Positions 1 through 64,000 of a stretch of 64,000 nt of DNA are shown here, piece by piece. Under the pieces are notes generated by a model that did not search any database, had not been told where the DNA came from, and worked only from the letters and a program-made list of their open reading frames with translations. Positions within the stretch are counted from its first letter, which is position 1, and the number at the start of each line of letters is the position of its first letter. The stretch comes from Variovorax sp. UMC13 (lineage in GTDB: Bacteria; Pseudomonadota; Gammaproteobacteria; Burkholderiales; Burkholderiaceae_C): assembly GCF_014170375.1 (NCBI RefSeq), contig NZ_LZZW01000012.1:124001-188000 (forward strand). Direction: 5' to 3'. A program made the position numbers and the translations under genes.

Positions 1-810
1 CGCCTCGGATTTGTCGAGGCACAGAAAGCGCGTGCTCCAGCGATACCCAAATCCCAGGCGGTTGAGGTCGTCCAGAATCCCCGGCCAGGTCGAGGTCGGG
101 AAACCGCGCACCGTCGCCACGCGCAGATGCTGGTCGCCCAGCATCGGTGCCAGGCCGCCGATCAGCGGCGCGTCGGCTAGCAGAGCGTCGAGGTGGAATG
201 GCACCTCGGGCACGCCCACGCGGTAACGCCGCGTTGAAACGGTGGCATGCAGGTAGGTCAGCGTCTGGCTGTCATCGAGCCAGACGATCTCCGGCATCAC
301 GCCATCGAGCAGGTCAAAGATGCGATCCGTCTCCGCGACGAAGGCAGTTAGGCGCTCGCGCCAATCCACGCCTTCGGTGGGTCGGTTCTCATAGAGCAGC
401 CCTGCTGCGCGGGCGCGCGACTCCTCGGCCGGCAGGTACACCAGCGTGAGGTGGTAGCCACTCTCGAAATGGTTGCCCGAGTCCTCGAAGGCGGCGCGGC
501 GCTCCTCGTCCACCAGCCAGGACAGCGGCTCAGGAAACTCCGAGTGCGGGTAGCTGGCCGCGGGCCGGCGCTCGGCTTCGATGAACAGCGCCCAGCCCGA
601 GCTCAGGCGGCGCAGCGCGTTGTTCAGCCGCGCCGACGTGGAGATCAACTCGCCCTGCGTCGCGCTGTCGAGGTCAGGCCCCCGAAAGCGCGCCGTGCGC
701 TGGAAGGCGCCATCCTTGTTCAGCACGACGCCCGGCGCGATCAGCCCGGCCCAAGGCAGCCAGTCGGCCAGCAGCGCCGGCCGCTGGCGGTATTCGGCAA
801 GGTTCAGCAT
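1..810 (-). CDS. trbE: TrbE conjugative ATPase (VirB4 family), N-terminal part only
   Basis: This frame is open from an ATG at 808-810 to the left edge (270 codons), so the stop and the ATPase core lie outside the window. The protein begins MLNLAEYRQRPALLADWLPW and includes the segment ETDRIFDLLDGVMPEIVWLD, as in the N-terminal domain of TrbE/VirB4 proteins. VirB4 ATPases energise assembly and substrate transfer of type IV secretion systems at the inner membrane. It lies 10 bp after trbD, last of the co-directional series traG-copG-trbB-trbC-trbD-trbE, which is the Tn4371/RP4-like order. trbJ, trbL, trbF, trbG and trbI would be expected further left. The Walker motifs cannot be checked here. 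The identity rests on context plus N-terminal resemblance. Confidence 0.88.
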   Translation of the reverse strand, partial: MLNLAEYRQRPALLADWLPWAGLIAPGVVLNKDGAFQRTARFRGPDLDSATQGELISTSARLNNALRRLSSGWALFIEAERRPAASYPHSEFPEPLSWLVDEERRAAFEDSGNHFESGYHLTLVYLPAEESRARAAGLLYENRPTEGVDWRERLTAFVAETDRIFDLLDGVMPEIVWLDDSQTLTYLHATVSTRRYRVGVPEVPFHLDALLADAPLIGGLAPMLGDQHLRVATVRGFPTSTWPGILDDLNRLGFGYRWSTRFLCLDKSEA

Positions 811-820
811 GGCATTCCCC

Positions 821-1105
821 TCACACGTCCAGCAGCGGCCGGTGCTTGATGTGGCGCGCGAAGACCTGCATGAACTGCGGATCGACACGCGCACCCCAGA
901 CCGCCAGCGCATGGCCGGCGATCCAGAGCACCACGCCCGGAATCCACAGTTGCAGGCCCAAGCCCACGGCGGCGGCCAAGGTGCCATTGGCAATCGCCAC
1001 TGTGCGCGGCGCGCCGCCCAGCAGGATCGGCTCGGTCAGCGAGCGATGCAGGGGCACCTCGAAACCTGGAGCGAACCCCTGCACGCCATCGTGGGCCGCG
1101 TTCAT
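821..1105 (-). CDS. trbD: TrbD, VirB3-like mating-pair formation membrane protein
   Basis: 94 aa, starting at the ATG at 1103-1105 (MNAAHDGVQGFAPGFEVPLH). VirB3/TrbD proteins are small inner-membrane components of the conjugative pilus/T4SS, tied functionally to the VirB4 ATPase encoded next to them. A hydrophobic stretch covers about residues 36-72 (TVAIANGTLAAAVGLGL then WIPGVVLWIAGHALAVWG), enough for one or two membrane segments. The N-terminal EVPLHRSLTEPILLGGAPR is typical of the VirB3 family. The start overlaps the trbC stop in an ATGA arrangement, implying translational coupling. Length and position match the family. A longer frame is open upstream, but the inner ATG fits both homology and overlap. 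Confidence 0.92.
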   Translation of the reverse strand: MNAAHDGVQGFAPGFEVPLHRSLTEPILLGGAPRTVAIANGTLAAAVGLGLQLWIPGVVLWIAGHALAVWGARVDPQFMQVFARHIKHRPLLDV

Positions 1106-1494
1106 ACGACGGCCCCGCCCGAGAAGCTGAAGAACGACAGGAAGAACGAGGACGCGGCAAACGCGATCGACAGACCGAAGACGATCTGGATCAGCTTGCG
1201 GAACCCGCCCGAGGTATCGCCGAAGGCCAGCGCCAGGCCCGTGGCGATGATGATGATGACCGCGATGATCCGGGCCACCGGACCCTGGATCGACTCCAGG
1301 ATGGATTGCAGCGGCCCCTCCCAGGGCATCGAGGAACCTGCGGCCTGCGCGGTGCCTGCGAGCAGCAGCATCAGCGCCGCGAGCATCAGACCCTGCAGGG
1401 CCGGGCGCGCCAAGCCATCCAGCCGCGCGGGGTGGCAGCGCAGGGCAAGCGGGTTTACAGAAATACGGAAAGCAGGAACGATCATCTGCGTCAT
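1102..1494 (-). CDS. trbC: TrbC, VirB2-like pilin precursor
   Basis: 130 aa. This is the pilin subunit of the conjugative pilus. Residues 26-51 form a hydrophobic export signal ending LLLAGTAQAA, with likely cleavage after AQA or QAA. Two further hydrophobic helices follow (about 71-90, ARIIAVIIIIATGLALAFGD, and 99-122), the usual TrbC/VirB2 topology. RP4 TrbC is further trimmed and cyclised by the TraF peptidase, and a TraF-like peptidase is encoded at 29906-30493. It overlaps trbB upstream and trbD downstream by 4 bp each, so the three genes are tightly coupled. Confidence 0.93.
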   Translation of the reverse strand: MTQMIVPAFRISVNPLALRCHPARLDGLARPALQGLMLAALMLLLAGTAQAAGSSMPWEGPLQSILESIQGPVARIIAVIIIIATGLALAFGDTSGGFRKLIQIVFGLSIAFAASSFFLSFFSFSGGAVV

Positions 1495-2528
1495 GGCAGT
1501 TCTCCAGGTTGATCAGGGGACACGGAAGAAAGGTCGGACTGCGGCAGCAGCTCCGGGAATGGAGCCTCCAGCGCATCCGCCAGTTGGTAGCCCGAGCCGT
1601 CGAAGCCGACGACCCGAGCGATGCTCTCGATGCGGCGCTTGCGTCCGCGCCCGGCAATGTGGATGACCACGTTGACCGCTTCCGCGATCAGCGCACGGGG
1701 CGGGTTCACCGCCACTTCGAGAATCAGTTGCTCCAGGCGCAGCAGCGCGCCCAGCGCGGAGCCGGCGTGGATCGTGGCGATGCCGCCGGGGTGGCCGGTG
1801 CCCCAGACCTTGATGAGATCCAGTGCCTCGGCGCCGCGCACCTCGCCGACGACCACACGATCCGGGCGCAGGCGCATGGACGAACGCACCAGCTCGGTCA
1901 TGGACACGACGCCCTGGCGCGTGCGCAGCGGTACGTGATCGCGCGCCGCGCATTGCAGCTCCACCGTGTCTTCGAGCACCAGCACGCGGTCGCCCGTGGC
2001 GGCGATTTCGGCCAGCAGCGCATTCGCCAAGGTGGTCTTGCCGGTGCTGGTGCCGCCCGCGATCAGGATGTTCTGGCGCTCGCGCACGGCGCGCACCAGC
2101 AAACCAGCCTGTGCGGCGGTCATCATCCCGTCCTCGATGTAGCGCGACAGCGGGATCACACCAAAGGCACGCTTGCGCAAGGCGAAGGCTGGCCCCGGTG
2201 CAGCGGGCGGCAGGATGCCCTCGAAGCGTTCGCCGGTCTCGGGCAGCTCTGCCGTCAAAAGCGGCTGGCCGCGATGCACCTCGGCGCCGACGTGGGCGGC
2301 CACGAGACGGATGATGCGTTCGCCATCAGCCTCGGACAGCTCCTCGCCCATCGGGGCGCGGCCCGTGGACAGACGATCCACCCAGAGCGTGCGGTCGGGG
2401 TTGAGCATGATTTCCACCACGTCCGGGTCTTCGAGCGCGGCGGCGATCAGCGGCCCCATGGCCGTGCGTAGCATCTGAATGCGGCGATCCAGCGAGGTGG
2501 CCGTGAAGGAGGAAAGAACGGCGCTCAT
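1491..2528 (-). CDS. trbB: TrbB, VirB11-like T4SS ATPase
   Basis: 345 aa, full length for the family. Hexameric cytoplasmic ATPase of the VirB11/PulE type that powers pilus assembly and transfer. Visible motifs are Walker [10 protein letters not shown] (158-166), Asp box VLEDTVELQ (about 184-192), Walker [12 protein letters not shown] (about 225-235) and the His box [13 protein letters not shown] (about 246-257). The N-terminal half carries the usual [12 protein letters not shown] segment (34-45). It overlaps the CopG-like gene by 4 bp at its start and trbC by 4 bp at its stop. No defect is seen, so it is probably functional. Confidence 0.96.
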
Positions 2529-2989
2529 AAGGCACGCTCCTGGGCATCTGCAGCGGCCGCCGCGCCCTCCGATCGCGTCGGATCGGGGTGCAGTTCCTCC
2601 ACCACATCCCGCACCAGGCTGCGCCCGCGCAGCAAATGCCGTCCGAGCTGTTCGACGAACTGCTCGAAGCGGGCCTTGCCCTGGGCGCGAGCGGCGTCCT
2701 GATGGGCCTCGGGCACGGGCGTGCTCACAGTGAGGAAATAGCGGATGAACAGCGCCAATGTTTCGATGGCAATGTTCTGGTCGCGCTCCAGACGCTCGGC
2801 GTGGCGCGACAGGCGATCCAGTCGCTTGGCAATCGCCGCCTCGCGCTGGTCGGCCGCATCGGGCGACAGCCAGGAGGCCAGGGCCGCCGCGACGATGCTG
2901 GACTTGGACACGCCCTTCTTGGCGGCCAGTTCATCGAGCCGCTTGCTGTGCTCCGGCTGGATGAACACATTGAGGCGGTGTTGGGTCAT
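2525..2989 (-). CDS. CopG/ribbon-helix-helix protein of the conjugation operon
   Basis: 154 aa. The first ~45 residues form a ribbon-helix-helix domain (RLNVFIQPEHSKRLDELAAK followed by VSKSSIVAAALASWL), a dimeric DNA-binding fold used by plasmid repressors and relaxosome accessory factors. The rest is Arg/Glu-rich and probably helical. A gene of this kind stands between traG and trbB in Tn4371-like ICEs, where it is annotated as CopG family. It overlaps traG (ATGA) and trbB by 4 bp each. It could be an autoregulator of the trb operon. Its DNA target is not evident. Confidence 0.85.
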   Translation of the reverse strand: MTQHRLNVFIQPEHSKRLDELAAKKGVSKSSIVAAALASWLSPDAADQREAAIAKRLDRLSRHAERLERDQNIAIETLALFIRYFLTVSTPVPEAHQDAARAQGKARFEQFVEQLGRHLLRGRSLVRDVVEELHPDPTRSEGAAAAADAQERAL

Positions 2990-4986
2990 AGGTCGATTCC
3001 GTCGTCAGGGTCAAGGGAAGCCAGCCGGGCCGTGCGCTGCAGGGCCGGGTCGAGCTGGCGAGGAAGGGGAAGCTGCATGTCATCGTCATCGAGCAGCCCG
3101 AGGTCGGCTGCAGGCGCAGCCAGGTCGGGGTCGTAGGCGGCGGCTTCGGAGAGTTCGGGTTGGCGACGCGGGCCGCCGTCGTCAGCGGCAGAGGGGAAGC
3201 CTTCAACGGCTTCGGTTGCAGGCGCCACCGGAACGGGAGGAACCGTCAGCCCGCTCCAGTCGTCGGGCCGTAAGGGAGGCACGTCGGCGTAGCGCCCCGC
3301 AACGAGTACAGGAGGCGGCAGCACGCGCCGCTGGAAGTTCGCGTCAGAGTAGTAGCGCAGCTTCTTGGCCTTGATCGGCGCGACGCTGGAAACCATCACC
3401 ACCGCCTCATCGGGCGGCAGCTGCATCACCTCGCCCGGCGTGAGCAGCGGGCGGGCGGTTTCTTGTCTCGACACCATTAGGTGCCCCAGCCACGGTGCGA
3501 GTCGATGTCCCGCGTAGTTGCGCTGCGCGCGCAGCTCGGTAGCGGTGCCAAGGGTTTCGGAAATCCGCTTGGCCGTGCGCTCGTCGTTGGTGGCGAACGT
3601 CACGCGCACATGGCAGTTGTCGAGGATGGAATGGTTCTGGCCGTAGGCTTTGTCGATCTGATTGAGCGACTGCGCGATCAGGAAGCTGCGGATGCCGTAG
3701 CCCGCCATGAAGGCCAGCGCCGTCTCGAAGAAGTCCAGGCGCCCAAGCGCCGGGAATTCATCGAGCATCAGCAACAGCTTGTGACGGCGCTGGATGCCAT
3801 CGCTGCCATCGAGTGATTCCGTCAGCCGCCGCCCGATTTGGTTGAGGATCAGGCGGATCAGCGGTTTGGTGCGGCTGATGTCCGAAGGCGGCACCACGAG
3901 ATACAGCGACACGGGATGCTCGGCCGCGATCAGGTCGGCAATGCGCCAGTCGCAGCGCGAGGTGACTTCGGCCACCGTGGGGTCTCGGTACAGGCCGAGG
4001 AATGACATGGCGGTGCTCAACACGCCGGAACGCTCGTTGTCCGATTTGTTCAGGACTTCACGCGCTGCCGATGCCACCACCAGATGCGGTCCATCGCCGA
4101 TGTGCGGCGTGGTCATCATCCGATGCAGGGTAAGCTCGAAGGGACAGGCCGGGTCGCTGAGGAAGTTGGCGACACCGCGCAGCGTCTTGTCTTCGCCTGC
4201 GTAGAGCACATGCAGGATGGCCCCAACCAGCAGCGCATGCGAGGTCTTCTCCCAATGGTTGCGCCGCTCCAGTGCTCCTTCGGGATCGACCAGAATGTCT
4301 GCGATGTTCTGCACGTCGCGCACTTCGTGCGCGCCGCGCCTCACCTCCAGCAGCGGGTTGTAGGCCGCCGACTTCGCATCGGTCGGGTTGAACAGCAGGC
4401 AGTGCGAGAAGCGCGAGCGCCAGCCAGCGGTGATGCTCCAGTTCTCGCCCTTGATGTCGTGAATGACGGCCGATGCGGGCCAGCTCAACAAGGTGGGCAC
4501 CACTAGGCCCACGCCCTTGCCCGAGCGGGTAGGCGCGAAGGTCAGAACATGCTCCGGGCCTTCGTGCCGCAGGTACTGCTGGCGATGCAGGCCAAGGAAT
4601 ACGCCCGCAGACCGGTCAAGACTCGCCTTGTGGATGTCCTCCGCATTGGCCCAGCGCGCCGTGCCGTAGGTCGTGACCAGCTTGGACTGGCGCGAGCGCC
4701 AGATCGACATGCCGACGGCAACCACCACCGCGATCAGGCCGCTGCCTGCGGCAATGGCACCGCCCACGTCGAATACATGCGGCGCGTAGGCGTCGAAGAA
4801 GAACCACCACTCGAACAGGCGCCAGGGGTGATAGACCGGCGTGCCGAGGAAATCGAACCAGGGCGAACCCAGGCGTAGCTGGTAGCCCAGCGCCGCTGCT
4901 GTCCATTGCGTGGCGCTCCATACGCCAGCGATCACGATGCCGAAGACAACGGCAATCTGACCGAACAGCACGTTCGTTCCTTGCAT
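2986..4986 (-). CDS. traG: TraG, VirD4-like coupling protein
   Basis: 666 aa from the ATG at 4984-4986, which is preceded by GGGAGG at 7 nt spacing. An upstream in-frame ATG would add 17 residues but lacks a ribosome site. The coupling protein docks the relaxase-DNA complex onto the T4SS. Two N-terminal membrane segments (about 8-25 and 75-93) are followed by the ATPase domain with Walker A APTRSGKG (about 151-158) and Walker B LLLMLDEFPALG. The C-terminal tail is acidic and Asp-rich. First gene of the traG-copG-trbBCDE run. A terminator-like hairpin at 5121-5151 separates it from eexN. Confidence 0.96.
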   Translation of the reverse strand: MQGTNVLFGQIAVVFGIVIAGVWSATQWTAAALGYQLRLGSPWFDFLGTPVYHPWRLFEWWFFFDAYAPHVFDVGGAIAAGSGLIAVVVAVGMSIWRSRQSKLVTTYGTARWANAEDIHKASLDRSAGVFLGLHRQQYLRHEGPEHVLTFAPTRSGKGVGLVVPTLLSWPASAVIHDIKGENWSITAGWRSRFSHCLLFNPTDAKSAAYNPLLEVRRGAHEVRDVQNIADILVDPEGALERRNHWEKTSHALLVGAILHVLYAGEDKTLRGVANFLSDPACPFELTLHRMMTTPHIGDGPHLVVASAAREVLNKSDNERSGVLSTAMSFLGLYRDPTVAEVTSRCDWRIADLIAAEHPVSLYLVVPPSDISRTKPLIRLILNQIGRRLTESLDGSDGIQRRHKLLLMLDEFPALGRLDFFETALAFMAGYGIRSFLIAQSLNQIDKAYGQNHSILDNCHVRVTFATNDERTAKRISETLGTATELRAQRNYAGHRLAPWLGHLMVSRQETARPLLTPGEVMQLPPDEAVVMVSSVAPIKAKKLRYYSDANFQRRVLPPPVLVAGRYADVPPLRPDDWSGLTVPPVPVAPATEAVEGFPSAADDGGPRRQPELSEAAAYDPDLAAPAADLGLLDDDDMQLPLPRQLDPALQRTARLASLDPDDGIDL

Positions 4987-5120
4987 TGGCCAACCTCCCG
5001 CTACGGCACAGGGACATGCCGTAGTGCCGAGGATCAAGGCGAGCGTGCAGGTCGGTCAAAGACCGTTATAGCGGGGATTCAGGCCAAAATGGCCAGACTT
5101 CTTGCTGTGGCGAAGGCAAT

Positions 5121-5151
5121 AAAAATGCCGCATGCGCGAGCGCGCTGCGGC
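5121..5151 (-). terminator. Rho-independent terminator-like hairpin downstream of eexN
   Basis: On the minus strand GCCGCA and TGCGGC enclose a GCGC/GCGC inner stem with one bulge, and the hairpin is followed by ATTTTTATT. It lies about 50 bp after the eexN stop and about 135 bp before the traG start, so it would end the lysR-eexN transcript and make traG depend on its own promoter or on antitermination. Confidence 0.6.
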
Positions 5152-5203
5152 GTGATGAGGTAACAGCAAGAACTCTGTCGCGGCCAGGCGACGGCGCGGG
5201 GCG

Positions 5204-5431
5204 CTATTTGGATTGCTGTTCCGGCCGATCGCCGAAGAAACGCCGGTTGGCGGCTTCGGCCGCACGGCGGCAGAGTTCTTCTCCTGCCTTCGCGCGGTCT
5301 TCCTTGCACAGGCGCTGGACTTCTTTGAGGCGCTCGGGATGGGCAACGAGGAAGTCCACGGTTTCCGTCGGTTGGGATGGTCCACAGCCCGTCAGTGCGG
5401 CAACCATCAGCAGCGGCAGGAATCGGGTCAT
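5204..5431 (-). CDS. EexN-like entry-exclusion lipoprotein
   Basis: 75 aa, starting MTRFLPLLMVAALTGCGPSQ. The lipobox LTGC places the lipidated Cys at residue 16, predicting an inner-membrane-anchored periplasmic lipoprotein. The mature part contains VDFLVAHPERLKEVQRLC and a second conserved Cys in ELCRRAAEAANRRFF, the pattern of EexN/TrbK-type exclusion proteins that prevent redundant transfer between cells carrying the same element. A longer upstream frame is open, but the lipoprotein signal fixes this start. It lies between lysR and traG, the usual place in this ICE family. Confidence 0.82.
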   Translation of the reverse strand: MTRFLPLLMVAALTGCGPSQPTETVDFLVAHPERLKEVQRLCKEDRAKAGEELCRRAAEAANRRFFGDRPEQQSK

Positions 5432-5456
5432 GGCTTGGGTCCTTTCAGCAGGTGGA

Positions 5457-6371
5457 TCAGGAGTCCTCGGCGGCGCTGGAGCCATCCGCCGAATCAATGG
5501 AGGCCACTCGTTCGATGAACCGGGCCAGCATTTCGGAGGGCTCCACGTCACGGTGCAGCAGATACGTGGCCAGCATCTGCGGCTTGCCCGCCAAGCGCCG
5601 GGCCACAACACCTGGCCCACGGCCGGATGCAATGTGCGCGGCGCCCGCCAAACCGAGCGCCAATCCGGCTGAGACCAAGGTCATCATCACCTCATAGGAC
5701 GCCACGCGCTGGGCGATCAGTGGCTGTTGCTCGTAGCGCTGCAAAACGCGATCAACTTGGCGTGCATGGCCTTCGCATATCGCCGGATCGCATAGCGCCA
5801 GCGGATAGCGCAACACTTCTTCCAACGGCACGTGCTTGTGGGCCAGAACAGGATGGCGAGCTGGGACCGCCACCATCAGTTCGTCTTCCCATGCAGGCCT
5901 GACCACAATGCCGTCGCCCACCTCTTCGGCCATCGAAAAGCCGACGTCATACAGGTCATCGTGCAGACCCTTGATCTGTTGATCCAACGGCACCTCAAAT
6001 AGCCGAACATCAATCTCTGGATCTTCCGCTCGGCACTGTGCCAGCAGCGTCGGCATTCGCGAGGGCGTGATGCCATCGGACAAAGCGATGCGCAACTGTC
6101 GCTGAAACCCACTGGCGGCGGACTTGACGCCGTCACACGCCTGTTTCAGAGCTTCGAAGATTCGCGGCACCCGCTCCAGGAATGCCATTCCGGCAAAGGT
6201 CAGGCGGGTGCTTCGCGTGGTTCGCGTGAACAGTTGCGCCCCGAGCTCTTCCTCTATCTCCTTGATGGTGCGCGACAAAGGGGACTGATCGATGTGCAGC
6301 TTTTCCGCTGCGCGGCCGAAGTGAAGTTCTTCGGCCACCGCTATAAAGCAACGTAAATGCCGAAGCTCCAT
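5457..6371 (-). CDS. LysR-family transcriptional regulator of the ICE backbone
   Basis: 304 aa from the ATG that gives [20 protein letters not shown], the classic LysR start. An ATG 4 codons upstream (6381-6383) is possible but has no ribosome site, whereas GGATGAG precedes the chosen start. The N-terminal winged helix-turn-helix (about 1-60, [20 protein letters not shown]) is followed by a periplasmic-binding-like effector domain. LysR genes beside eexN and traG are common in Tn4371-like elements, so it is taken as backbone rather than cargo. Only 17 bp separate it from the etfA stop, so its own promoter region appears to have been replaced by cargo DNA. It could alternatively belong to the cargo. 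Confidence 0.85.
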
Positions 6372-6388
6372 GGTGTATCTCATCCAAT

Positions 6389-7333
6389 TTAAAAGGCCTT
6401 GACGAATTCCGGCACAACTGCGAAAAGGTCCGCCTCCAGCCCGTAGTCGGCCACGCTGAAGATCGGGGCCTCGGGGTCCTTGTTGATCGCCACGATCACC
6501 TTGGAGTCCTTCATGCCGGCCAGGTGCTGGATGGCGCCCGAGATGCCGGCGGCAATGTACAACTGCGGCGCGACGATCTTGCCCGTCTGGCCCACTTGCA
6601 GGTCGTTGGGGGCGTAGCCCGCATCCACGGCAGCACGGCTGGCGCCGATGGCAGCGCCCAGCTTGTCGGCCAGGGGGGTGATGACTTCGTCGAACTTTTC
6701 CTTGCTGCCCAGCGCACGGCCACCAGACACGATGATCTTGGCGGCGGTGAGTTCGGGGCGGTCGCTCTTGGCGATCTCGCTGCCCACGTAGCTGCTCTTG
6801 CCAGCGTCGGCGGCCGCAGCAGCGGTTTCGACAGCGGCGCTGCCACCCGTGGCGGCGGCGGCGTCAAAGCCGGTGGTGCGCACGGTGATGACCTTCACGG
6901 CATCAGCAGACTGCACGGTGGCGATGGCGTTGCCGGCGTAGATGGGGCGCTCGAAGGTATCGGCGGAGATGACCTTGGTGATGTCGCTGATCTGGGCGAC
7001 GTCGAGCTTGGCAGCCACGCGCGGGGCCACGTTCTTGCCGCTGGCGGTGGCGGGGAACAGGATGTGGCTGTAGTTGCCGGCACCACTGCCATGGAGTGCC
7101 AGCACCTGGGCGGCCACGTTCTCGGCGAGGCCGTGGGCCAGGCTGGCGCCGTCGGCGTGGATGACCTTGGCAACGCCGGCGATCTGGCTGGCTTGCTGTG
7201 CGGCAGCGCCGGCGTTGTGGCCGGCCACCAGCACGTGCACGTCGCCGCCGCAGGCTGCGGCGGCCGTCACGGTGTTGAGCGTCGCGCCCTTGATGGTCGC
7301 GTTGTCGTGTTCAGCGATTACGAGTACGGTCAT
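6389..7333 (-). CDS. etfA: Electron transfer flavoprotein alpha subunit
   Basis: 314 aa, normal length. With EtfB it forms the FAD-containing heterodimer that takes electrons from acyl-CoA dehydrogenases and passes them to ETF:quinone oxidoreductase. The C-terminal FAD domain is intact: [12 protein letters not shown], then [29 protein letters not shown] and the NKDPEAPIF motif near the end. It starts one base after the etfB stop, so the two are co-translated. ETF genes are normally chromosomal. Carrying them with an acyl-CoA dehydrogenase inside an ICE suggests that cargo 1 supplies a dedicated electron acceptor. No defect seen. Confidence 0.96.
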
Positions 7334-7334
7334 G

Positions 7335-8084
7335 TCAGATCACCTTCGCTTCGTTCTTGAGTTTCTCGACCAGGGCGGCCACGTCGGCCACCTTCACGCC
7401 GGCGCCGCGCTTGGCGGGTTCGCTGACCTTCAAGTTCTTCAGGCGCGGGGCCACGTCCACGCCGAGGTCTTCGGGCTTGACGGTGTCCAGCGGCTTTTTC
7501 TTGGCCTTCATGATGTTGGGCAGCGTGACGTAGCGCGGCTCGTTCAGGCGCAGGTCGGCGGTGATGACGGCGGGCAGCGTAAGGCTGAGGGTTTCCAGGC
7601 CGCCGTCCACTTCGCGGGTCACGGCTGCCTTGTCGCCGGCGATCTCGACCTTGGAGGCGAAGGTGGCTTGCGGCAGGTCGGCCAGCGCCGCCAGCATCTG
7701 GCCGGTCTGGTTGCAGTCGTCGTCGATGGCCTGCTTGCCCAGGATCACGAGGCCGGGCTGTTCATTGTCGATCAGGGCCTTGAGCAGCTTAGCCACGGCC
7801 AGCGGCTGCAGTTCTTCATTGGTCTCGACCAGGATGCCGCGGTCGGCACCGATGGCCATGGCGGTGCGCAGCGTCTCCTGGCATTGGGACACGCCGCACG
7901 AGACGGCGACGATCTCCGTTGCCGCGCCTTTCTCCTTGAGCCGCACAGCCTCTTCGACGGCAATCTCGTCGAAGGGGTTCATGCTCATTTTGACATTGGC
8001 GATGTCCACGCCGCTGCCATCGCTCTGGACGCGGACCTTGACGTTGTAGTCAACCACCCGCTTGACGGGAACCAGGATTTTCAT
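7335..8084 (-). CDS. etfB: Electron transfer flavoprotein beta subunit
   Basis: 249 aa from [20 protein letters not shown], the usual EtfB start. An 8-codon upstream extension is unlikely. EtfB binds AMP and supports the FAD-binding alpha subunit. Recognisable segments are [17 protein letters not shown], the AMP-loop region [18 protein letters not shown] and the EtfB signature-like [18 protein letters not shown]. That last region is the recognition-loop area that contacts partner dehydrogenases. It sits between the acyl-CoA dehydrogenase gene (24 bp upstream) and etfA (1 bp downstream), forming an acd-etfB-etfA transcription unit. Confidence 0.96.
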
Positions 8085-8108
8085 GGGAGGGTTTCCTTTC
8101 AGGATCAT

Positions 8109-9890
8109 TCAGAGTTGATCATCCGCCAGGGCCAGCGTGCTGGCGGCGCCGCCCGTGACGATGTCGCGCAACATCGGCGCCTGCACTAGGACATGCGCTG
8201 CGTAGTGGCTGGCCGTGGCACGCTTGGCGCCGAGAAAGCCCGCATCGCCAGATCTCGCCGCGAGTTGCGCAGTGGCGGCTTCGGCCATGCGCGCCGACAG
8301 CCAGCCGCCGATCACCGTGCCCGCCAGCCGCAAGAAGGGCACGGCGCCCGCCGCGCACTGCGCGGGTTGGTCGTCGTGGGCCAGCAGCCAGTCGGCCGCG
8401 TCCCCCAGCGCACGCGCCGAAGCCGCTAACACGCCGCCGATCTGCGCCAGCGCGGCATCGGGCATCTCGGCCAACCGGCGCGCATCGCCGTCGATGCGGC
8501 CCAGCAGTGCCTTCAGCGTGCGCCCGCCCTCGCGCGCCAGCTTGCGGCCAATCAGGTCGTTGGCCTGGATGCCCGTCGTGCCTTCGTAGATGGTCGTGAT
8601 GCGCGCGTCGCGCAAGTGCTGTGAGGCGCCGGTTTCCTCGACGTAACCCATGCCGCCATGCACCTGCACACCATCGGACGTGATGCCCTGTGCGCTGTCG
8701 GTGCACCAGCCCTTGACCACCGGGATCAGCAGGCCGACCAGGGCCAGCGCCTGCTCGCGCTCTTGCGCGTCGGCGTGGCCTGCGGCGCGGTCCATCTGGC
8801 CGGCGCAGAAATAGGCCAATGCGCGCATGGCCTCGGTGCGGGCCTTCATGTCCATCAGCATGCGCCGCACGTCCGGGTGGCCGGCGATGGTGGTGCTGCC
8901 GCTGAGCAGTGGCTTGCCCTGCACCCGCTCCAGCGCGTAGGCGCGTGCGCGCTGGTAGGCGCGCTCGGCGATGCCCACGCCTTCAAGGCCGACGTTCAGC
9001 CGCGCATGGTTCATCATCGTGAACATGCAGGCCAGCCCCTGGTTCGGCTCGCCGACCAGGTAGCCGATCGCGCCCCCGCAGTCGCCAAAGCTCATCGACG
9101 CCGTGGGGCTGCCGTGGATGCCCATCTTGTGCTCGATGGAGGTGCAGGCCAGGTCGTTGCGTTCGCCCAGGGAGCCGTCGTCGTTGACCAGGTACTTCGG
9201 GCACAGGAACAGCGAGATGCCTTTCACGCCGGGCGGTGCATCGGGCAGGCGCGCCAGCACGAGGTGGACGATGTTCTCGGCCATGTCGTGCTCGCCCCAG
9301 GTGATGAAGATCTTGTTTCCGCTGACGCGGTAATGGTCGCCTTCGGGCACGGCGCGACTGCGCAGCGCGGCCAAGTCGGAGCCTGCTTGGGGCTCGGTGA
9401 GGTTCATGGTGCCGGTCCAGCGGCCCGCGACCATGGGCTCCAGGAAGCGGCGCTTGAGTGCGTCGCTGCCATGGTGCGCAATGGCTTCCACCGCGCCCAG
9501 CGTGAGCATCTGGCACAGGCTGAACGCGAGGTTGGACGACTTCCACATCTCCAGCACGGCTGTGGACACCAGCGTGGGCAGGCCCTGGCCGCCCCATTCG
9601 GTGGCAGCGGGCATGCCGTTCCAGCCGTTCTCGCAGAAGCTGGCCCAGGCTTCGCGAAAGCCATCGGCTGGCGTGACCTGGCCGTCGTGCCAGCGCGCGC
9701 CCTGCACGTCGCCGGTGCGGTTCAGCGGATCAAGCACGCCGGTGGCGTAGTGGGCAGCCTCCTGCAGGATGGCCTCGACCAGGTCGGGCGTGGTTTCTTC
9801 ATGGCCCGGCTGGGCACAGATCGCATCCAGGCCTCCGACTTCCTTCATCGTGAACAGCATGTCGCGCAAGGGCGCGGCGTAGGTAGACAT
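8109..9890 (-). CDS. Acyl-CoA dehydrogenase, long form with C-terminal extension (DmdC/AcdA-like)
   Basis: 593 aa. FAD enzyme introducing an alpha,beta double bond into acyl-CoAs and donating electrons to ETF. Length and motifs match the long subgroup that includes methylmercaptopropionyl-CoA dehydrogenase: N-terminal MSTYAAPLRDMLFTMKEVGG, MNLTEPQAGSDLAALRSRA, KIFITWGEHDM, and the catalytic-base region ITTIYEGTTGIQANDLIGRK (the Glu of YEGT). A C-terminal helical extension of about 130 residues follows. Its true substrate cannot be inferred because members take varied medium-chain or aryl acyl-CoAs. Co-directional with etfB and etfA downstream. A good ribosome site (GAGGAG) precedes the start. 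Confidence 0.94.
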   Translation of the reverse strand: MSTYAAPLRDMLFTMKEVGGLDAICAQPGHEETTPDLVEAILQEAAHYATGVLDPLNRTGDVQGARWHDGQVTPADGFREAWASFCENGWNGMPAATEWGGQGLPTLVSTAVLEMWKSSNLAFSLCQMLTLGAVEAIAHHGSDALKRRFLEPMVAGRWTGTMNLTEPQAGSDLAALRSRAVPEGDHYRVSGNKIFITWGEHDMAENIVHLVLARLPDAPPGVKGISLFLCPKYLVNDDGSLGERNDLACTSIEHKMGIHGSPTASMSFGDCGGAIGYLVGEPNQGLACMFTMMNHARLNVGLEGVGIAERAYQRARAYALERVQGKPLLSGSTTIAGHPDVRRMLMDMKARTEAMRALAYFCAGQMDRAAGHADAQEREQALALVGLLIPVVKGWCTDSAQGITSDGVQVHGGMGYVEETGASQHLRDARITTIYEGTTGIQANDLIGRKLAREGGRTLKALLGRIDGDARRLAEMPDAALAQIGGVLAASARALGDAADWLLAHDDQPAQCAAGAVPFLRLAGTVIGGWLSARMAEAATAQLAARSGDAGFLGAKRATASHYAAHVLVQAPMLRDIVTGGAASTLALADDQL

Positions 9891-9930
9891 TGCTTACTCC
9901 TCTTTGTGGGTTCAACCCGTCTGCCCCATA

Positions 9931-9953
9931 GGGCATACATCCATGCATGACCC
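9931..9953. promoter_or_regulatory. Imperfect dyad upstream of the long acyl-CoA dehydrogenase
   Basis: GGGCATACATC and ATGCATGACCC form an imperfect inverted repeat (one indel) about 41-63 bp before the dehydrogenase start. It could be a regulator site for the acd-etfBA operon. The rest of the 157-bp gap between 9891 and 10047 shows no gene. Evidence is weak. Confidence 0.3.
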
Positions 9954-10047
9954 TACCCACCAGGACAAGGCCCGGTCGATCAACCGCTTCAGGGCGGCTG
10001 AATTTCTCAGGCGGCTTACGACGCGATTAGTTGGTATGACAAGATTT

Positions 10048-10749
10048 CTAGAAGCCGCTGAAGCGTGTGAAGTTCTCGACCGGCTCACGCTCGGTGCGCA
10101 CGCGGTTCACCACGGCCGCCGGGTCGGCATAGCCCAGTGCCATGCCGCACAGGACCATCTGCCCGTCCGGGATTTGCAGGGCTTCAGCCAGAAGGCGCGG
10201 GTAAAGGGTCCACGCCATCTGCGAACAGGTATCCAGGCCTCGTGCGCGGGCCGCCAGCATGATGTTCTGTAAGAACATCCCGTAGTCCACCCAACTGCTC
10301 TGCACCATGCGCCGGTCCAAGGTGAAGATCAAACCGACCGGCGCATCGAAGAAGGCAAAGTTGCGTGCATGTTGAGCGCGCATGGCATCCGTATCTCCCT
10401 TGGAGATTCCGACTGCGGCATAAAGAGCGAAACCGCACCGACGCCGCCTGGTCAGGTAGGGCTCGAAGAACTCGGCCGGGTAGATGTCGTATTCGGACTG
10501 GTGCTCTCCCTCTTCATGGTGAAAGGCGTGCAATACACGGTCGCATAGGCGCTTCCTCGCCTCGCCCGCCACGGCAATGACATGCCACGGCTGGGTGTTG
10601 GTGCCACTGGGCGCGCTGGCTGCCACCGACAGAATCTGGGCCACCGCTTCTTGCGACACCGGGGTCGGCAGAAAGGCGCGCACGGAACGACGTTCGCGCA
10701 TCACCGCATCAATCAGCATGTTGCGCAAAGGCACGGCGCAGACAGACAT
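10048..10749 (-). CDS. Nitroreductase-family flavoenzyme
   Basis: 233 aa. FMN-dependent NAD(P)H oxidoreductase fold. The N-terminal RRSVRAFLPTPVS and the SAPSGTNTQPWHV segment are the FMN-phosphate and dimer-interface motifs of the family. WVDYGMFLQNIMLAARARGL and the C-terminal GMALGYADP are also typical. Physiological substrates vary (nitroaromatics, quinones, enones) and cannot be assigned. Unusually, the first 12 codons closely match the 5' end of the acyl-CoA dehydrogenase at 9890 (30 of 36 bases), suggesting a chimeric start. The original start may be the Met at residue 11. It stands alone on the minus strand behind a conserved upstream element also found before the 14331 operon. Confidence 0.9.
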   Translation of the reverse strand: MSVCAVPLRNMLIDAVMRERRSVRAFLPTPVSQEAVAQILSVAASAPSGTNTQPWHVIAVAGEARKRLCDRVLHAFHHEEGEHQSEYDIYPAEFFEPYLTRRRRCGFALYAAVGISKGDTDAMRAQHARNFAFFDAPVGLIFTLDRRMVQSSWVDYGMFLQNIMLAARARGLDTCSQMAWTLYPRLLAEALQIPDGQMVLCGMALGYADPAAVVNRVRTEREPVENFTRFSGF

Positions 10750-10884
10750 TCACTCTCTCCTGGTTGCTGGGCTATTCGGGTGAGCACACCGACATGCCGT
10801 TGCCGAAGAAGCATTCATGCGAATGCATCGATGCCGAACGTCCACGGGTCGTCCCTGGGTGTGCTACCAAGCGGTATTCTGGGC

Positions 10885-10965
10885 ACTCGGCACATACGCG
10901 TCTTGCCCGCCAGTGCATGGCGAGTTGACTTTGTATGCACAAGGCAAAATCCGGTTGACCGCAGC
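10885..10965 (-). promoter_or_regulatory. Conserved upstream element, copy 1 (nitroreductase promoter region)
   Basis: Read on the minus strand this region matches 14101-14185 read on the plus strand. The 33-bp core at 10901-10933 differs at one base. Outside the core the similarity continues over about 80 bp, with CGGTCAACCGG upstream and CGCG(T/C)A downstream. The core contains CAAAGTCAACTCGCCATGCA and a CTCGCC/GGCAAG pair of half-sites. Its proximal end is 152 bp before the nitroreductase start. Both copies point at their downstream gene, so a shared activator site or promoter is likely. An AraC-type regulator gene begins 110 bp away on the other side. Confidence 0.75.
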
Positions 10966-11043
10966 CGGACGCTACATCGTTAGCGGGCCGTTTTCTTGGT
11001 GTAATTTCGGATTCAGCGCCAGCTATCGTTGCTCCCTTTGACC

Positions 11044-12072
11044 ATGTTGAAACCCGTCGTCACTGTTCCTGTTTTTGCCGTGCATGGCCTGCTCGACGGC
11101 GCGCGCAGCAAAGGACTGGCCACCGAGTCCTGGCTGGATGGCGTTCTGGCGCAGGCCCGCATCGCCGAGTCGCTGCTGCATCTGGAGCAGTCGCGTGTGA
11201 CCATAGAGCAATACATCGCACTCTTCAGTGCCGTGAAGAACAGCTTGGACGACGAATGCCTAGGCCATCTACACGGTCGGCCGTTGCGCTGCGGCAGCTT
11301 TGCGCTGATGGCTCGCTCTACGCTCGGGGCCAAGACGCTGGCAGCCGCCTTGCAGCGCGTGAGTGCATCCTTCGCCCTGCTGCAGGACGACGTGGCGCTT
11401 GTGCCCGTCTCTGATGGCTTGCTCAAGGGTGCTGCTCTGGACGTGCGCCACGCCCTGGGCAAACATTCAGACTTCCTGCACGGGCTGCTGTTGCGCGTTT
11501 TCTGGCGTCTGCTGGTATGGCTGCACGGCGGCCGACTGGTGCCCAGAGGGCTCGATTTTGCCTTCGAGCCACCGCCGCGTGCCGCAGACTATGCCCAAAT
11601 CTTCTCGGGCACGTTGCGGTTCGGGCAGGCGCGGTCGGCGGTCTGGTTCGAGGCATCCGCATTCACGCAGCCGATGCGCCGTGACACCGCCGCGCTCCAG
11701 ACCTTTTTGCGTGCCACACCGGGCAACCTGATCGGCCCGCGTCTAATCGAGCGGACAGCCAGCGCGCGGGTGCGCGCGCTATTGCAGCAAGCGTGCCCGG
11801 AGTGGCCCGATCTGACTGTCGCCGCGCAGCGCTTGCACATGTCGGTCAGCGCACTGCAGCGGCATCTGGCCGTGGAGGGCAAGTCCTTTCAGGTGCTGAA
11901 GGACGAGTTACGGCGCGACATGGCGATCGTTCGGTTGACCAGCACCGATGCCGCGCTGAGCGCCATCGCCGCCGAGTTGGGGTTCGCCGACGGCACCGCC
12001 TTCCAGCGGGCCTTCAAGTCATGGACCGGCAGCACGCCAGGCGTCTATCGTTCGCGCACCCAAAAAACGTAG
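11044..12072 (+). CDS. AraC-family regulator with Arabinose_bd-type N-terminal domain
   Basis: 342 aa from the ATG giving MLKPVVTVPVFAVHGLLDGA. An ATG 5 codons earlier is also possible. Residues ~15-200 resemble the effector domain of OruR/ArgR-like AraC proteins (LHLEQSRVTIEQYIALFSAV; RCGSFALMARSTLGAKTLA). The C-terminal ~100 residues hold two helix-turn-helix motifs (LTVAAQRLHMSVSALQRHLA; LSAIAAELGFADGTAFQRAF, then SWTGSTPGVYR). Such proteins usually activate nearby catabolic genes. It is divergent from the nitroreductase, with conserved element copy 1 between them, and convergent with the SDR at 12868. Confidence 0.9.
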   Translation: MLKPVVTVPVFAVHGLLDGARSKGLATESWLDGVLAQARIAESLLHLEQSRVTIEQYIALFSAVKNSLDDECLGHLHGRPLRCGSFALMARSTLGAKTLAAALQRVSASFALLQDDVALVPVSDGLLKGAALDVRHALGKHSDFLHGLLLRVFWRLLVWLHGGRLVPRGLDFAFEPPPRAADYAQIFSGTLRFGQARSAVWFEASAFTQPMRRDTAALQTFLRATPGNLIGPRLIERTASARVRALLQQACPEWPDLTVAAQRLHMSVSALQRHLAVEGKSFQVLKDELRRDMAIVRLTSTDAALSAIAAELGFADGTAFQRAFKSWTGSTPGVYRSRTQKT

Positions 12073-12094
12073 CGCTGCTTCGACGCGGTCGCAC

Positions 12095-12868
12095 TCAAAG
12101 CGACGAGCACAGATGCCCGCCATCCACTGGCACGCAGGCGCCGGTCATCCACGACCCGGCCTCGGTCGCGAACAGCAGGAACAGACCGTTGAGCTCCTCC
12201 GGCTTACCCAGGCGGCGCATCGGGATGCGCTTGATAAGCGCCTTGCCATGGTCGGTATCCCACATGGCATCGGTCATCTCGGTGTCGATGTAGCCCGGCT
12301 CGATGGCATTGACGCGAATGCCGTGGCGCGCCCATTCGAGCGCCAGGCTCTTGGTCATGTGCACGACTGCAGCCTTGGACGTGGCATACAGCATGGCGCC
12401 CGGCATCACGCGTTCGCCCAGGATCGATGCGATGTTGATGACTGAGCCTCCCCGCCCCGCATCCACCCAGCGCTGCGCGGCACGCGCGGCCACCAGCCAC
12501 ACGCCGCGCACGTTGGTCTCCATCAGCGAGTCGAAGTCGGACACAGGCAGCGTGAGCGACAAGGCGTCGTTGGAAGCCCCGGCGTTGTTAACCACCACGT
12601 CGAGGATGGTGCCCGAGGCGTCTATCTCGGCGAAGGCGTCGTCGATGGACTGCTCGGAAGCCACATCCATTTCCAGCACCGTGACCTGAGGCGAACCGAG
12701 CTTTTCGAGTTCCTGGGCGAGTTTGTCGAGCCGCGCCTTGCGCCGCGCCCCAATCACTACCTTGGCCTTGCAACCAGCAGCCAGCCGAGCGAAGTTCTCG
12801 CCCAGGCCCGACGAGGCCCCCGTGACCAGCACCCGCTTGCCTGCCAGCATTGCACCCAGATCCATCAT
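12095..12868 (-). CDS. Short-chain dehydrogenase/reductase
   Basis: 257 aa. NAD(P)-dependent oxidoreductase with Rossmann motif TGASSGLG (about 16-23), NNAG (about 92-95), catalytic Ser in VINIASILGE, YATSKAA (Tyr-x3-Lys) and the PGYIDTEM segment. It ends with VPVDGGHLCSSL as in classical SDRs. An acidic residue after beta-2 is not obvious (IGARRKARLDKL), and the Arg-rich loop suggests NADPH preference, which is an inference. Substrate unknown. In a beta-oxidation-type cluster a hydroxyacyl-CoA or alcohol substrate is plausible. It is flanked by two AraC genes, convergent with the first and divergent from the second. Confidence 0.93.
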   Translation of the reverse strand: MMDLGAMLAGKRVLVTGASSGLGENFARLAAGCKAKVVIGARRKARLDKLAQELEKLGSPQVTVLEMDVASEQSIDDAFAEIDASGTILDVVVNNAGASNDALSLTLPVSDFDSLMETNVRGVWLVAARAAQRWVDAGRGGSVINIASILGERVMPGAMLYATSKAAVVHMTKSLALEWARHGIRVNAIEPGYIDTEMTDAMWDTDHGKALIKRIPMRRLGKPEELNGLFLLFATEAGSWMTGACVPVDGGHLCSSL

Positions 12869-13151
12869 CGTCTCCTTGCATCTTCAGTTCGCCGTCGATG
12901 CCGGGAGGTTAGCGCAGGGCCGCTCGGCTGCGGGGTTGCCTCGCTCCCCCATCCGTCGAAAGAGGTGCCTTGTCAGTTGATCGAGACCATCCGTCATTGC
13001 CGCGCCAAGCACCGCTGCCTACGATTGCCTGTATGCCTTGGGTACCCTGAGCGCCGCACGAAAGCACGCCACGGTGTCGACGCTCCGGTCCCGATGGGCT
13101 GCGGCGTCTGGGGGCAGATTCAGGAGACGACAAGTGCTGCAACAGTCACCC

Positions 13152-14183
13152 ATGGAATGGTCCATCGACCATGCGCCCATCGAGGGCAGGATAGATGCGA
13201 CGGAAGCGATCCTCAAGGACTCCTTCCAGCGCTGGAGTCTTTCCTCCCCGGCGAAGCCTGCTGCATTCCAGGCGAAGTTGCGGCGACACGAACTCGCCGG
13301 AGCCTCCTTGGTATGCACCGTGACCGGTGCTTGCGTCGAGCAGTCTCCTCCTGGACATTCGTCATTCGACGATGAGTTCTGCCTGGGGCTGCAGCTGAAC
13401 CTGAGCGGCCGAGTACAGTTGCAGCAGTGGGACACGCCAATCTGCGAGGGCGACATGTTCCTCTGGCGTACCGATCAGCGGCAAGACTATGAGGTGCTGG
13501 AACGAACCCACAGCGTGTCGTTGATGATTCCCTGGCAGCTCATGCGCGAGCATCTACCGGGCCGCAAGCAGCCGCCCGCAGCCTGCCGCATTGACAGTCA
13601 CACAGGCGTGGGCTCACTGCTCAGCCAACACCTGATGGGGTTGGCAAAGGAGATCGGCGCCGTGCCGCCCTCCGCCCACGTCGCCCTTTGCCGCACGGTG
13701 ATCGGGCTTCTGGACATTGCGCTGCCAGAGCCGGAGAGCGCCACTCGATTCACGGCCATGGCCGCGTTGCGCGAACGAGTACTTGCCTACATCGCCCAGC
13801 ATTTTCAAGAGGATGACCTGAGTCCGGCACGCATCGCCGCGGCGCACGGTATTTCACTGCGTTACCTTCATGCGCTGTTTGCGCAGGGCGATACCACGGT
13901 GGTCGGCCACATCCTGGAAAGCCGATTGCAAGCGTGCTGGCGGACACTCGTTGACCCGGTCTGCCGGCATCTGCAGGTCTCGGCGATCGCCTTTCACTGG
14001 GGCTTCAACTCCACCAGCCATTTCTGCCGCGCATTCAAACAACGCTTTGGAGTGTCGCCCAGCGATGCACGCGGCATGACTGCTCACGGCTCCGCCATCG
14101 GCCCGGTCGAGTCAGCCGGGCTTTCCCTTGCACACGCAAAGTCAACTTGCCATGCACTGGCGGGCAAGACGCGCACGGGCTGA
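13152..14183 (+). CDS. AraC-family regulator (AraC-binding-like N-terminal domain)
   Basis: 343 aa if started at MEWSIDHAPIEGR. The frame is open 38 codons further upstream (from 13038), but that extension is Arg-rich and unlike the family. The N-terminal half (DEFCLGLQLNLSGRVQLQQW; CEGDMFLWRTDQRQDYEV) is the cupin-like effector domain seen in AraC/XylS-type activators. The C-terminal helix-turn-helix pair is PARIAAAHGISLRYLHALFA and VSAIAFHWGFNSTSHFCRAF, then FGVSPSDARG. The 3' end overlaps conserved element copy 2, which precedes the dehydrogenase operon, making this protein the best candidate to control that operon. Confidence 0.88.
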   Translation: MEWSIDHAPIEGRIDATEAILKDSFQRWSLSSPAKPAAFQAKLRRHELAGASLVCTVTGACVEQSPPGHSSFDDEFCLGLQLNLSGRVQLQQWDTPICEGDMFLWRTDQRQDYEVLERTHSVSLMIPWQLMREHLPGRKQPPAACRIDSHTGVGSLLSQHLMGLAKEIGAVPPSAHVALCRTVIGLLDIALPEPESATRFTAMAALRERVLAYIAQHFQEDDLSPARIAAAHGISLRYLHALFAQGDTTVVGHILESRLQACWRTLVDPVCRHLQVSAIAFHWGFNSTSHFCRAFKQRFGVSPSDARGMTAHGSAIGPVESAGLSLAHAKSTCHALAGKTRTG

Positions 14184-14185
14184 AT
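14101..14185 (+). promoter_or_regulatory. Conserved upstream element, copy 2 (before the 14331 catabolic operon)
   Basis: Plus-strand counterpart of the element at 10885-10965. Its core at 14137-14169 reads CAAAGTCAACTTGCCATGCA followed by CTGGCGGGCAAGA and differs from copy 1 by one base. The proximal end is 162 bp before the ATG at 14331, compared with 152 bp for copy 1. It overlaps the last codons of the upstream araC gene. CTTGCC and GGCAAG inside the core form an inverted pair with 11 bp between them. Confidence 0.75.
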
Positions 14186-14330
14186 GCCGACCATATGCCC
14201 TGGACAGACTGAGAACGCAGAGATTCGACGCTTCGCCCGCCCCGTTGTGGGTATGCGGGCATGACCCGGGGCCGCATCGCTGGCCAAGTTTTCAAACCTT
14301 CATCGTACAAACCTTCTGAGGAGCGCTCCC

Positions 14331-15476
14331 ATGCTGCCGCAATTGCACCGTCAACCCTGGATGGACAGCGACATCGAGACCTTTCGCGACCAGGTGCGCC
14401 GCTACATCGCCGCCGAGATGGCTCCGCACCTGCCCGCTTGGCGCGAACAGGGCTACGTCCCGCGCGAGACCTGGCGGCCCTTCGGCGAGATGGGGTTCAT
14501 GCTGCCCGAAATGCCCGAAGCCTACGGCGGCACCGGGGCCAGCATTGCCTACCAGCTGGTGGTACAGGATGAGTTGACCAGAGCGGAAATGCCCAACAAC
14601 GTCCAGGTGAACAGCATCGCTGCGCACTACATCATGGACTACGGCACCGAGGAGCAGAAGCAGCGCTGGCTGCCCAAGCTGAGCAGCGGCGAGATGCTGC
14701 TCGGCATTGCGATGACCGAACCCGGCTGCGGGACGGACCTCAAGGCCATCGCCACCCGCGCGCGCCGTGATGGCGACCACTACGTGATCGACGGTGCCAA
14801 GACCTTCATCACCAACGGCTACACCTGCAATCTGCTGATTGTGGTCGCACGCACCGGCGAGGCGGGCAGCCGAGGCCTTTCGCTGATCGTGGTGGAGACC
14901 GAGAACCTGCCAGGGTTCCGCGTGGGCCGCCTGCTCGACAAGATCGGCCTGCATGCGTCGGACACCGCCGAACTCTTCTTCGACGGGGTGCGCGTGCCGG
15001 TCGATCAAGTCCTGGGGGGCGTCGAAGGGCTTGGTTTCAAGCAGTTGATGGGCCAGTTGCCCTACGAACGCATGACCATCGCCGTGCCTGCGGCGGCCAT
15101 CATCGACCGGGCCCTGGAACTCACCGTCGAATACACGAAGGAGCGCAAGATTTTCGGCGCACCGCTGTTCGAGATGCAGACCACGCGCCACAAGCTGGCC
15201 GAGATCGCCACCACCGCTCACGTGGTGCGCACCTTCGTCAACGACTGCATCCAGCGGCTGCTGGACGGAAAGCTCGACGCCGAAGCCGCGTACATGGCCA
15301 AGTGGTGGTGCAGCGAGCAGCAGTGCCGCGTGGTGGACGAGTGCCTGCAGATGTTCGGCGGCTACGGCTACATGTACGAATACCCGATCGCGCGCATGTA
15401 CACCACCTCGCGCGTGCAGAAGATCTACGGCGGCGCGAACGAGGTCATGAAAGAACTGATTGCGAGGAAGCTGTGA
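14331..15476 (+). CDS. Acyl-CoA dehydrogenase (medium-length, FadE/AcdA type)
   Basis: 381 aa, standard length. First gene of the rightward catabolic operon and preceded by GAGGAGCG. Motifs include GIAMTEPGCGTDLKAIATRA (FAD/substrate region), KTFITNGYTCNLLIVVART, YTKERKIFGAPLFEMQTTRH, a MFGGYGYMYEYPIARMYTTS region and the C-terminal KIYGGANEVMKELIARKL. The usual catalytic Glu position in the IYEGT/IYGGxxE segment reads GGANEVMKE. In many family members the base is a Glu about here or in helix G, so activity cannot be judged from this alone. Electrons would go to ETF, encoded leftward. The stop overlaps the GTG start of the CoA-transferase gene. Confidence 0.93.
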   Translation: MLPQLHRQPWMDSDIETFRDQVRRYIAAEMAPHLPAWREQGYVPRETWRPFGEMGFMLPEMPEAYGGTGASIAYQLVVQDELTRAEMPNNVQVNSIAAHYIMDYGTEEQKQRWLPKLSSGEMLLGIAMTEPGCGTDLKAIATRARRDGDHYVIDGAKTFITNGYTCNLLIVVARTGEAGSRGLSLIVVETENLPGFRVGRLLDKIGLHASDTAELFFDGVRVPVDQVLGGVEGLGFKQLMGQLPYERMTIAVPAAAIIDRALELTVEYTKERKIFGAPLFEMQTTRHKLAEIATTAHVVRTFVNDCIQRLLDGKLDAEAAYMAKWWCSEQQCRVVDECLQMFGGYGYMYEYPIARMYTTSRVQKIYGGANEVMKELIARKL

Positions 15477-16540
15477 ACGCCTCGCACATGCTGCAAAAGC
15501 CACTGCACGGCGTCCGTGTGGTGGAGTTCGAAGGGATCGGGCCGGGCCCGCTGGCCGCCATGATGCTGGCCGACATGGGTGCCGAGGTGATTGCGCTGAC
15601 ACGGGCCGAGCAGGCCGCCGGGGCGCAGCCGCTGGGCGGGGCGGCGGCCAACCCGCTGCACCGGGGCAAGACGGTCGAGATCACCGACCTGAAGTCGCCC
15701 GGCGGCAAGGCGCGCGCCCTGGATCTGATCGGCCAGTCCGACGTTCTGATCGAAGGCTTTCGCCCCGGCGTGATGGAACGGCTGGGGTTCGGCCCCGCCG
15801 AATGCGCGGCGCGCAACCCCAAGCTGGTCTATGGCCGGATGACGGGCTGGGGCCAGGACGGCCCGCTCTCCCGGGCCGCTGGCCACGACCTGAACTACGT
15901 GGCGCTGACGGGCCTGCTGTCGCTGTCGGCCCGCAAGGGGCAGATGCCCATCGTGCCGCCCTCGGTGCTCGGGGACGCGGCCGGGGCGCTGGGCATGGCC
16001 TTCGGTGTCGCCTGCGCGCTGGTCGATGCGCGCGGTAACGGTAGGGGCAGTGGCCGCGGCCGGGTCGTGGATGCCGCCATCATCGACATCGTGGCCATGA
16101 TGGGCACGCTGGTGCATTGGATTCGCGCCAATGGGCAGATCGACGGCACGAAGCCGAGCCCGTTTCACGATTCGCCGTTCTATGACGTGTACGCCTGTGC
16201 CGACGGCGGCTTCATCAGCCTCGCGGTGGTGGAGCCCGCGTTCCACGCACTGCTGCTGTCGAAGCTGGGCCTGACGGACGTGAACCCTGCCGACCAGTAC
16301 GACACGACGACGTGGCCAGCGCTGAAGGAGCGCATTGCGGCCCTCATCCGCAGCCAACCCAGGGCGCACTGGTGCGCGTTGCTCGAAGGCAGCGACGCCT
16401 GCTTCGCGCCCGTGCTCAGCCTGGCCGAGGCGGCGCGGCATCCGCACAACGCGGCACGGGGTATCTACCAGACCACCCCCTCCGGCGCCATCGAGGCGGC
16501 CCCGGCCCCACGGTTCCAGGCACTCAACGCAACCACATAG
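15473..16540 (+). CDS. Class III CoA-transferase (CaiB/BaiF family)
   Basis: 355 aa using the GTG at 15473, which overlaps the dehydrogenase stop and follows GCGAGG. An internal ATG at 15488 is the alternative. Family III CoA-transferases move CoA between carboxylates and some act as 2-methylacyl-CoA racemases. Signatures are LHGVRVVEFEGIGPGPLAAM, LADMGAEVIALTR, SDVLIEGFRPGVMERLGFGP with AARNPKLVYGRMTGWGQDGP, and GHDLNYVALTG. FRPGVMERLG and GHDLNY are typical of the AMACR (2-methylacyl-CoA racemase) branch, as is the later Asp in the DAAIID segment. Racemase is therefore a real alternative. Either role fits catabolism of a branched carboxylic acid. Confidence 0.88.
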   Translation: MNASHMLQKPLHGVRVVEFEGIGPGPLAAMMLADMGAEVIALTRAEQAAGAQPLGGAAANPLHRGKTVEITDLKSPGGKARALDLIGQSDVLIEGFRPGVMERLGFGPAECAARNPKLVYGRMTGWGQDGPLSRAAGHDLNYVALTGLLSLSARKGQMPIVPPSVLGDAAGALGMAFGVACALVDARGNGRGSGRGRVVDAAIIDIVAMMGTLVHWIRANGQIDGTKPSPFHDSPFYDVYACADGGFISLAVVEPAFHALLLSKLGLTDVNPADQYDTTTWPALKERIAALIRSQPRAHWCALLEGSDACFAPVLSLAEAARHPHNAARGIYQTTPSGAIEAAPAPRFQALNATT

Positions 16541-16551
16541 GAGACCAGAGA

Positions 16552-18219
16552 ATGACCAACACCACCAAGATCGTGCGCGGCTGCCCGTCTACCTCGGGCA
16601 ACGACCGCCAGCTCAACACCACGACGCTCATCCGGCACGCCGCGCGCACCCACGGAGACCAGGAGATCGTCTACCGCACGCCCGATGGCGGCTGGGACCG
16701 CTACACCTATGCCGACTGCTACGCGCGCGTCTGCCGCAGCGCCAATGCGCTGCGCGCGCTCGGTGTCGAACCTGGCGACCGGGTCGGCATCCTGGACTGG
16801 AACAGCCGACGCCATTTCGAGCTGTACTGGTCCATCCCTGGCCTGGGCGCGGTCATGCTGCAGATGAACCTGCGCCTGGGCGCCGAAGACCTGGGCTACG
16901 TGGTCGGCCACAGCCAAGTGTCCTACGTATGCGTGGACGAATCATTGCTGCCCATCGCCGAATCCGTCGCGGCGAATTCGCCCCAGATCAAGGGCTGGAT
17001 CGTCATGACCGACAAGCCGCTGGACCAGATTAAGACCACGCTGAAACCGCTGCTGCACTACGAAGACCTGCTGGCCGCCGCCGACCCCAAGATCGACTGG
17101 CCCGAGATCGACGAAACCTCGGCCTACAGCGCCTGCTACACCACCGGCACCACGGGCAAGCCCAAGGGCGTGTACTACTCGCACCGCTGCATCTACCTGC
17201 ACTCCACGGGCATGGCCACCAATCTGGGCATGACGCTGAGCGACTGCGTGATGCTCATCACGCCCATGTTCCACGGGCAATGCTGGGGCCTGCCGCAGGC
17301 CGCCACGCTGCTGGGCGACAAGATCGTGCTGCCGGGCCGCTATGTCGCCGAGGACACCAAGCCCCTGGTTGACGCCATGATCGCCGAGGGCGTGACGGTC
17401 GCCAACGGCGCACCGGCCATCTTTCAGCCCATGCTGCAGTACATCGAAACGATGCCGGTCAAGCCGGACTTCAGCAGCATGCGCATGCTGTCCGGCGCCT
17501 CCGAGCCGCCGCTGTCGATGATGATCGGTTTCTACAAACTCACCGGTGCCGAGGTGGTCCACGGCTACGGTGCCACCGAAGCCACGACGCTGGTGACCAT
17601 GAACCGCCTCAAGTCCACGCTCAAGAAGCGCCTGACCGAGGAAGAGCGCTGGAACCTCAAGCGCAAGCAGGGTCTGGTGCTGACCGGGGTGGACATCCGC
17701 ATCCTCGATGCCGATGACAAGGACTTGCCGCATGACGGAAAGTCGGCGGGCGAGATTTGCGTGCGCGGCCCCTGGATCACGGCCAGCTACCACGACATGC
17801 CCGATTCCGCAGACCGCTTCCTGGAGGGTGGCTGGTGGCGCTCGGGCGATGTCGGCACGGTGGACGAGAACGGCTACCTCAAGGTCACCGACCGCATCAA
17901 GGACGTGATCAAGAGCGGCGGCGAATGGATTTCTTCCATCGACATGGAAAACCTGCTCATGGGCCACCCCGCCGTGCGCGACGCCGCCGTGGTCGGCGTT
18001 CCGCATCCGAAGTGGCAGGAGCGGCCGCTGGCCCTGGTGGTGCTCAAGCCCGGCCAGCAGGCGACCCAGGAACAACTGAAGGAGCACCTGGGCAGCGCCT
18101 TCGCCAAGTGGCAGTGGCCGGATCAGGTTCTGTTCGTCGAGGCCATCCCCAAGACCAGCGTCGGCAAGCTCGACAAGAAGCGCATACGCGTCGAGCAGGC
18201 AGACCGCTATTCCGCCTGA
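16552..18219 (+). CDS. AMP-forming acyl-CoA ligase (fatty-acid type)
   Basis: 555 aa, starting after GGAGACCAGAG. Adenylate-forming enzyme activating a carboxylic acid with ATP and CoA. P-loop YTTGTTGKPKGVYYSH, core motif VHGYGATEATTLVTM, hinge region WWRSGDVGTVDENGYLKVTD and KVTDRIKDVIKSGGEWISS, and the C-terminal catalytic Lys in IPKTSVGKLDKKRIR are all present. The GEWISS form is shared with medium/long-chain and DmdB-like ligases. The substrate is not deducible, but its position between a CoA-transferase and a thiolase fits activation at the top of a beta-oxidation pathway. Confidence 0.94.
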   Translation: MTNTTKIVRGCPSTSGNDRQLNTTTLIRHAARTHGDQEIVYRTPDGGWDRYTYADCYARVCRSANALRALGVEPGDRVGILDWNSRRHFELYWSIPGLGAVMLQMNLRLGAEDLGYVVGHSQVSYVCVDESLLPIAESVAANSPQIKGWIVMTDKPLDQIKTTLKPLLHYEDLLAAADPKIDWPEIDETSAYSACYTTGTTGKPKGVYYSHRCIYLHSTGMATNLGMTLSDCVMLITPMFHGQCWGLPQAATLLGDKIVLPGRYVAEDTKPLVDAMIAEGVTVANGAPAIFQPMLQYIETMPVKPDFSSMRMLSGASEPPLSMMIGFYKLTGAEVVHGYGATEATTLVTMNRLKSTLKKRLTEEERWNLKRKQGLVLTGVDIRILDADDKDLPHDGKSAGEICVRGPWITASYHDMPDSADRFLEGGWWRSGDVGTVDENGYLKVTDRIKDVIKSGGEWISSIDMENLLMGHPAVRDAAVVGVPHPKWQERPLALVVLKPGQQATQEQLKEHLGSAFAKWQWPDQVLFVEAIPKTSVGKLDKKRIRVEQADRYSA

Positions 18220-18262
18220 CACCCGCTTTGCATGACCCCCAGTTTCTTACCAGGAGAACCAC

Positions 18263-19444
18263 ATGAATGACCATGAACCCGTGATCGTCGGCGCGCTGCG
18301 CACCCCCGTGGGCAAGCGCGGCGGGCGCCTGCAAAAATGGCACCCCGTCGATCTGATGGCCGAGACGCTGCGCCAGCTGGTCGAACAGTCCGGCGTCAAC
18401 CCCTCCGATCTGGACGACGTGATCGTCGGCTGTGTGCTGCAGTGGGACCAGCAGCATGGCAACCTGGCCCGCCATGCCGTGCTGGCGGCGGGGCTGCCCG
18501 AATCCGTCCCGGCTGTGACGGTGGACCGGCAATGCGGCTCCGGCCAGCAGGCGGTGAGTTTTGCCGTGCATGGCATCCAGGCGGGGGCCTACCAGCTGGC
18601 CATCGGCGGGGGGGTGGAGTCGATGTCGCAGGCGCCGCTGCCGCCGTCGTTCAAGCCCGGCGCGCCGCTGGGCGCGCAATACAGCCCGCGCGAACTGGCG
18701 CGCTACCAGGACAACCCGCTGATACCGCAAGGCGTTTCGTCGGAGTTGCTGAACTCGCGCTTCGGCCTGACCCGTGAAGTCCTGGATGCATCCGCCGTGC
18801 GCAGCCACAAGCGCGCCGCCGAGGCGATTCAGGCCGGTCGCATCAAGGATCAACTGGTGCATCTGACCGAGGACCCGGCCGACCCGAACAGCCCCGTCGT
18901 CGCCGCCGACGAGGGCGTGCGCGCCAACCCCGACCCCGAGAAGCTGGCCACGCTGAAAGCCGTGTTTGCCGCCAACGGCACCACCACCGCCGGCAACTCG
19001 TCGCAGATCAGCGACGGCGCCGCCGCACTGCTGATCGCCAGCCGTGCCTATGCCAAAAAGCATGGCCTCAAGCCGCGTGCGCGCTTCGTCAGCACCGCCG
19101 TGGCCGCCGCCGACCCGGTGATCCAGTTCACCGCCGTGCTCGACTCCACCCGCAAGGCATTGAAGGAATCGGGCCTGACCATCAACGACATCGACCTGTT
19201 CGAAGTCAACGAGGCTTTCGGCGGCGTGCCGCTGATGTTCCAGCAGGAATTCGGCATCCCGGACGACCGCCTGAATGTCAACGGCGGCTCGATGGCCATT
19301 GGCCATCCGCTGGGTTCCACCGGCGCGCGCATGCTCACCGACCTGCTGTACGAACTGGAGCGCCGGGGCGGCCGCTATGGCCTGCAAACCATCTGCGAGG
19401 CTTCGGGCACGGCCAACACCACCATCATCGAGCGGCTTGCATGA
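18263..19444 (+). CDS. Thiolase (acetyl-CoA C-acyltransferase)
   Basis: 393 aa, standard length, preceded by AGGAGAACCAC. Thiolytic cleavage of a 3-oxoacyl-CoA. The active-site Cys lies in TVDRQCGSGQQAVSFAVHGI (about residue 93). The two catalytic His/Cys regions are NVNGGSMAIGHPLGSTGAR (His of GHP) and QTICEASGTANTTIIERL (second Cys). NEAFGGVPLMFQ is the family NEAF motif. It acts in the cytosol after the hydratase and SDR encoded next. It overlaps the enoyl-CoA hydratase gene by 4 bp. Degradative rather than biosynthetic function is inferred from the operon. Confidence 0.95.
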   Translation: MNDHEPVIVGALRTPVGKRGGRLQKWHPVDLMAETLRQLVEQSGVNPSDLDDVIVGCVLQWDQQHGNLARHAVLAAGLPESVPAVTVDRQCGSGQQAVSFAVHGIQAGAYQLAIGGGVESMSQAPLPPSFKPGAPLGAQYSPRELARYQDNPLIPQGVSSELLNSRFGLTREVLDASAVRSHKRAAEAIQAGRIKDQLVHLTEDPADPNSPVVAADEGVRANPDPEKLATLKAVFAANGTTTAGNSSQISDGAAALLIASRAYAKKHGLKPRARFVSTAVAAADPVIQFTAVLDSTRKALKESGLTINDIDLFEVNEAFGGVPLMFQQEFGIPDDRLNVNGGSMAIGHPLGSTGARMLTDLLYELERRGGRYGLQTICEASGTANTTIIERLA

Positions 19445-20241
19445 GCGGGGCCACCATGAGCGAAGCCAGTGAAGTGCTCGTCAGCCGTGACGGCGCCGTC
19501 GTCACCCTGACCATCAACCGCCCGCGTGCGAAGAACAGCCTGAACCGCGCGGTGTTCGATGGCCTGTCCGCACAGCTTGCGCAACTGCGCGACGACGATG
19601 TCGTGCGGGTCGTCGTCATCACCGGCGCCGAGGGCGTGTTTTGCGCGGGCGCCGACATCACGGCCTTTGAAGTGCTGCGCGCCGCGCCGCTGCTGGGCGA
19701 CCGCTCGGCGACCGGCTGGGACTTCTTTGCGGCGCTGGGGCGCTTCCCCAAGCCCGTCATCGCGGCGGTGGAAAAGGTCGCGCTGGGCGGCGGCACGGAA
19801 CTGGCGCTGGCCTGCGACATCGTGATCGCGGGCGAGTCCGCCAAGTTCGGCGTGCCGGAAGTCAAGCTGGGCGCCATCCCCGGTGCGGGCGGCACCCAGC
19901 GCTTGATTCATGCCATCGGCAAGTCCAAAGCCATGGCGCTGTTGCTGACCGGCGATTTCATGGATGCCCGCAAGGCTTGCGACGTCGGCATCGTCGCCGA
20001 AGTGACGGCGGACGGCCAGGCCCTGCCGACGGCGTTGGCGATGGCCAGCCGGATTGCGGCCAATTCGCCGCTGGCCGTGGCGCTGGCCAAGGATGCGGCC
20101 CTGGCCAGCTTTGAAACCCCGCTCGCGCAGGGCCTGGAGCATGAGAAGCGCAATTTCGTTGTCGCTTTGCGTTCGGCCGACAACCTGGAAGGGCAAGCGG
20201 CATTCCTGGGCAAGCGCACCCCCAAATTCACCGGCCAATAA
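19441..20241 (+). CDS. Enoyl-CoA hydratase/isomerase (crotonase family)
   Basis: 266 aa, ATGA overlap with the thiolase. Crotonase fold, with oxyanion-hole segments FCAGADITAFEVL (about 62-74) and ALGGGTELALACDIVIAGE (about 115-133). The catalytic-Glu region FGVPEVKLGAIPGAGGTQRL holds Glu140, and the residue corresponding to the second Glu of classic hydratases can also be placed in GGGTEL. Both acidic residues expected for hydration therefore appear present, though isomerase or ring-cleaving roles are possible. It follows dehydrogenation and precedes the SDR in a beta-oxidation order. Confidence 0.94.
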   Translation: MSGATMSEASEVLVSRDGAVVTLTINRPRAKNSLNRAVFDGLSAQLAQLRDDDVVRVVVITGAEGVFCAGADITAFEVLRAAPLLGDRSATGWDFFAALGRFPKPVIAAVEKVALGGGTELALACDIVIAGESAKFGVPEVKLGAIPGAGGTQRLIHAIGKSKAMALLLTGDFMDARKACDVGIVAEVTADGQALPTALAMASRIAANSPLAVALAKDAALASFETPLAQGLEHEKRNFVVALRSADNLEGQAAFLGKRTPKFTGQ

Positions 20242-20270
20242 CGCCTGTCTGTCATCTTCAAGGAAAAACC

Positions 20271-21053
20271 ATGCAACTCAATTCCGGCATTTCTGCCGTC
20301 ATCACCGGGGGGGCTTCCGGCCTGGGGGCCGCCACGGCCCGGCGTTTGGCCAGCCATGGCGTCAAGGTCGCCATCTTCGACATGAACGAAGCCGTCGGCC
20401 AGGCGTTGGCCAGCGAGCTTGGCGGCGTTTACTGCAACGTGGACGTAACGTCCGAGGAGCAGGTGGACGCAGCCTTCGCCAAGGCCCGCGCCGCGATCGG
20501 GCAGGAACGCGTTTTGGTCAACTGCGCCGGCACGGCCGACGCCGTCAAGACTGTCAGCCGCGATCGGAAAACGGGTGAGATCCGCCCGAGTGCGGTGGAT
20601 CGCTTCAACCGCATCGTGCAGATCAACCTGGTGGGCACGTTCCGCTGCATTGCCAAATCGACGGCGGGCATGCTGGCGCTGGAACCGCTGGCCGACGGCG
20701 ACCGCGGCGTCGTGGTCAACACCGCTTCGGCCGCTGCGGTGGACGGCCAGGTCGGCCAGGCCAGCTATGCCGCCAGCAAGGCCGCCGTCATGGGCATGAC
20801 CTTGCCGATCGCACGCGACCTGATGGACGAAGGCGTTCGCGTCAACACCATCCTGCCGGGGATCTTCGGCACCCCCTTGCTGCTGGCCCTGCCGGACAAC
20901 GTCAAGCAAGCGCTGGCGGCCAGCGTGCCCTTTCCCAAGCGTTTGGGCGACCCCGATGAATTCGCGCAGGCCGTCGAGTTTCTGGTCACTTGCGGCTACA
21001 TGAACGCCGAGTCCATCCGCGTGGATGGGGCCCTCCGCATGGCGCCGCGCTGA
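20271..21053 (+). CDS. SDR-family 3-hydroxyacyl-CoA dehydrogenase (HSD10-like)
   Basis: 260 aa with AAGGAAAAACC before the ATG. Rossmann motif TGGASGLGAATARRL (about 13-27), an Asp after beta-2 (IFDMNEA) indicating NAD, NCAG (about 85-88), catalytic Ser in VNTASAAAVDGQVG and YAASKAA. The insertion KTVSRDRKTGEIRPSAVDRF and the C-terminal AESIRVDGALRMAPR resemble type II 3-hydroxyacyl-CoA dehydrogenases, which oxidise L-3-hydroxyacyl-CoAs and various hydroxysteroids or short branched-chain substrates. Its place after the hydratase fits that step. A 147-bp non-coding gap follows before the GST gene. Confidence 0.9.
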   Translation: MQLNSGISAVITGGASGLGAATARRLASHGVKVAIFDMNEAVGQALASELGGVYCNVDVTSEEQVDAAFAKARAAIGQERVLVNCAGTADAVKTVSRDRKTGEIRPSAVDRFNRIVQINLVGTFRCIAKSTAGMLALEPLADGDRGVVVNTASAAAVDGQVGQASYAASKAAVMGMTLPIARDLMDEGVRVNTILPGIFGTPLLLALPDNVKQALAASVPFPKRLGDPDEFAQAVEFLVTCGYMNAESIRVDGALRMAPR

Positions 21054-21200
21054 CGCCTTGAACCCTCGAAGAGCTGCGCATGATGTCGTCAACCCGAGAA
21101 AGCCGCGCGACGGGAGCCTGGAATGTCAGGGGGCCGGCCACGGGTGACTGCAAGTCATGGCGTGATGTCGATCCGCAGCTCGCCAGGAGCGTCATTCGCC

Positions 21201-21932
21201 ATGATTGACCTGCATTACGCACCGACACCCAACGGCTGGAAGATCTCCATCCTGCTTGAGGAACTCGGACTTCCCTATACGGTGACTCCGGTCAACATCC
21301 GCGCTGGCGAGCAATTCAAGCCGGAATTTCTGGCGATCAGCCCGAACAACCGCATTCCGGCCATAGTGGACCATGCGCCGCTCGACGGCGGCGGCCCGCT
21401 TTCGGTGTTCGAGACCGGCGCCATCCTGGTCTATCTGGCCCAGAAAACCAACCGCTTCCTGCCCACGGATCTGCGCGGCTTCACCCAAACCATGCAATGG
21501 GTGATGTGGCAGGTGAGCGGACTGGGGCCCATGCTCGGCCAGCATGGTCACTTTGCGCTGTATGCGCAGGAAAAGATCGCCTACGCGATCGAGCGTTACC
21601 GCGACGAAGCGGCGCGGCTGTATCGCGTGCTCGATACCCAGCTCGGCAAGACCGGCGCCTATGTCGCCGGCGCCGAGTACGGCATCGCCGACATCGCCTG
21701 CTTTCCCTGGGCCATGACCCACAAGGCGCAAGGCTTCACGCTCGACGATTTTCCCCACATCAAGCGCTGGTACGCCAGCGTGCGCGCCCGGCCGCAAGTG
21801 CAGGCGGGACTGGCGGTCGGCAAATTCGAGAAGGAGCCGCTGGACGACGAAGCAAGAAAGAACATGTTCGGCCAGAAGGCCAAGGAGATGGCACACCGCA
21901 TGTCGCCCAACAACCAGCGAGAAACACCATGA
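21201..21932 (+). CDS. Glutathione S-transferase (Ure2p/YfcG-like)
   Basis: 243 aa from MIDLHYAPTPNGWKISILLE. Twenty-six upstream codons are open but unlike the family. Thioredoxin-like N-terminal domain (about 1-85) with APTPNGWKISILLEELGLPY, FLAISPNNRIPAIVDH (the NGRIPA-type cis-Pro loop) and SVFETGAILVYLAQK (Glu-Thr/Ser GSH-binding pair). The C-terminal all-helical domain contains YVAGAEYGIADIACFPW. Such enzymes act as disulfide reductases or conjugate GSH to electrophiles. In a catabolic operon it may deal with a reactive enoyl-CoA or epoxide-like intermediate, which is an inference. Overlaps the next gene (ATGA). Confidence 0.93.
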   Translation: MIDLHYAPTPNGWKISILLEELGLPYTVTPVNIRAGEQFKPEFLAISPNNRIPAIVDHAPLDGGGPLSVFETGAILVYLAQKTNRFLPTDLRGFTQTMQWVMWQVSGLGPMLGQHGHFALYAQEKIAYAIERYRDEAARLYRVLDTQLGKTGAYVAGAEYGIADIACFPWAMTHKAQGFTLDDFPHIKRWYASVRARPQVQAGLAVGKFEKEPLDDEARKNMFGQKAKEMAHRMSPNNQRETP

Positions 21933-22537
21933 TCGAATTCTTCTTCGACTGCTCCAGCCCCTGGACCTATCTCGCCTTCCACAACATCCAGCCGCTCGCC
22001 GACGAACTGGGCGTCGAGGTCACATGGCGGCCCATCCTGGTCGGCGGCATCTTCAACACGATCAATCCGACCGTCTACGCCTCGCGCGAGACGCCGGTGC
22101 CGCAGAAGGCCCGCTACCTGAAAAAGGATCTGGCAGATTGGGCCCGCTCGACGGGGCTTGCGATCAAGATGCCGCCGACGGTGTTTCCCGTCAACAGCGT
22201 GAAGGCGATGCGCGGCTGCGTCTGGCTCGGCAACGACATGGTGCCGTTTGCCCGCGCCATATTTGAAGCCTATTGGGGCGAGGACCAGGACATCTCGCAG
22301 GATTCGGTGCTGACCCATGTGTGCCAGCGCATTGGCATCGATCCCGCCCCATTCTTTGCAGGCATCGGCGAGCAGGCGATCAAGGATCAGCTCAAGGCCA
22401 ACACCGATGAGGTGGTCGCGCGCGGCGGCTTTGGCTCGCCGACCATCTTTGTGGACAAGACCGACATGTATTTCGGCAACGACCGCATGCCGCTGATCCG
22501 CGAAGCCGTGCTGCGCCTGCAAGGGAAGACGGCCTGA
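21929..22537 (+). CDS. DsbA-like / 2-hydroxychromene-2-carboxylate isomerase family protein
   Basis: 202 aa. Thioredoxin-fold DsbA/kappa-GST protein. The N-terminal FFFDCSSPWTYLAFHNIQ holds the active-site position (Ser-Pro-Trp) of HCCA isomerases and kappa-class GSTs. The insert RPILVGGIFNTINPTVYASR and the C-terminal ARGGFGSPTIFVDKTDMYFG (cis-Pro loop) also match. HCCA isomerases use GSH to isomerise an aromatic-ring cleavage intermediate, but the family is wide, so aromatic catabolism cannot be concluded. Translationally coupled to the GST gene, suggesting a GSH-dependent pair. Confidence 0.88.
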   Translation: MIEFFFDCSSPWTYLAFHNIQPLADELGVEVTWRPILVGGIFNTINPTVYASRETPVPQKARYLKKDLADWARSTGLAIKMPPTVFPVNSVKAMRGCVWLGNDMVPFARAIFEAYWGEDQDISQDSVLTHVCQRIGIDPAPFFAGIGEQAIKDQLKANTDEVVARGGFGSPTIFVDKTDMYFGNDRMPLIREAVLRLQGKTA

Positions 22538-22592
22538 TACCGCAAGCAGGGTTCACCCATCCATTCATCTCACCACCACCACAGGAGACATC

Positions 22593-23783
22593 ATGCAAAA
22601 AAGACAATTCATCACCATGCTTTCCGGCGCCATGCTGACCGGCGTTTCTGGCCTGGTCCGCGCGCAGGGCGCAGGCACCCCGGGCGTGACGGATCGCGAG
22701 ATCAAGATCGGCTCGACCGGGCCGCTCAGCGGCCCGGCCGCAGGCTATGGCGTCGTCGGCAAGACCATGTCTGCATGGTTTGACCTGGTCAACGCCGAGG
22801 GCGGCGTGAATGGGCGCCAGCTCAAGCTGGTGCTGGCCGACGATGGCTACAGCCCGCCGAAAACCCTGGAGCAATCGCGCCGCCTGGTGGAGCGCGATCA
22901 GGTGGCTTTTCTCGCGGCGCAGATAGGCTCGTCCACTGGGCTGGCGTCGCGCAGCTATCTCAACAACGCCAAAGTACCGCAACTCTTCGTTTCGTCCGGC
23001 TCTGCCACGTGGCTGGATGATGCGGCTAAGTTCCCCTGGAGCATGGGCTGGCTGCCCCTGTACACCGACGAAGGGCGCATCCTGGCCAGGCACATCCTGC
23101 AGACGCGGCCCAACGCGAAGATCGCCATGTTCTACCAGAACGACGACGCCGGCAAGGATGTGCTGCGTGGCGTGAAGGAGGTTCTGGCTGCCGCCGGGAA
23201 GAAGCTCATCAGCGAAGAGTCGCATGAAGTGTCGGATCCGACGGTGGACTCGCAGATCGTCTCCATGCATGCCTCGGGCGCGGACGTGCTGGTGGCGTGG
23301 GGTTCGCCCAAAGCCACCCTCCAGTCGCTGCGCAAGACCCACGACATCGGCTGGCGCCCGGCCATCTACATCAACCCGAGCGCATCTTCGGTGCCCGCGG
23401 TGCTGACTCCGGTGGGGCTGGACAAGGTCAAGGGCATCATGAGCGCCGCGTTCCTCAAGGATCCGAGCGATCCGACCTGGAAGGACGACCCTGGTGTCCT
23501 GGCCTGGCATGCCTTCATGGACAAATACAACAAAGGCGCGGCCAAGGAGTACCTCACCGTGCTCGGTGCCTGCCTTGGGCAAGTGACAGTGCAGTTGCTC
23601 AAGCAGTGCGGCAACGACCTCTCGCGCGAGAACATCATGCGGCAGTCGCGCCGCCTGGACATGGATTTGCCCATGATGCTGCCGGGCCTGCGTGTCAAGA
23701 CCAGCGACGCCCGCCCTCACCCGATACCGGACATGCGCATCCAGCAGTTCGACGGCACGAGCTGGAAGGTGATGCCGTCCTGA
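22593..23783 (+). CDS. Liv-type ABC transporter periplasmic substrate-binding protein (cargo 1)
   Basis: 396 aa, preceded by ACAGGAGACATC. The signal peptide is MQKRQFITMLSGAMLTGVSG followed by LVRAQG, probably cleaved near residue 25. The mature protein is a type I periplasmic binding protein (GVTDREIKIGSTGPLSGPAA; NAEGGVNGRQLKLVLADDGY; KTLEQSRRLVERDQVAFLAA). Family members bind branched amino acids, short carboxylates, amides or aromatic acids. Beside ligase and beta-oxidation genes the ligand is likely a carboxylic acid substrate of this pathway. It heads the five-gene importer module LivK-G-F-H-M. Confidence 0.94.
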   Translation: MQKRQFITMLSGAMLTGVSGLVRAQGAGTPGVTDREIKIGSTGPLSGPAAGYGVVGKTMSAWFDLVNAEGGVNGRQLKLVLADDGYSPPKTLEQSRRLVERDQVAFLAAQIGSSTGLASRSYLNNAKVPQLFVSSGSATWLDDAAKFPWSMGWLPLYTDEGRILARHILQTRPNAKIAMFYQNDDAGKDVLRGVKEVLAAAGKKLISEESHEVSDPTVDSQIVSMHASGADVLVAWGSPKATLQSLRKTHDIGWRPAIYINPSASSVPAVLTPVGLDKVKGIMSAAFLKDPSDPTWKDDPGVLAWHAFMDKYNKGAAKEYLTVLGACLGQVTVQLLKQCGNDLSRENIMRQSRRLDMDLPMMLPGLRVKTSDARPHPIPDMRIQQFDGTSWKVMPS

Positions 23784-23799
23784 CGGGGCGAGCGCAGCG

Positions 23800-24567
23800 A
23801 TGGAACCCATTCTTTCCGTACGCGACCTGACGATCCGCTTCGGCGGTGTCGTCGCGCTGGACGCCTTCTCGATGGACGTGCCCGAGGGCTGCATCTTCGG
23901 CCTGATCGGGCCGAACGGCGCTGGCAAGACGACCTGCTTCAACTGCATCAGCGGCCTGTACCGGCCCACCCACGGCAGCGTGCGCTTCGGCCAGGCCGAG
24001 TTGACGCGCCTGCCGCGCCACGGCGTGGCACGGCTGGGTCTGAGCCGCACCTTCCAGAACGTGGCGCTCTACCCCTCGCTCACGGTGCGCGAAAACGTGA
24101 TGGTGGGTGCGCACGCGCGGCTGCCGGTGTCGATGCTGGGTGCCGCGCTGCGCTCGCGCGCCGTCCGTGCCGCCGAGGAAGAAATCGCGCACTCGGCTGA
24201 CGCGGCCCTGGCCACGCTGCGGCTGTCCGACTATGCCGACCGGGGCGTGGCGGAACTGCCGGTGGGCATCCAGCACCGCGTGGAAATCGCGCGGGCGCTG
24301 GTGACGCGGCCCAAGCTGCTGCTGCTTGACGAACCCGCCGCTGGCCTCACCGCTGGCGAGGTCGATGAACTGCGCGACGTGCTGCTGCGCCTGCACGAGG
24401 AATTGAAGCTGACCATGGTGATCGTGGAGCACAACATGCGCTTCGTGATGAAGACCTGCTCCGACCTCGCGGTACTGAGCTTTGGCCGCAAGCTCGCCCA
24501 GGGCTCGCCCGAGGAAGTGGCCAACAACGACGCCGTGCTCGATGCCTATCTGGGAGGTGTGCTGTGA
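23800..24567 (+). CDS. Liv-type ABC transporter ATPase, LivG subunit (cargo 1)
   Basis: 255 aa. Cytoplasmic ATPase with Walker A LIGPNGAGKTTCFNC (about 37-51), LivG-typical LSRTFQNVALYPSLTV (Q-loop), a signature region ELPVGIQHRVEIARALVTRP (the canonical LSGGQ is replaced by LPVGIQ, common in this subgroup) and Walker B LLLLDEPAAGL with the His switch VIVEHNMRFVM. Pairs with LivF (4-bp overlap) to energise import through LivH/LivM. Confidence 0.95.
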   Translation: MEPILSVRDLTIRFGGVVALDAFSMDVPEGCIFGLIGPNGAGKTTCFNCISGLYRPTHGSVRFGQAELTRLPRHGVARLGLSRTFQNVALYPSLTVRENVMVGAHARLPVSMLGAALRSRAVRAAEEEIAHSADAALATLRLSDYADRGVAELPVGIQHRVEIARALVTRPKLLLLDEPAAGLTAGEVDELRDVLLRLHEELKLTMVIVEHNMRFVMKTCSDLAVLSFGRKLAQGSPEEVANNDAVLDAYLGGVL

Positions 24568-25280
24568 CCCAACGGCTTGAAATCCGCAACCTCGCGGTGG
24601 CCTACGGCCGAACGGCGGTGGTGCATGGCATCGACCTGCACGTGCAGGCCGGCGAGATGGTGGCGCTGCTCGGCGCCAACGGCGCGGGAAAGACCTCCAT
24701 CCTGCGCGCCATCAGCCACCAGCAGGTGACTGCCAAGGGCACGCTGCGCTTCGAGGGCCAGGACATCATCGACATGGCCGCGCCCGCCATCGCCTCGCTG
24801 GGCATCGCCCACGTGCCCGAAGGGCGCGGCACCTTTGGCGACCTGACGGTGCTGGAAAACCTGCGCGTGGGCGCCATCCACCGCCGCGACAAGGACGGCA
24901 TCGAGCAGGACATCGCCCGGATGCAGACGCTGTTTCCCAAGCTGTCCAGCCGCGCGAAGCAGGCGGCGGGCACGCTCAGCGGCGGCGAGCAGCAGATGCT
25001 GGCCATCGCGCGCGCGCTGATGACGCGCCCCAAGATGCTGCTGCTGGACGAGCCTTCGTTCGGCATCGCGCCGCGCGTGACGCAGGAGATCTACGAACTC
25101 CTGCACCAGTTGCGCGAAACCGAGCACCTCACGGCGCTCATCGTGGAGCAGAACGCCCAGGTCGCGCTGAACCTAGTCAACCGGGCCTATGTGCTCGAAA
25201 GCGGGCGCGTCACTGCCCAGGGCACCGCAGCCGAGCTGCGCGAAGACGACGCCGTGCGCCGCAGCTACCTCGGCCACTGA
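24564..25280 (+). CDS. Liv-type ABC transporter ATPase, LivF subunit (cargo 1)
   Basis: 238 aa, ATGA overlap with livG. Walker A LLGANGAGKTSILRA (about 34-48), LivF-typical IAHVPEGRGTFGDLTVLENL (Q-loop/EGR motif), signature GTLSGGEQQMLAIARALM and Walker B MLLLDEPSFGIAP. It forms the heterodimeric ATPase with LivG on the cytoplasmic face. Complete and intact. Confidence 0.95.
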   Translation: MTQRLEIRNLAVAYGRTAVVHGIDLHVQAGEMVALLGANGAGKTSILRAISHQQVTAKGTLRFEGQDIIDMAAPAIASLGIAHVPEGRGTFGDLTVLENLRVGAIHRRDKDGIEQDIARMQTLFPKLSSRAKQAAGTLSGGEQQMLAIARALMTRPKMLLLDEPSFGIAPRVTQEIYELLHQLRETEHLTALIVEQNAQVALNLVNRAYVLESGRVTAQGTAAELREDDAVRRSYLGH

Positions 25281-25299
25281 TCAAAAAAGGTTCATCACC

Positions 25300-26172
25300 A
25301 TGCAAGCATTCCTTCACCAGATAGCTTCGGGCCTGGCGGCGGGCGGCATCTATGCCAGCCTCGCCATCGCGCTTGTGCTCATCTATCGCTGCACTTCGTC
25401 CGTCAACTTCGCGCAGGGCGAACTGGCGATGTTCTCCACCTATATGAGCTGGGCGTTGGTTCAGGCGGGCGCATCATGGTGGGTGGCCTTCGCCGTCGTG
25501 GTCGTGGGTTCCTTCCTGCTCGGGCTGGCGCTGGAACGGGTCATCTTCCAGCCCCTGCGGCACAAGCCGGTGCTCTCGGTCGTGGCGGCCAGCATCGCGC
25601 TGCTCATCATCTTGAACAGCCTGGTCGGCTGGCTGTTCGGGCATGAGATGCTGGAGTTCGCCACGCCGTTCGGTGGCGTCCTCAGCCGTGCCGAACCCTA
25701 TCTGTCGGCCCACGAGGTCGGCGTTCTGCTCGTCACCCTGGCCGAACTGGCGGCGGTATTCGCGTTCTTCCGCTTCACCCGGTTCGGCCTGGCGATGCGT
25801 GCGGTGGCGGTGAACGCGCCGTCGGCGGAACTGTCGGGCATCAGCACCAACAAGGTGCTGGCCGTGGGCTGGGGTCTTGCAGCGGTGGCCGGTGCCGTGG
25901 CGGGGCTGATGGCCGCGCCCATCGTGTTCCTGGAGCCGTCGATGATGATGGGGCCGCTGATCTACGCACTGGCGGGCGCGCTGCTGGGCGGCATCGCCAG
26001 CCCTGTGGGCGCCGTGGCCGGGGGCTTCGCCGTCGGGGTACTGGAGAACCTGCTGGGCGCCTACGTGGTCGGCAACGACCTGAAACTGACCTGCATCATG
26101 CTGTTGATCATCGCGATGCTGGTCTTGCGGCCCGCCGGTATCTTCGGCAAGACGGCCCAGGTGAGGGTGTGA
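25300..26172 (+). CDS. Liv-type ABC transporter permease, LivH subunit (cargo 1)
   Basis: 290 aa from MQAFLHQIASGLAAGGIYAS. A longer upstream frame overlaps livF and is not used. About eight hydrophobic segments, with the LivH-typical start GGIYASLAIALVLIYRCTSS, VNFAQGELAMFSTYM and, in the C-terminal half, FLEPSMMMGPLIYALAGALL. It forms the translocation pore with LivM in the inner membrane. Separated from livF by 19 bp. Confidence 0.94.
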   Translation: MQAFLHQIASGLAAGGIYASLAIALVLIYRCTSSVNFAQGELAMFSTYMSWALVQAGASWWVAFAVVVVGSFLLGLALERVIFQPLRHKPVLSVVAASIALLIILNSLVGWLFGHEMLEFATPFGGVLSRAEPYLSAHEVGVLLVTLAELAAVFAFFRFTRFGLAMRAVAVNAPSAELSGISTNKVLAVGWGLAAVAGAVAGLMAAPIVFLEPSMMMGPLIYALAGALLGGIASPVGAVAGGFAVGVLENLLGAYVVGNDLKLTCIMLLIIAMLVLRPAGIFGKTAQVRV

Positions 26173-26174
26173 GC

Positions 26175-27179
26175 ATGAGTACCATGAACGCCCCACTCAA
26201 CATCCGCCCGGCGGCATCGCCCACCTGGTTGCGCTGGACGGCCTCGGTGGTCGGGCTCGCGCTGCTGGCCTGGTCCTTTAGTTGGCAAAGTTATCCGTTG
26301 TACGTGATGACGCAGGTGCTGATCTATGGCATCGCCATCATGGGCCTGAACCTGCTCACCGGCTACACGGGCCAGATCTCGCTCGGCCACAGCGCCTTCT
26401 TCGCCATCGGTGCCTATACTGCGGCGGTGCTCTCGCATCACCTGGGCTGGCCATTCTACGTGGGCGTGCCGGTGGCGGCGCTGTTGTGCTTCGTGGCGGG
26501 TTTCCTCTTCGGCTTCCCGGCGCTGCGGCTGCCCATGCTTTATCTGGCGCTGTCCACCTTCGCGGTGGCGGTGGTGACACCGCAGGCGCTCAAGTGGAAA
26601 AAGATCGAGTGGCTGACCGGCGGCGTGGCGGGGATCGTCCTGGAAAAACCTGTGTTCCCAGGAGTGCTGGCCGACCGGGCGGACTGGGCCATCATGGCCT
26701 GCGTTGCGGCCTGCGCGCTCTGCGCCTTCCTGCTGGCGCGGCGGATTCTCGGCTCGCAGTTCGGCCGCCTGGTGGACGCCTCGCGCGACCAGCCGCTCGC
26801 GGCGGCGGCGGGCGGGCTCGACATCACCGCCCTGCGCACGCAGATGTTCGGCCTCAGCGCGGCGTTCACCGGCCTGGCCGGTGCCCTGAGCGTGGTGGCG
26901 GGCCAGTTCGTCGCGCCCGAGAACTTTCCCTTCCTGCTCTCGGTGTCCCTGCTGGTGGGCAGCTTCGTGGGCGGGGTGCGCAGCCTGTGGGGCGCCTTCC
27001 TGGGGGCTGCCTTCATCGTGCTCACGCCCAACTTGGCCGAGAGCGTGTCGCAATCCGCGCCGTGGATGATCTTCGGCTTCGCACTGCTCGCGGTGGTCTT
27101 CCTGGCCCCCAATGGCTTGAGCGGCTGGATCACCAGCCTCCGGCGCAGGCGTGCAAATTCCTCATCCGCCCAGTCTTAG
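26175..27179 (+). CDS. Liv-type ABC transporter permease, LivM subunit (cargo 1)
   Basis: 334 aa from the ATG at 26175 (GAGG eight bases upstream). A GTG at 26169 is possible but too close to that site. LivM features are YGIAIMGLNLLTGYTGQISL followed by GHSAFFAIGAYTAAVL, multiple membrane helices, and the cytoplasmic-loop region RDQPLAAAAGGLDITALRTQ that contacts the ATPase. It completes the cargo 1 importer and is followed directly by a truncated thiolase gene. Confidence 0.94.
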   Translation: MSTMNAPLNIRPAASPTWLRWTASVVGLALLAWSFSWQSYPLYVMTQVLIYGIAIMGLNLLTGYTGQISLGHSAFFAIGAYTAAVLSHHLGWPFYVGVPVAALLCFVAGFLFGFPALRLPMLYLALSTFAVAVVTPQALKWKKIEWLTGGVAGIVLEKPVFPGVLADRADWAIMACVAACALCAFLLARRILGSQFGRLVDASRDQPLAAAAGGLDITALRTQMFGLSAAFTGLAGALSVVAGQFVAPENFPFLLSVSLLVGSFVGGVRSLWGAFLGAAFIVLTPNLAESVSQSAPWMIFGFALLAVVFLAPNGLSGWITSLRRRRANSSSAQS

Positions 27180-27448
27180 ATGCTTTCCATGCAGCCCGTC
27201 TTCGTCGCTGGCACGGGCATGACCCGTTCCGGCAAGCACATTGACTGCGGTCTCAAATCGCTCACCGCCGAGGCGATTGGCGAAGCCATTGCCGATGCAG
27301 GCATCACCCCGTCCCAACTGCAGGCGCCCCACATGCGCAACGCCGCTGCTGGTGTCATGGCCGACCAGGTGCTGATCCCCGGAAAGGTGGCGTTGCGCGG
27401 CATGGGCATCAGGCGCATTCCGGTCGTCAACATCGAGAACGCTTGTAG
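27180..27448 (+). pseudogene. 5' fragment of an SCPx-type thiolase at the cargo 1 / ICE junction
   Basis: The frame starts directly after the livM stop. About 88 residues read as the N-terminus of a lipid-transfer/SCPx-like thiolase: MQPVFVAGTGMTRSGKHIDC, LTAEAIGEAIADAGITPSQL, and IPVVNIENACR where the Cys is the expected nucleophile. Homology ends there. The frame runs on to 27494 through unrelated DNA into the 3' end of the relaxase gene. A full gene would be about 390 codons, so the breakpoint marks the right boundary of cargo 1. The thiolase at 47666-48853 shares the same type of N-terminus. Confidence 0.85.
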
Positions 27449-27486
27449 ACGCATCCTTGCAGTGGGTGCTCGATATGCTGCTGGCT

Positions 27487-29469
27487 TCAGATAACAGATA
27501 AGCCCTGTTGCCGTCGGATTTGCCAGGATACGCGGCCGTCATGTACCTGCGCAGAAATCGGCATACCGAGTCGTTGTTCGATGACAGGCCTCCATGGCAC
27601 CAGGCTGAACCCCATGCCGTCATCGAGCATGGCGTAGCGCCCGCTGGCCAGCATGACGCTGCGGCGGTAGATGCCCGCCACGCGCTGGCCATCGGCCACG
27701 GGCCGATGCTCCAGGCCAGTTTCGGCGGCCAAGTCCTTCGCGGCATGCGCTACATCCCGGCTGCGCAGCGTTGCCAGCAGATTGCGCGCCAGGATGACGC
27801 GTTGGCCGCGCCGCTCGGCCAGCCCCTGTTCGGCCAGGAAGTCGGTGCGCTGTTGCATTGCCTGCTTGGCCTCACCGCCAAAGCCCAGGTCGCCCAGGCC
27901 AGAGCCGCCGCCGATCAACTGCTGGTCAAGCCAGGTGGCCCCGATCACGCGGGCCTGCCGCTCGATGGGCAGGTGCGATTTCAGCTCCACGGCCACGCCG
28001 CCCAGGCGCTGCGCGTCGTAGCGACGGCCCTGATCGGGCAGGTCGCCCGGCACCTTCCATAGCCCTTCGGCCACGCGCTCCACGATGCCTGCCCGGCGCA
28101 GGGCTTCCAAGCGCCGGACGTGGGCCGCGACGACTTCCTGCGGATCGCGGCCCGGCACGGCCTGGCCCTGCGCGATAGCAAGGTGGTGGTCGGTGCGGTA
28201 CAGACCATCGCTCGCCAGCACGGCGATGTTCTTGTCGGCCGCGCGCACGTCGGCCGATCCCTTCACCTCCACCACGGCGCCGGTGGGATAGTTCGCCAGC
28301 TCGTCGCGGGTGTTGAGCGCGACGTAGTGGGCCTTGCCGTCCACCCCGTCGATGACCAGATAGCCACGGTCGCGCAGCTCGTCGGCCAGCCCCTTCGCGG
28401 CTACGCGGCCGAGAATGGTTCGGCCATCGTCGCCCGGCTCGAACACCGCCAGTTCGCGCGGCTCGCCGCGCATGGCACGCTGCATGGTGCGGATGATGTC
28501 GCCACGCTCGCCCAGGGCGCGCAGGGTCTTCTCGGCATCGGCATGGACGGCCCAGGTGCCCGGCTGCGTCTCGTCGGCCAGCCCCAGGCGCTGCAAGCGT
28601 TGCAGGCGGCCGATCAGCAGCAGGCGTTGGCGTTGCAGCTTCGGTTCGTTGAAGCGTTCGATCTGCACCCGGCCGTCTTCGCCGGCCTCGCGTTTCAGCG
28701 TGCGATCCAGGCTCGTCCACCGCTCCTGCTCCACCTCGCGTTGCAAGGTCTGCTGGATCTCCAGTTCGGTGCGCGGCCCCAGCCATTCGGTCGCCAGCTC
28801 GGATGCGCGATGCCGAAAGCCATCGGCGATGTAGTCACCCGCGATGATGAGGTCTTTGCTGGTATCGTCGCGCCCGCGCACGATCAGGTGGGCGTGGGGG
28901 TTGTCGGTGTTCCAGTGATCAACGGCCACCCATTCCAGCCGTGTGCCCAGGTCAGCTTCCATGCGGTTCATCAGATGCCGTGTATAGGTGCGCAGGTCTT
29001 CCAGCTCCGCGCCGTCCTCGGGCGAGACGATGAAGCGGAAGTGATGCCGGTCGTCGGCGCAGCGTTCCTTGAAGGCGTCGAGGTCGGCGGTATCGGTCTG
29101 CGGCCCGTAGGCTTGGCCTGGCTCGCCGTCGCGGCCCACGCCGTCGCGCTCGATGTAGCGTAGGTGCTTGGCGAGCGATTGCGGGCTGGCCCGCTGCTGG
29201 TTCACCAGTAGGGTCTTGATGGTCACGCGCCGCGACATGGGTGTCAGCTTCGCGCCCGCAAACCGCGCCGCCGTATGGCCGCGCCCCAGGCGTGAGCCGG
29301 GCCGCTGGCCGGTGGCCTTGCCGCCGACGGCCGATGCCGGACGGCGCACCGAGGACTTGCCGCCACTGGCCTTGCCGGCCTGCTGGAGCACCTTGGAAAC
29401 GAAGCCCTGGCCGCGGTTTTTTGGCGCGCTGGGGCGGATGTGGAAATCGTCGTCGCGGCGGTTGATCAT
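27487..29469 (-). CDS. Relaxase (VirD2-like, DUF3363 family)
   Basis: 660 aa from MINRRDDDFHIRPSAPKNRG, with AGGGAGAGAAGTC before the ATG. A frame open to 29889 is not used. The relaxase nicks oriT and leads the strand into the recipient. Candidate catalytic Tyr105 lies in LAKHLRYIERDGVG, and the metal-binding His motif is DHWNTDNPHAHLIVRG (184-199). The long C-terminal half is the DUF3363 region found in Tn4371-like ICE relaxases. The 3' end abuts cargo 1, but its C-terminus (VSWQIRRQQGLSVI) looks complete. traF lies upstream across a 436-bp gap with an oriT candidate. Confidence 0.93.
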   Translation of the reverse strand: MINRRDDDFHIRPSAPKNRGQGFVSKVLQQAGKASGGKSSVRRPASAVGGKATGQRPGSRLGRGHTAARFAGAKLTPMSRRVTIKTLLVNQQRASPQSLAKHLRYIERDGVGRDGEPGQAYGPQTDTADLDAFKERCADDRHHFRFIVSPEDGAELEDLRTYTRHLMNRMEADLGTRLEWVAVDHWNTDNPHAHLIVRGRDDTSKDLIIAGDYIADGFRHRASELATEWLGPRTELEIQQTLQREVEQERWTSLDRTLKREAGEDGRVQIERFNEPKLQRQRLLLIGRLQRLQRLGLADETQPGTWAVHADAEKTLRALGERGDIIRTMQRAMRGEPRELAVFEPGDDGRTILGRVAAKGLADELRDRGYLVIDGVDGKAHYVALNTRDELANYPTGAVVEVKGSADVRAADKNIAVLASDGLYRTDHHLAIAQGQAVPGRDPQEVVAAHVRRLEALRRAGIVERVAEGLWKVPGDLPDQGRRYDAQRLGGVAVELKSHLPIERQARVIGATWLDQQLIGGGSGLGDLGFGGEAKQAMQQRTDFLAEQGLAERRGQRVILARNLLATLRSRDVAHAAKDLAAETGLEHRPVADGQRVAGIYRRSVMLASGRYAMLDDGMGFSLVPWRPVIEQRLGMPISAQVHDGRVSWQIRRQQGLSVI

Positions 29470-29905
29470 GACTTCTCTCCCTGAAAGCTGGGGCGTAGTC
29501 CGTCGTGCGAAGCACGCGAACAAGCCCATATCGACGCGGGCCACGCGCCACAAGCAGCACGGCGGCGAAGCCGCTGCGTGCCGCGCCACCCCCACGTGCA
29601 GACTGGCTTTGCGGGCCGACAGGTGCCGCCCCCTTTTGTCTTGCCTTCCGCATTTGCCTCCCGCATCCGCTCCAGGCAACTGCGGCCCGGCGGCAAGGCT
29701 GCACCGGCAGCCAGCGCACCGGCGAACACGGCGATGGCCGCAGGCCATCCGTGTTCGAGACAAGACGCCTGCACGTGGGACGGCTGCGCCGGAGGCAGCG
29801 TGAAGTGCGGCGCGGATGCGCTCGCACTGCATGTGCGACGACACACGGAACGCCGCCGGAACGACACGCCCGATAGCACGATGATGCACAGCGAATCAGC
29901 GGCCA
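29470..29905. other. 436-bp intergenic region between traF and the relaxase gene, oriT candidate
   Basis: No convincing gene. It holds a long hairpin at 29723-29757 (CGAACACGG, 2-nt bulge, ATGGCC, loop GCA, then complementary GGCCAT and CCGTGTTCG). An 11-bp inverted repeat CCCACGTGCAG/CTGCACGTGGG lies at 29591-29601 and 29769-29779, enclosing that hairpin. One further copy of the repA-region iteron lies at 29864-29882. Inverted repeats beside a relaxase gene are typical of oriT, but the nick site was not identified. Confidence 0.5.
29864..29882 (+). repeat. Isolated fourth copy of the iteron-like repeat
   Basis: ACACGCCCGATAGCACGAT matches the three repeats at 32074-32140. It sits 24 bp beyond the 3' end of traF, about 2.2 kb from the array, in the presumed oriT region. 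Confidence 0.65.
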
Positions 29906-30493
29906 TCATGGGCGCGACTCCAGCCAAACCGGGCGCGCAACGCCAACCACGGCGGCTGCGCTGACCGGCCCGAAATACCGGCTGTCGAAAGACGCCGGAT
30001 TGGTCGCGCTGAGCAGGAACAGCTCGCCAGGCTGAAGGCGACGGCACTGCTGCCAGGATGGCAGCGGCCGGCCCCAGCGATCGGCAGGCAACACGGCGGC
30101 TGAAGGCACGCCGTCGATGCGGACTTTGCCGTCAGCGATACACACCTCTTGCGGCGCCATCGCGCCCACGCGCTTGAGCAACGGGATGCGCGTCGGTAGG
30201 TAGCCGCGCTGCGCAGCCAGCGCGGCGGCCTCGGCGGGCAGCGGCACCAACACGATGCTACCCACGGACAACGGACGTGGCGGCGAGCTGGTGCGATGGT
30301 CGAGCGGATCGACGCGATACCATCCGACCGCCACGCTGTCGGATGGGTTGTAGGTCAGGCGCGGCAGCGGATGCACGAAGGACGCCCAGGCAAGCGCAGC
30401 GAGGCCGCAGGTGGACAGGCCCGCCAGCATGAGGCGAGCGCGCAGGCGCGAGCGTGGATGCGTGACAGCAGTGGGAACAGAAATCGTGCTCAT
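29906..30493 (-). CDS. traF: TraF-like S26 peptidase (pilin maturation)
   Basis: 195 aa. Signal-peptidase-fold serine protease. One N-terminal membrane anchor (about 21-40) is followed by the catalytic motif TYNPSDSVAVGWYR (nucleophile likely Ser53) and the general-base Lys107 in RIPLLKRVGAM. The C-terminal ERELFLLSATNP-like segment (GELFLLSATNPASFDSRYFG) matches TraF proteins of RP4/Tn4371 type. RP4 TraF cyclises TrbC pilin. The trbC gene here is at 1102-1494. It overlaps the DUF2840 gene by 4 bp. Confidence 0.92.
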   Translation of the reverse strand: MSTISVPTAVTHPRSRLRARLMLAGLSTCGLAALAWASFVHPLPRLTYNPSDSVAVGWYRVDPLDHRTSSPPRPLSVGSIVLVPLPAEAAALAAQRGYLPTRIPLLKRVGAMAPQEVCIADGKVRIDGVPSAAVLPADRWGRPLPSWQQCRRLQPGELFLLSATNPASFDSRYFGPVSAAAVVGVARPVWLESRP

Positions 30494-31014
30494 GACAGCG
30501 CCCTCACGGCCAGCCAGGCGGCGTGCCGCTCGGCGCTGTATTCGGGCAGCGGCAAGCGCGCCGCGAGCCGGTTGCCCAGCGTGCGCCAGTACGCGGGCGA
30601 GGCGGTAGCAGGCGTGATGCCCAGCGCTTCGATGCCGTCGATGCGTTCCAGCACGGCACGCACCGATTGCTCACCCTCGGCGTGCAGCAACAGGCGCGCG
30701 CCCGGCTGCACGCCGGGGATGCGCTGCGCGCCATCCATCGGCATGCACGCCTGCATCACCATGAGCTGCCAGCGGATCGTGCCGTAGTCGTTGGCCTGCC
30801 AGCGGATGCGGCAGAGAACCGCGTTCGGCGTGAACACCGCGCAGCGACGCCAGCGGTCGAATCGGATGATGCGCGAGGGATCGCCGAAGCGCAGATAGAG
30901 GTCGAAGCGTTGGTCGATGTAGGCGAGCGCAACGCGCGTCAGCGGCACGCCATCGGCTCGGCCGACTGGCGGGGCAGATGACGTCGGCAATGCTGTCGAA
31001 ACGGGTGTGATCAT
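30490..31014 (-). CDS. DUF2840 protein
   Basis: 174 aa. Recognised as the DUF2840 protein invariably found between parA/RHH and traF in Tn4371-like ICEs. No catalytic motif is evident. Features are a proline-rich N-terminus, the LAYIDQRFDLYLRFGDPSRI region and WRRCAVFTPNAVLCRIRW. Function unknown. A role in DNA processing or conjugation is inferred only from its conserved position. It overlaps traF and the RHH gene by 4 bp each. Confidence 0.88.
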   Translation of the reverse strand: MITPVSTALPTSSAPPVGRADGVPLTRVALAYIDQRFDLYLRFGDPSRIIRFDRWRRCAVFTPNAVLCRIRWQANDYGTIRWQLMVMQACMPMDGAQRIPGVQPGARLLLHAEGEQSVRAVLERIDGIEALGITPATASPAYWRTLGNRLAARLPLPEYSAERHAAWLAVRALS

Positions 31015-31274
31015 GGAGACTTCTCCGGGAATTCCCGCTTCAGCAGCGCGCGCAACAGATCAGCCACCGTCACGCCTTGCGTGAAGGCCGATACCTTGAT
31101 GCGCGCCCGCATGGCGGGCGTGATGTCGAGGGTCAGGCGGGCCGTGTAGAGGTCGCCTTTCTGGAGGTCATCGGCGCTGCCCTGGCGAATCCACGCCTCG
31201 GCGTGCGGATTCGCGGGCGGGCGCGCGCCGATGCCCACGCGCTTGCCCGTGCGTTTGCTGGCGGGACTGCTCAT
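31011..31274 (-). CDS. Small ribbon-helix-helix-like protein downstream of parA
   Basis: 87 aa from MSSPASKRTGKRVGIGARPP. Basic N-terminus, then YTARLTLDITPAMRARIKVS and AFTQGVTVADLLRALLKREF, a strand-helix-helix pattern like ParG/Arc-type DNA-binding proteins. Paired with parA (ATGA overlap), it is probably the centromere-binding or regulatory partner in a type Ib-like partition cassette. A longer frame overlapping parA is a shadow. Confidence 0.8.
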   Translation of the reverse strand: MSSPASKRTGKRVGIGARPPANPHAEAWIRQGSADDLQKGDLYTARLTLDITPAMRARIKVSAFTQGVTVADLLRALLKREFPEKSP

Positions 31275-31909
31275 GACGGCCACCGCAGCAGTTCGTCCAC
31301 CAGCGCGGTGATTTCGCTGGCGGCGGCGCTGTCGGGCGCCGTCTCGCGCGCCAGTCGGCCAGCGGCCACGCTGTCGGCGAACACGATGCGTTGATGCACT
31401 TCCGCGCGCAGCGCGGGCAGCGGCTGCTCGGCCAGCGCTCCGCGTGCTTCGCGTCCGATCACCGTGGTGCTGACGCGCCGGTTGATGACAAACGCCGCGC
31501 GCAGCGCAGGCCGAAACACCTGCGCCTCGCGGATCAGCGCCACCATCTCGGCACTGGCCCACAGGTCGTAGGGACTGGGCTGCACGGGAATCAGCACCCG
31601 CTCGGCCGCCAGCAGCGCGGAGCGCGCCAGCGCCGCGATGCGTGGTGGCCCGTCGATGACGACGTGATCGGCCCGCCTGGCGAGTTCTGGCGCTTCCTGG
31701 TGCAGGGTTTCGCGAGCAAGGCCCACAGCGCTGAACAGCCTTGGCAAGCCTTGCTGGCTGCGGCGCTGCGTCCAGTCCAGCGCGGAGCCCTGCGGATCGG
31801 CATCCAGCAGGACGACGTGCTGGCCGCGCATCGCCAGCTCGCCGGCGATGTGCGTTGCGAGCGTGGTCTTGCCCACGCCGCCTTTCTGGTTGAGCAGCGC
31901 GACGATCAT
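31271..31909 (-). CDS. parA: ParA-family partition ATPase
   Basis: 212 aa from MIVALLNQKGGVGKTTLATH, preceded by GGAGG at 8 nt. An upstream start at 31978 would add 23 residues. Deviant Walker A KGGVGKTT (9-16), VVLLDADPQGSALDW (Walker A'), and VIDGPPR. Small ParA ATPases segregate plasmids by oscillating over the nucleoid. In an ICE it would stabilise the excised circle. It forms a cassette with the RHH gene downstream. The iteron array lies just upstream (32074-32140). Confidence 0.93.
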   Translation of the reverse strand: MIVALLNQKGGVGKTTLATHIAGELAMRGQHVVLLDADPQGSALDWTQRRSQQGLPRLFSAVGLARETLHQEAPELARRADHVVIDGPPRIAALARSALLAAERVLIPVQPSPYDLWASAEMVALIREAQVFRPALRAAFVINRRVSTTVIGREARGALAEQPLPALRAEVHQRIVFADSVAAGRLARETAPDSAAASEITALVDELLRWPS

Positions 31910-32073
31910 GGCCTGGCCCTCCGCGTTGGAAAGCCCGGCTGTTGCCGCTGCGCTTCGCGTCCTGTGGCGGTTGTCCACCGAGACGCGGCGCTGCTACTAC
32001 CAGTTAGAGTATTTAAGTTAGGGAAGTTAAGGGAGACCGAAACCCGCGCCAGCATTGGCTTTGCGGCCGATGG

Positions 32074-32140
32074 ACACGCCTGATAGCACGATAGTCCCAC
32101 GCCCGATAGCACGATACCTGGCACGCCTGATAGCACGAGC
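32074..32140 (+). repeat. Three iteron-like direct repeats between repA and parA
   Basis: CACGCCTGATAGCACGA occurs three times (with CGCCCGATAGCACGA in the middle copy) at a period of 23-24 bp, close to two turns of the helix. They lie between the 3' end of repA (32163) and the parA start. A fourth copy is at 29864-29882. Spacing and place suggest replication-initiator or partition-protein binding sites (oriV or parS). The rest of 31910-32162 shows nothing else clear. Confidence 0.75.
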
Positions 32141-32162
32141 CCGTCCACAGGACGCGCACCGT

Positions 32163-33023
32163 TTATCCCCGTGCCGTGGACGGCACGGGACGCCCTGGCC
32201 GGAAGGTCAGCAGCTCGGCGCCATCCAGCCGTTCGATGCCCAGGACGTAGCCCGGCAGTGACTGCCGCGCGACCAGCGCACGCAGGTCGCAGGCAAAGTC
32301 GTAGGGCTTGGCCGTGCTGCCCGACTTGCGGTACAGGTGCTGGAAGTCGAACTGCCACCCGCCCGGCTGCCGCCCACCGTGCTTGCGCACCAGGCGGTAC
32401 AGCCAGCGCTCGATCCCGCCCGTCAGCCGGAAGTACGCCGGGTCGATGGTCAGCACCAGGGCGGCATCGAGCACGCCCGCATAGAACCAGTCCGGCAGGA
32501 TCAGCTCCAGTCCCAAGGGCGTTCCCCTGGCATCGGCCAGCTCCTTCCACTCGTTGATCCACGAGAAGCGGTGCAGCCGCCTTCCCGTGGTCTCCCGGAT
32601 GGACGTGGCCACCGTCGTGGATTGCAGGCGATCCAGCGCGGCCTTGAGGCGCTGGTAGTCGCGCAGCGATGTACCGCGCCCGATGAAGCGCAGGATCTCG
32701 TAGGGCGTGGCCTGCATCAGCCGCGACGGGCGCAAGCCCGCGTCGCGCGCCTCCACGATCTGCGAGGCCGCCCAGATCAGCACGTCGGCATCCCAGATCG
32801 TGGCGATGCCGTGTTCCTGCGTGCCTTCCACGCGGATCGTGATGCCGCCGGCCTGAAAGTCGATCGGCGTCGTGCGCCGCGACTTCGCCAGCGAGAAGAA
32901 CGGAAAGGCCATCAAGTCCTGGCTGTCGCGCGGCGCCATGTCGCCCGGCAAGGCGCGAAACAGATCGAGCTGTTCGCGCTCCTGCCTGACTGCCCCGGAT
33001 GGGCTGAACATGGCGAAGGCCAC
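32163..33023 (-). CDS. repA: Replication initiator protein (RepA, RPA family)
   Basis: 286 aa. Matches the plasmid replication initiator A family: QDLMAFPFFSLAKSRRTTPI, RVEGTQEHGIATIWDADVLI, RPSRLMQATPYEILRFIGRG and YFRLTGGIERWLYRLVRKHG. Such proteins bind iterons to start theta replication. With parA and the adjacent repeats it points to autonomous replication of the excised ICE. It follows the AlpA-like gene by 14 bp. The start at MAFAMFSPSGAV is the first ATG, and an inner ATG at residue 5 is possible. Confidence 0.9.
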   Translation of the reverse strand: MAFAMFSPSGAVRQEREQLDLFRALPGDMAPRDSQDLMAFPFFSLAKSRRTTPIDFQAGGITIRVEGTQEHGIATIWDADVLIWAASQIVEARDAGLRPSRLMQATPYEILRFIGRGTSLRDYQRLKAALDRLQSTTVATSIRETTGRRLHRFSWINEWKELADARGTPLGLELILPDWFYAGVLDAALVLTIDPAYFRLTGGIERWLYRLVRKHGGRQPGGWQFDFQHLYRKSGSTAKPYDFACDLRALVARQSLPGYVLGIERLDGAELLTFRPGRPVPSTARG

Positions 33024-33037
33024 CCGCGCGCCAGTGA

Positions 33038-33328
33038 TCAGCGCGCACGGCTGTCCGCCGAGTGCTGCTCGGCGTATTCGGGATCGGACGTGCTCTCGAA
33101 GCTGCGCTCGGCGGCCCAGGCATCGAGGTCGGCCACGGCGTACATGACGCGGCGGCCGAACTTGCGGAACTTGGGGCCGCCACCCAGCACGCGCTGCTTT
33201 TCCAGCGTGCGCGGCGACAGCCGCAGGTAGTCGGCAGCCTCGTCGTTGGTGAGATAACGCTGCGGCTGTGCAGCAGCGGCCGGGGTAGCTGCGGGTGCGG
33301 CGGCAGGCCGCAAGGGAGCAGGACGCAT
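33038..33328 (-). CDS. AlpA/MerR-like helix-turn-helix protein (excisionase-type)
   Basis: 96 aa from MRPAPLRPAAAPAATPAAAA, with GGAGG 8 nt upstream. The Ala/Pro-rich N-terminus is followed by the helix-turn-helix YLTNDEAADYLRLSPRTLEK and the wing QRVLGGGPKFRKFGRRVMYA, then DLDAWAAER. This is the AlpA/excisionase-like domain common upstream of repA in these ICEs. It could regulate repA or excision. First 15 codons of the longer frame are discarded. Confidence 0.88.
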   Translation of the reverse strand: MRPAPLRPAAAPAATPAAAAQPQRYLTNDEAADYLRLSPRTLEKQRVLGGGPKFRKFGRRVMYAVADLDAWAAERSFESTSDPEYAEQHSADSRAR

Positions 33329-33411
33329 GGTGAGAACCTCCATCGGTTGCAGGGCTCCGGCCACACAGCGCAACCGGATGGAGGCAGTCTCAGAAAACGA
33401 AGCGCTCCTGC

Positions 33412-34173
33412 TCAGGGTCGTTTTGCGTCCTCTTCAAAACGACCCTTCTCAAGCGGCGCAAGCTGTGCTAGGCGGCGATAGCCGCCGCGCATCAGCGCAT
33501 CGCCGCGCCGCACCAGGCGGCGCACCTTGGAGCGCAGGCCGCCGTCGCTGTACCAGCCGGCCGCGGCGTCCGCACCGAACAAGCCCTCGGCCACGTCGCG
33601 CAAGGACGCGCCCGCCAGGGTGGCGTCGAGCGCCTGCAGGGTGTGCAGCTCCAGCAGCGCCGCAGGGGGCGGTCGGGGGCGAGCCATCGGCGCTGGCGTG
33701 TCAGGCACGTGGGTGGCCCCACGGCCACGGTAGGCATGGGCCACGGCCATGCCGTCCTCAAGGCCAGGCGCCAGCGCATAGCGCTGGCAAAGGCCGGGGC
33801 TGCGCGCGATCAGCGCCAGGCCCTTGCCGTCGTGGAGCAGTTGCTTGTGGCCGGGAATGCGCCAAAACGCGAACGGCTCGGCATCCGGTGGCGGATCGGC
33901 ATCGGGGTGAAGCTGCACCACGGCCTCATGGCCGGGGAGCCAGGCCGGATGCGCGTCACGCGCGTCCAAGGCCGGGTCTTCCAGCAGACGCAGGCCCCAG
34001 CGATGCGCAGCCTCATGCATTGCTTGTGCTTGGCGATGACGGCGCAGCCAGTCGAGCCGGTAGTCGGGATGGCGACGCAGGTACTCCCAGGCCAGTGCGA
34101 GCGTGTCCAGGCACAGGACGTAGAGGTAGGCGGCGGTCGGATACCAGTGCGCGAAGTGGTGCGGCTCGGCCAT
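33412..34173 (-). CDS. DUF2285 domain protein
   Basis: 253 aa. A conserved Tn4371/PAGI-type backbone gene. The N-terminus MAEPHHFAHWYPTAAYLYVL and LARRHPDYRLDW-like repeat region (YLRRHPDYRLDWLRRHR) are typical. The C-terminal DUF2285 segment contains LHTLQALDATLAGASLRDVA and GWYSDGGLRSKVRRLVRRGD, which looks like a winged helix DNA-binding fold. Function unknown, probably regulation or replication of the element. Possibly co-transcribed with alpA-like and repA (83 bp upstream of the former). Confidence 0.87.
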   Translation of the reverse strand: MAEPHHFAHWYPTAAYLYVLCLDTLALAWEYLRRHPDYRLDWLRRHRQAQAMHEAAHRWGLRLLEDPALDARDAHPAWLPGHEAVVQLHPDADPPPDAEPFAFWRIPGHKQLLHDGKGLALIARSPGLCQRYALAPGLEDGMAVAHAYRGRGATHVPDTPAPMARPRPPPAALLELHTLQALDATLAGASLRDVAEGLFGADAAAGWYSDGGLRSKVRRLVRRGDALMRGGYRRLAQLAPLEKGRFEEDAKRP

Positions 34174-34515
34174 GACGCAAGCTCCCGTAGAGCAGGACGG
34201 CCGTCACCGGTTTCACACGCAAACGTCACCGCATCAAACTTGCATCCAATCGTGAATAAGCTGGTAGATTGGTAACTTGCGTGTCAAGACGAAATGCATC
34301 GGATGGGTTGCATGGATCGTCTGAATGCGACGGTGGCGCGCGAGGACATACGCGCCTCCTGCGATATCCACCGTGCCCGATGCCACGGCCGGCATCATGA
34401 CCGATTGCGCCACGATGGCACCGATTTGGTGCGATAGTGCGGACTAAGACCGGACGGGTCTGGAGCAAGACCGAAATAGTCTCAATGCGCCCGGCTTGGC
34501 CTGGGCGCGAACGGC
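34174..34515. other. 342-bp gap between DUF2285 and DUF2958 genes
   Basis: No gene is supported. It should hold the promoter of the DUF2285-repA-parA-tra operon. The AT-richer stretch at 34230-34275 (TGAATAAGCTGGTAGATTGG) is the most promoter-like part. A partly repeated GACCGGACGGGTCTGGAGCAA/GACCGAAATAGTCTCAATG stretch lies at 34447-34486. A 97-codon minus frame here is not protein-like. Confidence 0.35.
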
Positions 34516-34863
34516 TCAATCGAGGATGGAGCCGTTCTCCTGGGCCAGCCGCAGGTACTCCGACAACGGGCGCACCGCCCGGAAATACCGGTCCCGCATC
34601 ACGGGCTGTTTGCTCGGCCCGACGATGGATGCGAGGTCGGACAGCTTGATCTCGCCTAGCTCGGGCATGCCGATCCCCAAGTCGATCAGGCCATGGGCCG
34701 TATCGCCGTCGGCGGGGTCGAGCGACACCAACAGCCAGGTGGCGTGTGCATCCGGCGTGAACAGCCGCACCACGGGCAGCGGGTCGATGACCCGGCCAGC
34801 GGCGCGGGCTTGGCCGTGTTCCAGCAACAGCCTGCGCTCGTCCTCGGTGATGAGCTGGTTCAT
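34516..34863 (-). CDS. DUF2958 protein, copy 1
   Basis: 115 aa from MNQLITEDERRLLLEHGQAR. DUF2958: PVVRLFTPDAHATWLLVSLD, DLGIGMPELGEIKLSDLASI, and a C-terminal DRYFRAVRPLSEYLRLA. Paralogue of the gene at 55391-55741, sharing the core VxLFTPDAxATWLL and DLGxGMPELG. Function unknown, and common in ICEs and plasmids. The start is fixed by homology. A GGGG(A)CGCCC leader precedes it. Divergent from the XRE gene. Confidence 0.88.
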   Translation of the reverse strand: MNQLITEDERRLLLEHGQARAAGRVIDPLPVVRLFTPDAHATWLLVSLDPADGDTAHGLIDLGIGMPELGEIKLSDLASIVGPSKQPVMRDRYFRAVRPLSEYLRLAQENGSILD

Positions 34864-34874
34864 GGGCGTCCCCT

Positions 34875-35086
34875 CATTCGCACAAAACCGCCGAAGCGTG
34901 AAAGCGCAAAACCGCATTGGCGGGTTTGTGGAAAGGCACGGATGCGGCTTTGCGCTTCTGTGAGAAGCCGCAGATACGGATTTCCGTAAAAGCACAAAAG
35001 CGGCAGGCAGGCATAGTTGAACACTATAGATTGTAGCCCTATAGGGCGCAATCGGCTGTCATCTTGGATTTTGGGGAGATCCAGGG
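34875..35086. promoter_or_regulatory. Divergent regulatory region with operator-like palindromes (DUF2958 / XRE)
   Basis: GCCCTATAGGGC (35036-35047) is a perfect 12-bp palindrome 40 bp before the XRE start and next to ACTATAGATTGTA. CACAAAACCGCC with GGCGGGTTTGTG and GCGGCTT with AAGCCGC form further inverted repeats between 34880 and 34975. This is the likely autoregulatory region of the XRE repressor and the promoter of copy 1 DUF2958. Confidence 0.55.
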
Positions 35087-35380
35087 TTGGCAGCGAAACA
35101 TACATTGTCGGAGGCACTAAAGACCATCAGGAAAGCGCGTGGATTGAGCCAGGAGGCGTTCTCCGACGTGTCCAGCCGCACCTACATGAGCACGCTGGAG
35201 CGCGACCTCAAAAGCCCCACCCTGAACAAGCTGGCCGAGCTGTGCGAGGTCATGGAGGTGCACCCGCTCACGCTGCTGACGCTGGCCTATGCCGGCGACG
35301 ACCTGCAGCAGGTTGATCAGCTTCTGGTGCAGGTGCGCCAGGAGTTGGAGACTGTGGCGAAGAAGAGTGACACGCCATAG
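35087..35380 (+). CDS. XRE-family helix-turn-helix regulator
   Basis: 97 aa with a TTG start at 35087 preceded by GGGGAG. The N-terminal lambda-repressor-like domain (LSEALKTIRKARGLSQEAFS, SSRTYMSTLERDLKSPTLNK, LAELCEVMEVHPLTLLTLAY) fills residues 7-68. A short helical tail follows. Such single-domain regulators control ICE backbone transcription. It is the only plus-strand core gene in this block, opposite to repA and parA genes, and sits behind a 12-bp palindrome. Confidence 0.9.
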   Translation: MAAKHTLSEALKTIRKARGLSQEAFSDVSSRTYMSTLERDLKSPTLNKLAELCEVMEVHPLTLLTLAYAGDDLQQVDQLLVQVRQELETVAKKSDTP

Positions 35381-35744
35381 CGTGCGACGTTGCTGGCGTG
35401 GCCGATCCGGCTCAGCCGGTTCGGGGACTGCAGGGGCGCCAAGCATCGCGCGGCGGGGATAGGCCACAGGGCTTTCCCCAGGAGGCAAGCGAAGCGCGCA
35501 GCGCCGCAGGCGCGAAGGCGTGAGGGATTGCAGCCGGATGGCCGTGACGGCGAAGTCGGCACGGGGCGCAGCCCGTAAAGCCCGGCGGTGCAACGCACCG
35601 ACACGCCCGGCCACCGCTTGCGGCGGGCAACTCAACACATGCGAAAGCCGCTCGACACGGCGCAGCCTTGGCGATGGTGTTGCCTCCTTGAAGTGCCGCG
35701 AAGGCAGCACAGCGCCCCGCCACGTGGGCGGGGCGCTGTGGCGG
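35381..35744. repeat. 364-bp non-coding block with ICE leader repeats and a strong hairpin
   Basis: It contains repeat C copy 1 (35401-35460; CGATCCGGC...GCCGGTTCGG...GGGGCGCCAAGC...CGCGCGGCGGGGAT), matched at 36624-36688, and a short copy of repeat A (35484-35520, GGCAAGCGAAGCGCGCAG). At 35708-35740 there is a perfect 14-bp stem (CACAGCGCCCCGCC/GGCGGGGCGCTGTG, 5-nt loop) 4 bp after the DUF736 stop, a likely transcript end for DUF736. No gene is supported. Confidence 0.7.
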
Positions 35745-36059
35745 TCACGCCGCCTGGGGCTTGCTGCGCGACCAGATCAGGTCGTGCGTGCCGTCCTCGC
35801 CTTCGATCAGGCGGGCATAGACCGTGGCCGGGAACGAAGGATCGTCAAGGGTCACGGAGATGTACTCCCGCCCGGCCTCGCTGGTCTTCTTCCACGCCGC
35901 GCCGATATCGTGGCTGGCGGCCTGCAGGCGAAAGTCCGGGGCCTTCTCGTTGTCCCCCTTGTCGTTGGGCACCAGCTTGACCTTGACGTTGAGCGTCAGG
36001 GTGCGAAGCGTGCCGGTGTAGCCGTCTTTGTCTGCGGTGAAGCTGCCGATGTTGGCCAT
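35745..36059 (-). CDS. DUF736 protein
   Basis: 104 aa from MANIGSFTADKDGYTGTLRT. Well-known small ICE/plasmid backbone protein of unknown function, full length. AAWKKTSEAGREYISVTLDD and the C-terminal DLIWSRSKPQAA are conserved in the family. The leader AAAAGGAGTTTCATC gives a strong ribosome site. It is flanked by direct repeats C1 and C2 and has a perfect hairpin directly after its stop. Confidence 0.92.
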   Translation of the reverse strand: MANIGSFTADKDGYTGTLRTLTLNVKVKLVPNDKGDNEKAPDFRLQAASHDIGAAWKKTSEAGREYISVTLDDPSFPATVYARLIEGEDGTHDLIWSRSKPQAA

Positions 36060-36684
36060 GATGAAACTCCTTTTGGTGGAACAAGGTTCGCGCCCATCGC
36101 GTCCTTGTTGTGATCCGGCCGGCGGGGGACGGGCGGGCTGCACCGCTTGCGGTCGAAACGCAGTGGAGAGCCGGGAGGCGAAAAGAATTTGCTGCGCGAG
36201 GAAGCCGCGCAGCGGCGGGGAAATTGTTTTCGCTGGACGGTTGCAGCCATGAAGCCCGAGGCGCAGCCGCGCCCCCGCCAGGATTCACAACAACACAAGG
36301 ACGCCTTGGGCCGAACCGCACCGAAAAGAGACAGGGCCGACTCGGCATCCCCGCACGAAGGCTGCACCGGCTCGCCCACTGACGCGGGCCGGGTCAACCA
36401 CCCGACGACAAGCGAGAACGCCCCGGCCGCACCTTGCGGCGCCGGTCTTGAGGCGTGGCGTGGAAGCTCCATGGCGATGCCGGGCGGGATGTCCGTGAAC
36501 CGTCCTTCGTGACGTGATGGGCGAGAACCGCCAGCGTTGAGGACGGCACGCATTCGTACAACCTGCCGCAGTAAGCGCCAGCGTGTTCGCCAGCGCCTCG
36601 TCCATCGTGGCGGGGCGTTGGCCGGGTCGATCCGGCATCGCCGGTTCGGCGGTATTTGAGGGGCGCCAAGCTCGCGCGGCGGGG
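36060..36684. other. Long leader upstream of DUF736 with repeat C copy 2
   Basis: About 620 bp without a supported gene. Several overlapping frames are open only because of high GC. Repeat C copy 2 lies at 36624-36688 and ends exactly where similarity to a helicase begins. The rest probably contains the DUF736 promoter. A stretch of GCTGCGCGAGGAAGCCGCGC (36190-36210 region) can form a hairpin. Confidence 0.4.
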
Positions 36685-37419
36685 ATGTCCGACGCAGTGC
36701 TGGAACACATGCGCACGCGCTACCGTGTCGATGCACATTGGCTCCCCAACCGACAATCCGCGCAAACCTTGGCGGACCAGGCTACTGCGTGGGGCCGCAT
36801 GGCGGGACCGGCCGACAGCAAGACGTGGGTGGGGTTGCCGTTGGCCGTGCACCGGCGCTGCGACAAGCCGATGCACGGACTGGCCAACCGCATCGCCTAC
36901 GACGGTGCGATGGTGTACGGCACCATCGCACCGCGAGCCGACAAGGAAACCCCCGCCCGACTGCCTACGGGGTGGATTCACGCCAGTGGAACATCCGACG
37001 GGAACTGGGTGCCGGCTGAAGGAAAAGCCCTGCGGGCGCTGCTGGCCTTGCTTCATGAGGACGGAGTGAATGCAGCCGACATTTCGGTCATCACGCCCTT
37101 CAAGAATGTCCTGGAGAACCTCAAACGCTTGCTCGGCGACACGATGGTTTCCGGAACCATCCACACCATGCAGGGAAAGGAAGCGCCGGTTGTCATCATG
37201 GTGTTGGGCGGAAATACCGACGGTCCCGGCGCACGCGACTGGGCGGTCTCGGAGCCCAACCTGCTGAACGTGGCGGCAACGCGGGCGAAGCGGCGCTTCT
37301 ATGTGATCGGCGACCGCAACGACTGGCAGAACCGCGCTCTGTTTTGTGATGTCATGGATCTCTTGCCGCTCCAGCGTCTTCCCGAACATGAAGCCGTGGC
37401 GATGACTCAACCTCAATAA
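36685..37419 (+). pseudogene. Truncated superfamily 1 helicase (C-terminal part)
   Basis: About 244 codons resembling the C-terminal RecA-like domain of AAA_12/Dna2-like helicases: YRVDAHWLPNRQSAQTLADQ, WVGLPLAVHRRCDKPMHGLA (motif IV region), DISVITPFKNVLENLKRLLG, GTIHTMQGKEAPVVIMVLGG (motif V/VI Q-GKE) and NVAATRAKRRFYVIGDR. The N-terminal half with Walker A/B is absent, and its first codons come from repeat C. A full protein would exceed 1000 residues. It is therefore a 5'-truncated remnant left by recombination at repeat C. Translation is possible but ATPase activity is not. Confidence 0.8.
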
Positions 37420-37513
37420 TTGTGCAGGCTGAGACCGTGCATGCACAGGTCATACTGGCGGCAAGCCTTGACTTCCCTGCAACTACCGAGTGTGCCGCCC
37501 GGCCACCTCCTGA

Positions 37514-37646
37514 CACTGGCCCTGGACGGGCCAGTGCCCGAAGGCATTGCGCAATGCAGCAATGCCTTCGACACCGGGCGCGGCCACCGCCGCGCCCGGA
37601 TTTTTGAAGCTCACCGCGCCTAGGGCGAAACGACCTAGGCGCGGTG
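37514..37646. repeat. Cluster of four consecutive perfect stem-loops
   Basis: Four perfect inverted repeats occur in 133 bp: CACTGGCCC/GGGCCAGTG (37514-37536), CGAAGGCATTGC/GCAATGCCTTCG (37539-37570), CCGGGCGCGGC/GCCGCGCCCGG (37574-37599, followed by ATTTTT) and CACCGCGCCTAGG/CCTAGGCGCGGTG (37612-37646). The third is a good Rho-independent terminator for plus-strand transcription after the helicase remnant. The fourth lies 11 bp after the stop of the small minus-strand gene and may end its transcript. Confidence 0.85.
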
Positions 37647-37656
37647 CTGACGATGG

Positions 37657-37869
37657 TTATTCCTTTGTCTCAATGATCCACCACACGGCCCGCGCTAAGG
37701 CACGGCCCGTGATGGGATGAATGTCGGTGAGATCGGCTCGGGCCATCCAGCCCGAGGGCGGACGGTAACCGCGCACATCGCCCTCGCCGTGCCAGCGGCG
37801 GGCGCGTACCGTGCCGGGCGCGTAGACCGCCGCCATGCGCGGGCCACTGGTGATGTTGATGGTGGGCAT
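37657..37869 (-). CDS. Small hypothetical ICE protein
   Basis: 70 aa from MPTINITSGPRMAAVYAPGT, preceded by GCAGGGAGCCGAACC. Contains ARRWHGEGDVRGYRPPSGW and a C-terminal GRALARAVWWIIETKE. No family was recognised with certainty. Ribosome site, codon-like composition and hairpin after the stop support a real gene. It is the last element-like gene before cargo 2 on this side. Upstream frame to 37959 is not used. Confidence 0.6.
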   Translation of the reverse strand: MPTINITSGPRMAAVYAPGTVRARRWHGEGDVRGYRPPSGWMARADLTDIHPITGRALARAVWWIIETKE

Positions 37870-37985
37870 GGTTCGGCTCCCTGCGGCAAAGCGCTCCGGC
37901 CTTGGCCCGGGCGCTTGCCTGCGGCATGGGTCAGGCGGCCAATGCCTCGGCAGGTTCATGCATCACGGTGGCTATTCTGGGCAAT

Positions 37986-38069
37986 TAAAGTCGTAAACAC
38001 CCACCCAGCATCCATGCGGCTGTTCGCAATGCCCAGCCAGGCCGCTGCCTATCTAAAGTCGTAAACACC
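37986..38069 (+). repeat. Two 16-bp direct repeats at the left edge of cargo 2
   Basis: TAAAGTCGTAAACACC occurs at 37986-38001 and 38054-38069 (68 bp apart) in the non-coding stretch between the small ICE gene and the cargo 2 operon. Terminal repeats of this kind are found at ends of some insertion sequences, but no transposase remains. A hairpin TGAGGCCG/CGGCCTCA (38103-38127) at the end of the hydrolase gene may be its terminator. Confidence 0.5.
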
Positions 38070-38124
38070 AGCGTGGACTGCCCTCTCAATGAATGAGGTA
38101 GCTGAGGCCGGAGATGGTGCGGCC

Positions 38125-39177
38125 TCACGACTTCAGCTCATACCATGCGACGCCGCTCCCATCCACGGTGCACCCTACGGCGCTTTCCGCGATGAAGTAA
38201 TTCATACAGGCCACGGCCTCGCCCGTGGCGAGACTCAGTTGCTGCCCGTCCTGCTCATCGATGGCACGGTGGAACAAGGCGGGGAACACGTCCACGATGC
38301 GCTGCGGCCCGCCCGTCAGCGACTGGCGCAGCCGTTCCAGCGCCCGCTCCTGACCGGCGCGCAGCGAGCCCAGGCGTTCGTGCAGCCCGTAGAAGGGTTC
38401 ATTGTGCGAGGGCAGCACCAGCACATCGGCGGGCACTTCCCGCGCCAGCTTGTCCAGCGACTCGAACCACTCCTTGAGCGGATTGGCCTGCGGCTCGGTG
38501 GCGAACACCGACACGTTCGACGAGATGCGCGGCAGCACCTGGTCGCCCGCAACCAGCAGTTTCAGGCCGGGGCAGTACAGGCAGGCATGCTCCGGCGAAT
38601 GGCCGCCGGTGGTGATGACCCGCCAGGCGTGCGCGCCCAACTGCAGCAGGTCGCCATCCTGCAGGCGCCGGAAGCTCTCGGGCAGCGCATGGATGTGCTT
38701 GCCGAAGCTGCCGAAGCGGCTGCGGTAGCCCTCGATGGCTGCCTCCGACCAGCCCGCGCGGCGGTGGAACAGCACGCCGTCGGGCGGCGCCTCGCGGTTC
38801 GTGTCGGCGTGCATCACGCGGCAGCTCAGGTATTCCAGGCGGCTCATGTGCAGCGGCACGCCAGCGCGGCGCGTGAACCAGCCTGCCAGCCCGATGTGGT
38901 CGGGGTGCATGTGCGTGGTGTACACGCCCTGCAGCGGTCGCGCCAGCGGCCCCTCACCCATCAGCGCCAGCCAGTCGGCCACGGTGGTGGGGTTGTTCAG
39001 GCCGGTGTCCACCAGCACCCAGCCATCGTGCGTGTCGATGGCCCAGACGTTGATGTGGTCGAGCCGGAACGGCATGGACAGCCGGATCCAGCGCACGCCG
39101 GGGGCGACCTCGACCGTGTGGTGCGACGCCGGGGGCTCGAAGGGGTAGGTCAGCGCGGGGGTGTCTGGCTTCGTCAT
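38125..39177 (-). CDS. Metallo-beta-lactamase-fold hydrolase
   Basis: 350 aa. Metal-binding motif YTTHMHPDHIGLAGW (HxHxDH), a following His in TTGGHSPEHACLYCPG and the Asp in LKLLVAGDQVLPR give a complete dinuclear zinc site as in glyoxalase II-like hydrolases. The N-terminus FRLDHINVWAIDTHDGWVLV is typical of this subgroup. Thioester hydrolysis is plausible next to CoA-dependent enzymes, but that is an inference. Last gene of the 12-gene cargo 2 operon, 9 bp after the SDR gene. Confidence 0.9.
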   Translation of the reverse strand: MTKPDTPALTYPFEPPASHHTVEVAPGVRWIRLSMPFRLDHINVWAIDTHDGWVLVDTGLNNPTTVADWLALMGEGPLARPLQGVYTTHMHPDHIGLAGWFTRRAGVPLHMSRLEYLSCRVMHADTNREAPPDGVLFHRRAGWSEAAIEGYRSRFGSFGKHIHALPESFRRLQDGDLLQLGAHAWRVITTGGHSPEHACLYCPGLKLLVAGDQVLPRISSNVSVFATEPQANPLKEWFESLDKLAREVPADVLVLPSHNEPFYGLHERLGSLRAGQERALERLRQSLTGGPQRIVDVFPALFHRAIDEQDGQQLSLATGEAVACMNYFIAESAVGCTVDGSGVAWYELKS

Positions 39178-39186
39178 CGCATCAGG

Positions 39187-40020
39187 TTATATGCCAGTGA
39201 GCCCGCCCGTGCACAGCAGGGTCTGGCCGCTCACGTAGTCGGACTCGGGAATGCAGAACAGGTAGGCCGCGCCGGCGGCCTCCTCGGGCGTGCCGGCCCG
39301 GCCCAGCGGAATGTTCCGCTCCATCGCTGCCATCAGGTCCGGGTTCACGCCCACCTTGATCTCGCGTCCCTCGACCTGGATGGCGGCGTCGGAATCGGCG
39401 GTGGCCTCGGTCATGCGGGTGCGGATGAGGCCGTAGGCCACGCAATTGACCGTGGTGTTCAGGCGCCCCCACTCCTTGGCCAGCGCCATGGTCAGGCCCA
39501 CGATGCCCGCCTTGGCGGCGGAGTAGTTGACCTGCCCCGCATTGCCGAAGACGCCCGAGACCGAGGAGACGTTGACCACCTTGCGCACCACACGGCGGCC
39601 GGCCTCGGCGTCGGCCCGGCTCAGCGCGCGGACCACCGGCTGCGCCGCGCGCAGGATGCGGAACGGCGCGGTCAGGTGCACGTCGATCATCGCGTCCCAC
39701 TGCGCGTCGCTCATCTTCTGGATGACGTTGTCCCAGGTGTAGCCCGCGTTGTTGATGAGGATGTCCAGCCCGCCAAACGCGCCGGTGGCCGTGCCGATCA
39801 GCCGGTCGGCGAAACCGGCTTCGGCCACGCTGCCGCAGCAGGCCACCGCCTCGCCGCCCAGCGCGATGATCTCCTCGCGCACGGCCATGGCGGGTTCGTC
39901 GTCGAGGTCGTTGAGGACGAGCCGGGCCCCTTCGCCCGCGAGCTTGAGGGCCATCGCCCGGCCAATACCCCGGCCCGAGCCGGTGACCACGGCCACCTTG
40001 CCGCGCAGTTTTTCCGACAT
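39187..40020 (-). CDS. Short-chain dehydrogenase/reductase (cargo 2)
   Basis: 277 aa. TGSGRGIGRAMALKLAGEGA (about 13-32), Asp in LNDLDDEPAM after beta-2 suggesting NAD, NNAG (about 90-93), Ser in VVNVSSVSGVFGNAGQ and catalytic YSAAKAG. The C-terminal PESDYVSGQTLLCTGGLTGI is standard. An insertion VRALSRADAEAGRRVVRKVV lies between strands. It resembles multi-substrate 3-oxoacyl/3-hydroxyacyl-CoA reductases. Ribosome site GGAGGAGCACACC upstream. Second last of the operon. Confidence 0.93.
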   Translation of the reverse strand: MSEKLRGKVAVVTGSGRGIGRAMALKLAGEGARLVLNDLDDEPAMAVREEIIALGGEAVACCGSVAEAGFADRLIGTATGAFGGLDILINNAGYTWDNVIQKMSDAQWDAMIDVHLTAPFRILRAAQPVVRALSRADAEAGRRVVRKVVNVSSVSGVFGNAGQVNYSAAKAGIVGLTMALAKEWGRLNTTVNCVAYGLIRTRMTEATADSDAAIQVEGREIKVGVNPDLMAAMERNIPLGRAGTPEEAAGAAYLFCIPESDYVSGQTLLCTGGLTGI

Positions 40021-40036
40021 GGTGTGCTCCTCCTGT

Positions 40037-41641
40037 TTACCGGGCGGGTGCCGCCTCGGCGTCGTAGGCGCCGGCGCTGCCTTGCTGGCGCAGGACGGCG
40101 CGCTGGATCTTGCCGGTCGCCGTCTTGGGCAGGCTGTCCATCTGGCGCAGGTAGCGCGGCTTGGCGAAGCGTGGCAGTTGGGCGCTGGCCTGGCGGACGA
40201 TGTCCGCCATGTCCAGCGCCGCTCCCTCGCTGGGCACCAGGGCGAGCATCACCTCGTCCTCCCCGCCCGCGCCCTGCGCCGGAACGGCGTAGGCCGCCAC
40301 TTCATGGACGCCGGGCAACTGGCCCACCACGACCTCGACCTCGGTGGCCGAGATGTTCTCGCCCCGGCGGCGGATGCAGTCCTTGATGCGGTCCACGAAG
40401 GTGATAAGCCCCTGTTCGTCCCGCGTGCCTGCATCGCCCGTGTGGAACCAGAGGTTGCGCCAGGCCTCGACCGTTTTCGCCGGGACGTTCAGGTAGCCCG
40501 CCATGAAGCCGAAGGGCACCTTGGGCCGCACCAGGATTTCGCCCACTTGCCCGGCCAGCACCGGCACATCGGTCTCGGGGTCGGCGATGCAGATCTCGAA
40601 ACGGTCCTCGTGCGCCCAGCCGGCCGCGTTCGGCGCAGCGTGCCCGATGCGCCCCCAGATGGGAATGCCGACCTCGGTCATGCCGAACCCAGACAGCACG
40701 TCCTTCACGCCGAAGCGCTCGCGGAACACGGCCTCGTGCTGGGCCGGGTTGGGCGCGCTCAGGCTGGCGCGCAGGCGGTGGTCGCGGTCCTGCTCCGTGG
40801 GCGGCTGGTTGATGACGAACATGGCCGTCGTGCCCAGGTGGTTGGTCAGCGTGGCGCCGCTGCGGCGGATGTCGGCCAGCCAAGTGCTGGCGCTGAACCG
40901 CTGCTTGAGGAAGGCCGGTATGCCCGCCAGCACCGTCGCCCCCAGTTGCATGAACAGACCGTTGGCATGGAACAGGGGCAGGCAAATGTAGTACTTGTCG
41001 GCCTCGGTGATCTCCAGGCTGCGTATCGCCCCCAGCCCGAGCAGGGCGCAGTGGCAGTGCGGCATCAGCACGCCCTTACTGGGCCCGGTAGTGCCGGAGG
41101 TGTACATGATGCAGAAGATGTCCTCGGGCCGGGGCGCGGGGCCTTCCCACGGCGCGCAGGCGCTGCTGTCCATCCAGGCCACCTGCCGCCAGCGTTCGGG
41201 CACGGCGGCGGGCGCGTCGCCCACCACGACCAGGGTGCGCAGGTGGGGCAGCTCATCCGCCAGGCTGGCGACGTGCTCGACCAGCGCGGAGTCCACCACG
41301 ATGGTGGCCAGTTGGCAATCGTTCAACTGGTGGCGGAGGAAGGAGGAACGCAGCTCGGTGTTGAGCATCACCGCCGTGGCCCGCAGGTAGCCGATGCCGA
41401 ACGTGGTCGCCACCATGGCGCAGCTGTTGGACATGAAGACGCCAACGCGCTCTTCGGGCTGCACGCCCAGTTGGTGGTGCAGGAAGCTCGCAAACCGCTG
41501 GCTGCTGGTGAACGCCTGCCCCACGGTGAAGGCGATGCCCTGGCTGTCCTCCAGCCAGGGCGCTGCGGGGCGGCTGGCGGCCCATTCGCGCAGGGCATCG
41601 GTCAGCGTGCATGCGTGGGGTTCGTGGATGCGGCTGTACAT
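40037..41641 (-). CDS. AMP-forming acyl-CoA ligase (CaiC-like), cargo 2 ligase B
   Basis: 534 aa. P-loop MYTSGTTGPSKGVLMPH, core SGFGMTEVGIP, hinge DAGTRDEQGLITFVDRIKDC with IRRRGENISATEVE, and the terminal Lys in LPKTATGKIQRAVLR. The RRRGENIS form is typical of CaiC/crotonobetaine- and cyclohexanecarboxylate-type ligases. It activates a carboxylate to its CoA ester. The cargo has a second ligase at 48889, so either two substrates or two pathway stages need activation. Confidence 0.94.
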   Translation of the reverse strand: MYSRIHEPHACTLTDALREWAASRPAAPWLEDSQGIAFTVGQAFTSSQRFASFLHHQLGVQPEERVGVFMSNSCAMVATTFGIGYLRATAVMLNTELRSSFLRHQLNDCQLATIVVDSALVEHVASLADELPHLRTLVVVGDAPAAVPERWRQVAWMDSSACAPWEGPAPRPEDIFCIMYTSGTTGPSKGVLMPHCHCALLGLGAIRSLEITEADKYYICLPLFHANGLFMQLGATVLAGIPAFLKQRFSASTWLADIRRSGATLTNHLGTTAMFVINQPPTEQDRDHRLRASLSAPNPAQHEAVFRERFGVKDVLSGFGMTEVGIPIWGRIGHAAPNAAGWAHEDRFEICIADPETDVPVLAGQVGEILVRPKVPFGFMAGYLNVPAKTVEAWRNLWFHTGDAGTRDEQGLITFVDRIKDCIRRRGENISATEVEVVVGQLPGVHEVAAYAVPAQGAGGEDEVMLALVPSEGAALDMADIVRQASAQLPRFAKPRYLRQMDSLPKTATGKIQRAVLRQQGSAGAYDAEAAPAR

Positions 41642-41652
41642 GGCCTTCTCTT

Positions 41653-42273
41653 TCAGACTTCGAGATCCTGGAGCCAGGGAACGTGGGCCAGCGCCTCCGA
41701 GGGCATGGGCTCCAGCTCCGAGCCCATCAGGCCGTTCCAGCGATTGAACCAGCCGACCATGGCCACGCAGGACACGATCTCGACGATTTCCTCCTCGGAG
41801 AAGACCTGCCGGGCCTGGTCGATGGCCTGGCCCGGTTCGCGCACCGGCAGGCTGCCGCCTGCGGTGGCGATGGCCAGCGCCTTGCGCTCCTGCTCGGTGT
41901 ACCGAGGGTCGTCCCGGTAGGACGGCAGCGCGGCCAGCTTGTCCCAGCCCACGCCCAGGTGGTGGGCGGCGTGGACGAGGTGCGTCGTCGTATAGCGACA
42001 GCGCGCACCGCGCGCGGCTTCCGCGGCGATCAGGAAGCGCAGCGCCTGGGTGAGCTGCCCGTCGCCGCGCAGCGTCACGCTCAACAGCTTGAGCAGCGCG
42101 GGCACCACGCCGGGTTTGCGCGCCATGGTCAGCAGCGCATTCGGGCGGTAGCCGACGAAATCCACCAGCTCTTCGAGCACGGGGTCGCGCGAGCGGGGGT
42201 CGCTTTCATGCAGGGGCGCGATGCGCGCGGCGGTGCGGGCGTTCATGGGCATGCCTTGGATTGGGGTTTGCAT
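41653..42273 (-). CDS. Carboxymuconolactone decarboxylase/AhpD-like protein lacking the CxxC pair
   Basis: 206 aa from MQTPIQGMPMNARTAARIAP. An upstream extension is not used. AhpD-like helical fold: VDFVGYRPNALLTMARKPGV, RGDGQLTQALRFLIAAEAAR, the place of the redox CxxC motif reading GARCRYTTTHLVHAAHHLGV, and EIVSCVAMVGWFNRWNGLMG. Only the first Cys remains (C-R-Y-T), so a disulfide-reductase role is unlikely, whereas the His is kept. Enzymes of this kind are often found in lipid or aromatic acid catabolic operons with unknown roles. Confidence 0.85.
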   Translation of the reverse strand: MQTPIQGMPMNARTAARIAPLHESDPRSRDPVLEELVDFVGYRPNALLTMARKPGVVPALLKLLSVTLRGDGQLTQALRFLIAAEAARGARCRYTTTHLVHAAHHLGVGWDKLAALPSYRDDPRYTEQERKALAIATAGGSLPVREPGQAIDQARQVFSEEEIVEIVSCVAMVGWFNRWNGLMGSELEPMPSEALAHVPWLQDLEV

Positions 42274-42286
42274 GGGCACGGAGCGG

Positions 42287-42994
42287 TCACGCCGCTGCGC
42301 CCGTCGTGATGAGGCCCTCGACGTGGGCGCGCTGCGCGTCCAGTTCCTGGGCCGTGCCGGACCAGGCGACCTGGCCATGGTCCAGCACGTACTGGCGGTG
42401 GGCCAGCTTCAGGGGCACCTTGAGGTTCTGCTCCACCAGCACGATGCCGGTGCCCTGGCGATGGACTTCGCTGAACACGCGGACCAGTTGGTCCACGATG
42501 ACCGGCGCCAGCCCCTCGGTGGGTTCGTCGAGCAGCAGCATGCGCGGGTTGCCCAGCAGGGCGCGCCCGATCGACAGCATCTGCTGCTCGCCGCCGGAGA
42601 GCTGGTCGCCGCCGAAGTCCAGCCGTTCCCGCAGGCGCGGGAAGGCGTCCAGCACCCGGTCGAGGGTCCAGTGCCCCGGCTGGTGGGCCAGCGCGCCGAT
42701 CTTGAGGTTCTCCAGCACCGACAGGTTGGGGAAGATGCGGCGCGTGTCCGGCACCAGCGCCACGCCGAGCTTGGCGATGGCCTCCACGCCCAGGCCCGAA
42801 ATGTCCTGCTCGCCCAGCAGGCGCCGGCCGGCCACCAGGGGCATCAGGCCGACCAGGGCCTTGAGCAGCGTGGTTTTGCCTGCGCCGTTGCGCCCGACGA
42901 TGGCGACGATTTCATGGAAATCGATCCGCACGGAGATTTCTTCCAGCGCCAGGGCCTGGCCGTACCTGACGCTGGCTTTTTCGAGTTCGATCAC
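42287..42994 (-). CDS. Liv-type ABC transporter ATPase, LivF subunit (cargo 2)
   Basis: 235 aa. Walker A IVGRNGAGKTTLLKA (about 32-46), Q-loop region VALVPDTRRIFPNLSVLENL (LivF EGR position reads DTR), signature DQLSGGEQQMLSIGRALLGN and Walker B MLLLDEPTEGLAP, then the His switch region IVLVEQNLKV (Gln in place of His, usual for LivF). Overlaps livG by 4 bp. Complete. Confidence 0.95.
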   Translation of the reverse strand: MIELEKASVRYGQALALEEISVRIDFHEIVAIVGRNGAGKTTLLKALVGLMPLVAGRRLLGEQDISGLGVEAIAKLGVALVPDTRRIFPNLSVLENLKIGALAHQPGHWTLDRVLDAFPRLRERLDFGGDQLSGGEQQMLSIGRALLGNPRMLLLDEPTEGLAPVIVDQLVRVFSEVHRQGTGIVLVEQNLKVPLKLAHRQYVLDHGQVAWSGTAQELDAQRAHVEGLITTGAAA

Positions 42995-43743
42995 TGCGCG
43001 TCCTCCCCAAGGTAAATCGACCGCACCGCTTCGTTCCTGCGGATGTCCTCGGGGGCGCCGCAGGCGATGACCGAGCCGTTGCTCATGACCACGATTTCGT
43101 GGGACAGCGACATCACCGCATCCATGTTGTGCTCGATCAGCAGCACCGTGCGCCCCTGCGCGGCCTTGCGGATCAGGGCCAGCGCGGCCTGGATCTCGTG
43201 GTGGCCGATGCCCGCCAGCGGTTCGTCCAGCAGCAAAATCCTGGGATCGGGCAGCAGGGTCACGCCCAGTTCCAGCGAGCGCTGCAGGCCGTAGGGCAGC
43301 GTGCCCGCGACGTCGTCGCGGTGGGCCGCCAGCCCCGTCAGCTCCAGGATGGCATCCAGCTGCTCGCGGAACTGCCGGTCGAAGTGGCGGCTCATCCAGA
43401 AGGGCTGGAACCCGGGCCGGCGGGACTGGGCCGCGACCAGCAGGTTCTCGGCCACCGTCATTTCGCCGAAGATCTTGATGATCTGGAAGCTGCGCCCGAT
43501 GCCCATGCGGGCCCGTTCGTAGGCGGGGCGCTGGCTGATCTCCCGGCCGCCGCAGTACACCTTGCCCGCATGGCGCATCTGCCGCCCGGCCAGCACGTTC
43601 AGCAGCGTGGTCTTGCCCGCGCCGTTGGGTCCGATCAGGCCGTAGATGCAGCCCTCCAGGAATTCATGGCTGACGTCGTTGACCGCCTTCAGGGCGCCGT
43701 AGCTGACAGTCACGCCCTCGCACCGCAGTGCTGCCTGGCTCAT
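42991..43743 (-). CDS. Liv-type ABC transporter ATPase, LivG subunit (cargo 2)
   Basis: 250 aa from MSQAALRCEGVTVSYGALKA, whose ATG overlaps the livM stop. A longer frame running upstream into livM is a shadow. Walker A LIGPNGAGKTTLLNV (about 36-50), IGRSFQIIKIFGEMTVAENL (Q-loop), signature TLPYGLQRSLELGVTLLPDP and Walker B ILLLDEPLAGIG with IEHNMDAVM. Works with LivF in the cargo 2 importer. Confidence 0.95.
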   Translation of the reverse strand: MSQAALRCEGVTVSYGALKAVNDVSHEFLEGCIYGLIGPNGAGKTTLLNVLAGRQMRHAGKVYCGGREISQRPAYERARMGIGRSFQIIKIFGEMTVAENLLVAAQSRRPGFQPFWMSRHFDRQFREQLDAILELTGLAAHRDDVAGTLPYGLQRSLELGVTLLPDPRILLLDEPLAGIGHHEIQAALALIRKAAQGRTVLLIEHNMDAVMSLSHEIVVMSNGSVIACGAPEDIRRNEAVRSIYLGEDAQ

Positions 43744-44708
43744 CGCGCACCTCCGCGCCGGTTCTTCTGGTAGGCCGCGAAACCCTGCTCCAGCTCGCCA
43801 ACGATGCCGCGCGGGAAGAAGATGGTTGCAAGGATGAACACCAGGCCCAGCACGCCGTACCAGTACTCGGTCCAGCTGCTCAGCCATTCCTTGAGCACCT
43901 CGAAGGCGATCACGCCGACGGTGGCGCCCCACAGCGAGCCGGAGCCGCCCAGCAGGGTCATGATGATCACGTCCCCCGAGGTGGTCCAGTGCAGCATCTG
44001 CGGGTTCATGTACATCAGCAGCGAGGCCAGCAGCGCCCCCGCCAGGCCGCTCAGGCCGCCCGAGATCACGAAGGTGATCTGCTTGTAGCGGTTGACGTTG
44101 AAGCCCAGTTGGTCGGCGCGGGTCTCGTTGCCACGGATCGCCGCGATCACGCGGCCGAACGGCGAACTGCGCAGCGAGATCACCGCCAGCATGACCAGGG
44201 CATACACGCCCAGCACGAACCAGTAGTAGTGGACGGGGTCGTAGAAGTCGATGCCCAGGAAGCCCGGGCGCTCCACGCCCGAGATGCCGTCCGACCCGCC
44301 AGTGAAGCCGCGCAGCTTGCTGTCCGCCAGGATGAAGATCAGCTGGGACAGCGCCAGGGTCACCAGCGCGAAGAAGATGCCGGACACCCGCAGCGCGAAG
44401 AAGCTGAACAGCAGGGCGAACGCAGCCCCCACGATGATGGCCAGGCCCACGCCGGCGGAGAAAGGCAGCCCGTATTTCTGCGTCGCCAGGGCCACGGCGT
44501 AGCCGCCCACCCCGAGGAAGGTGGCGTGCCCGAAGGACACCATGCCCAAAGCGCCGAACACGAAGTCGAAGCCGATGGCGAAGATCGCCCAGATGGCCGC
44601 CAGGGTGACCAGCTGGATCAGCGCTTCACTCGGGTTGAGGAAGGGCAGCAGGATGCCGGCCGCGGCCAGCAGCAGGCCGAAGCAGATGTCGAACAGGGAG
44701 AGTTTCAT
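43740..44708 (-). CDS. Liv-type ABC transporter permease, LivM subunit (cargo 2)
   Basis: 322 aa with about ten hydrophobic segments. LivM signature AIWAIFAIGFDFVFGALGMV followed by SFGHATFLGVGGYAVALAT, and the ATPase-contact loop AIRGNETRADQLGFNVNRYK. It overlaps livH by 4 bp upstream and livG by 4 bp downstream. Intact. Confidence 0.95.
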   Translation of the reverse strand: MKLSLFDICFGLLLAAAGILLPFLNPSEALIQLVTLAAIWAIFAIGFDFVFGALGMVSFGHATFLGVGGYAVALATQKYGLPFSAGVGLAIIVGAAFALLFSFFALRVSGIFFALVTLALSQLIFILADSKLRGFTGGSDGISGVERPGFLGIDFYDPVHYYWFVLGVYALVMLAVISLRSSPFGRVIAAIRGNETRADQLGFNVNRYKQITFVISGGLSGLAGALLASLLMYMNPQMLHWTTSGDVIIMTLLGGSGSLWGATVGVIAFEVLKEWLSSWTEYWYGVLGLVFILATIFFPRGIVGELEQGFAAYQKNRRGGAR

Positions 44709-45562
44709 GCCGTCCTCGCCGCGCGGTAGAACAAGCCCTGCGGGCGCGTCAAGAGGGTGCCGATCAGCAGCACGAAGGTCATGATGTCCACCCAGCCGGG
44801 CAGGTACACGTAGCCCAGGGCACGCACCATGCCGATCAGCATGGACGCCGCGATCGCCCCCCGGATGTTCCCCAGCCCACCCAGGATCACGACGATGAAG
44901 CAGTCGATGATGGTGTTGGTCGCCATACCCAGCTCGATGGGGAACAGCGGCGCCGCGATCGCGCCCGCCAGGCCCGACAGGCCACAGCCCGTGGCGAAGA
45001 CCGCCATGCGGATCGCGCCCACTGGCAGGCCCAGGATGCGCACCATTTCCGCGTCGCTGCTGGCGGCCCGCACGAGCATGCCGAAAGTGCTCTTCTCAAG
45101 CACCAAGTACAGGCCCGCCGAGACGAGAGCGCCGAACCCGATCACGAACAGCCGGTACATCGGGATCGTGCTGCCCAGCATGTCCACGGTGCCGTTCCAC
45201 AGCGGCGGAATCGCCACCTCCTGGTAGCCGGGGCCCCAGACGAAGCGCACCACGTCGCTCAGGATCAGGATCAGGCCGAAGGTCAGGATCAGCTGGTAGA
45301 AGTGCGGGCGCTCGTAGAGCGGTCGCAGCGCCAGCTTCTCGATCACCGCGCCCGCCAGCGCGGTGAAGAACGTAGCGGCCAGCACGCCCATGAGGAACGA
45401 GCCCGTGCGCCGCCCCGTTTCATACGAGACGTAGGCGCCCAACATATAGATGGCACCGTGGGCAAAATTGATCACACCCAGCATGCCGAAGATGAGCGTC
45501 AGGCCCGCCGCCAGCAAAAACAGCAGCATGCCCAGGCTCAAGCCGATCACGATAGTTGACAT
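44705..45562 (-). CDS. Liv-type ABC transporter permease, LivH subunit (cargo 2)
   Basis: 285 aa. LivH features: MSTIVIGLSLGMLLFLLAAG, IFGMLGVINFAHGAIYMLGA and the C-terminal TNTIIDCFIVVILGGLGNIR, with RAASSDAEMVRILGLPVGAI as the ATPase-contact loop. Forms the pore with LivM. It lies 48 bp after the binding-protein gene. Confidence 0.95.
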   Translation of the reverse strand: MSTIVIGLSLGMLLFLLAAGLTLIFGMLGVINFAHGAIYMLGAYVSYETGRRTGSFLMGVLAATFFTALAGAVIEKLALRPLYERPHFYQLILTFGLILILSDVVRFVWGPGYQEVAIPPLWNGTVDMLGSTIPMYRLFVIGFGALVSAGLYLVLEKSTFGMLVRAASSDAEMVRILGLPVGAIRMAVFATGCGLSGLAGAIAAPLFPIELGMATNTIIDCFIVVILGGLGNIRGAIAASMLIGMVRALGYVYLPGWVDIMTFVLLIGTLLTRPQGLFYRAARTA

Positions 45563-45610
45563 AGCGATTCACCGAGTGCGGAAGGCCGGGGCGGCCTCCC
45601 GCTGCGGCCT

Positions 45611-46807
45611 TCAGTTCTTGCAGGCCTCGAACAGCTTCTCTTCGGGAAAGACCTTGGTGATCTTCATCGTCAGCGCGGGGGCTGGCGGGGTGCCCTGCAC
45701 CACCTCGCCCCAGAAGCCCGGCTGCAGGGCCTGGTGGTCGCAGGCACGCATGGTCTTCTTGCCTTCCACGGAGTTCTCGCGGACGCTGGCGGCGAAGGCG
45801 TCCACCCACTTCTCCTTGTCCCAGGAGCCGGTCTTTTCCACCGTGTCCAGCCACCACGCCATGCCGTCGTAGGCCTCCCCGGCCGTCATGCTGGGGAAGA
45901 TGCCGAACTTCTTGCGGTAGGCCTCGACGAACTTGCGGTTGGCGGCGGTGTCGATGGTGTGGTCGTAGCGCAGGCCGGAATTGACGCCCAGCGAGGCCGG
46001 CCCCACGGCCGCCGCCATGGTTTCATCGGCGGCCACGGGTCCGAAAAGCACCTTGCTCTTGCCCAGGTTCACCTGGCCGGCCTGCTTGAGCAAAGTAACC
46101 ACGTCCGAGCCCGTCAGCATCAGCAGCACGCCGTCGGCGTCGGACTTGGCGATCTTGTCCACGATGGACGAATAGTCGCGGTTGCCCAGGGGCGGGAAGT
46201 CCTCACCCACGATCTGGATACCGTTGGGGCCGGTCTGCTGCTTGATCCACTCGTAGCCGTCACGGGTGGCCTGGTAGTCGGCGGTAACGATGTAGATCTT
46301 CTTGAGCTTCCTGTCCTGCATGTACGCCAGCGCCATGCGGTTTTCCATGCCCAGGTTGTTCGATGTACGGAAGGTGTAGCGGGAGCCGCCGGGCACGGTG
46401 ATCTTGTCGTCCGCCGAGATGGTGACGAGGTGGGGCACCTTGCGCTGCTTGGCCAGGTTCATGACCGCCAGCGTGGAGGCGGAGCTGAGCGCACCGAAGA
46501 TCATGTGCGAGCCCTCGGAGATCAGCTTGGTGGCCTTCTGCACGGCGGGCTGGGGCTTGGTTTCGTCGTCCTCCCAGGTGACTTCGATGGGCACGCCCAT
46601 CACCTTGCCGCCGCGCTCCTCGACGGCGATCTGCACGCCCCGGCGCATGTCCTCGCCCAGCAGCCCGTAGGGACCGGAGAGCGACAGCACGCCGCCGATC
46701 TTGAACTTCTCGGGCTTGGACTGGGCATGCCCGTTGGACACCAGCCCCATGGCCGCCGCCGCGGCGACCACCATGCCCTTTTTAAACCATTTCGCAACGC
46801 TAACCAT
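45611..46807 (-). CDS. Liv-type ABC transporter periplasmic substrate-binding protein (cargo 2)
   Basis: 398 aa from MVSVAKWFKKGMVVAAAAAM, with AGGAGACACATC before the ATG. Signal peptide about 1-29 (…GLVSNGHAQS). Type I binding-protein fold: KFKIGGVLSLSGPYGLLGED, EVTWEDDETKPQPAVQKATK, MIFGALSSASTLAVMNLAKQ. It differs clearly from the cargo 1 receptor, so the two importers probably take different ligands. A longer frame upstream is not used. Confidence 0.94.
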   Translation of the reverse strand: MVSVAKWFKKGMVVAAAAAMGLVSNGHAQSKPEKFKIGGVLSLSGPYGLLGEDMRRGVQIAVEERGGKVMGVPIEVTWEDDETKPQPAVQKATKLISEGSHMIFGALSSASTLAVMNLAKQRKVPHLVTISADDKITVPGGSRYTFRTSNNLGMENRMALAYMQDRKLKKIYIVTADYQATRDGYEWIKQQTGPNGIQIVGEDFPPLGNRDYSSIVDKIAKSDADGVLLMLTGSDVVTLLKQAGQVNLGKSKVLFGPVAADETMAAAVGPASLGVNSGLRYDHTIDTAANRKFVEAYRKKFGIFPSMTAGEAYDGMAWWLDTVEKTGSWDKEKWVDAFAASVRENSVEGKKTMRACDHQALQPGFWGEVVQGTPPAPALTMKITKVFPEEKLFEACKN

Positions 46808-46844
46808 GATGTGTCTCCTGTCGTTGATTTGCATGTATTCCAGG

Positions 46845-47654
46845 TCAGCCGATGCGGGCGGAAATACCGCCATCGACCATGATTTCGGCGGACGTGACGT
46901 ACTTGGATTCGTCACTCGCCAGCCACAGGGCCGTGGTGGCCACGTCCCATGCGTCTCCCATGTGGCCCATGGGGCACTGCCGGTCCCGCTTGGCCAGCAT
47001 TTCCTCCTGCGACGCTTCCCGGTACCCGTCCGCCAGCGACAGCACGGGCTGTCGGACCATGGGCGTATTCATCAGGCCCGGCATCAGCACGTTCGAGCGG
47101 ATGCCCCGCTTGGCGTATTCCAGGGCGACGCTGCGGGAGAAGCCGAGCACCGCGGCCTTCGAGGCGCTGTAGGACACGTAGGCCACGCCGCTGTCGCGCA
47201 CGCCGGCTACCGAGCCGATGTTGACGATGCTCCCCCGGCCTTTCCGGAGCATGGAGGGGATCGCATGCTTGCAGGTCAGGAACATGGAGGTGAGGTTGAT
47301 GTCGAAGACCAGGCGCCAGTCCTCCAGGCTCTGCTCGACGACCCCACCCAGGCGGGCGGTGCCGACGTTGTTCACCAGGATGTCGATGTCGCCATAGGTG
47401 GTCACGCAATCCTGGACCAGCGCTTCCACCGCGCCGGGGTCGGTCACGTCGCACTGGGCCACGCTCATGGCCCCGCCCTCTTCCCGCACGATCGACTCGG
47501 TCTCGCGCGCTGCGTCCAGGTGGATGTCGCAGCCATAGACCTTCGCCCCTTCGCGGGCGAACAACACGGCCATGGCCTTGCCATTGCCCCAGCCGGGCCC
47601 CGATGATCCGCAACCGGTGACCAGGGCCACCTTGCCTTCCAGGCGTTTCACCAT
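46845..47654 (-). CDS. SDR with extended glycine-rich loop (cargo 2)
   Basis: 269 aa from MVKRLEGKVALVTGCGSSGP. The cofactor loop reads TGCGSSGPGWGNGKAMAVLF instead of the common TGxxxGIG, a variant found in a distinct SDR subgroup. CDIHLDAARETES (Asp after beta-2, NAD) follows, then NNVGTARLGG, Ser in IVNIGSVAGVRDSG, YSASKAA and PGLMNTPM. The long open frame continuing to 48881 is the antisense-like read-through of the thiolase region. Gene order thiolase-SDR with 11 bp between suggests consecutive oxidation and thiolysis. Confidence 0.92.
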   Translation of the reverse strand: MVKRLEGKVALVTGCGSSGPGWGNGKAMAVLFAREGAKVYGCDIHLDAARETESIVREEGGAMSVAQCDVTDPGAVEALVQDCVTTYGDIDILVNNVGTARLGGVVEQSLEDWRLVFDINLTSMFLTCKHAIPSMLRKGRGSIVNIGSVAGVRDSGVAYVSYSASKAAVLGFSRSVALEYAKRGIRSNVLMPGLMNTPMVRQPVLSLADGYREASQEEMLAKRDRQCPMGHMGDAWDVATTALWLASDESKYVTSAEIMVDGGISARIG

Positions 47655-47665
47655 GATCTCGTCCC

Positions 47666-48853
47666 TCAGTCCGCGCGCCCGTACAGGGTCACCACGGTGG
47701 CGCCGCCCAGGCCCGCGTTGTGCTGCAAGGCCAGGCGTGCACCCTCCACTTGGCGTGCTTCGGCGCTGCCGCGCAGTTGGTGGGTCAGCTCGTAGCACTG
47801 CGCCAAGCCGGTCGCGCCCAGCGGATGGCCCTTGGACAGCAGCCCGCCCGAGGGGTTGACGACGACCGCGCCGCCATAGGTGTTGCTGTCCGACTCGACG
47901 AAGGCCCGGCCCTCGCCGACGGCGCAGAAACCCAGGCCCTCGTAGCTGAGCAGCTCGTTCTGCGCAAAGCAGTCGTGCAGCTCGCACACGTCGATGTCCT
48001 GCGGTCCCACGCCTGCCGCCTCGTAGACCTGGCGGGCGGCCTCGCGCGTCATGTCGAAGCCCACAACGGAAATCGCGGACTTGTCGGCGAACGCGCCGGG
48101 GCGGTCGGACACCAGCGACTGCGCCAACACCTGCACGTTGGCGGAGAGGCCCATCTTCTGGGCGAACTTCTTGCTCACGAAGACGGCGGCAGCGGCGCCG
48201 CAGGTCGGCGGGCAGGCCATCAGGCGGGTCATGGCGCCGGGCACCAGGGGCGAGCTGGCCAGCACCTCCTCCACCGTCACCTCCTTGCGGAACAGCGCCA
48301 GCGGATTGCGCGCAGCGTGGCGGCTGGCCTTGGCGCGGATCCTGGCGAAGGTGTCCAGCGGGGTGCCGTACCGCTCCATGTGCTCGCGGCCCGCCGCGCC
48401 GAAGTAGCGGATCGCCATGGGCAGCTCGGGGTGGCCGAAGATCTCGTCCATGACCCCGTTGAAGTGGTCGAGCGGATCGGGCCGGTCGTCCCAGTACGCC
48501 CTCAGGGCGCCGGCGGGCATCTGTTCGAAACCCACCGCCAGCGCGCAGTCCGCCGAGCCGTTGGCCACGGCCTTGCGCGCCATGTACAGGGCCGTGGAGC
48601 CGGAGGAGCAGTTGTTGTTGACGTTGATCACCGGCACCCCGGTCATGCCGACCTCGTAGACCGCGCGCTGGCCGCTGGCCGAGTCGCCATAGACGTAGCC
48701 CGCATAGACGTCCTGCACGTCGGAGTAGGTGAGGCCCGCGTCCTGCAGCGCCTCGCGGATCGCCTGCGCAGCCATTTCCGGGTACGGCAGGTTGTCGCCG
48801 GGTTTCTTGAAAGGGGTCATGCCGACACCGGCAACGAGAACGGGCTCTTGCAT
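47666..48853 (-). CDS. Thiolase of the SCPx/lipid-transfer type
   Basis: 395 aa. Non-decarboxylating thiolase-like protein. N-terminal VLVAGVGMTPFKKPGDNLPY, nucleophile Cys in PVINVNNNCSSGSTALYMAR, VCELHDCFAQNELLSYEGLG and the His segment GGLLSKGHPLGATGLAQCYE, ending LQHNAGLGGATVVTLYGRAD. SCPx-type thiolases cleave branched 3-oxoacyl-CoAs such as sterol side chains and 2-methyl branched acids, suggesting a branched substrate (inference). The thiolase fragment at the end of cargo 1 is a distant relative. Confidence 0.93.
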   Translation of the reverse strand: MQEPVLVAGVGMTPFKKPGDNLPYPEMAAQAIREALQDAGLTYSDVQDVYAGYVYGDSASGQRAVYEVGMTGVPVINVNNNCSSGSTALYMARKAVANGSADCALAVGFEQMPAGALRAYWDDRPDPLDHFNGVMDEIFGHPELPMAIRYFGAAGREHMERYGTPLDTFARIRAKASRHAARNPLALFRKEVTVEEVLASSPLVPGAMTRLMACPPTCGAAAAVFVSKKFAQKMGLSANVQVLAQSLVSDRPGAFADKSAISVVGFDMTREAARQVYEAAGVGPQDIDVCELHDCFAQNELLSYEGLGFCAVGEGRAFVESDSNTYGGAVVVNPSGGLLSKGHPLGATGLAQCYELTHQLRGSAEARQVEGARLALQHNAGLGGATVVTLYGRAD

Positions 48854-48888
48854 TGCGATACCTCCGGGGTTGAATCACCAAACGTGCG

Positions 48889-50454
48889 TCAGGAAACCAT
48901 GCGCTCCTGCGCGTGCCAATACTTCTTGCGGACTTCTTTCTTCAAGACCTTGCCCACCGCACTGCGCGGCAGCTGCGCGACGATCTCGACCTCCTTGGGC
49001 GCCTTGATGCTGCCCAGGCGGTCCTTGACGAACTGGATGAGCGCCTGCGGCTCCACGGACTGGCCCGGGCGCAGCTCGATGACCGCCCTGACGGCCTCGC
49101 CCCACTTGTCGTCGGGCACGCCGATGACGGCGCAGTCCTTCACGGCCGGGTGGGCCATGACGGCGGCCTCGACCTCGGACGAGAAGACGTTGAAGCCGCC
49201 CGTGACGATCATGTCCTTCTTGCGGTCAACGATGAACAGGAAGCCCTGCTCGTCGAAATAGCCCACGTCGCCCGTGCAGTGCCAGCCGTGGCGCTGCACT
49301 TCAGCCGTGGCCTCGGGGTTCTTGTAGTAGCCCTCGGTCACGATGTCGCCCTGCGCGACGATCTCGCCCACGGCCCCCGGCTGGGTGAGCAGGCTGCCGT
49401 CGTCGTCCATGACCGCCACCCGCGTGAAGGGGAAGCGGCGCCCCGCGCTCAGCAGGCGCTGGCGGGGCGCCACCTGCCCGTCGATGAAATGGTCCTCGAC
49501 CCGCAGCACGGAGATCGCGCCAGGCACTTCCGCCTGGCCATAGATCTGCAGCATGACGGGGCCGAACACATCGATGGCCTCCGCCAGTTTGTCGGGCGAC
49601 ATGGGTGCGGCGCCGTACATGAGGTAGCGCAGCGCGGAAAAGTCGAAATCGCGGACGTTGGGCTGCGCCAGTAGCGTATAGATGACTGTTGGGGGCAGGA
49701 ACAGCATGTTGACCCGCTCCTGCTCGATCACCTTGAGCAGGTTCTGCGGATCAATCCCGTCCATCAGGACAACGCGGCCACCGCGCGCCATGAAGGGCAG
49801 CGACACCAGCCCCGCCGTGTGGGTGATAGGTGCCGCCGCCAGCACGGTCATGCAGTCGGTAATGTTCATGGCCGACATATGGTTGGCCATGGTCGCCGTC
49901 AGGTTGCGGTGGCTGAGCATGACGCCCTTCGAGCGCCCCGTGGTGCCACCGGTACCCATGATCATGGCCAGCCCCCGCGGCTGCAGCGGCGCTGCGTACA
50001 TCTCGGGCGGCTGGCCTTGGATCAACCGAGCAATCGACAGATCCGCCCCATCGGCCTCTTCCAGAGCTATGTAGTGACGAATGCGGGGGACCTTGCCGCG
50101 GATCTCGGCGACCTGGCTGATATAGCGGGCCTGATAGAAAAGGACGTCGCAGTCCATGTCCTGCAGGAACTCGATGTTGGTCTCCACGCTGTTGCGCGCA
50201 TTAACGGGCAGCCAGACACCCCCTCCGCGCAACACCCCCAGCAGCGCCACGAAAGCAGCCCCGGCATTGCCGCTCAGCACTGCGCCGTGAAAACCAGGTG
50301 CGAGTCCCAAGGCCTGTAGCCCCCGTGCGATCTGGCACGTGAGCGCTCCCGCTTGCGCATAGGTGACGGCCGGGGTATCACGCCCGCAGTCCACGAAACA
50401 AGGCGCATCCGGATGGCTGGTAGCACCAGCATCGAAATAGTCCAGCAGATTCAT
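48889..50454 (-). CDS. AMP-forming acyl-CoA ligase, cargo 2 ligase A (first gene of the operon)
   Basis: 521 aa with GGAGAAG before the ATG. P-loop MGTGGTTGRSKGVMLSH, core LQIYGQAEVPGAIS (the usual GxTE reads GQAE), hinge DVGYFDEQGFLFIVDRKKDM with IVTGGFNVFSSEVE, and the terminal Lys in LPRSAVGKVLKKEVRKK. GGFNVFSSEVE is the long-chain/cyclic-acid ligase form. As the first gene of the operon controlled by the TetR operator, it probably activates the imported acid. Confidence 0.94.
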   Translation of the reverse strand: MNLLDYFDAGATSHPDAPCFVDCGRDTPAVTYAQAGALTCQIARGLQALGLAPGFHGAVLSGNAGAAFVALLGVLRGGGVWLPVNARNSVETNIEFLQDMDCDVLFYQARYISQVAEIRGKVPRIRHYIALEEADGADLSIARLIQGQPPEMYAAPLQPRGLAMIMGTGGTTGRSKGVMLSHRNLTATMANHMSAMNITDCMTVLAAAPITHTAGLVSLPFMARGGRVVLMDGIDPQNLLKVIEQERVNMLFLPPTVIYTLLAQPNVRDFDFSALRYLMYGAAPMSPDKLAEAIDVFGPVMLQIYGQAEVPGAISVLRVEDHFIDGQVAPRQRLLSAGRRFPFTRVAVMDDDGSLLTQPGAVGEIVAQGDIVTEGYYKNPEATAEVQRHGWHCTGDVGYFDEQGFLFIVDRKKDMIVTGGFNVFSSEVEAAVMAHPAVKDCAVIGVPDDKWGEAVRAVIELRPGQSVEPQALIQFVKDRLGSIKAPKEVEIVAQLPRSAVGKVLKKEVRKKYWHAQERMVS

Positions 50455-50585
50455 TGCTGTGCTTCTCCGTTCAAGTCAAGTCTGGTTCGGTGGAACAGCT
50501 ATCGCAGACAATTCACATGCCTGCGGCGGCGGCGTTCAGCTGGAGGCCTCTGCATTCGGTGATGCCCCTTGCATGCTGTTCAAGC

Positions 50586-50655
50586 GGTACCATTTCTTTT
50601 AAATTGGTACCATTAGACGCGCTCGATTGGTACCAAGTCAATTGACTTGGTACCA
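50586..50655. promoter_or_regulatory. Double TetR operator in the ligase/tetR divergent promoter
   Basis: Four GGTACC hexamers start at 50586, 50606, 50629 and 50649. They pair as two sites with identical 20-bp spacing (GGTACC-N14-GGTACC). The right-hand site is a perfect 28-bp palindrome (50628-50655; each arm TGGTACCAAGTCAA). The left site (50586-50611) is AT-rich and less symmetric. The region separates the minus-strand ligase operon from the plus-strand tetR gene, whose start is 23 bp after the palindrome, so repression of both is likely. Confidence 0.88.
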
Positions 50656-50677
50656 TGTCTCATTAGGAGAAACCCGC

Positions 50678-51373
50678 ATGAAAAAGAAGCTCACAGACGA
50701 AGAGTTCTTCGATGCGCTGACCCATCTGCTCCTGACGGAGGGGGTCAAAGGCCTGACCGTGGGTGAAATCGCCGCACGGCTGCACTGCTCGCGGCGGCGC
50801 CTCTACGACATTGCGCAGACGAAGGAAGAGATCTTCTGCGCCGTCGTGCAACGCTTTTTCGATAGCCTCCTGAGACAGGGCGAAGCACTGATCCACCGTG
50901 AACAGGATTTGACGACAGCACTCGCTGCCTACCTGGACGTAGGCGTCCAGGCGGCTAGTCGCATCGGTGTCCAGTTCCTGAAGGACGTCGAAGATTCAGC
51001 AGTTGCCAGAGGTATCTTCGATCACTACCAGCAGGTCCGTACCCTTAGGCTATCCCAACTCATCGACGATGGGGTACACCAGGGTGTCTTCGCACCCTGC
51101 CATGGGCTGGTCGTATCCGAACTCATTCTGGGAGCCGCACTAAGGCTGCGCCGCCCGGCATTCCTTGCCCAGGCCAATCTCACCCTTGAGGACGCATTCC
51201 AAGAGTTCTACCGGGTGCTGCTAGGTGGGCTACTGATCGACTCAGCCACACCAAAAGCGGCTCGTAGGGGCGTACGGGCAAGCCGAGCCACTTCGCAGCG
51301 CACCGTCACAAAGAAAGATACAGACCCTGATGAAGTCGGCACGATGCTAATTGCCGCCTGGAATCGCGGTTAG
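50678..51373 (+). CDS. TetR-family regulator of the cargo 2 operon
   Basis: 231 aa from MKKKLTDEEFFDALTHLLLT, preceded by AGGAGAAACCCGC. In-frame codons upstream overlap the operator and are not used. N-terminal TetR DNA-binding domain (about 1-50: LLTEGVKGLTVGEIAARLHC, SRRRLYDIAQTKEEIFCAVV, with a RRRLYD recognition helix). The C-terminal ligand domain has no diagnostic residues. A basic, Thr-rich tail follows. Divergent from the ligase gene over a double palindrome. The ligand is probably an acyl-CoA of the pathway (inference). Confidence 0.92.
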   Translation: MKKKLTDEEFFDALTHLLLTEGVKGLTVGEIAARLHCSRRRLYDIAQTKEEIFCAVVQRFFDSLLRQGEALIHREQDLTTALAAYLDVGVQAASRIGVQFLKDVEDSAVARGIFDHYQQVRTLRLSQLIDDGVHQGVFAPCHGLVVSELILGAALRLRRPAFLAQANLTLEDAFQEFYRVLLGGLLIDSATPKAARRGVRASRATSQRTVTKKDTDPDEVGTMLIAAWNRG

Positions 51374-51481
51374 GGAAGGTCTGCACAACACCCGCTGCGA
51401 CAAGCGCCGGCACGTGATGTTTCAAGACCTGCACGTTTTCCTAGTGGTTGAAGCTGGCAGTACTATGGTTGCCTGCCCGCT
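51374..51481. other. Cargo 2 / ICE boundary
   Basis: 108 bp between the tetR stop and the intron remnant, with no gene. AGGGAAGGTCTGCACAA right at the tetR stop looks like a possible insertion-sequence end but was not identified. Confidence 0.3.
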
Positions 51482-51650
51482 TCAAGCGCCTGATGCGCGC
51501 TGCGCCCCGGCCGGAAGCCGTAGCTGTGCTCGCTGAAGGTCGGATCGATGAGCGGTTGCAGCACCTGCAGCAGGGCCTGCTGGATCAACCTGTCCACCAC
51601 GGTGGGAATCCCCAATTCCCGCGTCCCTCCGCCCGGCTTGGGTACCCGGA
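51482..51650 (-). pseudogene. Remnant of a group II intron reverse transcriptase inside parB
   Basis: In the minus frame different from that of parB the sequence reads VPKPGGGTRELGIPTVVDRL, then IQQALLQVLQPLIDPTFSEH and SYGFRPGRSAHQALE. These are the RT0-RT2 motifs of intron-encoded reverse transcriptases. Only about 56 codons remain. The 5' part of the intron, the rest of the protein and the 3' end are missing. parB coding similarity stops where this begins (about 51650), so an intron had entered parB and was later deleted, perhaps when cargo 2 arrived. Confidence 0.85.
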
Positions 51651-53677
51651 ATAGTGGCGGCTTCTTCCGCGCCGTTCTGCTGCGCAACCTGCGGGCTTTC
51701 CTCGGGTACGTCTGCCTTCGTGAAGATGGTAGGCATCCAGCCGGTGCCCTTCGCCAGCCGCTCGGCCTCGCTGGCAATGTCGGCCTTCTTGAGCTTTGCC
51801 AGCCGGTGGACGCTCTCGGGCGCGAACTCGCCCACGGCTTGCAAAACCGCCGCCTTCGCAACGTGCTTGAAATAGCCTTCCGCCGTGGGTTGCCACCATA
51901 CGGCCATGTCGAGGCCCACGGCCTGCGCCAGTTCCGCGCCGGGCTGCTGCGCCGTGCCGCGCGGCGTCACCACGTCCACCGTCGAAGCCACGCACACGGC
52001 CAGCAGCTTGACCAACTCGCCTTGCTCCATCGCCAGCAGCGCGACGAACAGTGCGGCGCTGTCCTCGGGCAACTTGCCGCCCCACGCCTGCTGCAATTCG
52101 CGGAGCGCTACGGCGGCGGGTGACTCGGGCCAGTCCGGTGCCATGCCTTCCAGCCGGTCTTGAATTTTCAGGCTCACGCCCAGCGGAATATCGTGGCCGT
52201 AGTAGCGGCCCTGCAAGACGGTCTGCACCATGCCATGCACCAGCACGGCCAGCGCCACATGTGGATGCTGGGCCACCTCGATTTGCAGCGCCGCCGTGCG
52301 GTGCGCGCTCAGGCGTTGGGCCAGCCGGTCGGAAATCGCTGCGGCCTTGGGCTGCTCGTCTTCCTCGCCTTCGTCATCGTTCGCGGCGTCCGGGTCGCTA
52401 AAGCCTTGGCGCAACTTCTCCAGCGTGCGAAGGGCTTTCGCCTCGGCCTCGCGCAGCAGCCCTCGATGAATCACGGCCTCGCCGTTGCGGTCGATGGTGA
52501 CGATGGCACCGGCTGCGGCCTTCACATTCGCGCCGTATCCCTGCAAGCCTTCTTCCAGTGCCTGCAACTGCTCGCCCAGGGCTTCGCCTTCCTCCTGCAA
52601 GGCATCGGCCTTGTCCTCGTCGTCGGCGTCCATCGCGGCATCCACCGCTTCGGCCACCTCCTGCATCTTGGCTTGCAGCTTCTCGATGCGCTGCGCTTCG
52701 CGCTTGTTGGGTTCGCGCCGCTCCCTCGGGGCGCGCTGGAAGGCGTGCAGGTCGGCATGGGTCATGCCCGGCGTGGCATCGGCCCAAGCCCAGCCCTCGG
52801 CCTTCACCTCGGCGGCGATGCCCGCCAGCTTGTCCTGTGCCAGCCGTTCCAGCAATGCAGCATCAGTCAGGTACACGCCCGCGTCATCCTCCGCGAACAG
52901 GTCGCGGCGGATACCGCCGCCCTCCTGCTCGTAGGCGTCCAGCCCGACGAAGCGCACCAACGGATGCCGGTAAGCGTCGATTTCCCGTTCGGTGAGGCGT
53001 TCGCGCAAATGCGAAGGGTGGCGTTGCCACTGCGGGGCGTCGTAGAAAGCGGCTTCCTGCGCCGCGTGGTCATCCGTTCCGGCCAGGGCCATCAGCTGGT
53101 CCAGGCTCACGGCGTCGGCCCGATAGTCGGCCATCAGGCGCGGGGAGACATTCGCCAGCTTCAAGCGGCGCTGCACGACCAGCGGCGTGACACTGAAATC
53201 CGCCGCAATGTCCTCGATGGGCCGGCCTTCGGCCACCAGTGTCGCGAAGGCTTCAAATTGGTCTGCCGGGTGCATGGCTTCACGCTGCACGTTCTCGGTG
53301 AGGCTGGCCGTGCGCGCAGTGCCATCGGCCACCTGCAGGCAAGGCACGTCCCAATCCTTGGCGATGCGGTGCTTCTTCGCCAGCAGCTTCAACGCGGCCA
53401 GCCTGCGCCCACCGGCCACCACCTCGTAATGCAGGCCATCGGCGGCGGGAATCACGATCAGGTTTTGCAGCAGGCCCACGCGCTGGATGGATGCGGCCAG
53501 TTCAGGGATGGACATGCGCGGGGTCTTGCGCACGTTGCGGCCCGTGCGGCGCAGCACCAGACGCGACAGCGGCACCAGGATCATGTACTTGCTCGGGTCG
53601 GCGGCTTGCAGCACGTTCGCGGCGCTGCTGGCTGCGGTGTTGACGGCGCGGGCTTCGGTGGTGGTAACGGCGTTCAT
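51482..53677 (-). CDS. parB: ParB-family protein with a foreign C-terminal tail
   Basis: 731 aa from MNAVTTTEARAVNTAASSAA. An upstream frame is discarded. ParB/Spo0J N-domain (about 38-190): LVLRRTGRNVRKTPRMSIPE, GLLQNLIVIPAADGLHYEVV, AGGRRLAALKLLAKKHRI, VQREAMHPADQFEAFATLVA, and the HTH EDIAADFSVTPLVVQRRLKL. An acidic coiled-coil region (about 310-380) follows. This large ParB is typical of Tn4371-like ICEs. The last ~55 residues derive from a group II intron remnant in another frame, so the native 3' end is replaced. The conserved body is intact and may still function. Confidence 0.88.
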   Translation of the reverse strand: MNAVTTTEARAVNTAASSAANVLQAADPSKYMILVPLSRLVLRRTGRNVRKTPRMSIPELAASIQRVGLLQNLIVIPAADGLHYEVVAGGRRLAALKLLAKKHRIAKDWDVPCLQVADGTARTASLTENVQREAMHPADQFEAFATLVAEGRPIEDIAADFSVTPLVVQRRLKLANVSPRLMADYRADAVSLDQLMALAGTDDHAAQEAAFYDAPQWQRHPSHLRERLTEREIDAYRHPLVRFVGLDAYEQEGGGIRRDLFAEDDAGVYLTDAALLERLAQDKLAGIAAEVKAEGWAWADATPGMTHADLHAFQRAPRERREPNKREAQRIEKLQAKMQEVAEAVDAAMDADDEDKADALQEEGEALGEQLQALEEGLQGYGANVKAAAGAIVTIDRNGEAVIHRGLLREAEAKALRTLEKLRQGFSDPDAANDDEGEEDEQPKAAAISDRLAQRLSAHRTAALQIEVAQHPHVALAVLVHGMVQTVLQGRYYGHDIPLGVSLKIQDRLEGMAPDWPESPAAVALRELQQAWGGKLPEDSAALFVALLAMEQGELVKLLAVCVASTVDVVTPRGTAQQPGAELAQAVGLDMAVWWQPTAEGYFKHVAKAAVLQAVGEFAPESVHRLAKLKKADIASEAERLAKGTGWMPTIFTKADVPEESPQVAQQNGAEEAATIPGTQAGRRDAGIGDSHRGGQVDPAGPAAGAATAHRSDLQRAQLRLPAGAQRASGA

Positions 53678-53742
53678 GGCGAATCTCCAATCAAGTGAAA
53701 CAAGGGAATGGAGGGGAACCGCCCCTCCGGCGGGGGAACGGT

Positions 53743-54567
53743 TCAGGCCTTGAGGGCGCGCATGCCATCGGCCAGCAGCCACAGGGCGCGATTCAGGCGA
53801 ATGTCGGAATCAATGCCCTGCACGGGGCGGGTTTGCTGCCTGCGGCCATTGGCGGCGCGGCCATGCAATCCGCCCTTGGTCAGGTTCTCCTGCGTGCGGT
53901 TAAACACGCTCCACAAGTCGGGGCGGCGATCCTCGAAGCGGCGCGGCATCAGGATTTGCGATTCCGTGACGGGCGCGGGCTTGTTCGGGTCGTCGTACTT
54001 CAAAGCCAGCGCGGCACGGGCGAACACTTCGGATTCGCCATCGTCCAAGGTGATGCCGCGCATCAGGTCGCGGGACTCCTGCACCCGGTCAAAGCCGCGC
54101 AGAACCTCGAAGGCGCCTTCGATGACTTGGCCCGCCACGTCGCCTTTGTGAGGCACGCGCACATCGGCAAAGGTGTCGCCGCACACCAGCCCATTGGCGC
54201 AGATAAATCTGAATTGCCCGGCCAGCATCTGATAGCTGCTGGTGCCATCGTGCGAGTTCAGCAGCACGATTTCGTTAGCTTCCGCGCCGTTGATCTGGCT
54301 GGCGTGGCGTAGGCGCAGCAGGTGTTTCGTGTGTTCGCGCCGCCTCTCGTTGCGTACACGGGTCTGGCACACCATGAAGGGCTGGAAGCCTTCTTTGCGA
54401 AGCTCAGTCAAAACCGTAGCCGTGGGGATGTAGCTGTATCGCTCCGAACGGCTCTCATGCGGGGAGTCCGCGAAGATGGACGGGGCCACGCGCCGGATTT
54501 GGTCATCCGACAGGGGATAGTCGGAACGCAGTGCGGGGGAATGGTTTGCGAAACGGGATGCGAGCAT
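53743..54567 (-). CDS. DUF932 phage/plasmid-like protein
   Basis: 274 aa from MLASRFANHSPALRSDYPLS, preceded by AGGAGAAAGAC. DUF932 family: SERYSYIPTATVLTELRKEG, RHASQINGAEANEIVLLNSH, GTSSYQMLAGQFRFICANGL and GDTFADVRVPHKGDVAGQVI. Common beside parB in ICEs and plasmids, with proposed but unproven roles in DNA protection or replication. 65 bp upstream of parB, so probably co-transcribed. Confidence 0.92.
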   Translation of the reverse strand: MLASRFANHSPALRSDYPLSDDQIRRVAPSIFADSPHESRSERYSYIPTATVLTELRKEGFQPFMVCQTRVRNERRREHTKHLLRLRHASQINGAEANEIVLLNSHDGTSSYQMLAGQFRFICANGLVCGDTFADVRVPHKGDVAGQVIEGAFEVLRGFDRVQESRDLMRGITLDDGESEVFARAALALKYDDPNKPAPVTESQILMPRRFEDRRPDLWSVFNRTQENLTKGGLHGRAANGRRQQTRPVQGIDSDIRLNRALWLLADGMRALKA

Positions 54568-55121
54568 GTCTTTCTCCTGACTTGGCTGTTGAAGAAACAC
54601 CGGATTCCTAGATTCGGAGCCCAGCCTTTCGGCTGTTCGGTGCAGTCGGCACGAGGAACCCGGTTGGCCCTGTTGCCACCGTCTTTCCTGAGTTCATCGC
54701 CCGCGACGGTCAGGAGCGCGCGGACGGGGGCCGTCAAGGAGACAAGCGCAGGGTTGGTGCGGCCCGCAGGCGCAGCCGAGGACACGGCCCTGCGCGCCTT
54801 GACGGCACACGGCCGCGGGCTACAGTCGCGGACAAGGTGATGAGTCAGGGAAGACGGCTGGACAAGGCAACGGCCCCTCAACACGCCGACCGCACGGCAA
54901 GCGAAGCGCGCAGGCCCGAAGCTGGAAGCCGGGCCGGAGGCGTCAGCCGACCGGAGGGAGGGGACGATGGAAGCCCGTCAGGGGCGAAACCCCGCAGGGG
55001 GTTCGATGCGCAGCACGACAGCGCGACCGGCCATCTCCCAGGTGGCCGGGGACGTCCACATGACTTCAACGAAATCCCCTTGGACTGCTACTCGCCCAGC
55101 CATCGGCACAATGGCAATGAC
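54568..55121. repeat. 554-bp leader between DUF932 and the small gene, with repeat A copy 1
   Basis: No gene supported. Repeat A copy 1 covers 54896-55027 and aligns end to end with 56625-56756 (both 132 bp). An inverted pair GCCGTCAAGG (54730-54739) and CCTTGACGGC (54797-54806) brackets a GC-rich loop. TTGACG-16-TACAGT at 54799-54826 is promoter-like on the plus strand. In the minus direction the block is the 5' leader of DUF932. Confidence 0.7.
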
Positions 55122-55343
55122 ATGGACATACGAGCCCTACAAGACGATGAACTGATGGCCCAGGCCCGAGACTGGCGGCAACGGGCACTGCGCGGAGAAA
55201 AAAACGCACGCGGCTTTGCGCACGAACTGGAATGCGAAGTGCGTCGGCGCTTCCCCAAGAACGACAGGCCCTTGACGCTGCCGCCCGTGCGCCTGCTGGG
55301 CACGGTGTCGCAGCCTATCCAGCGTCGATGGAAGCCCTGGTGA
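55122..55343 (+). CDS. Small hypothetical ICE protein
   Basis: 73 aa: MDIRALQDDELMAQARDWRQ, then RALRGEKNARGFAHELECEV and a C-terminal LPPVRLLGTVSQPIQRRWKP. Highly charged and helical at first, with a proline-rich end. Its frame is open far upstream through repeat A, but only this part looks protein-like. Family not recognised with certainty; such short ORFs accompany DUF932/DUF2958 genes in related ICEs. Convergent with DUF2958 copy 2. Confidence 0.6.
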   Translation: MDIRALQDDELMAQARDWRQRALRGEKNARGFAHELECEVRRRFPKNDRPLTLPPVRLLGTVSQPIQRRWKPW

Positions 55344-55364
55344 ACGCCCAGGGGGAGTAGAGAA

Positions 55365-55383
55365 AAGGGGCGTGGCGCCCCTT
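55365..55383. terminator. Hairpin between convergent genes
   Basis: AAGGGGCG and CGCCCCTT with a 3-nt loop lie between the small plus-strand gene and the minus-strand DUF2958 gene, with AAAA on one side. It may act as a bidirectional transcription end. Confidence 0.55.
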
Positions 55384-55390
55384 GACAGAA

Positions 55391-55741
55391 TCAGAAGACG
55401 ATCCGCCCCGCCAGCCGCGCATCCCGCGCATAGGCACTCAGCCGCTTCTCGGCACGAAAGTGCAGATCGCGCTCGATCGGCAACCCCAGCCGCCCGCGCA
55501 CGGTCGCCAGTTCCTGCAGGCTGACCCAGCCCAGCTCGGGCATCCCCAGGCCCAGATCGCACAGACCGAAAGCATGGTCGTGATCGTCCGGGTCGATCTC
55601 GGTCAGCAGCCAGGTCGCGCCGGCATCCGGTGTGAACAGCTTGAGCACAGGGGCCGGATCAAAGTCCGACGTTTCGGTGGATTGCCGGCCGTTGGCCAGC
55701 AGCAGCGCACGCTGCTCGTCGGTGATGAATGCGCAGTTCAT
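55391..55741 (-). CDS. DUF2958 protein, copy 2
   Basis: 116 aa from MNCAFITDEQRALLLANGRQ. Shares with copy 1 (34516-34863) the segments PVLKLFTPDAGATWLLTEID and LCDLGLGMPELGWVSLQELA, and the C-terminal RLSAYARDARLAG. About half of the positions appear identical by eye, so this is an old duplication or separate acquisition. Its 5' leader carries repeats B1 and A3. Confidence 0.88.
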   Translation of the reverse strand: MNCAFITDEQRALLLANGRQSTETSDFDPAPVLKLFTPDAGATWLLTEIDPDDHDHAFGLCDLGLGMPELGWVSLQELATVRGRLGLPIERDLHFRAEKRLSAYARDARLAGRIVF

Positions 55742-55761
55742 GGTGAACTCCTGAAGGATGC

Positions 55762-55980
55762 CGGGCGGAATTGCCCAGCCCTTCCGGGGCACGGCGCAGC
55801 GCAAGCAGTCAAGGGTCATCGACGGCCGCAGGCCGCAAGCGCCATCGGCGCGCAGCCCTTGACGGCGAGCACGCCGTGGCACGATGAAGGAAACAGCAAG
55901 CCGCCCCTCCAACGAAGGCACGGACTGGCAAGCGAAGCGCGCAGCGCCACAGGCGCGGAGAAACCCGCACCGGGCGCAGC
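55762..55980 (-). repeat. Leader repeats B1 and A3 upstream of DUF2958 copy 2
   Basis: B1 (55762-55900) matches 56445-56587: both have CGGGCGGAATTGCCC, GACGGCCGC, CGCAAGCGC, CCTTGACGGCGAG, ACGCCGTG and GGAAACAGCAAG/GGGAACAGCAAG. The ACGGCG-(4 nt)-CGCCGT hairpin is kept. A3 (55927-55980) is a short version of repeat A (GGCAAGCGAAGCGCGCAG). Read on the minus strand, A then B leads into the gene start. Confidence 0.75.
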
Positions 55981-56034
55981 AGAAAAAATGCGCCGCCCCC
56001 GCAAGGACGACGCACCGAAGGCTGCGCAGCGCGA

Positions 56035-56427
56035 TCAGTTCGCCGCCGGCACCGTCATCGACTGCAACTGCTCGATCACGCCAGGCTCAACGAACACGCA
56101 AGCCTGCTCGTCCGCGATCGGCACGTTGAACAACTGCGCGAACACCGTGCGTCGCAGATGGGCCAGCCGGCCCGTCCGGTATACCTGTTCGGGCTTCATG
56201 CGCCCGCCGGCCTGCGAGCCGCTGCGCTGCGGATCGCATTCGACCAGCGCGACAAAGCCATCGTCGGACAGCTTCTGATGCTCGGGGCACAGACCCCAGC
56301 CCGTCTTCGTATGGCGCTCCATGCTGGCGCGCAGGCGCTTGTCCAGCAGGATGGTGCCGGTATCGAACGCCGTGCCGCAAACGAGGCAAACGTGCTGTTC
56401 GAGGGAAACGTGTGATTTATCGTTCAT
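56035..56427 (-). CDS. Hypothetical protein with a Cys/His zinc-binding-like motif
   Basis: 130 aa from MNDKSHVSLEQHVCLVCGTA. CLVCG (14-18) with GLCPEHQKLSDDG (about 45-57) could form a Cys2-Cys/His metal site. The C-terminal half contains LRRTVFAQLFNVPIADEQAC. No family identified with confidence. Its leader carries repeats A2 and B2, the same organisation as DUF2958 copy 2. Possibly a small DNA-binding or regulatory ICE protein. Confidence 0.65.
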   Translation of the reverse strand: MNDKSHVSLEQHVCLVCGTAFDTGTILLDKRLRASMERHTKTGWGLCPEHQKLSDDGFVALVECDPQRSGSQAGGRMKPEQVYRTGRLAHLRRTVFAQLFNVPIADEQACVFVEPGVIEQLQSMTVPAAN

Positions 56428-56444
56428 GACGATCTCCGGTTGCA

Positions 56445-56756
56445 CGGGCGGAATTGCCCGGAACCGTCGCCCCCACGGCGTAGCGCAGCAGTCAGGGGTC
56501 GCAGACGGCCGCCAGGACGCAAGCGCGCACAAGCGCGCGCCGCCCTTGACGGCGAGAACGCCGTGATACGGTGAAGGGAACAGCAAGACCGCTCACACCC
56601 GCCCACTGCAAACACCCACCTTTAGGCAAGCGCAGCGCGCAGGCCCGGATCAGCGAGCCGGGCCGGAGGCGTCAGCCGAGTGAAGCGAGGGAACGATGAA
56701 AGCCCGAATGGGGCGAAACCCCGCAGGGGATTCGATGCGCAGCACGACAGCGCGAC
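56445..56756 (-). repeat. Leader repeats B2 and A2 upstream of the Cys/His gene
   Basis: B2 (56445-56587) is the partner of B1. A2 (56625-56756) is the full partner of A1 (54896-55027). Between A1 and A2 the stem GGCCCG/CGGGCC is conserved although its 10-nt loop differs (AAGCTGGAAG versus GATCAGCGAG), and GGGGCGAAACCCC and ATGCGCAGCACGACAGCGCG are kept. The block separates the nuclease stop (56794) from the Cys/His gene start. Confidence 0.78.
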
Positions 56757-56793
56757 GACGGCACGCCGGGACGCCCGAATGCGAGGAACAGAA

Positions 56794-57858
56794 CTACTCG
56801 CTGTCCGTCTTGCGCTGCTCGATTTGCAACCGCGCCCGCTCGGTCGCCTGCTGCAACCGCTCGCCCAGCACGGCGCGCGGTGGCAAGCTGGTCAGGTACT
56901 CGGCCACGTGGATGCCCGACTTGTCCAGTTCCAGCAGCTCGATCTGCTCGGACTTCTTGCCGGTGCAGAGGATGATCCCCAGCGGTGAGGCTTCTTCGGA
57001 CTCCCGCTCGTGCAGGTCGAGCCAGCGCAGGTACAGCTCCATCTGCCCCTTGTAAGCGGCCTTGAACTCGCCGACTTTCAACTCCACTGCCACCAGCCGC
57101 CGCAGCTTGCGGTTGTAGAACAGCAGGTCGAGGTGAAAGTCGTCGCCGTCGATCTGGATGCGCTTCTGACGGGCAACGAACGTGAAGCCCACGCCCAGCT
57201 CCAGCAGGAAGGATTCCATTTCGCGGATGATCGCGGCCTCCAAGTCGCCTTCCTGCCAGGTGTCTCGCAGGCCCAGGAAATCGAGGATGTACGGGTCTCG
57301 CATGACCAGAGCGGGCGACATGCGCTGCGCATCGCGCATCCTCGCCAGCTCTTGCGCAATCGTCTCGTCCGGCTTTTGAGATAGCGCCGTGCGCTCGTAC
57401 AGCATCGAGTCGATGCGCTCGCGCAGCGTCCGCACGCTCCAGCGCTCGATGTTGGCCATCTGTGCGTAGTAGTCTCGCTGGAGCGGGTCTTTCAGCGGCA
57501 GCAAGGCCACGAAATGCGACCAGCTCAATTGTCGTGACAGCGTCACGACAATTGGCTCGTCCGTGTAGGTAGCCGCGAACTGCACCATCCGGCGCAGGTT
57601 CTTGTCCGCGAAGCTGCGGCCGTAGTCCTGCACAAGCTGCGCAGCCAAGGTCGGCAGGATCTCATCACCGTATCCGGCCCGCTGACCAGCCAGCACTTCC
57701 GTGTGGATGCGCTGGCCGATGCGCCAAAACAGCAAGGTCAGCTCGGCGTTGACCGCTGACGCGGCGCGCTGCCGCGCCGCGTCGATCAGTACTCGAATGT
57801 CGCCCAGCAGCGTGGCTGGTGCCACAGATGACGCCACGGCTGCTTTGCGCCTGTTCAT
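56794..57858 (-). CDS. DUF1016 family PDDEXK nuclease (YhcG-like)
   Basis: 354 aa. N-terminal DUF1016 region (LFWRIGQRIHTEVLAGQRAG, SRQLSWSHFVALLPLKDPLQ, YAQMANIERWSVRTLRERID). C-terminal nuclease domain with FHLDLLFYNRKLRRLVAVEL followed by KVGEFKAAYKGQMELYLRWL, giving the D-(x)n-ExK site. YhcG-type enzymes have been proposed as DNA nucleases and some are linked to phage defence. It overlaps the integrase stop by 4 bp, so the two are likely co-expressed. Whether it serves excision, defence or element stability is unknown. Confidence 0.9.
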   Translation of the reverse strand: MNRRKAAVASSVAPATLLGDIRVLIDAARQRAASAVNAELTLLFWRIGQRIHTEVLAGQRAGYGDEILPTLAAQLVQDYGRSFADKNLRRMVQFAATYTDEPIVVTLSRQLSWSHFVALLPLKDPLQRDYYAQMANIERWSVRTLRERIDSMLYERTALSQKPDETIAQELARMRDAQRMSPALVMRDPYILDFLGLRDTWQEGDLEAAIIREMESFLLELGVGFTFVARQKRIQIDGDDFHLDLLFYNRKLRRLVAVELKVGEFKAAYKGQMELYLRWLDLHERESEEASPLGIILCTGKKSEQIELLELDKSGIHVAEYLTSLPPRAVLGERLQQATERARLQIEQRKTDSE

Positions 57859-59207
57859 GCCGTGACCTCCTTCTGGTCCTGCATCAGATTCGGCGCAGCC
57901 CGCTTGGAATCAGGCGGCACGGCGCGCGTGGCGGCTTTGCGATGCCGGAATGGACGGTAGTTACCCAGGCTGGTGCGGGTCTTGTCGTCGTCCGTGACCA
58001 CAGGAGACGGCTTCGGCAGCGCAGCCGGCGCATGGCCGTCGATGGCGCCCCGGCGTAGGGTGGCCACTTTCTCGGCAGCGGCACGCACCGGGTCATCCTC
58101 TGCATGGACATACGCCATGAACTGCGTGACGGTCTTGTGCGCAGTCAGCGCCATGCCGACCTTGATGGGGATACCGGAGTTGGCAATGTCGGTCGCCGCA
58201 CGATGACGGATGCCGTGTGTTCCGACATGCGCTACCTCTGCGCGGCCTAAGATGCGCTTCCAGCCGTTGTAGTACGTGCTCTCGGGCAATGGCTTCTTGG
58301 CATCAAAGATGGCTGGACACACGTAAGGCGAGTTGTCGATGCGGGGCGCATTGCGCAGCAACTGGTACGCCGCCTCGCTCATCGGCTTGGACATATCGCC
58401 CGTCTTGCTGTCAGACCAGACGACCCGGCGATTCTCGAAATCCACCCAAGCCCATTCGAGCGTGCGGATTTCGGTCATCCGCGCGGAAAACTCGAATTGC
58501 AGGCGAACCGCCAGCGTCACGGTCGGATGCTCCAACCCCAGGGCATCCGCACGGTCGAGGTAAGCATAGAGCCGCCCCAGTTCCTCGTTGTTGATATACC
58601 GCGTCTCGCCGTCCTCGCGGTACTTGGGGACGTGTCGGCATGGATTGGAGCCGTCAGGCCGGTAGCCCCACACCTCGGCCATGTTGAACATCTTGCGCAA
58701 ACAGGCCAGAACCCGATTGGCCGTAACGCCGATCTTTGCCTTGTCCTTCATCAGCGTGGTGATGTGCGCCCGCGTTACGTCCGGCACCTTGAGCTTGCCC
58801 AGGGTAGGCAGGATGTGGCGGTCGATGTAGCCCTGGTAGGAATCGACCGTCCGGGGCTTGTTGCGCGGCTTGGAGTATTCCTCGATGAACTGCCCGCACA
58901 GTTCCTTGACCGTCGGGGCCATGCGGGCAGCCAGCTTGGCGGCGCTGGGGTCGTCGCCCTTGCGCACGTCGGCCAGCCAGTCCTGTGCGATCGACCGCGC
59001 TTGCTCGACGGTCAGCTCGCCGAACTGGCCGATCTTCGGCTTGCGGCGCTCGCCCCAGTTCGTGCGGTACTGGAGCATGAAGACCTTGCGGCCGTGGGCG
59101 GTGACTTTGCAGAGAAAGCCGGGGACAATGGTATCCCGCAGTTCGTAATCCTTGCCGGTGACTTCTGCCGTATCGACAGCGGATTTGGTGAGTTTGATCT
59201 TAGCCAT
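57855..59207 (-). CDS. int: Tyrosine-type integrase of the ICE
   Basis: 450 aa. N-terminal arm-binding DUF4102-like domain (LTKSAVDTAEVTGKDYELRD, FGELTVEQARSIAQDWLADV), core-binding domain and C-terminal catalytic domain with Arg243 (EFSARMTEIRTLEW), His331 and Arg334 (THGIRHR), His357 (LTAHKTV) and nucleophile Tyr366 (FMAYVHAEDD). Very like Tn4371-type integrases in order and motifs, with an extra ~70-residue basic tail. Its start is 178 bp from the tRNA-Leu fragment, the expected int-att layout. Family members usually use a TTTTTCAT-like site, so use of tRNA-Leu would be a different specificity. Confidence 0.95.
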   Translation of the reverse strand: MAKIKLTKSAVDTAEVTGKDYELRDTIVPGFLCKVTAHGRKVFMLQYRTNWGERRKPKIGQFGELTVEQARSIAQDWLADVRKGDDPSAAKLAARMAPTVKELCGQFIEEYSKPRNKPRTVDSYQGYIDRHILPTLGKLKVPDVTRAHITTLMKDKAKIGVTANRVLACLRKMFNMAEVWGYRPDGSNPCRHVPKYREDGETRYINNEELGRLYAYLDRADALGLEHPTVTLAVRLQFEFSARMTEIRTLEWAWVDFENRRVVWSDSKTGDMSKPMSEAAYQLLRNAPRIDNSPYVCPAIFDAKKPLPESTYYNGWKRILGRAEVAHVGTHGIRHRAATDIANSGIPIKVGMALTAHKTVTQFMAYVHAEDDPVRAAAEKVATLRRGAIDGHAPAALPKPSPVVTDDDKTRTSLGNYRPFRHRKAATRAVPPDSKRAAPNLMQDQKEVTA

Positions 59208-59384
59208 GACGCCTCCTAGTTCGAGATCGAACGCAGGAACCAGCCAGGAGCCACGGCATCAGAATGTCTGCCGCAATCGGTCTGGTCTAGGCGTAAGGCT
59301 AAACGGGACTAGCCTCTTGGAAAACCAAGCGCAGCAAGGCTCTGCGGGTTCCAGCGTGGTCTCATGCTAGTCTCGGGACTCAAT
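59208..59384. other. ICE right end between int and the attachment core
   Basis: 177 bp without a gene. It should hold the int promoter and arm-type sites. Short repeated pieces such as GGGACTAGCC / GCTAGTCTCGGGACT (about 59308-59380) could be binding sites for the integrase or an excisionase. Confidence 0.4.
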
Positions 59385-59437
59385 CTCAAAATCCCCCACC
59401 GAAAGGTGTGCCGGTTCGATTCCGGCCCCGGGCACCA
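59385..59437 (+). tRNA. 3' half of tRNA-Leu(CAA), right attachment site of the ICE
   Basis: CTCAAAATCCCC (anticodon loop with CAA and the 3' side of its stem), the variable arm CACCGAAAGGTG, T-arm GCCGGTTCGATTCCGGC and acceptor CCCGGGCACCA are all present. The 5' half is absent: the bases before 59385 do not pair. The fragment starts at the anticodon loop, the usual crossover for tRNA-targeting tyrosine recombinases. It is therefore the attR core rather than a working gene. The intact gene should be at the far left end. Confidence 0.85.
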
Positions 59438-59652
59438 CGTTTTCAGCGCTTCTCGACGAGAGCGCCTGTCAATGGCGAACGATGTGTTCCGCGACACGTT
59501 CCGCTTTTCTCTTCGCTGGGCAGCACTGAACGGGCTCGCGCAGCACAGGCCTTCGCCCTTCTGATCCACGACCCGCTGTCGAAAGAAAGGGTGGACGCGT
59601 ACCGGCGCAGCGGCATGGCCCGGCACCGGAGGCTCCCGGCCCCGGATGGCTC
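59438..59652. other. Chromosomal gap after the attachment site
   Basis: 215 bp, no gene. GCGCTTCTCGACGAGAGCGCC just after the tRNA end can fold into a weak hairpin, perhaps the old tRNA terminator. Confidence 0.35.
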
Positions 59653-60621
59653 TCACGCGGCCTCGGGGCGCGCCTCCGCGTTTCCAGGCGGGTCGACCCG
59701 CGTCCCCCAGTTCTTCTGCTGTTCCTCCAGGTGGCGCCGGATGAAATCCATCAGCGTTCGCGTGGCCAGCGCGGGGAAGCGGTTCGATGCTGTGAGCATG
59801 TAGATCCCGTCGCCCACGCCTTCCGGGTCGTAGTCGCCCAGGACCTCGATCACCTGCCCGGACGCCAGCTGCCGCCACACCGCATAGCGGGGGAGCAGGC
59901 CGATGCCGAGCCCCGCCATCATCGACTCGAAGATGAAGCGGTAGTCGCCCGACTGGATGCGCGGGGTCACCCGCAAGGCCAGCGGGCTGCCGGAGGCCCG
60001 GAGCTTCAGGTCGAAGTGCCGACCCATCGAGGCCGGGGCGATCAGGTCGCAGCGCGTCAGGTCCTGCGCATGCACCACGGGCGCCTGCCTGGCGAGGAAC
60101 TCCGGCGTGGCGCACAGGCACCAGCTCACGTCGCAGATTCGCCGCGCGACATGGTCCTCGGGCGGCCGGGAGGTGACCTTCAGCGCGACGTCGACCTCCG
60201 CGGAGATCACGTCGGAGATGTAGTCGTTGATCAGCACCCGCAGCGAAATGTCGGGGTACTGCCGCGCGAAGTCCATCAGCACGGGCGTGAGGTAGAGATG
60301 CCCCAGGCCGGTGGGCAGGCGGATGCGCACGTCGCCCCGCACGGTCTGCCCCAGGCTGTCGATCGACGAGGCGGCCGCCTGCATCTCGTCGAGCATGCGC
60401 AGCCCGTGCGCGTACAGATGGCGCCCGGCTTCCGTGAGCTCGATGTGCCGCGTGGTGCGCAGCATCAGCTGCGCATTCAGCCGCAACTCCAGCGCCTTCA
60501 GGCTGCGCGAGACGTTCGATCGCGTCATGCCGCTGGCCACGGCCGCGGCCGTGAGCGTCTTGGATTCGACCATCCTCACGAAAAGCCGAATCAGATTCAG
60601 GTCAAAAGAATTGTCAATCAT
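59653..60621 (-). CDS. LysR-family transcriptional regulator (chromosomal)
   Basis: 322 aa. N-terminal HTH (LIRLFVRMVESKTLTAAAVA, SGMTRSNVSRSLKALELRLN) and effector domain with RLPTGLGHLYLTPVLMDFAR. FDLNLIRLFVRMVESKTLTA is typical of the DhcR/CrgA-like branch. Divergent from the Bug receptor across 104 bp, so it probably regulates the receptor-cobW-amidohydrolase operon. First gene outside the ICE. Confidence 0.93.
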   Translation of the reverse strand: MIDNSFDLNLIRLFVRMVESKTLTAAAVASGMTRSNVSRSLKALELRLNAQLMLRTTRHIELTEAGRHLYAHGLRMLDEMQAAASSIDSLGQTVRGDVRIRLPTGLGHLYLTPVLMDFARQYPDISLRVLINDYISDVISAEVDVALKVTSRPPEDHVARRICDVSWCLCATPEFLARQAPVVHAQDLTRCDLIAPASMGRHFDLKLRASGSPLALRVTPRIQSGDYRFIFESMMAGLGIGLLPRYAVWRQLASGQVIEVLGDYDPEGVGDGIYMLTASNRFPALATRTLMDFIRRHLEEQQKNWGTRVDPPGNAEARPEAA

Positions 60622-60725
60622 GGCTCACCACGGATGGCACAGATGGACGAATTGTAGAGATCGAGAATCAATTTAGTATCAACTATTGCCACGTTTTGGT
60701 GCCTTAAATTTTTAAGGAGTTCGAC
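60622..60725. promoter_or_regulatory. Divergent promoter region between lysR and the Bug receptor gene
   Basis: AT-rich 104-bp gap. AGTATCAACT (60672-60681) contains a T-N-A type LysR box candidate and lies between the two starts. AAGGAGTTCGAC gives a strong ribosome site for the receptor gene. Confidence 0.45.
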
Positions 60726-61733
60726 ATGGGACGTATGGAAAAGTTTTCACCACAATTGAAGAAGATCATTGCCATATCGGCAACTCTTGTTATTGGATTG
60801 TCTCCAGGATGGGCGGCCGATTTCCCGGAGACGGGCAGCACGATCACCGTGATCGTGCCATTCGGCGCGGGTGGCATGGTCGACCTCATGGCGCGCACGC
60901 TGGCGCCCTATTGGGATGCCAAATGGGGCACACGCACGGTCGTATTGAACCGGCCGGGCGCCAATGGCCAAATCGCATTGACCGAAATGCTGCGCCAAAA
61001 GCCCGATGGCCAGACCATCGCTTTCACGCAGGGCTTCGACACCCAGATGAGCTACCTGAATGCGGAGGCCAAGGCGCCCTATTCGCGCAGCAGCTTCACG
61101 CCGGTCGGATTGGTCCAAAGCACGCCCTCGGTCTGGGTCGTCAGGGCCGACAGCCCCTACCGCACGATGGGCGCCTTGCTCACGGCGGCCCGCAGCCGCC
61201 CCGGGGAATTGAATTTCGGCACGCCGGCCAGCCGCGGGCCCGCCGTTCTCTACCTGGAGGAATTCGAGAAGAAGGCCGGCGCGCGGCTCAACAGCGTCCC
61301 GTTCAACGACGCGCCCTCGATGGTCGGTGCCCTGCTGGGCGGGCACATCGATCTCGCGATCTCCAATCCGGCGGTGGTGCTGCCGCACGTGCGGGCTGGC
61401 CGCCTGCGCGCGCTCATGGTCAGCGGCGACACGCCGCTCAAATACTTTCCCGACACGCCGGCGTCCGCTTCGCTGGGGCTGGAGATCTCCAAGCTGGGCA
61501 GCAACACCGGGCTGACCCTGGCCCGCGGGACGCCGGAAGCCGCGGTCCAGGCCTGGTCGGCCATGCTCGAAAGCCTCACCTCGGACCCGGCGCTGCGCGC
61601 CCGCATGGACGAGATGGCGGTCCAGTTGGCGTATGCGACGCCCGCCGACTACGCCCAGTCCTGGACCGCCACCGATGCCGAAGTCCGCAGGATCCTGCTG
61701 CGCGTGTCCGGCGACGTCAGGCCCGTCCAATGA
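60726..61733 (+). CDS. Bug/TctC-family periplasmic solute receptor
   Basis: 335 aa. Signal peptide about 1-31 (KKIIAISATLVIGLSPGWAA). TctC-like fold: ITVIVPFGAGGMVDLMARTL, PGANGQIALTEMLRQKPDGQ, NFGTPASRGPAVLYLEEFEK and VPFNDAPSMVGALLGGHIDL. Bug proteins bind carboxylates and related compounds, usually with a tripartite transporter. No TctAB genes are seen here, so it may serve a sensor role or share a permease encoded elsewhere. Overlaps cobW by 4 bp. Confidence 0.93.
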   Translation: MGRMEKFSPQLKKIIAISATLVIGLSPGWAADFPETGSTITVIVPFGAGGMVDLMARTLAPYWDAKWGTRTVVLNRPGANGQIALTEMLRQKPDGQTIAFTQGFDTQMSYLNAEAKAPYSRSSFTPVGLVQSTPSVWVVRADSPYRTMGALLTAARSRPGELNFGTPASRGPAVLYLEEFEKKAGARLNSVPFNDAPSMVGALLGGHIDLAISNPAVVLPHVRAGRLRALMVSGDTPLKYFPDTPASASLGLEISKLGSNTGLTLARGTPEAAVQAWSAMLESLTSDPALRARMDEMAVQLAYATPADYAQSWTATDAEVRRILLRVSGDVRPVQ

Positions 61734-62749
61734 AGCCGGCACTCGCCACGGCGGCGCAGGCGCTGCCGGTCACCCTCCTCGGGGGCTACCTCGGCGCCGG
61801 CAAGACCACGCTGGTCAACCACCTGCTGCGCAACGCCCAGGGCCGCCGCATCGCGGTGCTGGTCAACGACTTCGGCGACCTCGGCATCGACGGCGACCTG
61901 ATCGAGGCGCGCGAGGACGACGTCATCAGCCTGGCCGGCGGCTGCATCTGCTGCAGCTTCGGCGGCGATCTGATGGCCGCCCTGCTGCGCACCCGGGACC
62001 GCGCGGCAGCGCTGGACCATGTGCTGATCGAGACCAGCGGCGTGGCCCTGCCGGCCAGCGTGGCCCGGACGCTGCAGCTGGTCCAGGGGCTGCGGCTGAA
62101 CGCGGTCGTGGTGCTGGCCGACGCCGGCGCCATCCAGCAACAGGCCGCGAACGGCTATGTGGGCGAGACGGTGCGCTGCCAGCTGCAGCAGGCCGACCTG
62201 CTGGTGCTGAACAAGCTCGACCTGTTGCCTGCGCCCCCCGCGCCCGACCTCGGCCCGTGGGTCGCGCAGCAGGCGCCGCAGGCCTTCGTGCTGGAGGCCA
62301 CGCAGGGCCAGGTGGCGCCCGAACTGCTGTTCGACATGCCGATCCCGCGCGGCGCCACGGCGCGCCACCAGGAGACGAGGCCAGCCGAGCGACCGCTGGA
62401 CCTGCGCGCCGGCGCCCACGGCATCTTCCGCAGCCTCAGTTTCGCCTTCGCCGGCGCAGTGGACGTGGAGGCGCTCGCGCGGGCGCTGAGCGCGCATCCC
62501 GACCGGATCGTGCGCGCCAAGGGCCTGCTGCGCGGCGCCGACGGGACGGCGGTGCAGCTGCAGCTGTCCGGCGCCCGCTGCCTCACGACGCCGTGGAAGG
62601 GCAGGCCCTTCGCCACCGGCCGCCTGGTGTGCATCGGCCCGGCCGCGATCTGGAACGAGACCGTGCTGCGCGCGCTGGTCTGGCGGCACGCCGTGCCGAG
62701 CGCAGCTTCCGCACCTCCCGCGCTGACCGACGCCGGCCAGCGCGCCTGA
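61730..62749 (+). CDS. CobW/COG0523-family GTPase (metallochaperone)
   Basis: 339 aa, ATG overlapping the receptor stop. GTPase with Walker A GGYLGAGKTT (18-27), the metal-binding CxCC motif GGCICC (70-75), Walker B region IETSGVALPASVAR and NKLD. The C-terminal CobW domain contains RIVRAKGLLRGADGTAVQLQ. COG0523 proteins deliver metals such as zinc to client enzymes. The amidohydrolase encoded 26 bp downstream is a plausible client. Confidence 0.93.
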   Translation: MKPALATAAQALPVTLLGGYLGAGKTTLVNHLLRNAQGRRIAVLVNDFGDLGIDGDLIEAREDDVISLAGGCICCSFGGDLMAALLRTRDRAAALDHVLIETSGVALPASVARTLQLVQGLRLNAVVVLADAGAIQQQAANGYVGETVRCQLQQADLLVLNKLDLLPAPPAPDLGPWVAQQAPQAFVLEATQGQVAPELLFDMPIPRGATARHQETRPAERPLDLRAGAHGIFRSLSFAFAGAVDVEALARALSAHPDRIVRAKGLLRGADGTAVQLQLSGARCLTTPWKGRPFATGRLVCIGPAAIWNETVLRALVWRHAVPSAASAPPALTDAGQRA

Positions 62750-62774
62750 ACCCCACCCCGCAAGCCATCCCACC

Positions 62775-64000
62775 ATGACGACCACGCTCTACCCCGCGCG
62801 CAAGATCATCACGATGAACCCCGACCGGCCCGTGGCCGCGTGCGTGGCGGTGCGCGATGGCCGGGTGCTCGGCGCGGGCACGCAGGACGAACTGGCAGCC
62901 TGGGGCGCGCACCGGGTCGACACGCGCTTCGCGCACAAAGTGCTCATGCCGGGCTTCGTCGAGGGCCACTGCCACCTGTCTCAGGGCGCGCTGTGGCGCT
63001 TCGTCTATGTCGGCCCGCACGAGCGCATCGACCCCGACGGACGCCTGTGGCCCGCGCTCACCACGCTGGCGGCGGTCATCGCGCGCTTGCGGGCGGCCCA
63101 CGAGCGCTCGCCGCAGGCGCCGGTGATCGGCTGGGGCTTCGACCCGCTCTCGCTGGCGGGGCCGCGCTGCAACCGGCACGACCTGGACACCGTGTCCGAG
63201 CGGCAGGCCGTCGTGCTGATGCACGCCAGCCTGCATGTCATCAGCACCAACACCGCGGGCCTGCAGGCGGGCGGCTTCCTGCGCCCGGGCATCGACTATC
63301 CCGGGCTTCCGCCGGGCCCGGACGGACTGCCGGCCGGCGAGCTCCGCGGGCCGGACGCCATGTGGCCGGTGGCCGAAGCGGCCGGGCTGAGCCGCCAGCT
63401 GCTGGCGGCCGACGCCGACGGCATCCAGGCCTTCTCCCGGCTGTGCGTGCGCACCGGCGTCACCACCGCGGCCGACCTGGCCAATCCGCTGTCCGACGAG
63501 ATCGTGGACATGATGCGGCGCGTCACCGGCGCGCCCGATTTCCCCCTGCGCGTGGTCTCGATGCAGCGCATGGCCGGGCAGGGGCCGGTGGAAACGGTCG
63601 CCAACGCCTTGCGCCTCAAGGCGCTGAGCAGCGACCGGCTGCGCCTGGGCTTCGTCAAGGTCGTGGTCGACGGCTCGATCCAGGGCCTGACGGCGCGCGT
63701 CCGGTGGCCCGGCTACTTCAACGGCGCCCCCAACGGCCTCTGGTACGTGGCACCCGAGCAGCTGTGCACGCTGCTGTCGCACGCGCTGGGCAGCGGCGTG
63801 CCGGTGCATCTGCACACCAACGGCGACGAGGCCACGGAGCTGGCGCTGGACTGCATGCAGACCGCGCTGGCCGAATCGCCGGCGCTCGACCACCGCTTCA
63901 CGCTCCAGCACGCACAGATGAGTTCCCGGGCGCAGTTCCTGCGCATGCGGGCGCTGGGGCTCTGCGCCAACCTCTTCGTCAACCACCTGTACTACTGGGG
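62775..64000 (+). CDS. Metal-dependent amidohydrolase (YtcJ-like), 3' truncated by the window
   Basis: Open from the ATG at 62775 to the right edge (408 codons seen). Amidohydrolase_3 type: TTLYPARKIITMNPDRPVAA, the metal motif GFVEGHCHLSQG (HxH), GWGFDPLSLAG, the region VVVDGSIQGLTARV, and HLHTNGDEATELALD plus LQHAQMSS (further metal ligands). Substrates of this group include N-acyl and cyclic amides. It is read with the Bug receptor and CobW genes, suggesting uptake and hydrolysis of an amide-like compound (inference). Confidence 0.9.
   Translation, partial: MTTTLYPARKIITMNPDRPVAACVAVRDGRVLGAGTQDELAAWGAHRVDTRFAHKVLMPGFVEGHCHLSQGALWRFVYVGPHERIDPDGRLWPALTTLAAVIARLRAAHERSPQAPVIGWGFDPLSLAGPRCNRHDLDTVSERQAVVLMHASLHVISTNTAGLQAGGFLRPGIDYPGLPPGPDGLPAGELRGPDAMWPVAEAAGLSRQLLAADADGIQAFSRLCVRTGVTTAADLANPLSDEIVDMMRRVTGAPDFPLRVVSMQRMAGQGPVETVANALRLKALSSDRLRLGFVKVVVDGSIQGLTARVRWPGYFNGAPNGLWYVAPEQLCTLLSHALGSGVPVHLHTNGDEATELALDCMQTALAESPALDHRFTLQHAQMSSRAQFLRMRALGLCANLFVNHLYYW

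Follow-up and report, generated by a model that had tools for sequence, protein, structure and literature searches.

An 85-bp element is present in two copies in the 64,000-nucleotide stretch of DNA analysed here (the window), one ahead of a nitroreductase-family gene and one ahead of acdA, the first gene of a catabolic row. Our preferred reading, to which we assign a probability of about two in three on comparative grounds, is that an AraC-family regulator, AraC1, activates the gene for a second, AraC2, that AraC2 would drive both operons via the element, and that this relay was inserted into a regulon that had earlier worked in one step. The genes and sites of the locus are:

5457-6383: LysR gene, in the same cargo
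6389-7333, minus strand: ETF alpha (Pfam)
7335-8108, minus strand: ETF beta (Pfam)
8109-9890, minus strand: ACAD2, acyl-CoA dehydrogenase (Pfam)
10048-10749, minus strand: nitroreductase-family gene, heading the minus-strand unit (PF00881, E=9.2e-34)
10875-10959, minus strand: element copy 1, ahead of the nitroreductase gene (repeat; conserved in L064, L117 and L023)
11044-12072, plus strand: AraC1, PF12625 plus HTH_18 regulator, proposed master activator (profile match)
12095-12868, minus strand: SDR gene, between AraC1 and AraC2 (profile match)
12970-13025, plus strand: AraC1-type promoter, two boxes at a 21-bp spacing, one from 12970 and one from 12991 (PWM)
13134-14183, plus strand: AraC2, FeaR-like PF14525 plus HTH_18, proposed activator at the element (profile match)
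14111-14195, plus strand: element copy 2, ahead of the acdA operon (repeat, core pattern, relatives)
14331-15476, plus strand: acdA, first in the catabolic row
14331-27179, plus strand: catabolic gene row (profiles; order and spacing suggest co-transcription of the whole stretch)

After acdA, the row includes genes for a CaiB-type CoA-transferase, AMP ligase, thiolase, ECH, SDR, GST, a DsbA-like protein and an ABC transporter. The AraC2 start at 13134 is backed by an ATG at the corresponding position in L027. The SDR gene between the regulators is also present in the AraC2-bearing loci L065, L079, L081 and L113 and is aligned in L023; none of the AraC2-less stretches showed it as a gene of its own.

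A repeat search of the window returned the two copies as 85-nt arms that are 80 % complementary. A 36-bp core with one mismatch is common to both (10897-10932, minus strand; 14138-14173, plus strand), and each copy is oriented toward its own gene. The 33-bp core, the similarity over about 80 bp and the matching orientation reported in an earlier note on this DNA are therefore real, the core being slightly longer. The 36-base core pattern, with Y at one position, matched both copies with no further mismatch and 0 of 100 shuffles. A search of the 7.1-Mb genome gave 27 matches at E<=10, namely the two copies (1e-57 and 1.6e-15) followed by a 23-bp match at E=0.062, and no third copy was found in this genome. 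A mobile promoter (as the earlier note had proposed), a MITE or a recombination site would be consistent with the sharp edges of the two copies, and with the outer edge of copy 1 coinciding with a junction (10959/10968) that varies between lineages. However, several dispersed copies would be expected rather than two in 7.1 Mb, the exact 22-base core pattern was found in one of 369 class-level genomes, our own, and none of the others, and the same genes lie downstream in the lineages read, making this explanation very improbable. The idea that the core is scattered as an ordinary dispersed repeat was rejected on the same two counts, the two genome copies and the confinement of the exact core to its own genome.

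From the end of the GCAAGAC motif to the start ATG there are 150 bases for the nitroreductase gene and 160 for acdA. The 10-bp difference between the originally claimed distances (152 and 162 bp) is thus retained, but its significance as one helical turn is not, as the corresponding distance in Acidovorax L065 is 80 bases, versus 160 in the window; conserved helical spacing was rejected. The two AraC genes noted between the copies are both present, though copy 2 overlaps the 3′ end of AraC2 (stop at 14183).

The core holds two boxes 22 bp apart, TGCA-N6-GTCA and TGCA-N6-GGCA, abutting a -35-like hexamer. The sites within the element are:

10924-10939, minus strand: copy 1 distal box, TGCATACAAAGTCAAC, TGCA-N6-GTCA (sequence; analogous boxes at distant homologues)
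10902-10917, minus strand: copy 1 proximal box, TGCACTGGCGGGCAAG, TGCA-N6-GGCA (sequence; analogous boxes at distant homologues)
10876-10904, minus strand: copy 1 putative core promoter, AAGACG-N17-CAGAAT, a weak consensus match
14131-14146, plus strand: copy 2 distal box, CACACGCAAAGTCAAC, weaker, with CACA replacing TGCA (sequence)
14153-14168, plus strand: copy 2 proximal box, TGCACTGGCGGGCAAG (sequence)
14166-14194, plus strand: copy 2 putative core promoter, AAGACG-N17-GACCAT, a weak consensus match

The two boxes share 8 of 16 positions in copy 1 and 7 of 16 in copy 2. The -10 hexamers (CAGAAT and GACCAT) are poor, and a consensus promoter scan gave nothing above threshold at either element copy or at the AraC1-type site. 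We propose that the element is an activator-dependent promoter, in which two AraC-family boxes 22 bp apart would abut or overlap the -35 and the -10 would lie at the element's far end. The layout resembles that of the Pm promoter of TOL plasmid pWW0, where XylS recognizes two direct repeats, each comprising box A (TGCA), 6 bp and box B (GGTA), as described in the available text of PMC5481539. As at Pm, an AraC-family activator is proposed here, the boxes (TGCA-N6-GGCA and TGCA-N6-GTCA) lie beside the putative -35, and in copy 1 the spacing and box A would suit the Pm type. The element differs in having GKCA instead of GGTA as box B, in its 22-bp period (that of Pm we take to be 21 bp) and in its target genes. 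A promoter of this class would be expected to have its boxes about two helical turns apart, with the proximal box touching or overlapping the -35 and a gap of 16-18 bp to the -10. A role as an intrinsic terminator or attenuator is scarcely credible: one terminator-like hairpin was called within copy 1 (CGCCAGTGCATGGCG then AGTTGACTTT), but it is on the other strand from that of the gene, shuffled sequences averaged 0.8 such calls and none was made at copy 2. The terminator was rejected on these points.

An alignment could be made of seven distinct copies of the element, drawn from four lineages. In Acidovorax L065, the element is 88 % identical, the AraC2 tail just upstream 63 %, and the figure for the downstream leader is 29 % of its length. 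A 1-bp deletion within the core shifts the frame of the AraC2 tail in L065, so it is the DNA rather than the protein tail that is conserved. At the nearer Hydrogenophaga loci, conservation of the element is no better than that of the genes. That the two copies appear homologous across 85 bp, and that copy 1 of L023 still translates into an AraC2-tail-like peptide, might mean that copy 1 is an idle remnant without function, left when the 3′ end of AraC2 was duplicated. This is improbable, as the copy 1 core is identical in the window, L064 and L023, though these lineages are just 2-5 % diverged, and G459 has kept copy 1 with the nitroreductase gene despite the approximately 8.8 kb that now separate copy 1 from AraC1.

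The search of relatives for the core that the earlier note had suggested found each copy before the same gene in the lineages read, and among the loci read the complete element was confined to those bearing AraC2. It was present in 0 of 8 acdA loci whose stretch lacks AraC2 (L051, L080, L107-L111 and L116), six of which were fetched via AraC1 and two (L051 and L080) via acdA; absence of AraC2 from the entire genome or record was verified in two cases only, G192 and the Acinetobacter plasmid. The physical joining of copy 2 to AraC2 would by itself cause such co-occurrence. In the 8.7-kb record of Sphingobium L050, half of the element remains and AraC2 was not found. As expected of a Pm-like promoter, the complete element is accompanied by an adjacent, co-inherited AraC-family gene. 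The acdA genes of the AraC2-type loci, including Sphingobium, form one group (support 99/98). AraC1 of Acidovorax groups with AraC1 of the AraC2-less loci, showing that AraC1 and AraC2 are not strictly co-inherited. Matches below 38 % identity in tblastn were left out of the locus table, near-copies (L113/L081, 99.988 % identical, and L127/L123, with the same sites) were treated as one lineage where independence matters, and, of the 17 rows of AraC1 relatives, neighbourhoods were fetched for all nine under 98 % and for G1341.

The comparative evidence supports the shared activator site of the earlier note, with AraC2, the product of the gene just ahead of copy 2, the most likely protein to bind both copies. 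That both operons are driven by AraC1 bound at the element, with AraC2 a bystander, is quite improbable. The AraC1 gene adjoins copy 1, and every element-bearing lineage read has an AraC1 homologue in its genome, save that none was found in the 8.7-kb Sphingobium record. However, AraC1 homologues (52-76 %) also occur in all eight acdA loci that lack AraC2 and the element, and the best scores of the AraC1-type PWM are -20.7 at copy 1 and -22.9 at copy 2, compared with 33-51 for the training sites. AraC1 at the element was rejected on these scores.

In broader searches, copy 1 as query found no match among plasmids and copy 2 found Sphingobium and, at E=0.8, Deinococcus. Among 101 genomes of relatives, copy 2 matched three at E<=0.001, namely our own, G031, which is identical, and G073, where the match covers 33 bp of the part that corresponds to the AraC tail (6.9e-4). 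AraC2 homologues were found in four of 399 order-level genomes at 1e-40 (own, two identical and G238) and, at 1e-35, in our own and two identical ones among 398 phylum-level genomes; a wider plasmid list of AraC2 homologues contains 276 records, a few of which were read.

Tandem boxes were also found near two distant AraC2 homologues, in Caballeronia (46 % identity; 27/32) and G238 (37 %; 25/32), while 0 of 835,612 control positions scored 24 or more. The background included 12 of the 17 stretches L029-L045, which have weak AraC HTH matches. In six of nine AraC2-homologue neighbourhoods, the score stayed within the control-chunk maximum of 23 (first Paraburkholderia stretch, 22; Tistrella, 20; Rhodococcus, 20; Hydrogenophaga G459, 21 and 23; E. 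coli feaR, 20). A Paraburkholderia promoter (48 %) chosen in advance scored 21/32, which 18 of 2,230 control pieces matched. The box consensus is partly circular because the distant sites were located through their similarity to the element. With self-similarity alone, Caballeronia was the sole outlier (13/16; 1.3 % of 1,382 control pieces), the others being G238 (12; 5.8 %), Paraburkholderia (12, in another register) and the second Caballeronia site (9). A 40-bp element PWM gave -0.6 and -2.1 in Caballeronia and -7.5 to -12.0 in four shuffles, but also -2.4 in L110, a locus without AraC2. A tandem box of the type TGCR-N6-GKCA, with a 21-22 bp period, may apply to some distant AraC2 homologues. 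The core also contains a palindrome, GCCA-N5-TGGC, to which the product of the LysR gene of the same cargo, or a host factor, could bind. This is unlikely, since L110 and L111 encode LysR at 97 % identity but the element was not found there, and Caballeronia and G238 have the tandem boxes in common but not the palindrome. LysR was rejected because it occurs where the element was not found.

The best NCBIfam match of AraC2 is FeaR (NF007243), but at 129.9 bits it falls below the 199-bit cut-off for that equivalog. No tandem boxes above controls were found in a 10-kb E. coli feaR region, and a literature search on FeaR sites yielded nothing usable. AraC2 and the element form a concrete candidate pair, a FeaR-like AraC protein and its operator, that is open to test.

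A second type of tandem site points to the cascade. A PWM trained on AraC2-less loci only scored 47.5 at 12972, ahead of AraC2 and nowhere else in the window (next best in 64 kb, 5.3; six shuffles, 10.2 or less). Its hexamers are TTGCCG (12997-13002) and TACGAT (13020-13025), separated by N17. The same type of site precedes acdA in six of the eight AraC2-less loci (in L107, with one gene in between) and ACAD2 in all five AraC2-less loci where a close ACAD2 is present (in four of them, with an MFS-type gene in between); it was found ahead of ACAD2 only in relatives without AraC2. Its co-occurrence with AraC1 suggests AraC1 as the binder of 12970-13025. Like the Pseudomonas ArgR ARG box, which has tandem 16-bp boxes starting TGTC with a 5-bp spacer in P. 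aeruginosa and variable spacing in P. alloputida (available text of PMC10963909), the site has tandem 16-bp boxes that start with TGTC and a 21-bp period, but the consensus diverges after TGTC.

If AraC2 is expressed from the AraC1-type promoter, the order would be AraC1, AraC2 and then both element copies, presumably in response to an inducer. AraC2 at copy 2 would switch on the acdA catabolic operon, and at copy 1 the nitroreductase, acyl-CoA dehydrogenase and ETF unit. ACAD2, ETF beta and ETF alpha are probably read on from the nitroreductase promoter, because no terminator-like site was found on the minus strand between 6300 and 11060, and the AraC1-type site at ACAD2 is restricted to AraC2-less relatives. 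The wiring of the nitroreductase gene to the catabolic operon proposed in the earlier note probably takes in the downstream acyl-CoA dehydrogenase and ETF genes as well. In the TOL plasmid, XylR positively controls xylS, whose AraC-type product drives a catabolic operon from Pm (available text of PMC5481539, including its citation of Inouye 1987). Similarly, the predicted AraC1 site precedes the gene for the second regulator here, but both regulators are of the AraC family, the cascade is a prediction and relatives exhibit an apparent one-step form.

As most AraC2-less relatives have the AraC1-type site before the same two operons, AraC2 and its promoter resemble a spliced-in relay. Homology between the two locus types begins or ends no more than 24 bp from the acdA (14307-14330) and ACAD2 (9889-9901) start codons. 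A fuller history, which we put at even odds, is that AraC2 and its own operator were inserted ahead of the acdA operon, between its start codon and the promoter of an older AraC regulator, that the operator also came to head the nitroreductase operon, converting one-step into two-step control, that both wirings survive and that the new form spread between genera on a mobile element. The two locus types would then be natural before and after forms of regulatory rewiring at one pair of operons. Literature searches on regulatory rewiring and for this gene set found nothing on this case. Knowing which regulator to relieve would aid in finding the substrate of the pathway.

The cargo adjoins genes for TraG-like, T2SSE, DUF3363, DUF2840, S26 peptidase and tyrosine integrase proteins (Pfam). 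We presume a resemblance to Tn4371-family ICEs, which are recognized by a family integrase, Trb/TraG transfer genes and a TTTTTCAT-like attachment repeat; the putative likeness here lies in the integrase and transfer genes that Pfam identifies beside the cargo. Members of that family have a common scaffold and differ in their accessory genes (available text of PMC2789088). The cargo, which Variovorax sp. Root473 also carries, is nearly identical across several genera, which indicates that the wiring was transferred as a unit.

The repeat that the earlier note had placed before two transcription units is real. Two copies of an 85 bp element form a gap-free alignment (80 % identical), and a 36-base core inside both, with one differing position, found no match in 100 shuffles. 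Nor is the core an ordinary repeat scattered in the genome, as a search of the own genome found no third element copy, only chance-sized pieces beyond these two (best E=0.062). The features concerned are:

8109-9890, minus strand: ACAD2, acyl-CoA dehydrogenase gene, after the nitroreductase gene and followed on the same strand by genes for ETF beta and ETF alpha and a LysR gene
10048-10749, minus strand: nitroreductase gene (PF00881)
10875-10959, minus strand: element copy 1
11044-12072, between the element copies: AraC1 (PF12625)
between AraC1 and AraC2, minus strand: SDR gene
12970-13025, upstream of AraC2: AraC1-type site, boxes 21 bp apart, then TTGCCG-N17-TACGAT
13134-14183, between the element copies: AraC2 (PF14525; FeaR-like, under the FeaR cut-off)
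14111-14195, plus strand: element copy 2
14331-15476, plus strand: acdA, followed on the same strand by genes for a family III CoA-transferase, AMP ligase, thiolase and enoyl-CoA hydratase and, further on, an SDR, a GST, a DsbA-like protein and a branched-chain-type ABC transporter

Copy 2 starts within the 3' end of AraC2 (stop at 14183) and is thus not purely intergenic. No terminator-like site was called on the minus strand between 6300 and 11060. The distance from the element to the start codon is 150-151 bp for the nitroreductase and 159-161 bp for acdA, but 80 bp in Acidovorax. Helical phasing to the gene is therefore not conserved, and the earlier argument from a difference of about one helical turn fails.

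The related-locus search with AraC2 returned 34 loci, 17 of which (L012-L028) include a close AraC2 relative. AraC2 is 100 % identical in 14 of these, in records titled Delftia, Bordetella, Pseudacidovorax, Diaphorobacter, Comamonas, Variovorax, Pseudorhodoferax, Xenophilus and Azospirillum or with vaguer names. Both element copies are present in all 14 and, because the copies are near-identical, constraint cannot be inferred from these loci. The informative loci were Hydrogenophaga L022/L064/L081 (G459) with the near-identical L113/L117 (G1341), a Hydrogenophaga MAG (L023) and Acidovorax L027/L065 (G458).

Seven distinct element copies from four lineages align. Between the window and Acidovorax L065, 75/85 element positions are identical (88 %), versus 63 % of the 38 bases of the AraC2 tail just upstream and 39/135 bases (29 %) of the leader downstream, most of the rest of which is deleted. 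The corresponding values are 83 % for the AraC2 core, 75 % for AraC2 third codon positions (229/307), 89 % for the first 300 bases of acdA and 90 % for the SDR gene. On these alignments, the element is conserved as well as coding sequence and, given the lower values for tail and leader, better than its own flanks. By the same comparison, the thing conserved is the DNA rather than the AraC2 protein tail, because a single-base deletion in the Acidovorax core shifts the frame of that tail. The nearer Hydrogenophaga loci add little on constraint, since the element and the genes around it are conserved to about the same degree (95-98 % each).

In G459, copy 1 is still with the nitroreductase gene, despite about 8.8 kb separating it from AraC1. 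At the outer edge of copy 1 is a lineage-specific junction (window 10959/10968). It spans 8 bases in the window and 185 bases in L023 (1365-1551), and in Hydrogenophaga G459 (G459:C1:432058-440849; L064 from 3570) it extends to about 8.8 kb and contains several further ORFs. What remains of the element in a Sphingobium plasmid record is its downstream half, which is kept along with the acdA genes at 88-90 %; similarity starts within the element core, near an IS6100 gene. In this record (L050, Sphingobium yanoikuyae, 8.7 kb), the IS6100 transposase gene (929-1752) lies just ahead of the similarity start, and the acdA operon is without the upstream element boxes.

Read as XylS-type boxes, the element comprises TGCA-N6-GTCA and then TGCA-N6-GGCA, 22 bp apart. 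Copy 2 has CACA where TGCA is expected in the distal box, and box-to-box identity inside the element is low (8/16 and 7/16). In PMC5481539, the XylS boxes of the Pm promoter are two direct repeats of TGCA-N6-GGTA; on that description, the TGCA halves fit in copy 1, whereas the second half is GTCA/GGCA in the element and GGTA at Pm. The proximal box continues into AAGACG, and CAGAAT (copy 1) or GACCAT (copy 2) stands 17 bp on. The -10 hexamers are weak at both copies, which fits an activator-dependent promoter but also no promoter. With default settings, a promoter scan made no call at either element copy, nor at the AraC1-type site.

Eight acdA loci without AraC2 in the stretch (L051, L080, L107-L111 and L116) were compared. 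The element was not found in any of these AraC2-less loci, and all eight include an AraC1 homologue (52-76 %). Six of them were retrieved via AraC1, which makes its presence there a matter of selection, and the remaining two (L051 and L080) via acdA. AraC2 was not found in the whole Acinetobacter plasmid (L051) or, bar a 30 % match, in the whole G192 genome (L080); for the other six, 20 kb stretches were covered.

A PWM for the AraC1-type site, trained on AraC2-less loci only, scored the window site at 47.5, compared with 5.3 for the next best in 64 kb and a maximum of 10.2 in six one-strand shuffles. A search of the own genome gave no other good match, the next one having E=0.036. A TA...T hexamer is found exactly 17 bp on in 21 of the 23 listed sites of this type from the window and relatives, many of which are orthologous copies. 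The layout resembles the P. aeruginosa ArgR ARG box, given in PMC10963909 as 16 bp boxes with a 5 bp spacer. The site precedes acdA in six of the eight AraC2-less loci (missing there in L080 and L116; in L107 an ORF like an ABC substrate-binding protein intervenes). All five that have a close ACAD2 carry it ahead of that gene, with nothing in between in L107 and via an MFS-type gene in L051, where this is annotated, and in L109, L110 and L111, where the ORFs are mutually similar. L114 (51 % ACAD2) had no such site before ACAD2. For AraC1 homologues of 52-56 % (L080, L114 and L116), the best PWM match adjoins the AraC1 gene (18.5-21.6); the same place in L115 scored 6.9, which is background level. 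Because of its position before acdA and ACAD2 in AraC2-less loci and adjoining distant AraC1 homologues, the site most likely belongs to AraC1. It precedes AraC2 in all five AraC2-bearing loci (window, L081, L113, L023 and L065; four lineages), four of which have no other good match in the stretch; the Acidovorax region (L079) has two more (46.6 and 25.0). AraC2-less loci have a third AraC1-type site (L051 5870, L109 9227 and L110 9057, all minus strand), after which comes an annotated MBL-fold hydrolase gene in L051 and a similar ORF in L110.

Distant AraC2 homologues provide a test that does not depend on AraC2 and copy 2 being physically linked. The tandem score used two 16-base boxes from the window (maximum 32); as the element served as probe, hit strength and position are independent evidence, and the box consensus is not. 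Scores were 27/32 beside the Caballeronia homologue (46 %) and 25/32 beside the G238 homologue (37 %), while 0/835,612 control positions reached 24 and two reached 23. The Caballeronia tandem, also detected without window reference by a repeat search of that stretch only (18 nt, 83 %, 22 bp spacing), lies ~90 bp before a short ORF, the place of which is occupied in a related Paraburkholderia cluster by an annotated acetylacetone-cleaving protein gene. The G238 tandem directly follows the AraC gene on the same strand, as in the window. In six of the nine neighbourhoods first scored, E. coli feaR included, the tandem stayed at or below 23, the highest score among control chunks. The stretch first scored for the Paraburkholderia homologue (48 %) gave 22, nothing over controls, and a site before the acetylacetone-cleaving gene, just outside it, gave 21/32 with 22 bp spacing, equalled by 18/2,230 control pieces of that size. 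Probe-free self-similarity (maximum 16; 1,382 control pieces) was 13/16 for Caballeronia (equalled by 1.3 % of control pieces), 12/16 for G238 (5.8 %) and 12 for Paraburkholderia, in a different register.

About 180 bp ahead of the Caballeronia AraC2 homologue itself stands a second, weaker tandem (22/32; L123 4756, plus strand), which has AAnGTCAACTC in common with the window element; its self-similarity was 9, which amounts to nothing. Autoregulation of this homologue is possible. In G238 (L128 3115-5989), the AraC2 homologue and tandem are followed by a gene that reads like one for a methyl-accepting chemotaxis protein.

When AraC2-bearing loci are compared with AraC2-less ones at DNA level, similarity starts or stops at, or no more than 24 bp from, the start codons (14307-14330 for acdA; 9889-9901 for ACAD2). 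Upstream of both genes, one locus type has an AraC1-type promoter block and the other an element-bearing block. In the acdA tree, which is midpoint-rooted, AraC2-type loci, Sphingobium L050 counted in, form one group (99/98), and rooting on L080 and L116 would suggest that this group is derived. In the AraC1 tree, the Acidovorax sequence groups with those from AraC2-less loci, so either regulator can be exchanged without the other. All this is most simply explained by a two-step cascade in which AraC1 would act on AraC2, and AraC2 on the element at acdA and at nitroreductase-ACAD2-ETF; we infer binding, activation and inducer alike. A literature search on regulatory rewiring and on this gene set found no description of such a circuit.

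The cargo DNA is 97.6-100 % identical over about 13 kb (window about 7149-20180) to records of several genera (L012-L021, L024-L026 and L028; L015 is a 7 kb contig). Such identity is a sign of very recent horizontal spread. The exception is L017, only 91 % identical after 16.4 kb. The whole gene set adjoins conjugation genes and an integrase of a seemingly Tn4371-like ICE.
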